A DNA stretch of 33,497 bases. It comes from Pseudomonadota bacterium. GTDB taxonomy: Bacteria > Desulfobacterota > Desulfobacteria > Desulfobacterales > Desulfobacteraceae. Each line of letters starts with the position of its first letter. The stretch's first letter is position 1. Of the stretch, positions 1-33,497 are shown in pieces. Location of the stretch: positions 1 to 33,497 of the forward strand of contig JAHJLN010000210.1 in assembly GCA_018821715.1 (NCBI GenBank), written 5' to 3'. A model generated the notes under the pieces. That model ran no database searches. It worked only from the letters and a program-made list of their open reading frames with translations, and was not told the DNA's origin. The translations under genes and the position numbers were made by a program.

Positions 1-318
1 ACTGTGCCAGTTCAAGACGCCTGCCTGAATGCCTTTGCCTTCAACCGCTTCTGCATAGGCGCCCGACGCTTTTGCAGGATCAGACTGTGAATCCACCCAC
101 ACGACTTCAATCTTGTAGTCACCAACCGTGTAATCGATGGTATCCATTGCCATTTCTACGGATGCTTTAAATTCCTTACCTGTCTGGGCTGAAGGACCGG
201 TAAAAGGTCCTAACACACCGACTTTCAACGTCTGGCCGGCTGCAAAGCATTGGCCTCCCATAATGAACAGCAGTGCAATCATGATGGTGATGATTTTCTG
301 AATCTTTTTTGTACCCAT
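1..318 (-). CDS. ABC transporter periplasmic binding protein, LivK/Peripla_BP_6 type (3' end outside window)
   Basis: Reading leftward from an ATG at 318, 106 codons are open to the window edge, so only the N-terminal part is present. It starts with a basic and hydrophobic signal peptide (about residues 1-26, ending near CFAAGQ). The next stretch, with LKVGVLGPFTGPSAQTGKEF, is typical of branched-chain amino-acid type binding proteins, which bind amino acids, amides or other small solutes in the periplasm for an ABC importer. A strong ribosome site (GGAGGGAAG) lies just upstream. A -24/-12 promoter candidate sits at 382-399. Because it neighbours a sigma-54 activator and a methylated-amine operon, uptake of that substrate is a reasonable inference. 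The ligand cannot be read from this fragment. Confidence 0.88.
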   Translation of the reverse strand, partial: MGTKKIQKIITIMIALLFIMGGQCFAAGQTLKVGVLGPFTGPSAQTGKEFKASVEMAMDTIDYTVGDYKIEVVWVDSQSDPAKASGAYAEAVEGKGIQAGVLNWHS

Positions 319-381
319 GAATCTTCCCTCCAAAGTTAATAAATTTATTGATGAAGCGACCTACACAAACAATTTAATAGA

Positions 382-399
382 ATGCACTTAGCATACCAA
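382..399 (-). promoter_or_regulatory. Candidate sigma-54 (-24/-12) promoter for the binding-protein gene
   Basis: Read on the minus strand this is TTGGTATGCTAAGTGCAT. The GG (-24) and GC (-12) dinucleotides have the required 12-base spacing, and the -12 box reads GTGCA. It implies a start near 371 and a leader of about 50 bases before the ATG at 318. The match to TTGGCACG-N4-TTGCW is imperfect in the CAC positions. An AT-rich region with a TTTACTGTAAA palindrome lies about 190 bases upstream, where an activator could bind. Confidence 0.55.
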
Positions 400-561
400 T
401 CCGAAAGAAGATTTTTGCAGTATATAAAGATTTTAAGGTGTACTATAAGACGAAACAGTGATTTGACAGGCTTTTTTTAAAAGATTTCCATAATAAAATA
501 AATTTTAAACTGTAAAAAAAAATCAGGACAACCTCTAAAAAATATAACAAAAATTTTTAAT

Positions 562-572
562 TTTACTGTAAA
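562..572. promoter_or_regulatory. Small palindrome, possible activator site
   Basis: TTTACTGTAAA is a perfect dyad around a single T. It lies between the binding-protein gene and the activator gene, about 190 bases upstream of the predicted sigma-54 start. A partial second copy (AAACTGTAAA) lies near 507-516, and a TTTTTTACAC string occurs both at 575-584 and at 2077-2086 in the other intergenic region. Base composition here is extremely AT-rich, so chance is a serious alternative. Confidence 0.25.
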
Positions 573-607
573 TTTTTTTTACACTTTTCCATTGGAAACA
601 CCATGGG

Positions 608-2017
608 TTACCGGACAAAAAAATCCTGCCGTCGAATCTGATATTTTTTTAACTTATAGTGAAAGGACTGGGGAGAAACGCCTATGCTTTCTGCAGCTTT
701 TGCCGCATTGCCGGCGGTTTTCTTAAGGGCATCACAGATCATTGTTTTTTCACTTTGGGCCTGGTTTTCAACCAGGCCCAAAGACCTCACGGACAGATCT
801 TGTTTTAATACTGACGGCTGGTGCTGTTTTGCAAAAGAAAAAATATGGGGCGGCAGATGTTCCGGCCGGATGGTTCTGCCGCCGGCAATCATATTCATGG
901 ACGCTTCTATGATATGTTCAAGCTCCCGGACATTCCCCGGCCAATGATACCGGCCAAACAGGTCTAACACCTCTTTGGAAATATCGTTTACCTGTTCATT
1001 CAATGCCGCATTATATTTTGCAATAAAATGCCGGATCAGTTCATCCAGCTCACCCCTGCGATCTCTTAGCGGCGGCAGCATAATGGACACCACACCCATC
1101 CTGTAAAACAGATCCATCCTCAAGACACCCTGCTGAACGATTTTTAACGGCGGCTGTCCCACAGAGCTCACAATTTTTACATTCAGGTCAATTTCCTTTA
1201 AGGATCCCAGCTTTCTAACTTTTTTCTCCTGGATCACCCTTAACAGCTTGGCTTGAAGTGTCAGCGGCATGGAATCCAGCTCATCTAAAAAAATAGTCCC
1301 CCCGTTGGCCTGCTCAAAAAGACCGCTTTTATCTATAGCCCCTGTAAAAACCCCCTTTGATGTCCCGAAAAGAATTCCTTCCAAAAGGTTTTCCGGAATC
1401 GCAGCACAATTGATCGGGATAAACAGCCTTTTCATTCTTGAGCTGTGATTGTGAATAGACTGGGCAAACAGCTCTTTTCCGGTTCCGGTCTCGCCATAAA
1501 TCATGATCGGGGATGGCGAGCTGGAGGACATCATGGCAATCCGCACTGCATTGCGCAAATCCGGGTCTGATCCAATGATATCGGAAAAATGAAACCGTGC
1601 ACTGCTGGTGGCTTTCTTTTTTTTAGAAACCGTTTGATCCTGTACCACTATTTTCTCCAGCTGCTGGTAGTCTTTACAAAAATTAATGGCCCCGATCAAT
1701 TTTCCCGACTTGTATAAAGGGTAGACATTGTTGAGAATATTGGCCACTTTTCCCAGCCGTGTCTGGTACAAGATAGTTTCATTCATGATGGGCATGCCGC
1801 TTTTCAGGCACCGCATGGTCGGGCTGGTCGTATCGTCAAGCAGGTAAATATCGGTAATCTTCTTTCCTAAGGCATCTTTTGGATCAACATCATCGATTTT
1901 GGCCTGAGTTTCATTAAAAAACCGGACAATGCCGTTGGTATCTGAAATCACGATGCCTTCGTGCATGGAAGCTAAAACTCTATAAATATCAATATCCTCT
2001 AAATTCAGCTTATTCAT
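608..2017 (-). CDS. Sigma-54-dependent activator 1 (PAS, AAA+, Fis-type HTH)
   Basis: An enhancer-binding protein of about 469 residues. An N-terminal PAS-like sensor covers roughly residues 10-125. The central AAA+ domain has Walker A GETGTGKE (about 175-182), Walker B GGTIFLDE, and a sigma-54 contact loop reading GVFTGA instead of the usual GAFTGA. A Fis-type helix-turn-helix closes the protein (NAAKAAESIGVSPQSFHYKL). An in-frame GTG at 2029 could extend it by four codons, but the GAGGAG ribosome site overlaps that GTG and fits the ATG at 2017 better. The gene is divergent from the mttB operon and lies upstream of the binding-protein gene, both of which have -24/-12 promoters, so it probably controls both. 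It is paralogous to the activator at 28444-30027. The sensor ligand is unknown. Confidence 0.93.
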   Translation of the reverse strand: MNKLNLEDIDIYRVLASMHEGIVISDTNGIVRFFNETQAKIDDVDPKDALGKKITDIYLLDDTTSPTMRCLKSGMPIMNETILYQTRLGKVANILNNVYPLYKSGKLIGAINFCKDYQQLEKIVVQDQTVSKKKKATSSARFHFSDIIGSDPDLRNAVRIAMMSSSSPSPIMIYGETGTGKELFAQSIHNHSSRMKRLFIPINCAAIPENLLEGILFGTSKGVFTGAIDKSGLFEQANGGTIFLDELDSMPLTLQAKLLRVIQEKKVRKLGSLKEIDLNVKIVSSVGQPPLKIVQQGVLRMDLFYRMGVVSIMLPPLRDRRGELDELIRHFIAKYNAALNEQVNDISKEVLDLFGRYHWPGNVRELEHIIEASMNMIAGGRTIRPEHLPPHIFSFAKQHQPSVLKQDLSVRSLGLVENQAQSEKTMICDALKKTAGNAAKAAESIGVSPQSFHYKLKKYQIRRQDFFVR

Positions 2018-2256
2018 ACTGTTTAACACTCCTCAGTGCCACGGTGATATCAAAAAATTTTTATGCTTCTTTCACCTTTTTTACACCTGCTTTTTAAATA
2101 AATGTCCTTTTTAATAAGGAAAGGCAAGAAAAATAAAAAAATTTTGATTTTTCCAATTTACATCGCCTACTAATTCTTGAAAAAATCGATCCAACAAATC
2201 TTTAACCCACTAAAATTAAAAGGAATATAACCAACTAACGGTTTTTAAAAACCCTA

Positions 2257-2272
2257 TGGCATGAATCATGCA
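2257..2272 (+). promoter_or_regulatory. Sigma-54 (-24/-12) promoter of the first mttB operon
   Basis: TGGCATGAATCATGCA has GG and GC exactly 12 bases apart, matching TGGCACG-N4-TTGCA at nearly all key positions. Transcription would begin near 2282, about 60 bases before the ATG of the methyltransferase gene. A sigma-54 activator is encoded divergently immediately upstream, which is the classical arrangement. Confidence 0.75.
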
Positions 2273-2288
2273 AATTTCAAGAAATCAA

Positions 2289-2316
2289 TTGTGAATATCA
2301 ATATTCAGCTTCACAA
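2289..2316. promoter_or_regulatory. Nested inverted repeats at the predicted transcript start
   Basis: TGAATAT-CA-ATATTCA (2292-2307) is a perfect 7-base dyad. An outer pair, TTGTGAA (2289-2295) and TTCACAA (2310-2316), is also complementary. The element lies in the predicted 5' leader just after the sigma-54 start, so it could be an operator or an RNA hairpin. No function is demonstrated. Confidence 0.35.
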
Positions 2317-2343
2317 CAACCATCAGACCAAGGGAGAGGTACC

Positions 2344-3762
2344 ATGGGATTTTTCGAATATTTTTCAAAAAGCCAGTTAGAACAGATTCACGAGGCCACA
2401 CTGACCATAATGGAGACAACAGGGCTTGTGTTTGCCTATGCGCCGGCAAGGGATGTTTTTGCCAGGGCCGGCTGTAAAATCGACGGGCACAGGGTATTTT
2501 TCCCGAAAAAACTGGTGGAAGAGCAGATAAAAAAAGCCCCGGCACAATTCACGCTGTATGCCAGAAATCCTGAAAAGAACGTGGTGATCGGCGGGGACCA
2601 TATCGCATTTATGCCCTGTTACGGCGCTCCTTTTGTCAATGACATGGATAAGGGCCGACGGCAGGGAACCCTTGAAGATTTTAACAATTTTGCCAAACTT
2701 GCCTGTAAAATTCCCTATATGGACATCACCGGCGGCATGATGACCGAACCCAATGATATCCCAATTGCCCACCGGAATGCCGAACGAATTAATTCTTCAA
2801 TGATTTTTTCCGACAAACCCTTTATGGGAGCCGGAACAGGGGCAAAAGATGCAGAACAAACCATTGAAATGGCATCCATTGTATTTGGAAGCCGTGAACA
2901 AATGGCTGAAAAACCGCCTTTTGTCAGTATTTTATGCTCCTTGACCCCCCTGGGATATGACGACAAAATGTGTGGTGGTATCATGGCATATGCTAAAGCC
3001 GGCATGCCCCAGTTGATTTCCTCTCTGACCATTGCAGGGGCCACGGGTCCTGTCACCATGGAAGGCACCCTGGTGGTCCAGAATGCTGAAATCCTTGCCG
3101 GCATCGCCTTGACCCAGCTTGTCAGGGAAGGCACACCCGTCATTTTTGCAGGGTCATCCTCTGCCGCTGCCATGCGCTACGGCACCTTGAGCATCGGCGC
3201 ACCGGAGATGGCAGTCAATACTGCTGCCACTGCCCAGATGGGACGGTTCTACAACCTGCCGGTCCGGGGCGGCGGTGCATTGACAGACTCAAAAACCGTT
3301 GATTCCCAGGCTGCCTATGAATCCATGATGAGCATGATGATGGCCACCATGAGCGGCATTAACTTTGTTCTTCACTCTGCCGGCATCCTTGAAGGGTATA
3401 TTACCGCATCCTATGAAAAATTCATCATTGACAGTGAAATCTGCGGCATGTGCAGAAGGATCAAACGCGGGGAAGACATTACAACTGAAAAGCTGGCACT
3501 GGATGTGATCCGCCAGGTCGGACCCGGTGGTGAGTATTTAACCAACCTGCATACGTTCAAACATTTCAAGCAGGAATTGTATGCCCCGATCCTTGAGGAA
3601 CGGGACAATTTCAGCTCCTGGACCACCAAAGGCAGCCTGACCATGGAACAGCGGGCCAATGCCAAATACAAAGAACTTTTAAACACCTATGAAGAACCGG
3701 ACATGGACAAGGCGGTTCGCAAAGATCTTGACGCCTATATGCTAAGAATTCGCACCGCATAA
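2344..3762 (+). CDS. MttB-superfamily corrinoid methyltransferase, non-pyrrolysine type (copy 1)
   Basis: A 472-residue member of the trimethylamine methyltransferase (MttB, COG5598) superfamily. These proteins transfer a methyl group from a quaternary or tertiary amine to the Co(I) of a cognate corrinoid protein in the cytoplasm. Family-typical segments include the N-terminal LEQIHEATLTIMETTG, a glycine-rich middle (PVRGGGALTDSKTVD) and the C-terminal QVGPGGEYL followed by HTFKHFK. The frame has no internal TAG, so this is not a pyrrolysine enzyme and groups with the non-Pyl relatives that include glycine betaine methyltransferase MtgB. It is first in an operon with an isomerase-like protein, a corrinoid protein and a pterin methyltransferase. 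AGGGAGAGG gives a good ribosome site. The exact substrate cannot be assigned from sequence. Confidence 0.93.
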   Translation: MGFFEYFSKSQLEQIHEATLTIMETTGLVFAYAPARDVFARAGCKIDGHRVFFPKKLVEEQIKKAPAQFTLYARNPEKNVVIGGDHIAFMPCYGAPFVNDMDKGRRQGTLEDFNNFAKLACKIPYMDITGGMMTEPNDIPIAHRNAERINSSMIFSDKPFMGAGTGAKDAEQTIEMASIVFGSREQMAEKPPFVSILCSLTPLGYDDKMCGGIMAYAKAGMPQLISSLTIAGATGPVTMEGTLVVQNAEILAGIALTQLVREGTPVIFAGSSSAAAMRYGTLSIGAPEMAVNTAATAQMGRFYNLPVRGGGALTDSKTVDSQAAYESMMSMMMATMSGINFVLHSAGILEGYITASYEKFIIDSEICGMCRRIKRGEDITTEKLALDVIRQVGPGGEYLTNLHTFKHFKQELYAPILEERDNFSSWTTKGSLTMEQRANAKYKELLNTYEEPDMDKAVRKDLDAYMLRIRTA

Positions 3763-3780
3763 ACAAATAAGGAGGCAAAC

Positions 3781-4656
3781 ATGTTACTGGGCCTGCACAC
3801 CTATAGTTTTCATCTGCACGGCATGGGGCAGAACTGGGGAGGACATACCCTCACCTGGCCACGGGTGATGGATATTTTCACGCTCATGGACTGGGCGGTC
3901 GACACAGGGCTTGACGGCCTTCATATCACGGCGGTTGACTGTGAAACAACGGACAGGGCGAGGCTTTTAACCATAAGAGATGCAGCAGAAGATCATGGCC
4001 TTTACCTTGAATACAATTTTTCTCTGGATGAAGAATTTGATTCCAGGCTGACCCATACACTGGAAGAAGGCATAAGGATTGCCCATACCCTGGGGTCTGA
4101 TATCGGAAAAGTCAGCCTGGACCTTCGTCGTCCCCGTCCCCTTTGCGCAAGCCGTCATCATCCGGATATCATGAACCAGCTTGGGCATGTCGCCGCACTC
4201 ACAAAAAACGTCCTGACCCTGACAGAAGATACCGGTGTCAGACTGGCATTTGAAAACCATACCGAATCTTTTGCCAGTGAAATCCTGTGGCTGATTGATG
4301 CGGTTAACCACCCCAATGTCGGCGCCTGTGTGGATACGGTAAATTCGGTAATGGTTTTAGAAGATCCCATGACCGCTATTGAAACCCTTGCCCCCAGGTC
4401 CTTTACAAACCATTTTTGTGATCACAGGATTGAACGGGACCAGTTCGGGTGTCGATTTACCGGTGTGGCCTGCGGGGATGGGGATATTGATCTGAATAAA
4501 GCCCTGGCCATATTCAAGGAAACCTCCTCCATGAATCGGATCAACATAGAAGTTGAATGGGATGCAGGCGATGACGACCCAAAAACCGCCCGGCAAAAGG
4601 AGTTTGATGCAGTGGTGAAAAGCATTCGCTACTGCCGGGATGTTTTGCACATTTGA
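3781..4656 (+). CDS. Sugar phosphate isomerase/epimerase-like TIM-barrel protein (AP endonuclease 2 family)
   Basis: A 291-residue xylose-isomerase-like TIM barrel. The usual metal ligands can be traced: Glu in LAFENHTES, Asp in GACVDTVNS, His in FCDHRIERD and Glu in INIEVEWDAG. The family mostly performs metal-dependent isomerisation or epimerisation of hydroxy-carbonyl compounds. A perfect AAGGAGG site precedes the ATG, and the gene sits 18 bases after the methyltransferase gene and ahead of the corrinoid gene, so it is probably part of the same pathway. It may act on the carbon skeleton of the substrate, but that is inference and no reaction can be named. Confidence 0.85.
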   Translation: MLLGLHTYSFHLHGMGQNWGGHTLTWPRVMDIFTLMDWAVDTGLDGLHITAVDCETTDRARLLTIRDAAEDHGLYLEYNFSLDEEFDSRLTHTLEEGIRIAHTLGSDIGKVSLDLRRPRPLCASRHHPDIMNQLGHVAALTKNVLTLTEDTGVRLAFENHTESFASEILWLIDAVNHPNVGACVDTVNSVMVLEDPMTAIETLAPRSFTNHFCDHRIERDQFGCRFTGVACGDGDIDLNKALAIFKETSSMNRINIEVEWDAGDDDPKTARQKEFDAVVKSIRYCRDVLHI

Positions 4657-4703
4657 AAATTACATGGAAAAAACCGTAAATCAAAAAAAACAGGAGAAAA
4701 AAA

Positions 4704-5336
4704 ATGGCGGATTTATCATTGATTACAGCAGCCCTTATTTCCGGAGACACAGAACAGGTCTGCACCCTTGTCCAAAAAGAGATTGAAAAAGGCACCCAGG
4801 CAAGTGAAATTTTAAACATCGGCCTGATTGCTGGAATGGATATTGTGGGAGAAAAAATGCAGAGCGGCGACATGTTTATCCCGGAAGTTTTAATGTCTGC
4901 CAGAAGCATGAACGAGGCGGTTGCAATTTTAAAACCCCTGCTCACTGAAGATGAAATGAGCACTGCCGGCCATATTGTCATTGGAACCGTAAAAGGCGAT
5001 CTCCACGACATTGGAAAAAACCTGGTATCCATGATGATTGAAAGTTCCGGATTTGAAGTCACCGATCTGGGAGTGGATGTGTCCCCGGATGCCTTTGTCA
5101 AAGCAGTACAGGAAAAAAAGGCAACGATTGTAGCCCTGTCCGCTCTTTTAACCACCACCATGCCCATGATGCAGCAGACCATTGATGCCCTGGTTGAAAG
5201 CGGGCTGAGAGACAAGGTCAAGATCATTGTGGGCGGCGCCCCGGTCAACCAGGATTTTGCCGACAAGATCGGTGCGGATGGGTATGCCCCGGATGCAGGG
5301 TCAGCCAGCAAGCTTGCCAAACAATTGTGGGCTTAA
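4704..5336 (+). CDS. Methyltransferase cognate corrinoid (cobalamin-binding) protein, MttC/MtgC-like
   Basis: A 210-residue B12 protein in the standard two-domain layout: an N-terminal helical cap (about residues 1-85) and a Rossmann-like cobalamin domain (about 88-210). The base-off, His-on motif D-x-H-x-x-G is present as GDLHDIGKN, with His101 as the predicted lower axial cobalt ligand. It would shuttle the methyl group from the MttB-type enzyme upstream to the pterin methyltransferase downstream. The ribosome site is ACAGGAG. Family length is usually about 210-220, so it is complete. Confidence 0.95.
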   Translation: MADLSLITAALISGDTEQVCTLVQKEIEKGTQASEILNIGLIAGMDIVGEKMQSGDMFIPEVLMSARSMNEAVAILKPLLTEDEMSTAGHIVIGTVKGDLHDIGKNLVSMMIESSGFEVTDLGVDVSPDAFVKAVQEKKATIVALSALLTTTMPMMQQTIDALVESGLRDKVKIIVGGAPVNQDFADKIGADGYAPDAGSASKLAKQLWA

Positions 5337-5361
5337 TTTTTTTTTAATAAAAGGAGAAACA

Positions 5362-6156
5362 ATGATCATCATTGGTGAACTGATTAATGCCAGCAGGAAA
5401 GCGGTTGCCGCTGCCATTGAATCCGGCGACAAACAAACCATCCAGAAAATTGCAACAGACCAGGCTCAGCATATGGCAAATTATATTGATGTGAATGCCG
5501 GTATTTTTGCTGACAAAGAGGCCGAATACCTGACATGGCTGGTTGAAACCGTCCAGGCGGCCACAGACGTCCCCTGTGCCATTGACAGCCCCAGCCCCAA
5601 GGCCATTGAGGCTGCCCTGAAGGTGCATAACGGCACTGCCATGATCAATTCCATCTCCCTTGAAAAAGAACGGTATGACAACCTGATGCCCATTATTGCC
5701 GGGACCGATCTCAAGGTGGTGGCGCTTTGCATGAGCGACGACGGCATGCCCGTTACCGTGGACGACCGGTTGAAAATTGCCGACAAACTGATTAACGGAC
5801 TGTTGCAGAACCATATACCCGTGGAAAACATTTTTATCGATCCCCTGGTTCAGCCGTTGTCCGTGGATAAAACATATGGGAAGGGATTTATCAACACCAT
5901 TGAAGCCATCACCCTAAAGTTCAAGGGGATTCATACTGCCTGCGGCCTGTCCAATATCTCCTACGGCCTGCCGGCACGGAAACATCTGAACCGTGCCTTT
6001 ATGATCCAGGCCATTTTAAAGGGACTGGACGGTGCCATTGTCAATCCCCTGGACAAGGGCATGATTTCTGCCATTGTCGCGGCAGAAGCTCTGGCAGGCA
6101 AAGATGACTACTGCATGAAGTATCTTAAAGCCTTTCGGGCGGGATTGTTTGAATAA
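5362..6156 (+). CDS. Methylcorrinoid:tetrahydrofolate methyltransferase (pterin-binding, MtgA/AcsE-like)
   Basis: A 264-residue pterin-binding TIM barrel, starting at the ATG after AAAAGGAGAAACA. Motifs of the dihydropteroate synthase/methyltransferase fold are clear: GELINASR near the start, YIDVNAG, CAIDSPSP, FIDPLVQPL and GLSNISYGLP. By family knowledge it moves the methyl group from the methyl-corrinoid protein to tetrahydrofolate, feeding the Wood-Ljungdahl methyl branch for oxidation or acetyl-CoA synthesis. It is 25 bases downstream of the corrinoid gene. The small size matches MtgA and AcsE rather than full methionine synthase. Confidence 0.93.
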   Translation: MIIIGELINASRKAVAAAIESGDKQTIQKIATDQAQHMANYIDVNAGIFADKEAEYLTWLVETVQAATDVPCAIDSPSPKAIEAALKVHNGTAMINSISLEKERYDNLMPIIAGTDLKVVALCMSDDGMPVTVDDRLKIADKLINGLLQNHIPVENIFIDPLVQPLSVDKTYGKGFINTIEAITLKFKGIHTACGLSNISYGLPARKHLNRAFMIQAILKGLDGAIVNPLDKGMISAIVAAEALAGKDDYCMKYLKAFRAGLFE

Positions 6157-6183
6157 CGATAGTTTAACAGGGTCTTTTTAAAA

Positions 6184-6591
6184 ATGAACAGTGTATTTAA
6201 CCATAGAAACTGCTCGGGATGCGGTATCTGCAAACTTGCCTGCAGCATTGAGAACTTCAGACAGGTCGGCCCCTCCAAGGCATTGCTGAGGATTCAAGGA
6301 TTATTTCCTGCACCCGGGCATTACCAGATCCATTTTTGCGACCAGTGCGGCGAATGTGCCAAGGTCTGTCCGGTGGATGCCTTTGAACTTGACAACGGCA
6401 TCTACCGGATCAATGAGGATGAATGCATTGCCTGCCACGAATGCGTGGAAGCCTGCCCCAAATCCGTCATGATCATTAAAAAAGAAGACGACATGCCGAC
6501 CAAATGCATCCTGTGCGGAGAATGTGCCAAGGCCTGCCCAAGAGGGGCCATCATGATATCCAGGAAAGAAAATGCCAAGGAGTGCCGCTGA
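6184..6591 (+). CDS. Polyferredoxin subunit with four 4Fe-4S motifs, partner of the AOR
   Basis: A 135-residue protein with four CxxCxxCxxxC clusters: Cys10/13/16/20, 52/55/58/62, 81/84/87/91 and 108/111/114/118. Such proteins pass electrons to or from an aldehyde:ferredoxin oxidoreductase. Its TGA overlaps the ATG of the AOR gene (TGATG), a strong sign of coupled translation and complex formation. The ribosome site is poor, so its own translation may depend on the upstream gene, 27 bases away. There is no signal peptide, so it is cytoplasmic. Confidence 0.93.
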   Translation: MNSVFNHRNCSGCGICKLACSIENFRQVGPSKALLRIQGLFPAPGHYQIHFCDQCGECAKVCPVDAFELDNGIYRINEDECIACHECVEACPKSVMIIKKEDDMPTKCILCGECAKACPRGAIMISRKENAKECR

Positions 6592-8474
6592 TGGACGGAT
6601 ATGCAGGAAAAATCTTAAGAATTGATCTGAGTAAAGAAAAAATCACAACAGAACCGCTGTCTGAAAAAATGTGTAATGAATTTATCGGCGGCAGGGGGTT
6701 TGTGGCAAAAACCCTTTACCAAGAACTGCCGCCTGATACAGAACCGTTTGGAGAGAACAACCTTTTTATTATTGCCACAGGCCCCTTGTCCGGCCATTTT
6801 CTTCCGGCAAGCGGCAAAACCCACTTTGGATCAAAATCCCCTGCTACCGGTGGATATGCAGATTCAAACATGGGGGGGCATTTTGGACCGGCCTTAAAAT
6901 ATGCTGGATTTGACATGGCGGTCATCACGGGAAAATCAAAGACCCCAAGTTATGTGTTTATCAAAGATGATATTGTTGAAATCCGGTCAGCCGACCCTTA
7001 TTGGGGGAAAGGCTCGCTGATCTGCGAAGACATGATGAAAAAGGATCTGGGAGAAGACTTCCAGATCCTGACCATTGGGCCTGCCGGAGAAAAAATGGTA
7101 AAGTTTGCCTGCATTTCCCATGATTTCGGCCGCCAGGCCGGACGGACCGGGATCGGTGCGGTCTTAGGGTCCAAGAACATCAAGGCCATTGCCGTTAAAG
7201 GCACGGGCGCCATCCCGGTATTTAATGTGGATAAGGCCTTTGCCAAAGGGAAAGAAGCTTTTCAAAAAGTCTTTCAAAAACCGGGATTCAAAGGATGGAC
7301 CCCGGAAGGAACGGCCGGCATCACCGACTGGGTCAATGAGGTCGGTGCGTTTCCCGCAAAAAATTTTCAAACCTCCCACATCGACCACAGCCACATGATC
7401 AATGGCAAAAAAGTCATTGAAAAATTGAAAATCACAGACAAGGGATGTTATTGCTGCCCAACTCCCTGCGGTAAATACGGTCATACCAGAACCAGCATGG
7501 GAGAAGCGTTTATGGAAGGCCCTGAATTTGAAACCATTTCCCTTTTTGGCGGCTCCTGCATGCTCAAAACCATTGAAGAGGTGGCCTATGCCAATTATCT
7601 GTGCGATGAACTGGGCATTGATACCATATCCGGCGCATCGGTGGCTGCATTTACCATTGAATGTTTTGAAAAGGGTCTGATACCTGCAGATGAGATTGGA
7701 AAAGAGGTAAAGTTCGGTGACCTTGAATCCATTGTCTATCTTCTGAACCTGATGAGCTTAAAACAGAATGCCCTTGGTGAACTGTTGTCACAGGGGGTTA
7801 AAACCGCGTCTGAAAACATCGGGAACGGGTCTGAAAAATTTGCCATCCATGTCAAGGGCCTGGAGTGGACCGGATATGAATGCCGCAATGCACCGTCCAT
7901 GATGCTGGCCTACATGACGGCGGACGTGGGAGCGCACCATAACCGTGCCTGGGTCCTGGGCCAGGATGTGGTGGGCGCTGCCACCAATGTCCATGACCTG
8001 ATATCTGCCGGCACAAAAGGGGATAAACGGCCCAAAGCCGTTATTTCAGGAAAGGATTCGGCACAGTTTGTCATTGATTCCCAGCACACCCGCCCGATTT
8101 TTGATCTTCTGGGGTGTTGCCGCCTGCAACTCATGGAACTGGGGTTTGAAGTTGAAAATTATGCAGAACTGTATTCAATTATCACGGGAAAAAAAATAAC
8201 CTGGGACGACCTGGTCAAGATTTCCGAAAAAGTATGGAACCTGACACGGATGATCTCGGCAAGGGAAATCAAAAATTTTGGCCGTGCCTTTGATTATCCA
8301 CCGGCACGATTTTACGAAGAGCCGACCCCCAGCGGCCCCAATAAAGGCTACTGCATCTGTCTTAAAGACCTGGATGAACTTCTGGATGCCTATTATACAG
8401 CGCGGGGATGGGATAAAAACGGGATTCCCACAAAAAGGACACTTGAGCGTGTCGGCCTGACTCACATGATTTAA
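6591..8474 (+). CDS. Aldehyde:ferredoxin oxidoreductase (tungsten/molybdenum bis-pterin enzyme)
   Basis: A 627-residue AOR-family protein. The ATG overlapping the ferredoxin stop is chosen because the protein then begins MDGYAGKILRIDLS, the family start. N-terminal GGRGF and GPLSG segments belong to the pterin-binding domain. The 4Fe-4S site is C-x2-C-x3-C (Cys286, 289, 293, in CYCCPTPC) plus a distal Cys in DLLGCC near residue 505. The DELGIDT and DLLGC segments correspond to the DxxG pterin motifs. The enzyme oxidises aldehydes to acids with ferredoxin as acceptor, or the reverse. Placement between methyl-transfer genes and a sarcosine-oxidase-like flavoprotein suggests it handles an aldehyde formed after demethylation; the particular aldehyde is unknown. 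Confidence 0.95.
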   Translation: MDGYAGKILRIDLSKEKITTEPLSEKMCNEFIGGRGFVAKTLYQELPPDTEPFGENNLFIIATGPLSGHFLPASGKTHFGSKSPATGGYADSNMGGHFGPALKYAGFDMAVITGKSKTPSYVFIKDDIVEIRSADPYWGKGSLICEDMMKKDLGEDFQILTIGPAGEKMVKFACISHDFGRQAGRTGIGAVLGSKNIKAIAVKGTGAIPVFNVDKAFAKGKEAFQKVFQKPGFKGWTPEGTAGITDWVNEVGAFPAKNFQTSHIDHSHMINGKKVIEKLKITDKGCYCCPTPCGKYGHTRTSMGEAFMEGPEFETISLFGGSCMLKTIEEVAYANYLCDELGIDTISGASVAAFTIECFEKGLIPADEIGKEVKFGDLESIVYLLNLMSLKQNALGELLSQGVKTASENIGNGSEKFAIHVKGLEWTGYECRNAPSMMLAYMTADVGAHHNRAWVLGQDVVGAATNVHDLISAGTKGDKRPKAVISGKDSAQFVIDSQHTRPIFDLLGCCRLQLMELGFEVENYAELYSIITGKKITWDDLVKISEKVWNLTRMISAREIKNFGRAFDYPPARFYEEPTPSGPNKGYCICLKDLDELLDAYYTARGWDKNGIPTKRTLERVGLTHMI

Positions 8475-8496
8475 AAGCAGATAAAGGAAACCAGAC

Positions 8497-9702
8497 ATGA
8501 GTGAAATAATTGTTCCAACACCTTTTGAGAAGAAAACAGCTGATGCCGTGGTCATCGGCGGCGGCATCGTGGGAGCTTCCACAGCCTTCTGGCTGTCAAA
8601 GGCAGGGCTTAAGGTCATTCTTGTTGAAAAACGGGATGCCCTTTCCTCCTTGACCACAGCTGCCAGTGTGGAGTGCTTTCGAACCCAGTTTACTGAAAAA
8701 GCCATGGCTGATCTGGCCCTTCCCAGTGTGGAAATGTTTGAAAATTTCAAGGACATTGTGGGCCTGCCGGATATTGATATTGGAATTACCCAGAAAGGAT
8801 ACCTGTTTGTAACCGATGAACCAGACAGGGTACCGGATCTTGAAAAAGCGATAAAACAATATGATAAACTGGGCATCCCCGGATCAGAGCTTATCAGCGG
8901 GCCTGATCTCCACAAACGGTTTCCCTTTCTTGCCCCCCGGGCCCTTGCCGCCACCTTTAACAACCGGGACGGCTGGATATCCACCCATGAAACCACCTAT
9001 GGTTTTGCCAAGGGATCAAAGGATGTTCAATTTTTTATCCGGACAAGGGTTACCGGGATTAACCTTGACAGCAACGGCATCTGCGGCGTTGAAACAGACA
9101 AGGGAACCCTTCATACCCGGCTGGTGGTCAATTGTGCCGGTCCCTATGCAGGGAGTGTGGGGGAAATGGCCGGGCTTGACATGCCCTTGAGAACCGTTCG
9201 ACGTCAAAAAGCATTTATCAGGACCTCCCGCAAGGGGGTGCCGCCAAATGCTCCGTTTACCGTGGACCTTGAAAACCACGCCTATTGGCGGCCGGAAGCC
9301 GGCGGGGTTATCTGCGCCTGGGTAGATCCGGATGAGCCGGACAGCCCGCCTTCGGACGAGCTTGCCACAGACTGGGATTTTGCCGCAGAATCCATTTACC
9401 GGGTATCCCGTCTCAACCCGTTTTTTGAAACCATTGCCGATGAATTAAAGGCAGAGGACGTTGATGTTTCTGCCGGTCAATACGTGTACACCCCGGATGA
9501 CAAACCTGTCATCGGTCCGTGTGATGAAATAAACGGCTTTCACTTGAACTGTGGTTACTGGTGCGGGGTCATGATGTCGCCGGAAGCAGGCAAAAGGGTG
9601 GCGGATATAGTCACAGGCAGGATGGACAACAAAGACAATCCATTGCGCTACAGCCGGTTTAAGGAAGGGGATGTTGAAAAAGGGGACACATTTTTAAAAT
9701 AA
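8497..9702 (+). CDS. FAD-dependent amine oxidoreductase, sarcosine/glycine oxidase or DadA-like
   Basis: A 401-residue DAO-family flavoprotein. The N-terminal dinucleotide fold shows VVIGGGIVGAS (about residues 18-28) with Glu44 at the end of the second strand, and the C-terminal FAD segment is KPVIGPCDE followed by HLNCGYWCGVMMSPEAGK. The family oxidises secondary or tertiary amines such as sarcosine, dimethylglycine or D-amino acids to imines, which hydrolyse to an aldehyde or keto acid. In an anaerobe an electron carrier rather than oxygen would be the acceptor. AAGGAAACC precedes the ATG, 22 bases after AOR. Oxidation of the demethylated product is the natural inference. Confidence 0.9.
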   Translation: MSEIIVPTPFEKKTADAVVIGGGIVGASTAFWLSKAGLKVILVEKRDALSSLTTAASVECFRTQFTEKAMADLALPSVEMFENFKDIVGLPDIDIGITQKGYLFVTDEPDRVPDLEKAIKQYDKLGIPGSELISGPDLHKRFPFLAPRALAATFNNRDGWISTHETTYGFAKGSKDVQFFIRTRVTGINLDSNGICGVETDKGTLHTRLVVNCAGPYAGSVGEMAGLDMPLRTVRRQKAFIRTSRKGVPPNAPFTVDLENHAYWRPEAGGVICAWVDPDEPDSPPSDELATDWDFAAESIYRVSRLNPFFETIADELKAEDVDVSAGQYVYTPDDKPVIGPCDEINGFHLNCGYWCGVMMSPEAGKRVADIVTGRMDNKDNPLRYSRFKEGDVEKGDTFLK

Positions 9703-9795
9703 AACAAGCCTTTTGTGTCAGACCGGCCTTGACATACCGTCCGACCAGTGGCAGGTTAAAATCCGGGCGAAAAAACAACTAAGGGGAGTCGTGGG

Positions 9796-12588
9796 GTGAA
9801 AAAAAAGCTGTGTGCCATTGCCTGTGCGGTCCTGGCCATTGATATGAAGCAGTGTGCCAAAACGCTGGGGCTGGATATTGAGTATAAATTCCTGGAAGCA
9901 GGGCTGCATAACACACCAAAACTGCTCAAGGAAAAACTCCAGGCAGCCATTGATGAAATTTCAGCCACCGGCCTTTGCGAAAGGATCATCATAGGATACG
10001 GCATCTGCGGCAAGGGAACCATTGGGATTCACGCCCGCAGTGTTCCCCTGGTCATTCCCAAGGTTCATGACTGTGTTGCCCTCTTTCTAGGCGGAGATGC
10101 CGCCTATAAAACTGAATTTCAAAAATATCCCGGAACCTATTATCTTTCAGCCGGGTGGTGTGAAGAAAAAACCGAACCCATGTCCCAGAGAAAGCAATGG
10201 ACCTATTTTGGCGATCAAAAACTGGAATTTAATGATCTGGTTGAAAAACACGGTGAACCTGCTGCCCGCCGGACTTTTGATTTTTTAAATTCCTGGCAGA
10301 AAAACTATCAGCGGGCCGCGTTTATTGAAACCAGTGTAAAAAAATCAGGCCGATATGAAAAATTAGCCCTGGAAATGGCAGAGGAATACAATTGGAAGTA
10401 TGATAAAATAAAGGGGAGCTCTAACCTTATCAAAAAAATGATCACGGCCGACCATTCAACCCCTGAGGTCCTGTTTGTACCGCCCGACCATGTCATCGGG
10501 TTTGATGCCATCCAATCCACCTTGTCTGCCAATCCCTTATGGGGTCATGAAACCCTAAAGCCTGAGGCCAATATTATAATCGAGGATCAAAAACCACCCG
10601 ATGAAGCTCACATAAAAATCGGTCTGGGCATTGATGCCGGCGGCACCTATACCGATGCAGTGATCTATGATCTTGAACAAAACAAAACCCTTTGCAAGAG
10701 CAAATCTCTGACCACAAAATGGGATTTCACCAAAGGCATTAAAAGCGCTTTAAACAAACTGGACCCGGAAAAACTGCGCCAGGTGGAGCTGGTAGCGTTG
10801 TCCACCACCCTTGCCACCAATGCCATTGTTGAAAACCAGGGCCAGACCGTCGGCATGATCCTCATGCCCCCCTATGGGCTTGGCATTGATAAAAACATCC
10901 CCTTTCATCCCAAGGCTGTTATTAAAGGCCAGCTGGACATCACGGGCAAGGTGCTGATTGCCATTGACCCGGATGAAATAAAAAAAACAGCAGCACAAAT
11001 GGTTGCAGCCCATAACGTAACCGCCTTTGCCGTATCAGGCTTTGCCGGTGCCATTAACCCTGAGCAGGAACTTAGGGTTAAAGATATTATCCAGCAGCAC
11101 ACCGGCTTTTTCGTCACCTGCGGCCATGAATTGTCCGACACCTTGAATTTCCAGACCCGGGCCATCACTGCCATGCTCAATGCACGGATTATCCCGAGAC
11201 TGACAAGCCTTCTTGCAGACCTCGAAACCGTCGTGGCCGAAAACAATATCCATGCCCCCATTGTCGTGGTAAAAGGGGACGGGACATTAATGAGTTCCTT
11301 TATGGCAAAGCAGCGGCCCGTGGAAACCATTTTATCCGGCCCTGCAGCCTCCGTGGCAGGGGCAAGACATCTGACCGGCATTACGGATGCACTGGTGGTG
11401 GACATGGGCGGGACAACAACCGATACGGCTGCCCTGACAAATAACCAGGTCAGCCTGAATGAAAAAGGCGCCTATATCGGGGGCCACAGGACCCATGTTC
11501 AAGCCCTTGAAATTCGAACCGTGGGACTGGGCGGGGACAGCCTGATCACATTTGAAAAAGGCGAGTGTATTATTGGTCCTAAAAGAGTCGCCCCGATTGC
11601 ATGGCTGGGGCACATGTATCCGGGAACCCGGGAAGCGATTACATTTTTAAATCAGCACTTGGATCACTACACCACTTCCAGCCGGAAAATGCAGATCCTT
11701 GCCGTTACCGGTTCCGTAAAACAGCTTAAGTTAACGCCCCTGGAAGAAAAAGTCCTCTGTCTGCTAAGAACAAGGCCCTATTCCATTGATGAACTGGTTC
11801 AGGAAACCGGGGTTCTTTCCGACGGCAGCCTGCCCCTGCAGCGGCTTGAAGAAAATTTTATCCTGCAGCGATGCGGCCTTACCCTGACCGACCTTCTGCA
11901 TATCACCGGGCAGTTTGTCAAATGGGATACAACCAGTGCCAAAGACTTTTGCGGGATGTTTAGTTTTTTAACAAAAAAACCTTTGCAAAAACTAACCGCC
12001 CACCTCCTGGAGATGGGGACAAACCGTCTAACCCTTGAGCTGTTAAAGCGCCAGCTTAGCGATGAAGTAGACCCTGAAGCAATGGACACCTGCCCTGTCT
12101 GCAAGGTCCTGATAAACACGCTGCTGACAAAAAAAAATCCCCATTACGGGGTCTCCATAAATCTTAACCGTCCTGTCATCGGCATTGGCGCACCCATTCA
12201 ATATTTTCTTCCCAAAGCCGTCATCCCCCTTGGCGCCCATGCGATTCTGCCGGATGATGCCGATGTGGCCAATGCCATTGGTGCCATTACCAGCAATGTG
12301 GTCATAAAAAAACAATTGCGGATCATTCCCGGGGACCAGGGCGGATTCATTGTGGAAGGAATTGTTGGAACCCGTCAGTTCAAAGAGTTTAACCATGCCG
12401 ACCAGTTTGCCAGAAAAGAACTGACCCGGATTGTCAGGGATCAGGCCGAAGCCTTTGGCACCAACTCCCAAACCGTCACCCTTGAAACCCGGGACCAGAT
12501 CCCCATCACCGCAGGCGGAGACCCTGTATTTATGGGAAGAATCATCTATGCCAGTTTAACCGGACGTCCGGACAGCGTTAAAAATTAA
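9796..12588 (+). CDS. DUF1638 plus hydantoinase-A/ASKHA fusion, candidate corrinoid-protein activator
   Basis: A 930-residue two-part protein, started at GTG 9796 behind AAGGGGAG. Residues 1 to about 215 match DUF1638, with Cys-rich signatures IACAVL, GYGICGKG and PKVHDCVALFLGG. From about residue 272 an ASKHA ATPase of the hydantoinase-A/oxoprolinase type begins: phosphate-1 loop GIDAGGTYTDAV, GDGTLMSS, VETILSGPAASVAGA and phosphate-2 loop VVDMGGTTTDTA. A winged-helix-like insert (about 640-700, around PYSIDELVQETG) and a CPVC pair (near residue 760) follow. Known corrinoid activators (RamA, RACE) combine ASKHA ATPases with Fe-S sites, so ATP-driven reductive reactivation of the local corrinoid protein is a good hypothesis. 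A hydantoin or lactam hydrolase remains possible. It is the last gene of the run. Confidence 0.82.
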   Translation: MKKKLCAIACAVLAIDMKQCAKTLGLDIEYKFLEAGLHNTPKLLKEKLQAAIDEISATGLCERIIIGYGICGKGTIGIHARSVPLVIPKVHDCVALFLGGDAAYKTEFQKYPGTYYLSAGWCEEKTEPMSQRKQWTYFGDQKLEFNDLVEKHGEPAARRTFDFLNSWQKNYQRAAFIETSVKKSGRYEKLALEMAEEYNWKYDKIKGSSNLIKKMITADHSTPEVLFVPPDHVIGFDAIQSTLSANPLWGHETLKPEANIIIEDQKPPDEAHIKIGLGIDAGGTYTDAVIYDLEQNKTLCKSKSLTTKWDFTKGIKSALNKLDPEKLRQVELVALSTTLATNAIVENQGQTVGMILMPPYGLGIDKNIPFHPKAVIKGQLDITGKVLIAIDPDEIKKTAAQMVAAHNVTAFAVSGFAGAINPEQELRVKDIIQQHTGFFVTCGHELSDTLNFQTRAITAMLNARIIPRLTSLLADLETVVAENNIHAPIVVVKGDGTLMSSFMAKQRPVETILSGPAASVAGARHLTGITDALVVDMGGTTTDTAALTNNQVSLNEKGAYIGGHRTHVQALEIRTVGLGGDSLITFEKGECIIGPKRVAPIAWLGHMYPGTREAITFLNQHLDHYTTSSRKMQILAVTGSVKQLKLTPLEEKVLCLLRTRPYSIDELVQETGVLSDGSLPLQRLEENFILQRCGLTLTDLLHITGQFVKWDTTSAKDFCGMFSFLTKKPLQKLTAHLLEMGTNRLTLELLKRQLSDEVDPEAMDTCPVCKVLINTLLTKKNPHYGVSINLNRPVIGIGAPIQYFLPKAVIPLGAHAILPDDADVANAIGAITSNVVIKKQLRIIPGDQGGFIVEGIVGTRQFKEFNHADQFARKELTRIVRDQAEAFGTNSQTVTLETRDQIPITAGGDPVFMGRIIYASLTGRPDSVKN

Positions 12589-12697
12589 GAATTGAATAAT
12601 CCTTGAGTGCTAATGCCCTGAATGATATATTGTTTTCTGAGGAAGACTTTTGCTTGCTGAAAATTAAAATACAACTATTTAATTATGGATTTAATAT

Positions 12698-13252
12698 ATG
12701 CAAAAAATCTATATCACTGCACAAGACCTGTTAGAAAGTTCTTTTAAACTGGCTCATGAGATTTATTCGGATGGTTTCCGCCCTCAGTTTATCGTTGGTA
12801 TATGGAGAGGAGGCACACCCATTGGCATTGCGGTGCAGGAATATTTTGAATATAAAGGTGTAAGTACTGATCATATTTCAGTACGTACATCTTCTTATTA
12901 CGGCATCAATCAACAGTCCAAGAAAATTCGTGTTCATGGTTTACACTATTTAATAGAAAACGCAAATTCAGGGGATAGTTTACTCATAGTTGATGATGTC
13001 TTTGATTCCGGACGTAGTGTGGATGCGTTGATAAAAGAGATAAAGAAGCAATCCCGGCTGAATACACCTTCCGATATTCGTGTGGCTTGTACATGGTATA
13101 AGCCTTCAATGTGTGCAGTAGATATCAAACCCGATTACTATACGCACAAAAGTGATGAATGGCTTGTATTTCCACATGAACTTAATGGTTTGACTAAAAA
13201 AGAAATAACGGAAAGAAAAACCGATCTTAAGAATATTCTATATCTGTTTTAG
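12698..13252 (+). CDS. Purine-type phosphoribosyltransferase
   Basis: A 184-residue type I phosphoribosyltransferase. The PRPP-binding loop is LLIVDDVFDSGRSVDAL (about residues 95-111), and the N-terminal FIVGIWRGGTPIGI carries the flexible PRPP and pyrophosphate loop. The family converts a purine base, probably hypoxanthine, guanine or xanthine, and PRPP to the nucleotide in the cytoplasm. Codon use is more AT-rich than in the operon upstream, the ribosome site is weak, and there is a gap of 109 bases, so it is probably an independent gene. The base specificity cannot be read. Confidence 0.85.
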   Translation: MQKIYITAQDLLESSFKLAHEIYSDGFRPQFIVGIWRGGTPIGIAVQEYFEYKGVSTDHISVRTSSYYGINQQSKKIRVHGLHYLIENANSGDSLLIVDDVFDSGRSVDALIKEIKKQSRLNTPSDIRVACTWYKPSMCAVDIKPDYYTHKSDEWLVFPHELNGLTKKEITERKTDLKNILYLF

Positions 13253-13468
13253 TATTTCACATATACAAGTTACTATGCTAACTGCTGGCAGTATTCTGAA
13301 CACCGGGGCTTTCTTTTTATACAGTCGCCAGCGCAGAGGCGTTCATTTCTTTTTTCAGTGCCTATGGCAAATCGAATTTCAAAAGTGTTTAAAAATATTA
13401 ACCAAAGTTCTTTTTTCGAATAAGGATGATAGGTTAAACTAAGATAATTAGATTTAAAAAAAGATTTG

Positions 13469-14944
13469 TCACATCACTTCAAGGGGATGGAAAACTTTCC
13501 TGGACATGGTCTGCTGGAATTGTATTCTGCAGCTCAGGCAGTCGGTAATGATGGTCCGGTCTTTTTCAGACAGAAATCTTTTAAACAGTGATTGACCGAT
13601 TCTAAGGGAGTGTGGATGGAAAGACGTTTTATATCCAAGATGTCCCCCCATACCGCAACACTGCATGCTTCCACCGATCTGGATAATATCCGAACCAGGA
13701 AAAAATTTGAGAAGGTTGTAATAGGGTTGCCCGATTTCCTGTTCCATTTGGTGGCAGGGTGCATAATAGATCATGGGGGTATCCGGCCGGGCCGGGTTGA
13801 GAATGAGTTTGCTGTTTGCCTGAATGGACAGAAGATATTCTCCCATATCTTTTATTTTGTTAGACAATTCTATCCGCTTTAAGGGATCAAGCAAAGAAAA
13901 GTATCCCTCATCCTTTAATATTTTTTGATAGATCCCTTTTGGGACTGTTGTAAAATTATTTTTCCCTGGCCCGAAAGGAACCTTCATAACATTATTGCCA
14001 GCGCCTGATTCCTCCTGAAAGGCATCTGAATAATAGGCATTTTCAAGGAGCAGTTTTTTAAAGAAATATCCGCAGGTTGGACAGGAACAGACAATGTCAT
14101 ATCCATTTTTCACAGATCTCAAAAGACTTTCCATATTCCCCTGTATTTTTTTTAAAGCTGTCTTTTTATCACCTTCCACAATCAATGGCATACCACAGCA
14201 TTCCTGTGGGGGGATAAAAACTTCAATATTATTTTGTTCCAGAATTCGTACAGCAGCCTTTCCAACTTCCGGGAAAAGGTATCCAGCACTGCACCCGGCA
14301 AAATAGGCAACCTTTGATGAGAACTGACTCTTGTTGTCTTTTGGAGAATTCAGCCCTCTTTTTTTTGCCCATAAAAAAAAGCTTTCTTTTGGAAAGACAT
14401 GCAGATGCCTTTCAGGATGTACGTTCAAGGCCTTTTTCAAGATGGAGGAAACAGGTGTCAACCTGTTTAATCGGTTAACAACTCTTGAGAATTCTGATCC
14501 AAGGCAACCCACTGCCGCAACATCAGAAAGTATTCGACCAGACAGTGAGATCCCATCTTCATCAATAAAAGCCGCTTTTGCCTGAAGGATAATCATTTTT
14601 ATATCCTGGCAGGGGCACAGTCCGCACATGGTACAACTATTGAGCAATTGACGAAGGTCTTTTGTGCAGACGGGCCGACTTGACGCTTCTGCCTGGTCAT
14701 TTAACCGATAAAGCTCGGGGAAAAAAAGACAGTCATCTTCCATGTGGAGCCTGCACACATCACAGCCGGCTTTTCCCGCACACTTTTCAAAAACTTTGAG
14801 GACTAAATCTTTTGCCGACATTCCCATATTTTGATGACATCCATTGCAATTTTTGACATCTGTTTTCCCTAACATAAACCAAGGTGCTTTAACATCTTTT
14901 TGTTTTATCTGTTGACAGGCGTTATATAAATCGTTATATTCCAT
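13469..14944 (-). CDS. CCG-domain iron-sulfur oxidoreductase subunit (GlpC/GlcF/HdrD-like)
   Basis: About 491 residues from ATG 14944; an in-frame TTG at 14971 gives 500, and neither start has a convincing ribosome site. The C-terminal half has two cysteine-rich CCG domains: YFAGCSAGYLF with QECCGMPL and CSCPTCGYFF, then YYAPCHQMEQ with QCCGMGGHLGYK. The N-terminal part is Cys-rich (CNGCHQN, CAGKAGCDVC, CTMCGLCPCQDI), giving one recognisable and one unusual cluster site. The family passes electrons between dehydrogenases and quinone or heterodisulfide-type acceptors. No partner dehydrogenase gene is adjacent, so its donor is unknown. CNGCH fits a CxxCH haem motif, but there is no signal peptide. 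Confidence 0.85.
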   Translation of the reverse strand: MEYNDLYNACQQIKQKDVKAPWFMLGKTDVKNCNGCHQNMGMSAKDLVLKVFEKCAGKAGCDVCRLHMEDDCLFFPELYRLNDQAEASSRPVCTKDLRQLLNSCTMCGLCPCQDIKMIILQAKAAFIDEDGISLSGRILSDVAAVGCLGSEFSRVVNRLNRLTPVSSILKKALNVHPERHLHVFPKESFFLWAKKRGLNSPKDNKSQFSSKVAYFAGCSAGYLFPEVGKAAVRILEQNNIEVFIPPQECCGMPLIVEGDKKTALKKIQGNMESLLRSVKNGYDIVCSCPTCGYFFKKLLLENAYYSDAFQEESGAGNNVMKVPFGPGKNNFTTVPKGIYQKILKDEGYFSLLDPLKRIELSNKIKDMGEYLLSIQANSKLILNPARPDTPMIYYAPCHQMEQEIGQPYYNLLKFFPGSDIIQIGGSMQCCGMGGHLGYKTSFHPHSLRIGQSLFKRFLSEKDRTIITDCLSCRIQFQQTMSRKVFHPLEVM

Positions 14945-15045
14945 TTTAACGATATGACTAAAAACTTTCAAATCAAAGGGTCGGCGCTATAATGGTGGAA
15001 AAACTGTCCAAAAAAATATATTCCTTCAACAGTAAAGAATCTTTA

Positions 15046-15071
15046 TAAATTCGCATTTATCCATGAATTTA
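15046..15071. promoter_or_regulatory. Candidate ArsR operator
   Basis: The inverted repeat TAAATTC-N12-GAATTTA (15046-15052 and 15065-15071) lies 33 bases ahead of the arsR start codon in the divergent gap shared with the CCG gene. Spaced AT-rich dyads like this are typical of ArsR/SmtB operators, and autorepression is the usual mode. No binding evidence is available. Confidence 0.45.
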
Positions 15072-15103
15072 AACAACAGCAGGTGCTGTGATATGAGGAA
15101 AAT

Positions 15104-15448
15104 ATGAAAAGATTTATTAGAGTTATGAAAGCGTTGTCAGATCCGAATCGGGTCAAAATGATAAAAATGCTTCAATCCCGCCCGCTGTGCGTCTGTGAAA
15201 TTAAAGAAGCGCTTGGCATAGCCCAGTCTACTGCCAGCAAGCATTTGAAAATTCTTGAAGATGCCGAACTGGTAAGAAGCTTCAAGGATGGATTATGGGT
15301 CAACTACTCCCTTTCCGACGGCAGTGGTTCCCCTTATTCAGCCAGCATGATCGGAAATCTGAAGCATTGGCTGGATAGCGAATCCGAGATCCAAGCGCTT
15401 GTCCGAATCCTTCCGGGCATTGACCGTCATGATATTGTTGGCAAATAA
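15104..15448 (+). CDS. ArsR/SmtB-family transcriptional regulator
   Basis: A 114-residue winged-helix repressor. KALSDPNRVKMIKML leads into the family's first helices, the recognition helix is in GIAQSTASKHLKILEDAELV, and a CVC pair (Cys29, Cys31, in RPLCVCEI) matches the ELCVC As(III)/Sb(III) sensing motif of ArsR. Metalloid binding at these thiolates would release the DNA. AGGAAAAT gives the ribosome site. It leads a same-strand run of permease, two thioredoxin-fold proteins and CcdA, which it most likely controls through the dyad at 15046-15071. The actual inducer is not proven. Confidence 0.92.
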   Translation: MKRFIRVMKALSDPNRVKMIKMLQSRPLCVCEIKEALGIAQSTASKHLKILEDAELVRSFKDGLWVNYSLSDGSGSPYSASMIGNLKHWLDSESEIQALVRILPGIDRHDIVGK

Positions 15449-15515
15449 TTGAGCTGAAAAAATTTTATCCTGAAATATCGATAAGTGACCATATATAAGC
15501 GGTATTGGAGAACTC

Positions 15516-16583
15516 ATGGAACCCAAAACAACCCAGCCCATACCGGATGGGGGAAAATCATACAAAATAATGACGTTAACTCTGTTGATGGGGGCTGCGG
15601 GGATTTATCTGTGGTGGACCATTTACAGGGTGCTGCCGGATCTTTCATCATGGCTCACCTACAACCTGTTACCCATTAAGGAAGGATCGCACCTGGGGTC
15701 TTCGGTGGAATTTTTCCTGTATGACACGCCAAAAGTCATGATGCTGTTGTTCCTGGTTGTTTTTGGTGTGGGCATTATCAGAAGCTTTTTTACGCCTGAA
15801 AAAACCCGGGCTTTTCTTTCAGGGAAAAGCGAATTTGCCGGAAATATTTTAGCAGCCCTGCTGGGGATTATCACTCCCTTTTGTTCCTGCTCAGCCGTAC
15901 CGCTGTTTATCGGATTTGTCACAACCGGTGTCCCCCTTGGCGTGACGTTTTCATTCCTGATCTCAGCACCCATGGTCAATGAAATTGCCCTGGGGTTGCT
16001 TTATGGTCTCCTGGGATGGAAAGTGGCTGCCATTTATATGGGGACCGGTCTTTTTATTGCGATTTCTGCCGGCTGGGTCATCGGCCGGTTAAAACTTGAA
16101 AACCATATTGAAGACTGGGTAAAAATGACCAATTCATCAGCCATAAACATGGAAGAAGAAAAACTAAGCTGGAACGACCGCATCGTATATGGCTGGGATG
16201 CTGTAAAGGAAATTATCGGAAGAGTCTGGATTTATGTGATAATTGGCATTGCAGTGGGTGCCGGTATCCATGGCTTTGTTCCCGAAGGGGTCATGGCGTC
16301 CATCATGGGCAAAGGGTCCTGGTGGTCGGTTCCCCTTTCCATCATTATCGGTATTCCCATGTATTCCAATGCTGCCGGGATTATTCCGGTTGTAGAAGCC
16401 CTGCTTGGCAAAGGGGCGGCCCTTGGAACCGTTCTGGCATTCATGATGAGTGTCATTGCCTTATCTTTACCCGAGATGGTGATTTTAAGGAAAGTTCTTA
16501 AACCCAAACTGATCGCAATTTTTGTCGGGGTGGTGGCTTTGGGCATTCTCATTGTCGGATATTTATTTAATATGATTATTTAG
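15516..16583 (+). CDS. ArsP/UPF0718-family permease
   Basis: A 355-residue integral membrane protein with about eight to ten hydrophobic segments and a cytoplasmic loop near residues 190-225. The family signature PFCSCSAVPLFIGFVTTGVP in the first half and the related GIPMYSNAAGIIPVVEAL in the second half indicate an internally duplicated permease. Relatives include ArsP, an exporter of trivalent organoarsenicals, and uncharacterised transporters. GGAG precedes the ATG. The ArsR gene 67 bases upstream supports a metalloid link; the cysteine pair in CSCS could bind the cargo. The exact cargo remains unknown. Confidence 0.88.
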   Translation: MEPKTTQPIPDGGKSYKIMTLTLLMGAAGIYLWWTIYRVLPDLSSWLTYNLLPIKEGSHLGSSVEFFLYDTPKVMMLLFLVVFGVGIIRSFFTPEKTRAFLSGKSEFAGNILAALLGIITPFCSCSAVPLFIGFVTTGVPLGVTFSFLISAPMVNEIALGLLYGLLGWKVAAIYMGTGLFIAISAGWVIGRLKLENHIEDWVKMTNSSAINMEEEKLSWNDRIVYGWDAVKEIIGRVWIYVIIGIAVGAGIHGFVPEGVMASIMGKGSWWSVPLSIIIGIPMYSNAAGIIPVVEALLGKGAALGTVLAFMMSVIALSLPEMVILRKVLKPKLIAIFVGVVALGILIVGYLFNMII

Positions 16584-16620
16584 CTGAACAGGAAATATAA
16601 CCAAATTAAAGGGAGTTATC

Positions 16621-16854
16621 ATGGAGATTAAAGTTTTGGGCCCTGGCTGTGCAAAATGCAAAAAGACCGAACAATTGATTCAGGAAGTCGTAAAGGAAAC
16701 CGGGAGTGATGCCAGTGTGGAAAAAGTGACCGACATGATGCAGATCGCATCCTATGGCGTATTTTCCACACCATCCGTCATCATTGACAACCAAGTGAAA
16801 TGCACCGGGAAAGTACCCAAAAAAGAGGATATTAAAGCATGGCTGGGTAAATGA
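16621..16854 (+). CDS. Small redox-active disulfide (thioredoxin-fold) protein
   Basis: A 77-residue cytoplasmic thioredoxin-like protein of the redox-active disulfide protein 2 family. It has Cys10-Ala-Lys-Cys13 (GPGCAKCKKTEQ) and the cis-proline segment STPSVIIDNQ. Such proteins commonly sit next to UPF0718/ArsP permeases and are thought to reduce or deliver the cargo. GGGAG precedes the ATG, and the end abuts the next gene. Complete for its family. Confidence 0.9.
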   Translation: MEIKVLGPGCAKCKKTEQLIQEVVKETGSDASVEKVTDMMQIASYGVFSTPSVIIDNQVKCTGKVPKKEDIKAWLGK

Positions 16855-16910
16855 TAGAAAACGAATCTGACTGGAGAAAGGAACACCTGAAGAAAAGGAA
16901 ATTTTATCTT

Positions 16911-17312
16911 ATGCGATTGAATAAAACTGCATTGTCTATCTGGATGGTTGTTTTTGTATTGTCTTTTACAGCAGGTGCTTTTGCTGACGATTTTTCAAAT
17001 CTTCCGGTGAAGGGCATGGCGACGATGATTGATCTTGGTGCTAAAAAATGCATACCCTGCAAAATGATGGCACCGATCATGGAAAAAATGGAAAAGGCCT
17101 ATAAAGGAAAAGCCCATATCATATTTATCGATGTATGGGAAAACCGGGATCAGGCTAAGAGATTCAATCTTCGGGCCATACCCACTCAGATTTTTTTTAA
17201 TGAACAGGGTGAGGAGGTATACCGCCATGTGGGATTTTTAGATGAAAATTCCATTGTAGAACAATTGACAAAAATGGGAGTTGCAGCGCCGGAGTTAATA
17301 AATAAAGGGTAA
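16911..17312 (+). CDS. Exported thioredoxin-family protein
   Basis: Starting at ATG 16911 gives 133 residues with a clear signal peptide (MRLNKTALSIWMVVF through AFA, cleavage near residue 24) and a thioredoxin active site Cys47-Ile-Pro-Cys50, with the cis-Pro segment RAIPTQIFF. An ATG at 16851 overlapping the previous stop would add 20 hydrophilic residues ahead of the signal peptide, which is less likely. It probably works in the periplasm as a thiol reductase fed by the CcdA-type protein encoded next. Its partner substrate is unknown. Confidence 0.9.
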   Translation: MRLNKTALSIWMVVFVLSFTAGAFADDFSNLPVKGMATMIDLGAKKCIPCKMMAPIMEKMEKAYKGKAHIIFIDVWENRDQAKRFNLRAIPTQIFFNEQGEEVYRHVGFLDENSIVEQLTKMGVAAPELINKG

Positions 17313-17317
17313 AGAAT

Positions 17318-18028
17318 ATGCTGAACTCAATTTTTATAACGGTTAACCAATGGATGACCGGTGGGATCATCCTGGGGGCAGTGGGATGCTTTTTCTGGGG
17401 AATGATCAGTGTTCTTTTCAGTCCTTGCCATCTGGCGTCCATTCCGTTGATTGTTGGCTATGTCGGCGGTCAGGAAAAGATGATTAACCCTCGGCAGGCA
17501 GGGCTCTATTCTATTTTGTTTACTTCTGGCTTGTTCATCACCATTGCATTGATTGGAATTATCTGTGCCCTGCTTGGCAGGATGCTCGGAGATGTGGGGA
17601 ATTACTGGCAGATTCTTGTGGGCATAATCCTCATCTGGGTGGCTTTAGGAATGCTGGGCGTTGAGAAATGTTCTTTGTCCGGAAGCCTTTTACATAAATT
17701 GAATTTAAAGGGAATGTCCGGGGCTTTTTTCCTGGGACTTGCTTATGGTGTCCTTTCGGGTTCCTGCACCTTTGGGTTTATTGCCCCGATCCTGGCCATC
17801 ATCACGGTCCAGGAAAAAATGACGACAGGTATCTTTTTGATCATCTTTTTCGGTATCGGCCATTGCCTTCCAATTGTTATTGCCGGAAGCTCAACAGCAG
17901 TTATAAAAAAACTGCTTGAAAACAGCGCATGGAACGGTGCGGGTGTCTGGTTCCGAAAAATTGCCGGTTCAACGATTATCCTGCTGGGGGTATATTTTAT
18001 TTTGACACCTTTTTTACAACCGTCCTGA
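17318..18028 (+). CDS. CcdA/DsbD-type transmembrane thiol-disulfide transporter
   Basis: A 236-residue membrane protein with about six transmembrane segments. The two redox cysteines are Cys37 in LFSPCHLAS and Cys150 in LSGSCTFGF, in the repeated positions expected for CcdA. The family carries reducing equivalents from cytoplasmic thioredoxin to periplasmic thioredoxin-like partners. It begins five bases after the exported thioredoxin gene, so the two probably form a pair. It closes the ArsR-led run. Confidence 0.92.
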   Translation: MLNSIFITVNQWMTGGIILGAVGCFFWGMISVLFSPCHLASIPLIVGYVGGQEKMINPRQAGLYSILFTSGLFITIALIGIICALLGRMLGDVGNYWQILVGIILIWVALGMLGVEKCSLSGSLLHKLNLKGMSGAFFLGLAYGVLSGSCTFGFIAPILAIITVQEKMTTGIFLIIFFGIGHCLPIVIAGSSTAVIKKLLENSAWNGAGVWFRKIAGSTIILLGVYFILTPFLQPS

Positions 18029-18188
18029 CCGACTGAAAAGTACGTCGTCATGCTTTTATCAACTTATACATTGGAAATATTCAAATCCAAATGCCAATCT
18101 GATGCAAAAGGCTTGCACTGCTTTGCTCACTTGGATCAGGGGAGTGTGGCTGCATGTCGTCGGAGGCCGTGGGGTTTTAAATTCACAT

Positions 18189-18325
18189 TTATGATTCTTC
18201 CAGTTTTTTAACAATCTCACGGGCTCTGGTATATCCTAAAGGAAAGACCCTATTGCTATCTTCCATATTTTTAGAAGAAATATATTCTTGAAGTCGATCA
18301 GCTATTTTCTTCGGAACAGATAGCG
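18189..18325 (-). pseudogene. Remnant of a tyrosine recombinase (phage-type integrase), C-terminal part
   Basis: On the minus strand an open stretch of about 45 codons ends in TAA at 18189-18191 and is closed upstream by an in-frame TAG. It has no start codon and reads VPKKIADRLQEYISSKN, then VFPLGYTRAREIVKK. The order 'L...Y...(I/V)FP..YT.AR..VKK' resembles the middle of integrase catalytic domains, just before the His-x-x-Arg box. No catalytic residues are retained. It is a decayed fragment, suggesting past insertion here. Confidence 0.45.
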
Positions 18326-18329
18326 CAGG

Positions 18330-18863
18330 CTATGATTGCAATGCCACCCAGGACACCTCACATTCCCCATTTTCAGCGGAGACATAGACAAGACCGTCTG
18401 AAATGGTGACGGAAAGATCCATGGTTCGTTTCACCAGCCCTGCCAATGTTAGAACGTTTTTCCAGTGAAACTGAAAAACAGAAACCCTTAAATTTTGGAA
18501 CTTTGCTTGTTCCTTTGCCCACCAACTATCTGATTTTAAGTTAAAAGAATACACCTTAACGGTTGGAGAAAGACGGGTTGCTTTTTTCATTCTCTCAAAA
18601 GTTGGCTCCCCAATATCAATCCATAATGATATTCGGTCATCCAATGTGTGCGCCCATATATCCGGTTCTTCCACGGAAGAAAGCCCTTTTGTAAAAGATA
18701 AATATTCCTGGGCATTCATGCAAAAAGCCAGAACCCGGGACATCATGCGCTCAAGTGTTTCAGAAGGGTGCTGGGCAAGGGTTAAATTGAGATTGTCATA
18801 ATGATTTCGATCAATGTCTGCCAATGAAATTTTTAATTTATAAATTGTTGGTTTTAATGCCAC
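18330..18863 (-). CDS. yaeQ: YaeQ family protein
   Basis: A 177-residue protein matching the YaeQ family over its full length: the start MALKPTIYKLKISLADID, then HPSETLERMMSRVLAF, EEPDIWAHTLDDRISLWIDIGEP and a C-terminal beta-strand region. YaeQ adopts a PD-(D/E)xK nuclease-like fold; its biological role is not well defined. The gene stands alone on the minus strand between an integrase remnant and an AT-rich stretch, so it may be accessory here. Confidence 0.9.
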   Translation of the reverse strand: MALKPTIYKLKISLADIDRNHYDNLNLTLAQHPSETLERMMSRVLAFCMNAQEYLSFTKGLSSVEEPDIWAHTLDDRISLWIDIGEPTFERMKKATRLSPTVKVYSFNLKSDSWWAKEQAKFQNLRVSVFQFHWKNVLTLAGLVKRTMDLSVTISDGLVYVSAENGECEVSWVALQS

Positions 18864-19444
18864 GGACGCACCCTTATGATTTTCAAAGATAAAAAACGTT
18901 AAGTTCAGCTAAAAACAAGGGACGATTAACCAATCATACCGGGAATGTCAAGCCCCCCAAAAAAGCAGTATTGAAAAGTAGAGATTTTATCTGATCAAAT
19001 TAGTGGAAATGTTGTTGCTTCAGGAAAATTTTGCTAAAAAAATCTTTATACAAATAATTTAAATGCGTGTAATACGAATTGTGGGACCTAAAGCCAGTAG
19101 TAAGCCCTTTAATCTTTCCAGTCTGAATTGTCTGATATTTCAAAACAATGTCAAGATTTGAATTTATATTGTTGAAAATTCAAGGCCCACAAAAAAGCTA
19201 CGCATAGGATAATGATACTTGAGTTTGGGTTTTAAATTTTTGGAGCTTGAAGTATCCAGGGCACAGATGAATACCAAAAGAAGTCAACACCCTTTTGAGA
19301 AAGGGCCTTTCCCAATAATGACAAAGTCAGCACCATATCAGAATGAATATTAAATATAAAAAGCGCGGACACCTTCTTTATTTTAAGGCCTTGACTTCTA
19401 TTTCTTGGTAAATTATGTTGCATTCAAGATGAAAAGGTAATGAT
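18864..19444. other. AT-rich non-coding stretch, no gene supported
   Basis: About 580 bases with no convincing coding frame on either strand. A hairpin CCCTTT-TGAG-AAAGGG (19290-19305) is followed directly by CCTTTCCC, so two alternative stems could form, but there is no T-run to make it a terminator. Nothing else could be identified. The low GC compared with the flanking operons fits a transferred or decayed region. Confidence 0.5.
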
Positions 19445-19945
19445 ATGACCATATATACAATTGGATATGAAGGCTTAAATCAGAAGATTTTTATTGCCTG
19501 TTTAAAGCGGTATAAAATTTCTTTTTTAGCAGATGTACGGCAACGACCTTTGAGCCGAAAAAAAGGATTTTCTAAGACTGCTATGACTGAAATGCTACTA
19601 TCGGAAAATATTAAATATAAAAATTTTAAAGAGCTTGGCACATCGAAAGAGATGCGGGACGAGCTTTATAAAAGTAAGAATCATAACTTATTTTTTAATT
19701 CTTATAAGAAGATGATTGGAGATCATCAAAACCAACTTGATGAACTTTTAGACCTTATCAATCAGGGTGACAATGTTGCATTATTATGTTTTGAAAAAGA
19801 TGCAAATAAATGCCATCGGAAAATTGTTGCAGAAGAGATAAAAGAACGAGATGGAAACGGCATGAAGATTAAACACATTCAGTCCTCAGATTTTCGACAT
19901 GTTAGAAACTCAAATACTTGCATTAAAAAAAACATTTTCTATTAA
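19445..19945 (+). CDS. DUF488 family protein
   Basis: A 166-residue DUF488 protein. The family hallmarks are the start MTIYTIGYEG, DVRQRPLSRKKGFSK (about residues 30-44) and LLCFEKDANKCHRKIVAEEI (about 114-133). The function of the family is not established. The gene is noticeably AT-rich and is surrounded by AT-rich intergenic DNA, suggesting acquisition by transfer. The C-terminus (about the last 25 residues) extends past the conserved part. AAGGTAATGAT gives a moderate ribosome site. Confidence 0.88.
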   Translation: MTIYTIGYEGLNQKIFIACLKRYKISFLADVRQRPLSRKKGFSKTAMTEMLLSENIKYKNFKELGTSKEMRDELYKSKNHNLFFNSYKKMIGDHQNQLDELLDLINQGDNVALLCFEKDANKCHRKIVAEEIKERDGNGMKIKHIQSSDFRHVRNSNTCIKKNIFY

Positions 19946-20099
19946 GATTCCAGTAATATATATTTTTTCTATTCTTGAGTTTTTCCGCACCTGAATACTC
20001 TGAACAGGGATAATTATTCATGAGTGCGACTCTCAAGAGCTATGTGATGAAAGGTTAATATCGACACAACAATAACCGGTAAATTTGATTCATTTTTTA

Positions 20100-20612
20100 T
20101 TACGGGTGTTCGAGCTTTGCCATCCAAATGGCTGTCATTTCATCACTGAACAGGTAAAAATATTTCATTAATGATTCATACTCCGGCCTTTTGCATACTG
20201 AAACAGAAATTTTGGCAGCCTCTTGTGGAGGATAGCCATAGACCCCGCATGAAATAGCAGGAAATGCAATGGATTCACACCCGTGAGAAACCGCCAGATC
20301 CAGGCTGTTCTGATATGCTGAAGTGAGAAGGTTTTCAGGATTTTTATCAATGCCGTATCTGGGTCCCACTGCGTGGATGACATATTTTGCCTTTAGATTC
20401 CCTGCTTCAGTGAGCCGTGCTTCCCCGACCGGGCACCGAACCCTGTTTTTTGTTTTCACTTTTTCACATGCTGCCAACAATTTTGGACCGGCTGCTCTGT
20501 GAATAGCGCCATCCACTCCACCACCCCCAAGCATCCGGGAATTGGCTGCATTGACAATTGCATCTACAGTGGCTTGAGTGATATCACCCTGGACAATTTT
20601 TATCGTATCCAT
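20100..20612 (-). CDS. Macrodomain protein, O-acetyl-ADP-ribose deacetylase type
   Basis: A 170-residue macrodomain. The ATG at 20612 follows an excellent AAGGGGAGAAAT site and is chosen over an upstream in-frame start at 20705. Motifs are VQGDIT (about 7-12), AIVNAANS (18-25), GGGGVDGAIHRAAG (29-42) and the later ISCGVYGYPPQEAA loop, all contacting ADP-ribose. The family removes ADP-ribose or acetyl groups from ADP-ribose derivatives. No ADP-ribosyltransferase gene is beside it, so a stand-alone housekeeping or defence role is equally possible. Confidence 0.93.
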   Translation of the reverse strand: MDTIKIVQGDITQATVDAIVNAANSRMLGGGGVDGAIHRAAGPKLLAACEKVKTKNRVRCPVGEARLTEAGNLKAKYVIHAVGPRYGIDKNPENLLTSAYQNSLDLAVSHGCESIAFPAISCGVYGYPPQEAAKISVSVCKRPEYESLMKYFYLFSDEMTAIWMAKLEHP

Positions 20613-20771
20613 ATTTCTCCCCTTAATATCGATGAAAAGGATTTTCCGCAAAAAAACCGATGATGTGTTTTTTTTGCATCTGTAACAATACCAACCATAG
20701 AACAATCCGCAAAGAAATAATTGGTTTTAAGTCGGATTTTCAGATTTTGGGGTCAGCGAAGCTTAAGGGTT

Positions 20772-21242
20772 TTAAACAGCGACGTCGGCGCCGACAATAA
20801 CCTTTTCCCCTGGTACTTTCAGGATAAAACTTGTTTTGATTCTGGGGTTTCCATCTTCGGTTTTCAGGTTTGGATGCTGATAACTGATCCATCCTTCTCC
20901 CTTGGTTTTGGCCAACTCCAGCATCTCAATCATATACTGTCTGCCATCATTGTCTCTGAGTTTTGTTCCAGTAAACCCGATAAGGCGTTTTACGGGATGT
21001 ACAAGAAATTTTGCGGTTTCATCATCAAAACAAAACACATAGGAATCTTTCCAGATAAAGTCTCCGCTCTTATCTGAGATCTTTTCAAAAGCAGCGTCAA
21101 GACCGATTTCTTTGATCAGGCTTACAGCTTTCCTGCTTTTTGCCACACATTCCTCTTTTGTGGCCTTCTCCTGTGCTGCGGTAATACCTGAAACAGATAA
21201 TATGATCAGGATCAGGCATGCTATTGACAATAATTTTTTCAT
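20772..21242 (-). CDS. Exported single-Cache-domain protein
   Basis: A 156-residue protein with a signal peptide (MKKLLSIACLILIILSV, cleavage near AQE at about 23-25) and a small Cache-like ligand-binding fold: KAVSLIKEIGLDAAFEKI, then FIWKDSYVFCFD, HPVKRLIGF and GEGWISYQHPN. Stand-alone periplasmic Cache proteins bind small ligands and may serve as sensors or accessory binding proteins. A -24/-12 promoter candidate with two tandem sites lies upstream, implying controlled expression. No ligand can be assigned. A weak AAGGATG ribosome site overlaps the start. Confidence 0.8.
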   Translation of the reverse strand: MKKLLSIACLILIILSVSGITAAQEKATKEECVAKSRKAVSLIKEIGLDAAFEKISDKSGDFIWKDSYVFCFDDETAKFLVHPVKRLIGFTGTKLRDNDGRQYMIEMLELAKTKGEGWISYQHPNLKTEDGNPRIKTSFILKVPGEKVIVGADVAV

Positions 21243-21307
21243 CCTTTTCTCCCTGTTAAAAAGTTATTTGTTTGGCCAGATGGCTTACCGGCTGTGTTGA
21301 ATTTAAT

Positions 21308-21323
21308 AGCAATAATTATGCCG
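21308..21323 (-). promoter_or_regulatory. Candidate sigma-54 promoter of the Cache gene
   Basis: The minus strand reads CGGCATAATTATTGCT: GG and GC are 12 bases apart and the -12 box TTGCT matches consensus. It predicts a start near 21297, about 55 bases before the ATG at 21242. Tandem repeats at 21384-21416 lie about 85-120 bases upstream of that start, the usual distance for an enhancer-binding protein. The activator is not identified. Confidence 0.5.
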
Positions 21324-21383
21324 TTTGCCAGGTGATGATGATATCTGCTGTTTATTCAAAATTCATTAGAAAATAAGAGGGTT

Positions 21384-21416
21384 ATAGTGTTCGATAACAG
21401 AGCAGATAGTGTTCGA
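21384..21416. repeat. Two 11-base direct repeats, candidate enhancer sites
   Basis: ATAGTGTTCGA occurs at 21384-21394 and again at 21406-21416, 22 bases apart or two helical turns. The first copy lies inside a small dyad, GTTAT-N8-ATAAC (21381-21398), and the second runs into GTTC-N6-GAAC (21411-21424). Same-face spacing upstream of a -24/-12 element argues for activator binding sites. Confidence 0.5.
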
Positions 21417-21427
21417 ATTTGAACAGG

Positions 21428-21773
21428 ATGGATAAAACCAGGTGCTGCGGCCGCAAAAGCAGGTAATGGGAAGTATAAAATCGATATTGAGATCTATGAG
21501 TCCACCCGCGGATATTGTTTTTACGGGGGGCATGAAAAAGGTCAAAAACTTGAGTACCCAAAGGACTGGGACAGCATCTGTCCCTATCTTAAAGGCAGCC
21601 TTTCGGTTTTTATTGAACAGCTTGCAGAGGGACAGACCTTATCATGGACCTATATTGGGACTTCATATGAAAAAGTGATCAACCAGGGTGGATTCACCAC
21701 AGAATATGTGCGCTGCCCTGACCCATCTGAAAAATACGTTGTGGCTAAAATCATTCGCACCCAGATTCAATAA
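21428..21773 (+). pseudogene. TIGR04076-like small protein gene with a +1 frameshift near its start
   Basis: From ATG 21428 the frame reads MDKTRCCGRKSR and stops at TAA 21464-21466. In the +1 frame a long coding stretch continues to TAA at 21771-21773: GKYKIDIEIYESTRGYC, GGHEKGQKLEYP, ICPYLKGSLSVFIEQL and EYVRCPDPSEKYVVAKIIR. This looks like the TIGR04076 family of small Cys-containing proteins of unknown function. The downstream frame has no usable start codon of its own, whereas joining the two frames gives a normal family N-terminus of about 115 residues. Either a one-base indel has broken the gene, the assembly is wrong, or translation slips +1 at the stop. Confidence 0.55.
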
Positions 21774-21814
21774 ACCATCAGATGCTGTTTTTTGCCAACA
21801 ATATAAAGAGTTTT

Positions 21815-24175
21815 CTATGCCTTTTTCCTTAACAGCCATTTTTCCACCATTTGTGACAGGTCTTTTGAATTCACCGGCTTTGTAATATAATCGTTCATCC
21901 CGGCTTCCAGACATTTTTCTTTGTCCCCTTTCATGGCATTGGCGGTCATGGCAATGACCGGCACCTTAAAATTTTTCACCCCTGTTTCAGGACTCCTGAT
22001 CTCTTTGGTCGCAGCATAACCGTCCAGTTCCGGCATCTGGCAGTCCATGAGGACAAGATCATACGCCATTTCCTTTAAGGCATTGACAGCATGCCTGCCG
22101 TTATCCACCACATCAACCTGAAATCCTAATTTATTAAGCATTTTTATAGCCACTTTTTGATTTATCCGGTTGTCCTCTGCAAGTAAAATTCGTATCAGCC
22201 GCCTTTCCTTTTCAGATAAAGAATACTGGGTGATAATTTCAGTCGGATCTGGTTTTTCAATATCTTTAGTGCGACTGCAAATCCATGACAGACAGGCATG
22301 CAGCTGTGACATTTTTATCGGCTTTGTCAGGTAGGCGTCAAACCCGATTTTTTCCAATTTCCTGGCATCACCCCGCTCCCCCATGGCAGTCATCATCACC
22401 AATCGGCTGCAGTTGATGTTGGGATCATTTCTTATCTTTTCACCCAGACATTTTCCATCCATGTCAGGCAGTTGCATATCAATAATGGCAATATCAAAGG
22501 GTGTGTTGCCGCCAGACGCTTTCAGCAATTTTTCCAATGCTTCCCGGCCATTTTGAGCCTGATCAGATCTGCATTCCCACGATTTAATCTGTTCACTGAT
22601 AACAAAGCGGTTGGTCCTGTTTCGGTCTACGATCAGGATATATTTTCCCTGAATATCTTTGGGGGGAAAAATGGGTTGCAGCGGTTGCTCCTGTTTTTCA
22701 AACTCAGCTGTAAACCAGAATTCAGACCCCACATTGTCCCGGCTCTTCACACCGATCCTGCCGCCCATCATCTGGGCCAGTTTTTGTGAAATAGTCAATC
22801 CAAGCCCGGTTCCGCCATATTTTCGTGTTGTGGAACTGTCCACCTGGGAAAAGGATTTAAACAGCCTGTCCATTTTGTCTTCCGGTATACCAATTCCCGT
22901 ATCCGTGACCTTGAACCTAAGCTTAACCCGTTCTTTGTTTTCTTCTTCCACATCAACACAGATCACAATTTCCCCTTTTGCTGTAAATTTTACAGCGTTC
23001 GCCGTGAGGTTTACGATGATCTGCCGGAGTCTTCCAGGATCTCCCCGCAACAGGGAAGGCACTTCCGGATGAACCATGATTACATATTCCAATCCCTTTT
23101 CTTGAGCTTTGATTGCAGTCATGTCACCCACGGTCTCCAGAGTTACCCTTAAGTCAAAATTAATCATTTCAAGATCCAGCTTGCCGGCTTCCATTTTTGA
23201 ATAGTCCAGAATATCGTTGATCAGGGACAAAAGAGACGTACCACTGGTGTGAATGATCTTTGCAAACTCAAGCTGTTCAGATGTCAAGTCAGTTCCCAGC
23301 ATAAGTTCCGTCATTCCAATCACCCCGTTTAAAGGGGTACGGATTTCATGGCTCATGGCAGCCAAAAACTGACTTTTGGCCTCATTGGATGCTTTGGCAG
23401 TATCCCTTTCAATTTTTAATCGTTCGGCATGTTTCCTTTCAGTGATATCTTCCACAATCCCCTCGAAAAACGAATCATTGGATTCTGGATCTGAAATCAT
23501 ATGTGCCGAGAGACTCGCGTCTATGATGTGTCCATCTTTATGGTAAAAACTTGTGATAAAATTTTTTACTGATTTTTCCTCGATTAACCTGGATAATAAT
23601 TCTTCACGATCTTCAGGTCTGACATATAAGTTGCGAGTAATATTTTTAATTTGTGTCTTAAATTGTTCCGGGGTGTCATACCCATGCATCTTTGCAAGGG
23701 CTTTGTTCGCTGTAACAAGTTTTCCATCAAAGGTTGACTGGAAAATACCCAGGGTTGAGTTATCAAAAATATTCCGGTATTTTTTTTCTGATCGTTCCAG
23801 CTGTTCCTGGTTTTTGAGATCCGTAATCCAGGCATTCATCATCTGGCTTGCAATTTTAACAAGGGGTTGGGTTATAATAAGGGGGCCTGTGATACCGAAT
23901 CCAGCTACTTTTTCCCCATTGACCACAATGGCACAACCGTATCCTTCTTTGGCCACAGGGTCAGCAGCAGCTTGTTCCGCTGTAATTGCAAATTCGTTTG
24001 AACTGCCAATCATCAGTTGCCTGGCACCGGAATGAAACTGACCCAATCTGGATGTGTCCGTTGATTGGATAATATATCCCTCAGTATCGGAAATCACAAC
24101 CGGAAAACCGGTTTCAGTGAAGACCTCTGTCATGAATCGCTGTGTTATTCCCAATATCTTTTTTGATAATGCCAT
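21815..24175 (-). CDS. Hybrid sensor histidine kinase with CdaR-type sensor, PAS, kinase and two receiver domains
   Basis: A 786-residue cytoplasmic kinase. Residues 1-120 form a sugar-diacid-recognition-like domain as in CdaR (ETGFPVVISDTEGYIIQSTD, VAGFGITGP), with no transmembrane segment. A PAS domain follows (about 125-250), then HisKA with His276 in SHEIRTPLNG, HATPase with DTGIGIP and GGTGLGLTISQ, and two receivers (about 511-630, phospho-Asp566; about 662-780, phospho-Asp711). The first receiver has VDRN where most have an acidic pair, so its acid pocket is reduced. There is no Hpt domain and no response-regulator gene next to it, so the output partner is elsewhere. AGGAAAATGGT gives the ribosome site. 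Confidence 0.93.
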   Translation of the reverse strand: MALSKKILGITQRFMTEVFTETGFPVVISDTEGYIIQSTDTSRLGQFHSGARQLMIGSSNEFAITAEQAAADPVAKEGYGCAIVVNGEKVAGFGITGPLIITQPLVKIASQMMNAWITDLKNQEQLERSEKKYRNIFDNSTLGIFQSTFDGKLVTANKALAKMHGYDTPEQFKTQIKNITRNLYVRPEDREELLSRLIEEKSVKNFITSFYHKDGHIIDASLSAHMISDPESNDSFFEGIVEDITERKHAERLKIERDTAKASNEAKSQFLAAMSHEIRTPLNGVIGMTELMLGTDLTSEQLEFAKIIHTSGTSLLSLINDILDYSKMEAGKLDLEMINFDLRVTLETVGDMTAIKAQEKGLEYVIMVHPEVPSLLRGDPGRLRQIIVNLTANAVKFTAKGEIVICVDVEEENKERVKLRFKVTDTGIGIPEDKMDRLFKSFSQVDSSTTRKYGGTGLGLTISQKLAQMMGGRIGVKSRDNVGSEFWFTAEFEKQEQPLQPIFPPKDIQGKYILIVDRNRTNRFVISEQIKSWECRSDQAQNGREALEKLLKASGGNTPFDIAIIDMQLPDMDGKCLGEKIRNDPNINCSRLVMMTAMGERGDARKLEKIGFDAYLTKPIKMSQLHACLSWICSRTKDIEKPDPTEIITQYSLSEKERRLIRILLAEDNRINQKVAIKMLNKLGFQVDVVDNGRHAVNALKEMAYDLVLMDCQMPELDGYAATKEIRSPETGVKNFKVPVIAMTANAMKGDKEKCLEAGMNDYITKPVNSKDLSQMVEKWLLRKKA

Positions 24176-24420
24176 ACCATTTTCCTGCTTCTTTTTATTT
24201 CAAGAAAGTGAGACCCGCCTGCCGAATTTTCGTCAGGACTGTTGATAAATTCAATGCTTGTATGGATATTTCGTTATAGACAATCTTAGGTATTCTGGAT
24301 AAAAATTTGTTTTTTGTCAATAGAAGCAAAAACTAATCTTTAAACCTGTGCTAGGATCTCAGCACAAATCATGGTATCCTTTATTGGCTGAGAGGCTCAC
24401 CGCTCATGGCTCATTTTCTT

Positions 24421-25335
24421 TTATACCAGTCCCATATGAGAGGCTTGATCCCATAATTTTTTTGCAAGCCGCAAGGTGGCCTGGTCAATCATTTTACCGT
24501 CAACCCCGATGGCGCCCTTCCCTTTATGCCCGGCAGCTTCAATGGCATCAAGAACTGTTTTTGCTCTTTTTATATCTTCTGTGGAGGGTGTAAAGATCTG
24601 ATTTACAACATCAATCTGATCGGGATGGATCACCCATTTCCCATCACACCCCACTGCACTGGCCATGGCAGCAGAACGGCGAAGGCCTTCAAGGTCTTTA
24701 AAATGGCCGTAGGGTGCATCAATGGCGAAAAGATCATTGGCTTTTGCTGCCATGACCATTTTACTCAATGGATAGTGCCACCTGTGGCCCGGATAAAGTT
24801 TTTCTTCATTATCACCATGGCCTGAAATCGACGTCAGTTTTGCACCGATTGATTCCGAATAGTCTGCAACACCAAATACAAGGGATTTAAGGCGAAGGCT
24901 TGCTTTGGCGATCCTGGAAACAGCCTCTAGTCCCCGAGCGGTTTCAATGGAGGCTTCGATTTGTATTTCACGATTAAACCCTTTGTCCATTTCTATCCCG
25001 TCCAAAAGGCGGCTGACAAAGTGAACGTCACCAGGATGATTGATTTTCGGAATCACAATCCTATGAATAATGTTGCCGGCCGCCTCAACAATTTCAATGA
25101 TATCCTTATAGGCAAACGGCGTATCCAAAGCATTGATGCGGACCGCTACGGTTTTTTTATTCCAGTTCATATCCAGAAGCGATTGAATGATGGTTTCCCG
25201 CGCCATTGTTTTTTTATCTGGCGGGACGCTGTCTTCAAGATCCAGCATAATAACATCTGCGGCGCTGTTTAACGCTTTCCCATGCATTTTTTTAACATGT
25301 CCCGGTACGGAAAGATTTGATCGGTTGGGTTTCAT
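24421..25335 (-). CDS. CitE/malyl-CoA lyase-like protein (HpcH/HpaI aldolase family)
   Basis: A 304-residue TIM-barrel lyase. The ATG at 25335, 8 bases after a GAGG site, is preferred to the in-frame TTG at 25347. Family motifs are RSNLSVPGH, VIMLDLEDSVPPDKK, VRINALDTPF, QIEASIETARGLEAV (metal or CoA region Glu) and DGKWVIHPDQI. It resembles L-malyl-CoA/beta-methylmalyl-CoA lyases and CitE homologues, which cleave or form C-C bonds between glyoxylate or acetate units and acyl-CoA. Without CitD, CitF or other pathway genes nearby, citrate lyase itself is unlikely. Confidence 0.9.
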   Translation of the reverse strand: MKPNRSNLSVPGHVKKMHGKALNSAADVIMLDLEDSVPPDKKTMARETIIQSLLDMNWNKKTVAVRINALDTPFAYKDIIEIVEAAGNIIHRIVIPKINHPGDVHFVSRLLDGIEMDKGFNREIQIEASIETARGLEAVSRIAKASLRLKSLVFGVADYSESIGAKLTSISGHGDNEEKLYPGHRWHYPLSKMVMAAKANDLFAIDAPYGHFKDLEGLRRSAAMASAVGCDGKWVIHPDQIDVVNQIFTPSTEDIKRAKTVLDAIEAAGHKGKGAIGVDGKMIDQATLRLAKKLWDQASHMGLV

Positions 25336-25390
25336 TGGTATCCTCAATTTTATATATAGTAAAACAAATAATAATATTTAACTGCCATGT

Positions 25391-25411
25391 AAAAAGGCGA
25401 ATATGCCTTTT
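25391..25411 (-). terminator. Probable rho-independent terminator of the C13-peptidase gene
   Basis: AAAAGGC-GAATAT-GCCTTTT forms a 7-base stem with a 6-base loop. Read on the minus strand the stem ends in a T-run, 77 bases beyond the stop of the gene at 25488. The stem has only three GC pairs, so strength is modest; by symmetry it could work both ways. Confidence 0.4.
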
Positions 25412-25487
25412 CTATCTCAACGAGATGTTCCTTCCCTAACACTGTTACCCTTGATTGCCAACGGTTTATTGACTTTCCACTGGATTT

Positions 25488-26336
25488 TCAAATCTTTGTA
25501 ATCAACTCATTTAAAGGAACAGTAACAATTGTTTTCATTCTCTCACCTACATACATTTGTGGCTGCGATGCTGATAAGTTGTTTCTTTTTTCCTTTTCCG
25601 CCACTTGTTGGCTTGCCTGCAAAAAGAGTTCAGATAAAGACTTAGATGCGTTAAAGTTATTTTGAAATAATTCTCTGATAAAATAAGTATTTTTCCCTTT
25701 GGGAGAACAGCCGAAAGACACCCGATCTTTGGATGCGGATGTTATGATAATGCGATTTTCACCGGCTAACTCAGTCATAAATGATCCAGAGTAGCAAGCA
25801 GAAATCAGGATAATGGTCGGAATGGATTCCAATTGTTCAAGATATCGCTTAACCTCTTGACTGGTAAGGTCCACAGAGTAACCACCATTGCCAATCTTTA
25901 TTCTGATCTTATTTGGCGCACCATGGCTTGCTAATAAGACGACAACAAGTGAGTTTTGATTGGACAAGCCGGCAATATTTGTGAGCACACGATTCATATT
26001 TTTTTTTATAGCAAAAGGGTAATTGATATCGGAAAGTTCATGCTGATTGCTCAACAATAGTATTGACAATCGTGGATTCAAGGAATGTAAAATATCTCGT
26101 ACAAGAATTGCATCACCTTGGAATGCCGTCGAACCAGAATGTAGTGCAAATGCCGCATAAAACACTCTTTTTGTGTTGCCGACCGCATTCATATGGCTCG
26201 CAGTCGCCTCCTGGATATTGAGAAGCGCATCGCTTTTATCACGCCACTTAGGATTTTGGGGTGAGATGCCACAGCCTGCCAAACAAGTAAGAGCGATGAA
26301 AAGAGCTCCAACTTTAATCAATAATCGCGTTGTCAT
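25488..26336 (-). CDS. Peptidase C13 (legumain-like) family lipoprotein
   Basis: A 282-residue protein with a lipoprotein signal peptide (lipobox LAGC, Cys22) and a clan CD caspase/legumain-type catalytic domain: the His is His138 in LLASHGAP and the Cys is Cys181 in LISACYSGSF, each after a hydrophobic strand as the clan requires. Bacterial C13 proteins are envelope-anchored Cys peptidases of mostly unknown substrate. The TSASKDRVSFGCSPKGK segment after the Cys corresponds to the substrate pocket region. It stands alone, with a likely terminator downstream. Confidence 0.88.
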   Translation of the reverse strand: MTTRLLIKVGALFIALTCLAGCGISPQNPKWRDKSDALLNIQEATASHMNAVGNTKRVFYAAFALHSGSTAFQGDAILVRDILHSLNPRLSILLLSNQHELSDINYPFAIKKNMNRVLTNIAGLSNQNSLVVVLLASHGAPNKIRIKIGNGGYSVDLTSQEVKRYLEQLESIPTIILISACYSGSFMTELAGENRIIITSASKDRVSFGCSPKGKNTYFIRELFQNNFNASKSLSELFLQASQQVAEKEKRNNLSASQPQMYVGERMKTIVTVPLNELITKI

Positions 26337-26699
26337 TTTCTCCTCTCAATCGGATCCTATAGATAACGAGTCTGTAGAAAAAGTTCAGTCTTAATTTAAT
26401 GCAGTGTTTTTATCAACAAAATCATCTAATGTGAAAATATAATTTAATGTTGGAAAAAATGCCACAATAAATTTAATTGGAGCTGCTGTGACCGAGACGG
26501 CAAACTCCGATTAGACTTTTTTACATCATATGAATTCAGGATTGGAATCTTCGGGCTTTCTAAAGATTTCAAATGGTATATTCTGATCAAGCAAACCTAT
26601 CGCTTGAAAATCAGCAATGCAGATACAGTAAATGATACGGGACCTGGAAAGGGAGAGGGGATAAATCGGATATTTTAAACTTGTGTATAGGATTTATAA
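26337..26699. other. Intergenic stretch, no gene supported
   Basis: About 360 AT-rich bases between the divergent C13-peptidase and methyltransferase genes. No open frame with a ribosome site and family resemblance was found. The promoters of both flanking genes must lie here, but no sigma-54 element with correct spacing was seen and sigma-70 boxes could not be chosen with confidence. Confidence 0.45.
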
Positions 26700-26765
26700 A
26701 TGAAATTTGCTATAAAATCAGACGGCATTAAGATCGAGGTGTATAATTTAGAGAGGATTGCATGA
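26700..26765 (+). CDS. Short leader ORF coupled to the methyltransferase gene
   Basis: A 21-codon frame (MKFAIKSDGIKIEVYNLERI, then Ala and TGA) begins 7 bases after an AGGA site, and its TGA overlaps the ATG of the next gene as ATGA. This is the geometry of translational coupling. No homology is recognised; the peptide itself may not matter. It could equally be a chance frame or the end of a decayed gene. Confidence 0.35.
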   Translation: MKFAIKSDGIKIEVYNLERIA

Positions 26766-27577
26766 ATTCAGGTGAAATGGAACAGCAAATAGACGGGATT
26801 ATGAATATATCCGCGTCTCTTTCAGGCCATCTTAGAAAAAGGGAGGTCCAATTTCTAGCAACTCTGCCTTTTTTACAGGTTCCAGGGGAGATTTTAGAAA
26901 TAGGCAGTTTTAAGGGGAAATCAACCATTATTCTGGCAAAATCAGCTCTATCATCTGGAACAAATAAGATTTTTGCTTGTGATCCACTCTCTTTATCTTG
27001 CTCTACCGATCCAGTGGATGCGACTGGAGATGAACTGCCGGGTATTTTTAAAAAAAATATTGAAGATTCCGGGCTCAGCCAAAATGTTGAATTTTATCAA
27101 ATGAAATCCAGCCAATTGGCAGACGTTTGGGGGAAACCCTTAAAAATACTTTGGATTGATGGCGATCATACATATCAGGGCGTTCTATCTGACATTTTTT
27201 TTTACAAGAAGCATCTTGTTCCGGGTGCAATTGTCTGTCTTCATGATGTGCTTCATGGATTTGATGGGCCAATTCGAGCTTTTATGGAACAAATATTACT
27301 ATCAGATGAATTCGCAGATTGTGGCCTCTGCGGTTCCATAGGGTGGGGCCAGTTTGTAGGGAATGGTTCTGTGTCAAAGAGACAATGGGAAAAAAAACTG
27401 TCTTTATTTTCAAAGCTGTCAAGAATATTGCCTTTTGTTATAAAAAAAAATAATGGCATAAAAATAAATGAACATCTTCGCAGATTTTATAGGTTTCTTA
27501 TCCCTCATGGGCCTATTTCTCCAACTCGTTGGATTGAAAAACGAAATAAGCCTTGGCTTTCCGGGCCCCAGGTGTAA
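26762..27577 (+). CDS. Class I SAM-dependent methyltransferase (Methyltransf_24 type)
   Basis: A 271-residue protein with a Rossmann methyltransferase core: motif I GEILEIGSFKGKST (about residues 42-55), the acidic strand KIFACDPLS, ILWIDGDHTYQGV (about 136-148) and VCLHDVLHGFDGP. The IDGDH.Y signature is typical of methyltransferases found near surface-polysaccharide and cephalosporin-hydroxylase-like genes. The C-terminal 60 residues are basic and poorly conserved. GAGAGGA lies just before the ATG. Its acceptor is unknown, and no glycan cluster is beside it. Confidence 0.87.
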   Translation: MNSGEMEQQIDGIMNISASLSGHLRKREVQFLATLPFLQVPGEILEIGSFKGKSTIILAKSALSSGTNKIFACDPLSLSCSTDPVDATGDELPGIFKKNIEDSGLSQNVEFYQMKSSQLADVWGKPLKILWIDGDHTYQGVLSDIFFYKKHLVPGAIVCLHDVLHGFDGPIRAFMEQILLSDEFADCGLCGSIGWGQFVGNGSVSKRQWEKKLSLFSKLSRILPFVIKKNNGIKINEHLRRFYRFLIPHGPISPTRWIEKRNKPWLSGPQV

Positions 27578-27747
27578 TATCATTGACCTTCTTGGGACAG
27601 CGGCCAAGAAGATTCGGAATGACAACTCCTGAAAGGCTGATCACCACTTTTTAAAACAAAAATTCTTTAAATCCTCTCTTTTGGGTGCAATAAAACAACT
27701 ATTGGATTTAATGCCATCTATTGTTTTAACTTCAAAAAGGAGATCCC

Positions 27748-27942
27748 ATGTATCTGCCTGAAGAAAAACGCGATGAAATCAGAAACTGTATAAAGAATCG
27801 TCAATCCGGTTCAGGGGTTGTTTTTGGACAAGACAAAAAAAGCGCTGTCCTAGGATTGCATGCCACAGAGGACAGCCGGAAAATCTCACAGATTTTATTT
27901 GACGCAAGGGATGGGAAAGAACTTTTCACGCCTTTCAGATGA
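27748..27942 (+). CDS. Small hypothetical protein
   Basis: A 64-residue frame with an excellent AAGGAGATCCC ribosome site, ending 16 bases before the YbaK gene on the same strand, so it is probably a real gene in a two-gene unit. It is hydrophilic, has no signal peptide or membrane segment, and no family was recognised. Notable segments are GSGVVFGQDKKSAVLGLHA and LFDARDGKELFTPF. Confidence 0.6.
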   Translation: MYLPEEKRDEIRNCIKNRQSGSGVVFGQDKKSAVLGLHATEDSRKISQILFDARDGKELFTPFR

Positions 27943-27958
27943 TGTGGAGTTACAGGAC

Positions 27959-28426
27959 ATGACACCTGCAATCAATTGCTTAAAAAAGGCAAACGTAAAC
28001 CATCTCATTCACCACTATGATCATGACCCGAATTCCAGAGTCTATGGAGAAGAAGCGGCTGAAAAATTAAATATATCCAGGGATCGGCTTTTTAAAACCC
28101 TTATCGTATCTGTTGATGATAAAAATCTGTCTGTCGCACTGGTTCCGGTATCCAGGCAACTGGATTTAAAAAAATTTGTAAAAGCCCTGGGATCAAAGAA
28201 AGCTAAAATGGCGGATAAAAATGATGTCCAACGCACAACCGGATATATTCTGGGCGGCGTCAGCCCTTTCGGACAAAAAAAGAAACTGACAACACTTATT
28301 GACCGTTCTGCTTTGACGTTTGATACGGTTTATGTCAGTGCCGGGCAGCGTGGCCTGCAGATTGAGCTTTCCCCAGAAAATCTGGGAATACAAACCAATG
28401 CAAAATATGTTGATATCTGCAAATAG
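27959..28426 (+). CDS. ybaK: Cys-tRNA(Pro)/Cys-tRNA(Cys) deacylase, YbaK/EbsC family
   Basis: A 155-residue YbaK protein, with the start placed at the ATG beginning MTPAINCLKKANVNHLIHHY, 10 bases after GGAG. Family landmarks are YGEEAAEKLNI, RLFKTLIV, ALVPVSRQLDLKKFVKALG and the catalytic-loop region GYILGGVSPFGQKK, then TVYVSAGQRGLQIELSP. It hydrolyses Cys mischarged on tRNA(Pro). The longer in-frame start at 27860 overlaps the upstream gene and is not favoured. Confidence 0.93.
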   Translation: MTPAINCLKKANVNHLIHHYDHDPNSRVYGEEAAEKLNISRDRLFKTLIVSVDDKNLSVALVPVSRQLDLKKFVKALGSKKAKMADKNDVQRTTGYILGGVSPFGQKKKLTTLIDRSALTFDTVYVSAGQRGLQIELSPENLGIQTNAKYVDICK

Positions 28427-28443
28427 ATTGAAAAAAAATAAAA

Positions 28444-30027
28444 CTATTTGATATGATCTGACAGTTGAGAAAGATACTCAAGGCGGTTGATCTGATATTT
28501 TTTTATTTTATAATTCAACAACTGGGGGGAAATGCCAAGAATCCTGGCAGCAGCAGAAGGTCTGCCAGAGGTTTTTACGAGCGCCTCTTTGATCAGGTGA
28601 ACTTCACTTTTTGTTCTTGTTTGGAAAAGTGACAATATCCCCTTCCCCGGCTCAGGCTTGTTTTCCCATGCAGGCGACCAAGAAAAGGAACCTGGCCTGC
28701 CGGTATCAGTCTGGTCTGTTTCCGGCTTCTGTTTTTCAACAGCCTCTCGATTCCTGTCCTTAAAAAAAAGTGACAGATGGGTGGGCAGGTGACGGGTCAT
28801 CATCCTGTGGCTGCGATTGACCAGATTCATGCCGCCCTCAATCACATGTTCCAGTTCCCTGACATTGCCGGGCCAGGGGTATTGGGAAAATAATGTCATC
28901 ACCTCGCTGGAAACGGCAGCAACCTTTTTGTCCAGCAGAGAGCCGGTCTTCAAAAGAAAATACGGAATAAGCAGGGGCAGGTCTTCCAGCCGTTCCCGCA
29001 ACGGCGGAATCCGGATAAAGACCACAGCAAGCCGATAAAAAAGGTCGGCACGCAGACTTCCATCGGCAATGGCTGCGTGAGGATTCTGATTCACCGAGCT
29101 GATAATCTTAAGGTCAATGTCAATTTCATCGAGTGACCCCACCCGCCTGATCTTTCGCTCCTGGAGAAACCGGAGCAGCTTGGCCTGGAGTCCCACTGTC
29201 ATGGAATTGATTTCATCCAGAAGCAGGGTGCCGCCGTCTGCTTTTTCAAACAGCCCCTGTTTGTCCACAGCTCCTGTAAACGCTCCTTTGGACGTGCCGA
29301 ATAAAATGCCTTCCAGAAGATTTTCAGGGATAGCTGCGCAGTTTATGGCCACATATTGGTTCTGATTTCTGGCACTGTTGTTGTGGATGGACTGTGCAAT
29401 GAGTTCCTTGCCCGTGCCGGTTTCACCGAACAGCATCACCGGGGAGATCGATTGGGCCGACATTTTTGCCGCTTCAACACAGTCAAGGAACTCCCTTGAT
29501 TCTCCGATGATATCCTGAAACCTGAACCGTGTCCCGTTCGCCAGCGGCAGGCCTCTTTTCAAGGCCCTCAAAGGTCCTATCCCCTGAAGGTCTCTTATGG
29601 TTTCCGGTTGGAAAACCGCTTCAAATCGCTGTTCAATAATGGAAAAATCCTGGATAAAACAGATGGTGCCAAAAAGCCTGCTGCCTTCAAACAAAGGGAA
29701 AATATTGTGAATGGAATTAACGATTTTCCCGGTACAGGTCCGGTAATAACAGGCAAGCCCCTTGATAGACCTGCCGGTTTTAATACATTGCAAAGTAGGG
29801 CTGATCCCATCATCCACATGATAGATATCGGTCACCTTTTTCCCTAGAAGGTCTTTGGCAGGCATATCATCAATTCGTGCCTGCTCCTCATTGACAAACC
29901 TGACCCGGCCATATTCATCCGTGACAATGATGCCGTCGAAAAAATCCTCCAAAAGGGGCAAAAAGGAGAATTGGTTCATATCCAGACTGGGGAACAATCT
30001 TTTAATATCATTTTTTTCAAGATCCAT
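28444..30027 (-). CDS. Sigma-54-dependent activator 2 (PAS, AAA+, Fis-type HTH)
   Basis: A 527-residue enhancer-binding protein with the same plan as the activator at 608-2017. A PAS-like domain covers about residues 20-135; both activators share GKK(I/V)TDIY, a DD pair, SPT and a Cys in the next segment. The AAA+ domain has Walker A GETGTGKE (about 201-208) and a canonical GAFTGA loop (about 248-253), and a Fis-type HTH lies at the C-terminus (RPSAAARILGISPQLLNYK). It is longer through an insert between the AAA+ and HTH parts. It is last in the minus-strand module, 58 bases after the racemase-like gene, so it may be partly autoregulated. The ribosome site at ATG 30027 is weak. Confidence 0.93.
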   Translation of the reverse strand: MDLEKNDIKRLFPSLDMNQFSFLPLLEDFFDGIIVTDEYGRVRFVNEEQARIDDMPAKDLLGKKVTDIYHVDDGISPTLQCIKTGRSIKGLACYYRTCTGKIVNSIHNIFPLFEGSRLFGTICFIQDFSIIEQRFEAVFQPETIRDLQGIGPLRALKRGLPLANGTRFRFQDIIGESREFLDCVEAAKMSAQSISPVMLFGETGTGKELIAQSIHNNSARNQNQYVAINCAAIPENLLEGILFGTSKGAFTGAVDKQGLFEKADGGTLLLDEINSMTVGLQAKLLRFLQERKIRRVGSLDEIDIDLKIISSVNQNPHAAIADGSLRADLFYRLAVVFIRIPPLRERLEDLPLLIPYFLLKTGSLLDKKVAAVSSEVMTLFSQYPWPGNVRELEHVIEGGMNLVNRSHRMMTRHLPTHLSLFFKDRNREAVEKQKPETDQTDTGRPGSFSWSPAWENKPEPGKGILSLFQTRTKSEVHLIKEALVKTSGRPSAAARILGISPQLLNYKIKKYQINRLEYLSQLSDHIK

Positions 30028-30085
30028 ATGGGTCTGTGTATCAGAAGATCGTTTTTATTGCCAATAAAATCCCCCTCTTTGTTTT

Positions 30086-30874
30086 TCAGATGTGCCCGTA
30101 GTAGTCCCGGTGTACCACCACAGAATAGGCATAATCCAGCAGGGTGCCCCAGCTGAATACCGGAAGATCGATGCGGTGCTGGATGGCCCTGGCAAAGGGC
30201 TGCATCCCAGTGCACTCCAGCATGATGGCGCCAATGGTTGGATGATTTTTGCAAAACGCAACACAGGTATCAACCATCTGTTTTTCCTGAATCTCATAAA
30301 CCGCTTCAGGCTTATCCGGGCGAACCTCCCAGTTCCACAGTCTGTCAAGTTCCGTGCAGTTGTATTCATCAGAGGCGCCGGCAATCAGGTAATTGCTGCC
30401 GGGCCTGATACCGACATTTGCAAGATGGGTGTCCGTTAAGAACTGCTTTTGATAACACACAATGCCGACATCTTTTTTAGATCCAATGGTCTGCTGGATA
30501 AACGGTACCTGGAGCAGGCTGGACATAAATACCGGTACATCAACGCAGGCTGCAACGGCCGGCTGGAAAAAGGCAAAATACCCGCACTCTGCGGCAATGG
30601 CTCTGCATCCCATTTTTTCAAGTTTTTTAGCTGCCGTTAATATGGGGTCCAGGCAGGGGGACTTATCCTCATGCCAGAGCAGCTGCTTTATGTCAATGCC
30701 ATCCACTATTTCATACTGAATCGGATAGGGAAAGGCGCTGGCATTTCTCACATCTCCCGGAAATCCGGGGTAGATATCATCCAGGATCATGATACCGATC
30801 CCCATCCCATAGCAGGTATGGGCCTTTCGTGTGACCATGTGATTGATGCCTGCATCACGGTTTTGATACTGCAT
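30086..30874 (-). CDS. Asp/Glu/hydantoin racemase-like protein
   Basis: A 262-residue protein of the Asp/Glu racemase fold. Paired cysteines sit in AIAAECGYF (Cys97) and IMLECTGMQPFA (Cys221), the positions of the two catalytic thiols of cofactor-independent racemases. It starts after AAGGAGGGGATC and follows the mttB gene by 10 bases, so it is co-transcribed. Racemisation or decarboxylation of an alpha-substituted acid is possible; the substrate is presumably the amino acid or amine handled by this module. Glutamate racemase for cell wall synthesis is less likely given the context. Confidence 0.85.
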   Translation of the reverse strand: MQYQNRDAGINHMVTRKAHTCYGMGIGIMILDDIYPGFPGDVRNASAFPYPIQYEIVDGIDIKQLLWHEDKSPCLDPILTAAKKLEKMGCRAIAAECGYFAFFQPAVAACVDVPVFMSSLLQVPFIQQTIGSKKDVGIVCYQKQFLTDTHLANVGIRPGSNYLIAGASDEYNCTELDRLWNWEVRPDKPEAVYEIQEKQMVDTCVAFCKNHPTIGAIMLECTGMQPFARAIQHRIDLPVFSWGTLLDYAYSVVVHRDYYGHI

Positions 30875-30884
30875 GATCCCCTCC

Positions 30885-32321
30885 TTATTTCCAGGCTGTC
30901 TGCATGCGGTCCAGTTCTTTGATGATCTTTTCCGGCAAAACTTTTGGTCTGTGGTTCATTTTTTCAAGGGTCAGTTTCTGGAGACGCTGCTCCAGCGTCA
31001 TGGCCCCCTGGCTCTTCCAGTTATCATGCACCTGGCGTTCAAACAGTTCAGAGTATTTGATCTTCCGGAAATGATCCATGGTATGCTTTTCCTGAAGGTA
31101 ATGCCCCCCCGGACCTACCTTGTCTATAATATCCAGGGCCATGGTTTCCCTGGTCACGGGAATCCCTTCCATATAATGCTTTACCGAGGTCACAATATCA
31201 TTAACCAGAACCATGAACTCCGGGGAAACAAGATTGCCGTGATCCATCCAGGAGCTGCAGTCATGGATCAGGCCCGAGCCTATGGCTGCCGCACTCAAAC
31301 ATTGGAATGCCGCTTCAGCACCTGCCTGGGCATCACAGAACTTGGCGTCCGTAGCACCGGCCGTACCAAAAAAGGGCAGCTGATAGTGCTGGGCCATCTG
31401 GGCCAATGCGCCTGTCATGAGACTCAGCTCATTGGCACCATAGGAAAAGATGGATGTGCGCATGTCCATGATGGTGGTAAAGGCCCCATAAATAAACGGC
31501 GCTCCCGGGTTTGCCAGCTGGTGCATGACAAGGCCGCTCAAGGATTCCGCACTGCCCTGGACAATGGTGCCGGCAAAGGTTGCAGGAGAGGACCCGCAGG
31601 CCTGGGGTGCGGGAAAATTAATCAGGGGAATGCCTTTCTGGGCACAAAAAAGGATCTTGTCCACGGCAGGGTCATAATATACCAGGGGAGATATGGGCTC
31701 TGAGTAATGGACAATGGTCGGGGTTTTTTCAAAATTCTCTTTTCCTCCGCAGAGCAGCAGGGCCATTTCATAGATGTCATTGACACTGTTGGTGTCTTTG
31801 CAGCAGAACACCAGGGGTTTTTCACAGAACTGCAGGGTGCTTCTGGCCACGATCCGGTCAGCAATGTCTGCGGGCACATCATCGGCCATGCCGATGGTCA
31901 TGCACCAGTCAAATCCCGGCAAAGCATCGCACAAGGCTGCCGTGACCTCCACGTGCCTGCTCTCAAACCGGGTCCGGTTGTGGGTGGCAGGGTCCATATA
32001 GTCGATGCAGTCCAGGCTGGGGCCGAAATAGGATTTGTCCCGTTCAAGGGTGACGGTTCTTTCCCCGGTCCTTTTTCCGAGAACGATCCGTTTGGGTGCC
32101 TTTTGAATGGCATCCTCCACCATCCAGGAGGGAATTCTGACGCGATCCTTGTCAACCCTGGCGCCTGCATCGGCCAGAAGCATTCGTGCTTTGGGATGGG
32201 TCAGTTTTATTCCGGTTCTTTCCAGCACTTCCAGGGTTGCCATGTGGATCTGTTGAATCTGTTCTGTGTTGATGACCTGAAGCCGGGGTTTAAAATAAAG
32301 CTCGTCCGTATGCATACCCAT
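30885..32321 (-). CDS. MttB-superfamily corrinoid methyltransferase, non-pyrrolysine type (copy 2)
   Basis: A 478-residue MttB-superfamily protein. It shares the family plan with the copy at 2344-3762: IQQIHMATLEVLERTGI near the start, a glycine-rich middle (FFGTAGATDAKFCDAQAG) and DKVGPGGHYL followed by HTMDHFRK near the C-terminus. The copies differ greatly in between, so they likely demethylate different amines. The frame contains no internal stop, so no pyrrolysine. AAGGAG precedes the ATG. It is flanked by an ornithine-cyclodeaminase-like and a racemase-like gene, but no corrinoid or pterin methyltransferase gene is in this module. Confidence 0.93.
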   Translation of the reverse strand: MGMHTDELYFKPRLQVINTEQIQQIHMATLEVLERTGIKLTHPKARMLLADAGARVDKDRVRIPSWMVEDAIQKAPKRIVLGKRTGERTVTLERDKSYFGPSLDCIDYMDPATHNRTRFESRHVEVTAALCDALPGFDWCMTIGMADDVPADIADRIVARSTLQFCEKPLVFCCKDTNSVNDIYEMALLLCGGKENFEKTPTIVHYSEPISPLVYYDPAVDKILFCAQKGIPLINFPAPQACGSSPATFAGTIVQGSAESLSGLVMHQLANPGAPFIYGAFTTIMDMRTSIFSYGANELSLMTGALAQMAQHYQLPFFGTAGATDAKFCDAQAGAEAAFQCLSAAAIGSGLIHDCSSWMDHGNLVSPEFMVLVNDIVTSVKHYMEGIPVTRETMALDIIDKVGPGGHYLQEKHTMDHFRKIKYSELFERQVHDNWKSQGAMTLEQRLQKLTLEKMNHRPKVLPEKIIKELDRMQTAWK

Positions 32322-32357
32322 ATGTTTTTCTCCTTGTGTGACAGGTTATTGTAATGG

Positions 32358-33335
32358 TTAAAGGGGCAGCCAGGTGCCGATATTTTTTTCTTTGGCCAGG
32401 GTGTAAATCAGAGGAGCGACAGCCATGTCTTCCATGGCAAGTCCCAGATTGGCGGCAAAAGTTCTCTCCTGATCGTTTTGCCTTCCCTTTTTAAGCCCTG
32501 CAACCAGTTCTCCCAGGTCTGCATGTACCTTTGGACAATTCTGGAAAAACCCGACCTTGTCCCTGTAATGCGTATACTGGGCAAGGTTGTCGGTAGTCCA
32601 CTTGTCTGCCTGGTTTAAGGCGTTGCGGGAAAAAAAAGAATCAAAATCCACACAGGAAACAAACGCACCTTCATCAACCCAGCCCGACCGAATGGTTTCA
32701 TGGGGTTTTTTCAGGATGGGGCCCGAGGTTACCACGATATCGCACCCGGTTACCGCTTTCTGGGGATCAGACACAACTTCAACCGCAAGACCCAGCGTAT
32801 CCCGCCCATAGTCTGCCAGGGCTTTGGCCTGTTCCAAAATTGTGTCAAAGGCATAAACTTTTTTTAAGGGGAACAGGGTATTCATAGCTTCCAGATGGGT
32901 ATGACCCTGCACGCCGCAGGCAAGAATTCCCATAACAGATGACTCGGGCCGGGCCAGGTATTTTGCAGACACGGCAGAGGCAGCAGCGGTTCTCATGGCC
33001 GTGATCCAGGCACAATCCATGACGGCCAGCGGCAACCCGGTTTCAGGGTTATTTAAAATCAAAAGCCCGTTGATATAGGGCAGCTCTTTTTTGGGATTGT
33101 CCGGATATCCGCTCACCCATTTGACACCAACTGAATTCATAGCCGGAATATAGGCGGGCATGGCATGGATAAAATTATCCCCCCCACCTGGATGAACCCC
33201 TGGCTTGGGCGGCATCTCCACTTGTTTCTGTCCCATTTCCCCAAATCCTTTTTCAACGACATCAATGATCTCGACCATGGGAAGACCGACTGCTGCAACA
33301 TTTTTTTGACTCAGGTAAAGCAATTTTTGTGTCAT
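32358..33335 (-). CDS. Ornithine cyclodeaminase/mu-crystallin family protein
   Basis: A 325-residue NAD(P)-dependent member of the OCD/mu-crystallin family. Landmarks are VGVKWVSGYPDNP with the active-site Lys, the helix AWITAMRTAAASAVSAKYLA, a Rossmann turn variant (ILACGVQGHTHLEAM), VTSGP and the later FVSCVDFDSFF. Relatives cyclise ornithine to proline, reduce cyclic imines (ketimine or pyrroline-2-carboxylate reductases) or dehydrogenate amino acids. First gene of the second module, with AAGGAAATTATT before the ATG and a sigma-54 promoter upstream. Work on a cyclic or N-methylated amino acid is a reasonable inference. Confidence 0.9.
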   Translation of the reverse strand: MTQKLLYLSQKNVAAVGLPMVEIIDVVEKGFGEMGQKQVEMPPKPGVHPGGGDNFIHAMPAYIPAMNSVGVKWVSGYPDNPKKELPYINGLLILNNPETGLPLAVMDCAWITAMRTAAASAVSAKYLARPESSVMGILACGVQGHTHLEAMNTLFPLKKVYAFDTILEQAKALADYGRDTLGLAVEVVSDPQKAVTGCDIVVTSGPILKKPHETIRSGWVDEGAFVSCVDFDSFFSRNALNQADKWTTDNLAQYTHYRDKVGFFQNCPKVHADLGELVAGLKKGRQNDQERTFAANLGLAMEDMAVAPLIYTLAKEKNIGTWLPL

Positions 33336-33392
33336 AATAATTTCCTTTTTTCACAATAAAAATCAGATCTTTTTCTTGTTTGGTTTCATATT

Positions 33393-33409
33393 TGCAACAG
33401 ATATGCCAA
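33393..33409 (-). promoter_or_regulatory. Sigma-54 (-24/-12) promoter of the second mttB module
   Basis: The minus strand reads TTGGCATATCTGTTGCA: GG and GC are 12 bases apart, with TTGGCA and TTGCA both matching consensus. It is the best of the sigma-54 elements in the window. It predicts a start near 33381, about 45 bases before the ATG at 33335. Activator 2 is encoded at the end of the same module and is the expected regulator. Confidence 0.78.
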
Positions 33410-33428
33410 GGTGGTGGGCAAGGGCAAC

Positions 33429-33448
33429 TTTGAATCTAACCATTCAAA
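33429..33448. promoter_or_regulatory. Inverted repeat upstream of the second sigma-54 promoter
   Basis: TTTGAAT-N6-ATTCAAA is a perfect 7-base dyad centred about 57 bases upstream of the predicted start. It is a plausible binding site for activator 2, though closer to the promoter than most enhancer sites. Only one copy is visible before the window ends. Confidence 0.45.
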
Positions 33449-33497
33449 ATAATAGGAAATTTTACTTAAAAACCACAATCAAATAAATATTTTCAAT

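Follow-up and report, generated by a model that had tools for sequence, protein, structure and literature searches.

A candidate operon for the use of a carboxylated quaternary amine, possibly a proline-type betaine, in Desulfobacteraceae

Introduction

Marine sediment is rich in quaternary amines, which serve as osmolytes. The descriptions of MttB-type systems considered here follow the methyl group as far as tetrahydrofolate or coenzyme M; what remains of the amine stays as it is, loses further methyls or undergoes reductive cleavage. A contig from the genome of a marine sulfate-reducing bacterium of the Desulfobacteraceae (GCA_018821715.1, JAHJLN010000210.1; the 33,497 nucleotides analysed are called the window) places methyl-transfer genes beside a flavoprotein and an aldehyde oxidoreductase (AOR), and raises the question of which amine is used and whether its residue is oxidized as well. 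We propose, with a probability of roughly 0.55, that the operon serves the use of a quaternary amine bearing a carboxylate; glycine betaine would not be its substrate, or not its only one, and a proline-type betaine is the most likely candidate. If so, the operon couples the first demethylation to oxidation of the residue with a gain of low-potential electrons, and provides a physiological context for a FOR-like tungsten enzyme with a predicted substrate.

Results

An eight-gene operon with a putative sigma-54 promoter

608-2029, - strand: PAS and sigma-54 activator, divergent (nearest NCBIfam model PrdR, 363 bits, under the cut-off of 795)
2257-2272, + strand: sigma-54-type promoter TGGCATGAATCATGCA, 5' of MttB1 (two mismatches to consensus)
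2344-3762, + strand: MttB1, non-pyrrolysine quaternary-amine:corrinoid methyltransferase of the MtgB clade (PF06253; MtgB structures, 505 bits)
3781-4656, + strand: TIM barrel, xylose-isomerase-like, metal-dependent epimerase/isomerase fold (AP_endonuc_2)
4704-5336, + strand: corrinoid protein, MtgC-like (B12-binding; NF047996, 218 bits, under the cut-off of 370)
5362-6156, + strand: methylcorrinoid:tetrahydrofolate methyltransferase, pterin-binding (NF005719, 337 bits, cut-off 259)
6184-6591, + strand: polyferredoxin with four CxxCxxCxxxC motifs (domain and motif scan)
6591-8474, + strand: AOR, tungsten-type, FOR-like (PF02730 and PF01314)
8497-9702, + strand: DAO-family flavoprotein (DAO), 1y56_B/SoxB/DMGDH-like, the gene on which the conserved locus centres (PF01266)
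9796-12588, + strand: DUF1638 fused to a Hydantoinase_A-type ASKHA domain (DUF1638 and Hydant_A_N/Hydantoinase_A)

The initial annotation described these eight + strand genes (2344-12588) as a single array, and ORF and domain scans bear this out, with the order and ends as first described. Spacing is tight (18, 47, 25, 27, -1, 22 and 93 bases, in order), on the assumption that the pterin enzyme starts at ATG 5362 and AOR at ATG 6591; the mechanical ORF list starts both further upstream. A scan of 1-15000 found no + strand terminator-like sites at the operon junctions, and terminator-like (16 versus 19.9 in shuffles) and promoter-like matches (21 versus 22.3) were at shuffle level in this region.

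The divergent activator is recognized at most MttB1-holding loci. The promoter was scored against the sigma-54 consensus. Of 18 relatives inspected, drawn from 21 MttB1-holding loci, 16 have a comparable upstream site, against a background of 2.2% of random 320-base stretches. The upstream scan gave no such site in L086 and L090. The best explanation is that the operon is sigma-54-controlled and catabolic.

The TIM barrel (predicted structure, pLDDT 84.8) matches the fold of D-tagatose 3-epimerase/IolI, and E158, D185, H211 and E257 are invariant in an alignment of 11 sequences.

MttB1 belongs to the MtgB clade but lacks one predicted contact

MttB1 has a full-length MTTB domain (PF06253, 534 bits, positions 31-494 of 500), is 49% identical to MtgB of D. 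hafniense and falls inside the MtgB clade of our tree (34 rows, support 100/99), where MtgB and 4yyc are its neighbours (93/81). Against TIGR02369 it scores 407 bits, under the cut-off of 525. The pyrrolysine branch is ruled out for MttB1 by the absence of an in-frame stop and by Leu in the pyrrolysine column.

Y94, N199, R309, H345 and F/Y353 are the predicted glycine-betaine contacts, derived from a docking model, not a ligand structure (PMC6855144). Y94, R309, H345 and an aromatic residue at 353 are kept in 22 of 22 aligned clade members. N199 is replaced in all of them (C in 9, T in 13); MttB1 of the window has C and keeps the other four. Among the canonical MtgB-like proteins, which form the sister clade, N199 persists in six of nine rows, and each exception (S in G105, T in G279, D in G397) belongs to a DAO-bearing genome. 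The N199S copy of G105 adjoins its flavoprotein; a second copy there keeps N.

The operon resembles MtgBCA (Desulfitobacterium hafniense and others) in its same-clade non-pyrrolysine MttB homologue, corrinoid protein and pterin methyltransferase. It differs in the replaced N199, in the added TIM barrel, polyferredoxin-AOR and DAO, and in its proposed activase, the DUF1638-ASKHA fusion. Moreover, a canonical MtgB-corrinoid-pterin cluster lies separately in the three relatives examined (G398, G401 and G402), sharing a contig with the operon in G398 and G402.

The proposed oxidative branch and the putative corrinoid reactivator

The best solved relative of DAO is 1y56_B (128 bits), an archaeal L-proline dehydrogenase beta subunit. 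A domain scan of the 401-residue protein found no GCV_T folate-binding domain, unlike in DMGDH-type dehydrogenases. AOR (AFOR_N and AFOR_C, 255 and 366 bits) has formaldehyde oxidoreductase (FOR) as its best solved relative at 437 bits, followed by AOR at 378 bits. The second-shell residues of FOR are Y307, E308, Y416 and H437, joined by arginines 481 and 492. All 24 subfamily members inspected retain E308, Y416, H437, R481 and R492; the window's AOR keeps these and has F in place of Y307. PMC12096430 names glutaric semi- or dialdehyde as a possible native FOR substrate, and a C5 semialdehyde is the likely substrate of FOR. We propose the polyferredoxin as a candidate electron-transfer partner of AOR.

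A four-cluster polyferredoxin with AOR, and the FOR residues save Y307, are shared with AorABC (Aromatoleum) and FOR (Pyrococcus furiosus). Unlike in AorABC, whose third subunit is described as a dedicated FAD/NAD subunit, the third gene here is DAO-family, is tied to methyl transfer and also occurs at loci without AOR.

The last gene contains DUF1638 (PF07796, 136 bits, residues 32-216), Hydant_A_N and Hydantoinase_A, without the DUF4445 and ferredoxin domain of RamA/RACo. Its domain content suggests a corrinoid reactivator and no pathway enzyme. If this reading is right, the fusion is evidence that DUF1638 and an ASKHA ATPase cooperate to reactivate corrinoid, a function left open in PMC5764234, which treats DUF1638 genetics.

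Occurrence in relatives

MttB1 homologues share the locus at 21 of 30 DAO loci and AOR at 8; the 22 loci without AOR include some on short contigs. The corrinoid and pterin genes are at none of the 30 DAO loci, and no complete copy of the exact eight-gene order was found elsewhere. The nearest case, L192 (G443), reads MttB-TIM-corrinoid-pterin-polyferredoxin-AOR up to the contig end. The corrinoid/pterin pair is thus a variable insert, and the eight genes are not the fixed unit first suggested.

The association itself stands. Of the 145 relatives compared, 29 carry both DAO and an AOR of this subfamily, 6 and 6 carry one of them alone and 104 carry neither (Fisher 7e-19); unlinked cases only give 18/6/6/104 (p 1.5e-12) and the within-genus comparison 8/1/1/16 (p 5e-5), values that overstate independence because the genomes are related. 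The AOR pair and flavoprotein are found with the MttB1 clade and with each other, so the refuting case set in the initial annotation, that they never accompany this clade, falls away. In other families of the order, G532 has MttB2'-polyferredoxin-AOR-DAO-TIM and G105 has DAO-MttB1'-polyferredoxin, which probably runs on into AOR where two contig ends overlap.

Desulfospira joergensenii DSM 10085 and Desulfocicer vacuolatum DSM 3385 have DAO and AOR of the subfamily (61 and 62%); of the two, only D. joergensenii has MttB1.

AOR copies without an adjoining DAO lie near proline-metabolism genes at 3 of 14 loci: beside BCCT-MttB2'-Pro_dh (L190), PutA-GntR-MttB2' (L116) and BCCT-P5CR-like genes (L113). 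These links emerged post hoc, and where one of these loci has an MttB it is MttB2' and not MttB1; the L113 and L116 genomes also carry DAO elsewhere. For the MR_MLE protein of L087, the named best matches include no known proline-betaine epimerase.

Discussion

We infer all reactions, the substrate and the order of steps from gene content, conservation, co-occurrence and aligned active-site residues. MttB1 would move one methyl to the corrinoid protein, the pterin enzyme would hand it on to tetrahydrofolate for oxidation, and the DUF1638-ASKHA protein would re-reduce oxidized corrinoid with ATP. DAO would oxidize the remaining N-methylated amino acid (N-methylproline in the case of proline betaine), and the resulting iminium would open into a semialdehyde, from which polyferredoxin-AOR would yield the acid (N-methylglutamate) and low-potential electrons. 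Folate-domain enzymes of the DMGDH/SOX type, whose genes lie elsewhere or, in relatives, at the locus, may strip the remaining N-methyls; such genes near the locus fit glycine-type substrates equally.

The naming of a proline-type betaine as substrate is tentative, at somewhat less than even odds. A bolder suggestion, less likely than not, is that sulfate reducers have an undescribed anaerobic route for it, from corrinoid demethylation via N-methylproline, flavoprotein ring opening and N-methylglutamate semialdehyde to a tungsten FOR-like semialdehyde oxidase feeding ferredoxin, with a new DUF1638-ASKHA activase. The presence of AOR at only a minority of DAO loci counts against the proline-type reading. 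The earlier proposal that the flavoprotein makes an aldehyde and AOR an acid agrees with an active site like that of FOR and with the proline enzymes encoded near AOR in three relatives; as to which aldehyde, formaldehyde release by the flavoprotein is a less likely option.

Formaldehyde is central to the strongest alternative, which we regard as unlikely: MttB1 or canonical MtgB yields dimethylglycine, DAO frees its N-methyls as formaldehyde and AOR makes formate. This agrees with the clade of MttB1, with the likeness of DAO, without GCV_T, to sarcosine/dimethylglycine enzymes and with the best solved relative of AOR. A large DAO-family gene (27-29% match) at 13 of 30 DAO loci, DMGDH-like with GCV_T in L090, the one scanned, and a Liv-type ABC transporter downstream at many loci point the same way. 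However, the uniform loss of N199, the separate canonical MtgB clusters and the proline enzymes encoded near three AOR copies argue otherwise, and the C5 preference of FOR and its two arginines need no formaldehyde.

A straight-chain betaine (gamma-butyrobetaine, carnitine or beta-alanine betaine) is less probable again. Once a first methyl is gone, DAO would split off dimethylamine, and AOR would receive succinic, malic or malonic semialdehyde. Gamma-butyrobetaine and carnitine are known MttB-homologue substrates (PMC8604678), a FOR-like AOR suits a C4 semialdehyde and BCCT transporters adjoin some related loci; yet MttB1 is nearest the glycine-betaine enzyme, with four predicted contacts kept, and dimethylamine methyltransferase is present in only 10 of 32 genomes and absent from the window's own.

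It is improbable that DAO is instead an AorC-like electron-transfer subunit of an AOR complex. The order polyferredoxin-AOR-flavoprotein resembles the three-subunit Aromatoleum AOR described in PMC12096430, and DAO/AOR co-occurrence is strong, but DAO stands with MttB1 and without AOR at 15 of 30 loci and apart from AOR in 18 of 29 genomes with both (G105 left out of the count), and the DAO family oxidizes amines or amino acids. Two independent neighbouring operons, methyl transfer and then unrelated oxidation, would suit the variable gene order and AOR being sometimes elsewhere, but can be dismissed almost entirely given the unlinked co-occurrence and the linkage in other families.

The proposed use of a carboxylated quaternary amine also differs from other systems as described. 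MtpB/MtcB/MtyB/MthB of Eubacterium limosum share the superfamily and methyl-transfer logic, whereas their descriptions have methyl transfer drawing on common corrinoid and pterin proteins and mention no oxidative branch. In marine bacteria, MtgBCD with RamA and DUF1638 (PMC12478193) combines an MttB-type enzyme with a DUF1638 reactivation module, often with later demethylation genes nearby, but is aerobic and methionine-coupled, with no AOR in its description. Strain DCMF (PMC9768040) likewise follows methyl transfer (glycine betaine to sarcosine) with residue use, but there sarcosine reductase, a selenoprotein complex from a separate cluster, cleaves reductively what we propose is oxidized.

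A second MttB cluster

28444-30027, - strand: second PAS and sigma-54 activator
30086-30874, - strand: Asp/Glu-racemase-like protein (NF005679, 280 bits, cut-off 231)
30885-32321, - strand: MttB2, second non-pyrrolysine MttB homologue
32358-33335, - strand: ornithine-cyclodeaminase/alanine-dehydrogenase/pyrroline-2-carboxylate-reductase-like protein (OCD)

This - strand cluster (28444-33335) is linked to the eight-gene operon because MttB2 sits within the MttB1 operon at L085-L088. The racemase-like protein adjoins MttB2 at L129, L132, L133 and L135, and the order OCD-MttB2-racemase recurs at L129, L133 and L135.

Operon layout and control

All eight genes that the initial annotation had placed at 2344–12588 are present on a single strand, in the order and with the ends it gave. 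If ATG 5362, ATG 6591 and GTG 9796 are taken as the likely starts, the intergenic gaps are 18, 47, 25, 27, −1, 22 and 93 bases. Promoter-like and terminator-like matches are about as frequent as in shuffled sequence, and + strand terminator-like sites are absent from the gene junctions. One candidate control site was found 5′ of the methyltransferase gene MttB1:

starts 2257: sigma-54-type site, with a divergent sigma-54 activator (608–2029) above it

Such a site also precedes MttB1 in 16/18 relatives examined (from 21 loci with MttB1), the background being 2.2% of random 320-base stretches. A further one lies 5′ of the window's second cluster (28444–33335, − strand).

A phosphoribosyltransferase-like gene (12698–13252) follows 109 bases past the DUF1638-ASKHA gene and is possibly a ninth operon member; it had no match across the 30 loci of the DAO-family flavoprotein. 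At the other edge (1–333, − strand) is the start of a Liv-type solute-binding protein, truncated by the contig end; many relatives have an ABC transporter next, often with a dimethylglycine dehydrogenase (DMGDH)-like gene. An ArsR-type regulator, an ArsP permease, a thioredoxin and a DsbD-like gene are consecutive at 15104–18028, likely an arsenic or redox-stress cluster.

Individual proteins

MttB1 matches the solved MtgB with 505 bits, the pterin enzyme scores above the NF005719 cut-off and the polyferredoxin has four cluster motifs. The model of the TIM barrel (pLDDT 84.8) matches D-tagatose 3-epimerase and IolI; E158, D185, H211 and E257, which we take to be the metal-binding places of that fold, are invariant across 11 sequences. 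Structure prediction for the flavoprotein was poor (mean pLDDT 38.5) and was set aside.

The last gene encodes DUF1638 fused with a Hydantoinase_A-type ASKHA domain. In Phaeobacter, methionine rescues mutants in a DUF1638 gene and likewise mutants in a RamA-like protein; the authors of that study made no specific proposal for DUF1638 (PMC5764234). A DUF1638 protein of Ruegeria is reported at higher abundance on N-osmolytes (PMC12478193). On the strength of these data we propose that the fusion is a corrinoid reactivator. A role as hydantoinase was dropped, since DUF1638 indicates corrinoid work and no partner subunit was found among the window proteins scanned.

The operon as a variant of a modular locus

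Scanning genomes with the flavoprotein yielded 30 loci, of which 28 are labelled as desulfo- taxa and the other two as 'uncultured proteobacterium' and 'Deltaproteobacteria'. MttB1 (70–84% identical) is present at 21/30 loci (on the opposite strand in L099), the DUF1638-ASKHA gene at 15/30, the aldehyde oxidoreductase (AOR) with the polyferredoxin at 8/30, and the corrinoid and pterin genes at 0/30; these counts are lower bounds, many contigs being short. At times the longest-ORF gene caller picked antisense frames (over MttB1 in L194, the AOR in L116 and a corrinoid gene in L141), without effect on the 30-locus counts, which are homology-based. MttB1 at ≥ 70% identity occurs in 21 of the 29 genomes behind the loci.

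The interval between TIM barrel and polyferredoxin varies. It is empty in L082, holds MttB2 (the second methyltransferase homologue, window 30885–32321, − strand) in L085 and L086, an MR_MLE protein plus MttB2 in L087 and L088, and the corrinoid and pterin genes in the window and in L192 (genome G443, up to the contig end). The eight genes therefore represent one arrangement among several of a modular locus. The full eight-gene order did not recur at the 30 flavoprotein loci, none of which has the corrinoid and pterin genes, but L192 carries those genes as far as its contig reaches.

In L070 (13334–16971, genome G279) the flavoprotein adjoins octopine-dehydrogenase-like and OCD genes, with MttB and AOR not recognised beside it. 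Opine catabolism, an idea taken from this arrangement, was dropped: an octopine-dehydrogenase query went unmatched in the loci queried (no label in L127–L146, L188–L195 and L130).

AOR and flavoprotein occur together

The AOR copy at the locus, of 72–86% identity, is present in 8 of the 29 genomes; 16 carry instead one of 58–62%, none has both types and 5 have neither. In a sample of 145 relatives that overlaps these 29 and includes the window's genome, AOR (subfamily threshold E 1e-140) and flavoprotein (E 1e-90) were each found in 35: both in 29, AOR only in 6, flavoprotein only in 6 and neither in 104. Fisher values are 7e-19 for this table, 1.5e-12 after removal of 10 same-contig cases and G105 (18/6/6/104) and 5e-5 for the genus alone (8/1/1/16); genome relatedness inflates them, the pattern being nonetheless present within the genus. 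The AOR-only genomes are G443 (which ends inside the AOR), G454, G488, G499, G501 and G537; the six flavoprotein-only genomes have a completeness of 52–83%.

Among 395 genomes of the phylum, a close AOR (E 1e-180) occurs in the window's genome and in G105 (64%), with three more genomes at 45–46%, and a close flavoprotein (≥ 59%) in the window's genome, G105 and G279. One G105 contig reads flavoprotein–MttB1 relative–polyferredoxin and a second carries AOR, a sigma-54 activator, MR_MLE and MttB2. The two contigs probably abut, because their ends have 116 15-mers in common, with one mismatch seen and collinearity in the first five listed. A different family of the order is represented by G532, where a relative of MttB2, polyferredoxin, AOR, flavoprotein and TIM barrel follow one another.

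The comparative data thus support the proposal that methyl transfer, flavoprotein and AOR would form one pathway, but with modular gene content, not a fixed set of eight. A flavoprotein acting as AorC-like partner of the AOR is unlikely, because it shares its locus with MttB1 without AOR in 15/30 cases. In the open-access literature searched for MttB or betaine with AOR, no paper was seen to join MttB and AOR in a single pathway (PMC11291895 and PMC11505543, as far as consulted, do not).

The AOR active site and the aldehyde

The AOR is closest to the Pyrococcus formaldehyde oxidoreductase (FOR; 437 bits, next solved AOR 378 bits), and the flavoprotein to 1y56_B and dimethylglycine dehydrogenases; a domain scan of the flavoprotein gave no folate domain. 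The strongest rival explanation is that the flavoprotein frees formaldehyde, which the AOR oxidises to formate. The FOR residues E308, Y416, H437, R481 and R492 are kept in 19/19 AORs and in five more of the subfamily (L188, L189, L190, L191 and L130). R481 and R492 are presumably the arginines that hold glutarate in FOR; a solved AOR, 9mqx, is without both. According to a review, crystalline FOR binds glutarate and its native substrate may be glutaric semi- or dialdehyde (PMC12096430).

Fourteen AOR loci without adjoining flavoprotein were examined (L112–L122 and L189–L191). Proline enzymes are near the AOR in 3/14, a pattern seen post hoc: proline dehydrogenase with a BCCT transporter and an MttB2 relative in L190; PutA with a GntR regulator and an MttB2 relative in L116; and a P5C-reductase-like protein with a BCCT-like gene in L113 (Desulfocicer vacuolatum). 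The L113 and L116 genomes also carry the flavoprotein, which was not found in G499, the one-contig source of L190. In L189 an MR_MLE protein and a sarcosine-oxidase alpha subunit are near the AOR. These AOR data point to glutamate-semialdehyde-type substrates and proline-type betaines.

Residue 307 was considered as a mark of operon linkage, being F in 9/9 linked copies and Y in 10/10 others of the first AOR set; it was dropped when linked copies (L188 and G105, L130) proved to have Y and the unlinked L189 F. In L120 a glycyl radical enzyme of the PFL-like kind and a radical-SAM gene (14810–18206) lie close to AOR and corrinoid/MttB genes.

MttB1 and the methylated substrate

MttB1 falls in a 22-row clade (100/100) beside D. 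hafniense MtgB and 4yyc (93/81), within a 34-row clade (100/99). Of the residues that docking predicts as glycine-betaine contacts (PMC6855144), all are conserved in 22/22 (353 = Y) apart from N199, replaced by C in 9 rows and by T in 13; MttB2 retains 0/5. The sister clade, canonical MtgB-like, keeps N199 in 6/9. Its exceptions, with S in G105 (adjoining the flavoprotein), T in G279 (not adjoining it) and D in G397, all come from flavoprotein-bearing genomes, and a second G105 copy retains N199.

G398, G401 and G402 have, apart from the operon, canonical MtgB-like genes (68–69% against a member of the sister clade) accompanied by corrinoid and pterin genes. In G398, where a DMGDH-like gene is with them, and in G402 they share a contig with the operon. 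In such genomes glycine betaine is probably already served by another enzyme. From these separate clusters and the replacement of N199 we infer that a larger betaine, or a different one, is probably the substrate of MttB1. Proline betaine has the α-carboxylate geometry of glycine betaine yet is bulkier, which fits the proline-type betaines to which the AOR data point; a straight-chain betaine is possible. Substrate and reactions of the operon are predictions. Release of dimethylamine was dropped (PF09505 in 10/32 genomes, 0 in the window's own).

A further MttB homologue in the window's own genome (L004/L078, contig C20, 3340–4755, − strand) has a single TAG in frame and is 44% identical to pyrrolysine MttB. 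It adjoins a DAO-family gene of ∼ 820 residues that clusters with DMGDH-like genes, and is likely a pyrrolysine-type trimethylamine system.

The second cluster and accessory enzymes

MttB2 or a relative at ≥ 46% is present in 19/32 genomes. The order OCD–MttB2–racemase recurs in L129, L133 and L135, the last with a BCCT-like gene 5′; the OCD protein is closest to archaeal alanine dehydrogenase and pyrroline-2-carboxylate reductase. Because MttB2 sits within the MttB1 operon in L085–L088, the two clusters may be counted as one system.

The MR_MLE proteins of L087 and L088 are 91% identical. A role for them as hydroxyproline-betaine epimerase was dropped, the top solved matches of the L087 protein (among the best 60 of 76) being other MR_MLE proteins; against NCBIfam it gave sub-cut-off matches, the top one a hydroxyproline dehydratase. 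MR_MLE-type enzymes lie beside MttB2 or AOR in L130 (5181–6476), L087 (4654–5838) and L189 (7884–8786), and are possible epimerases of a chiral betaine.
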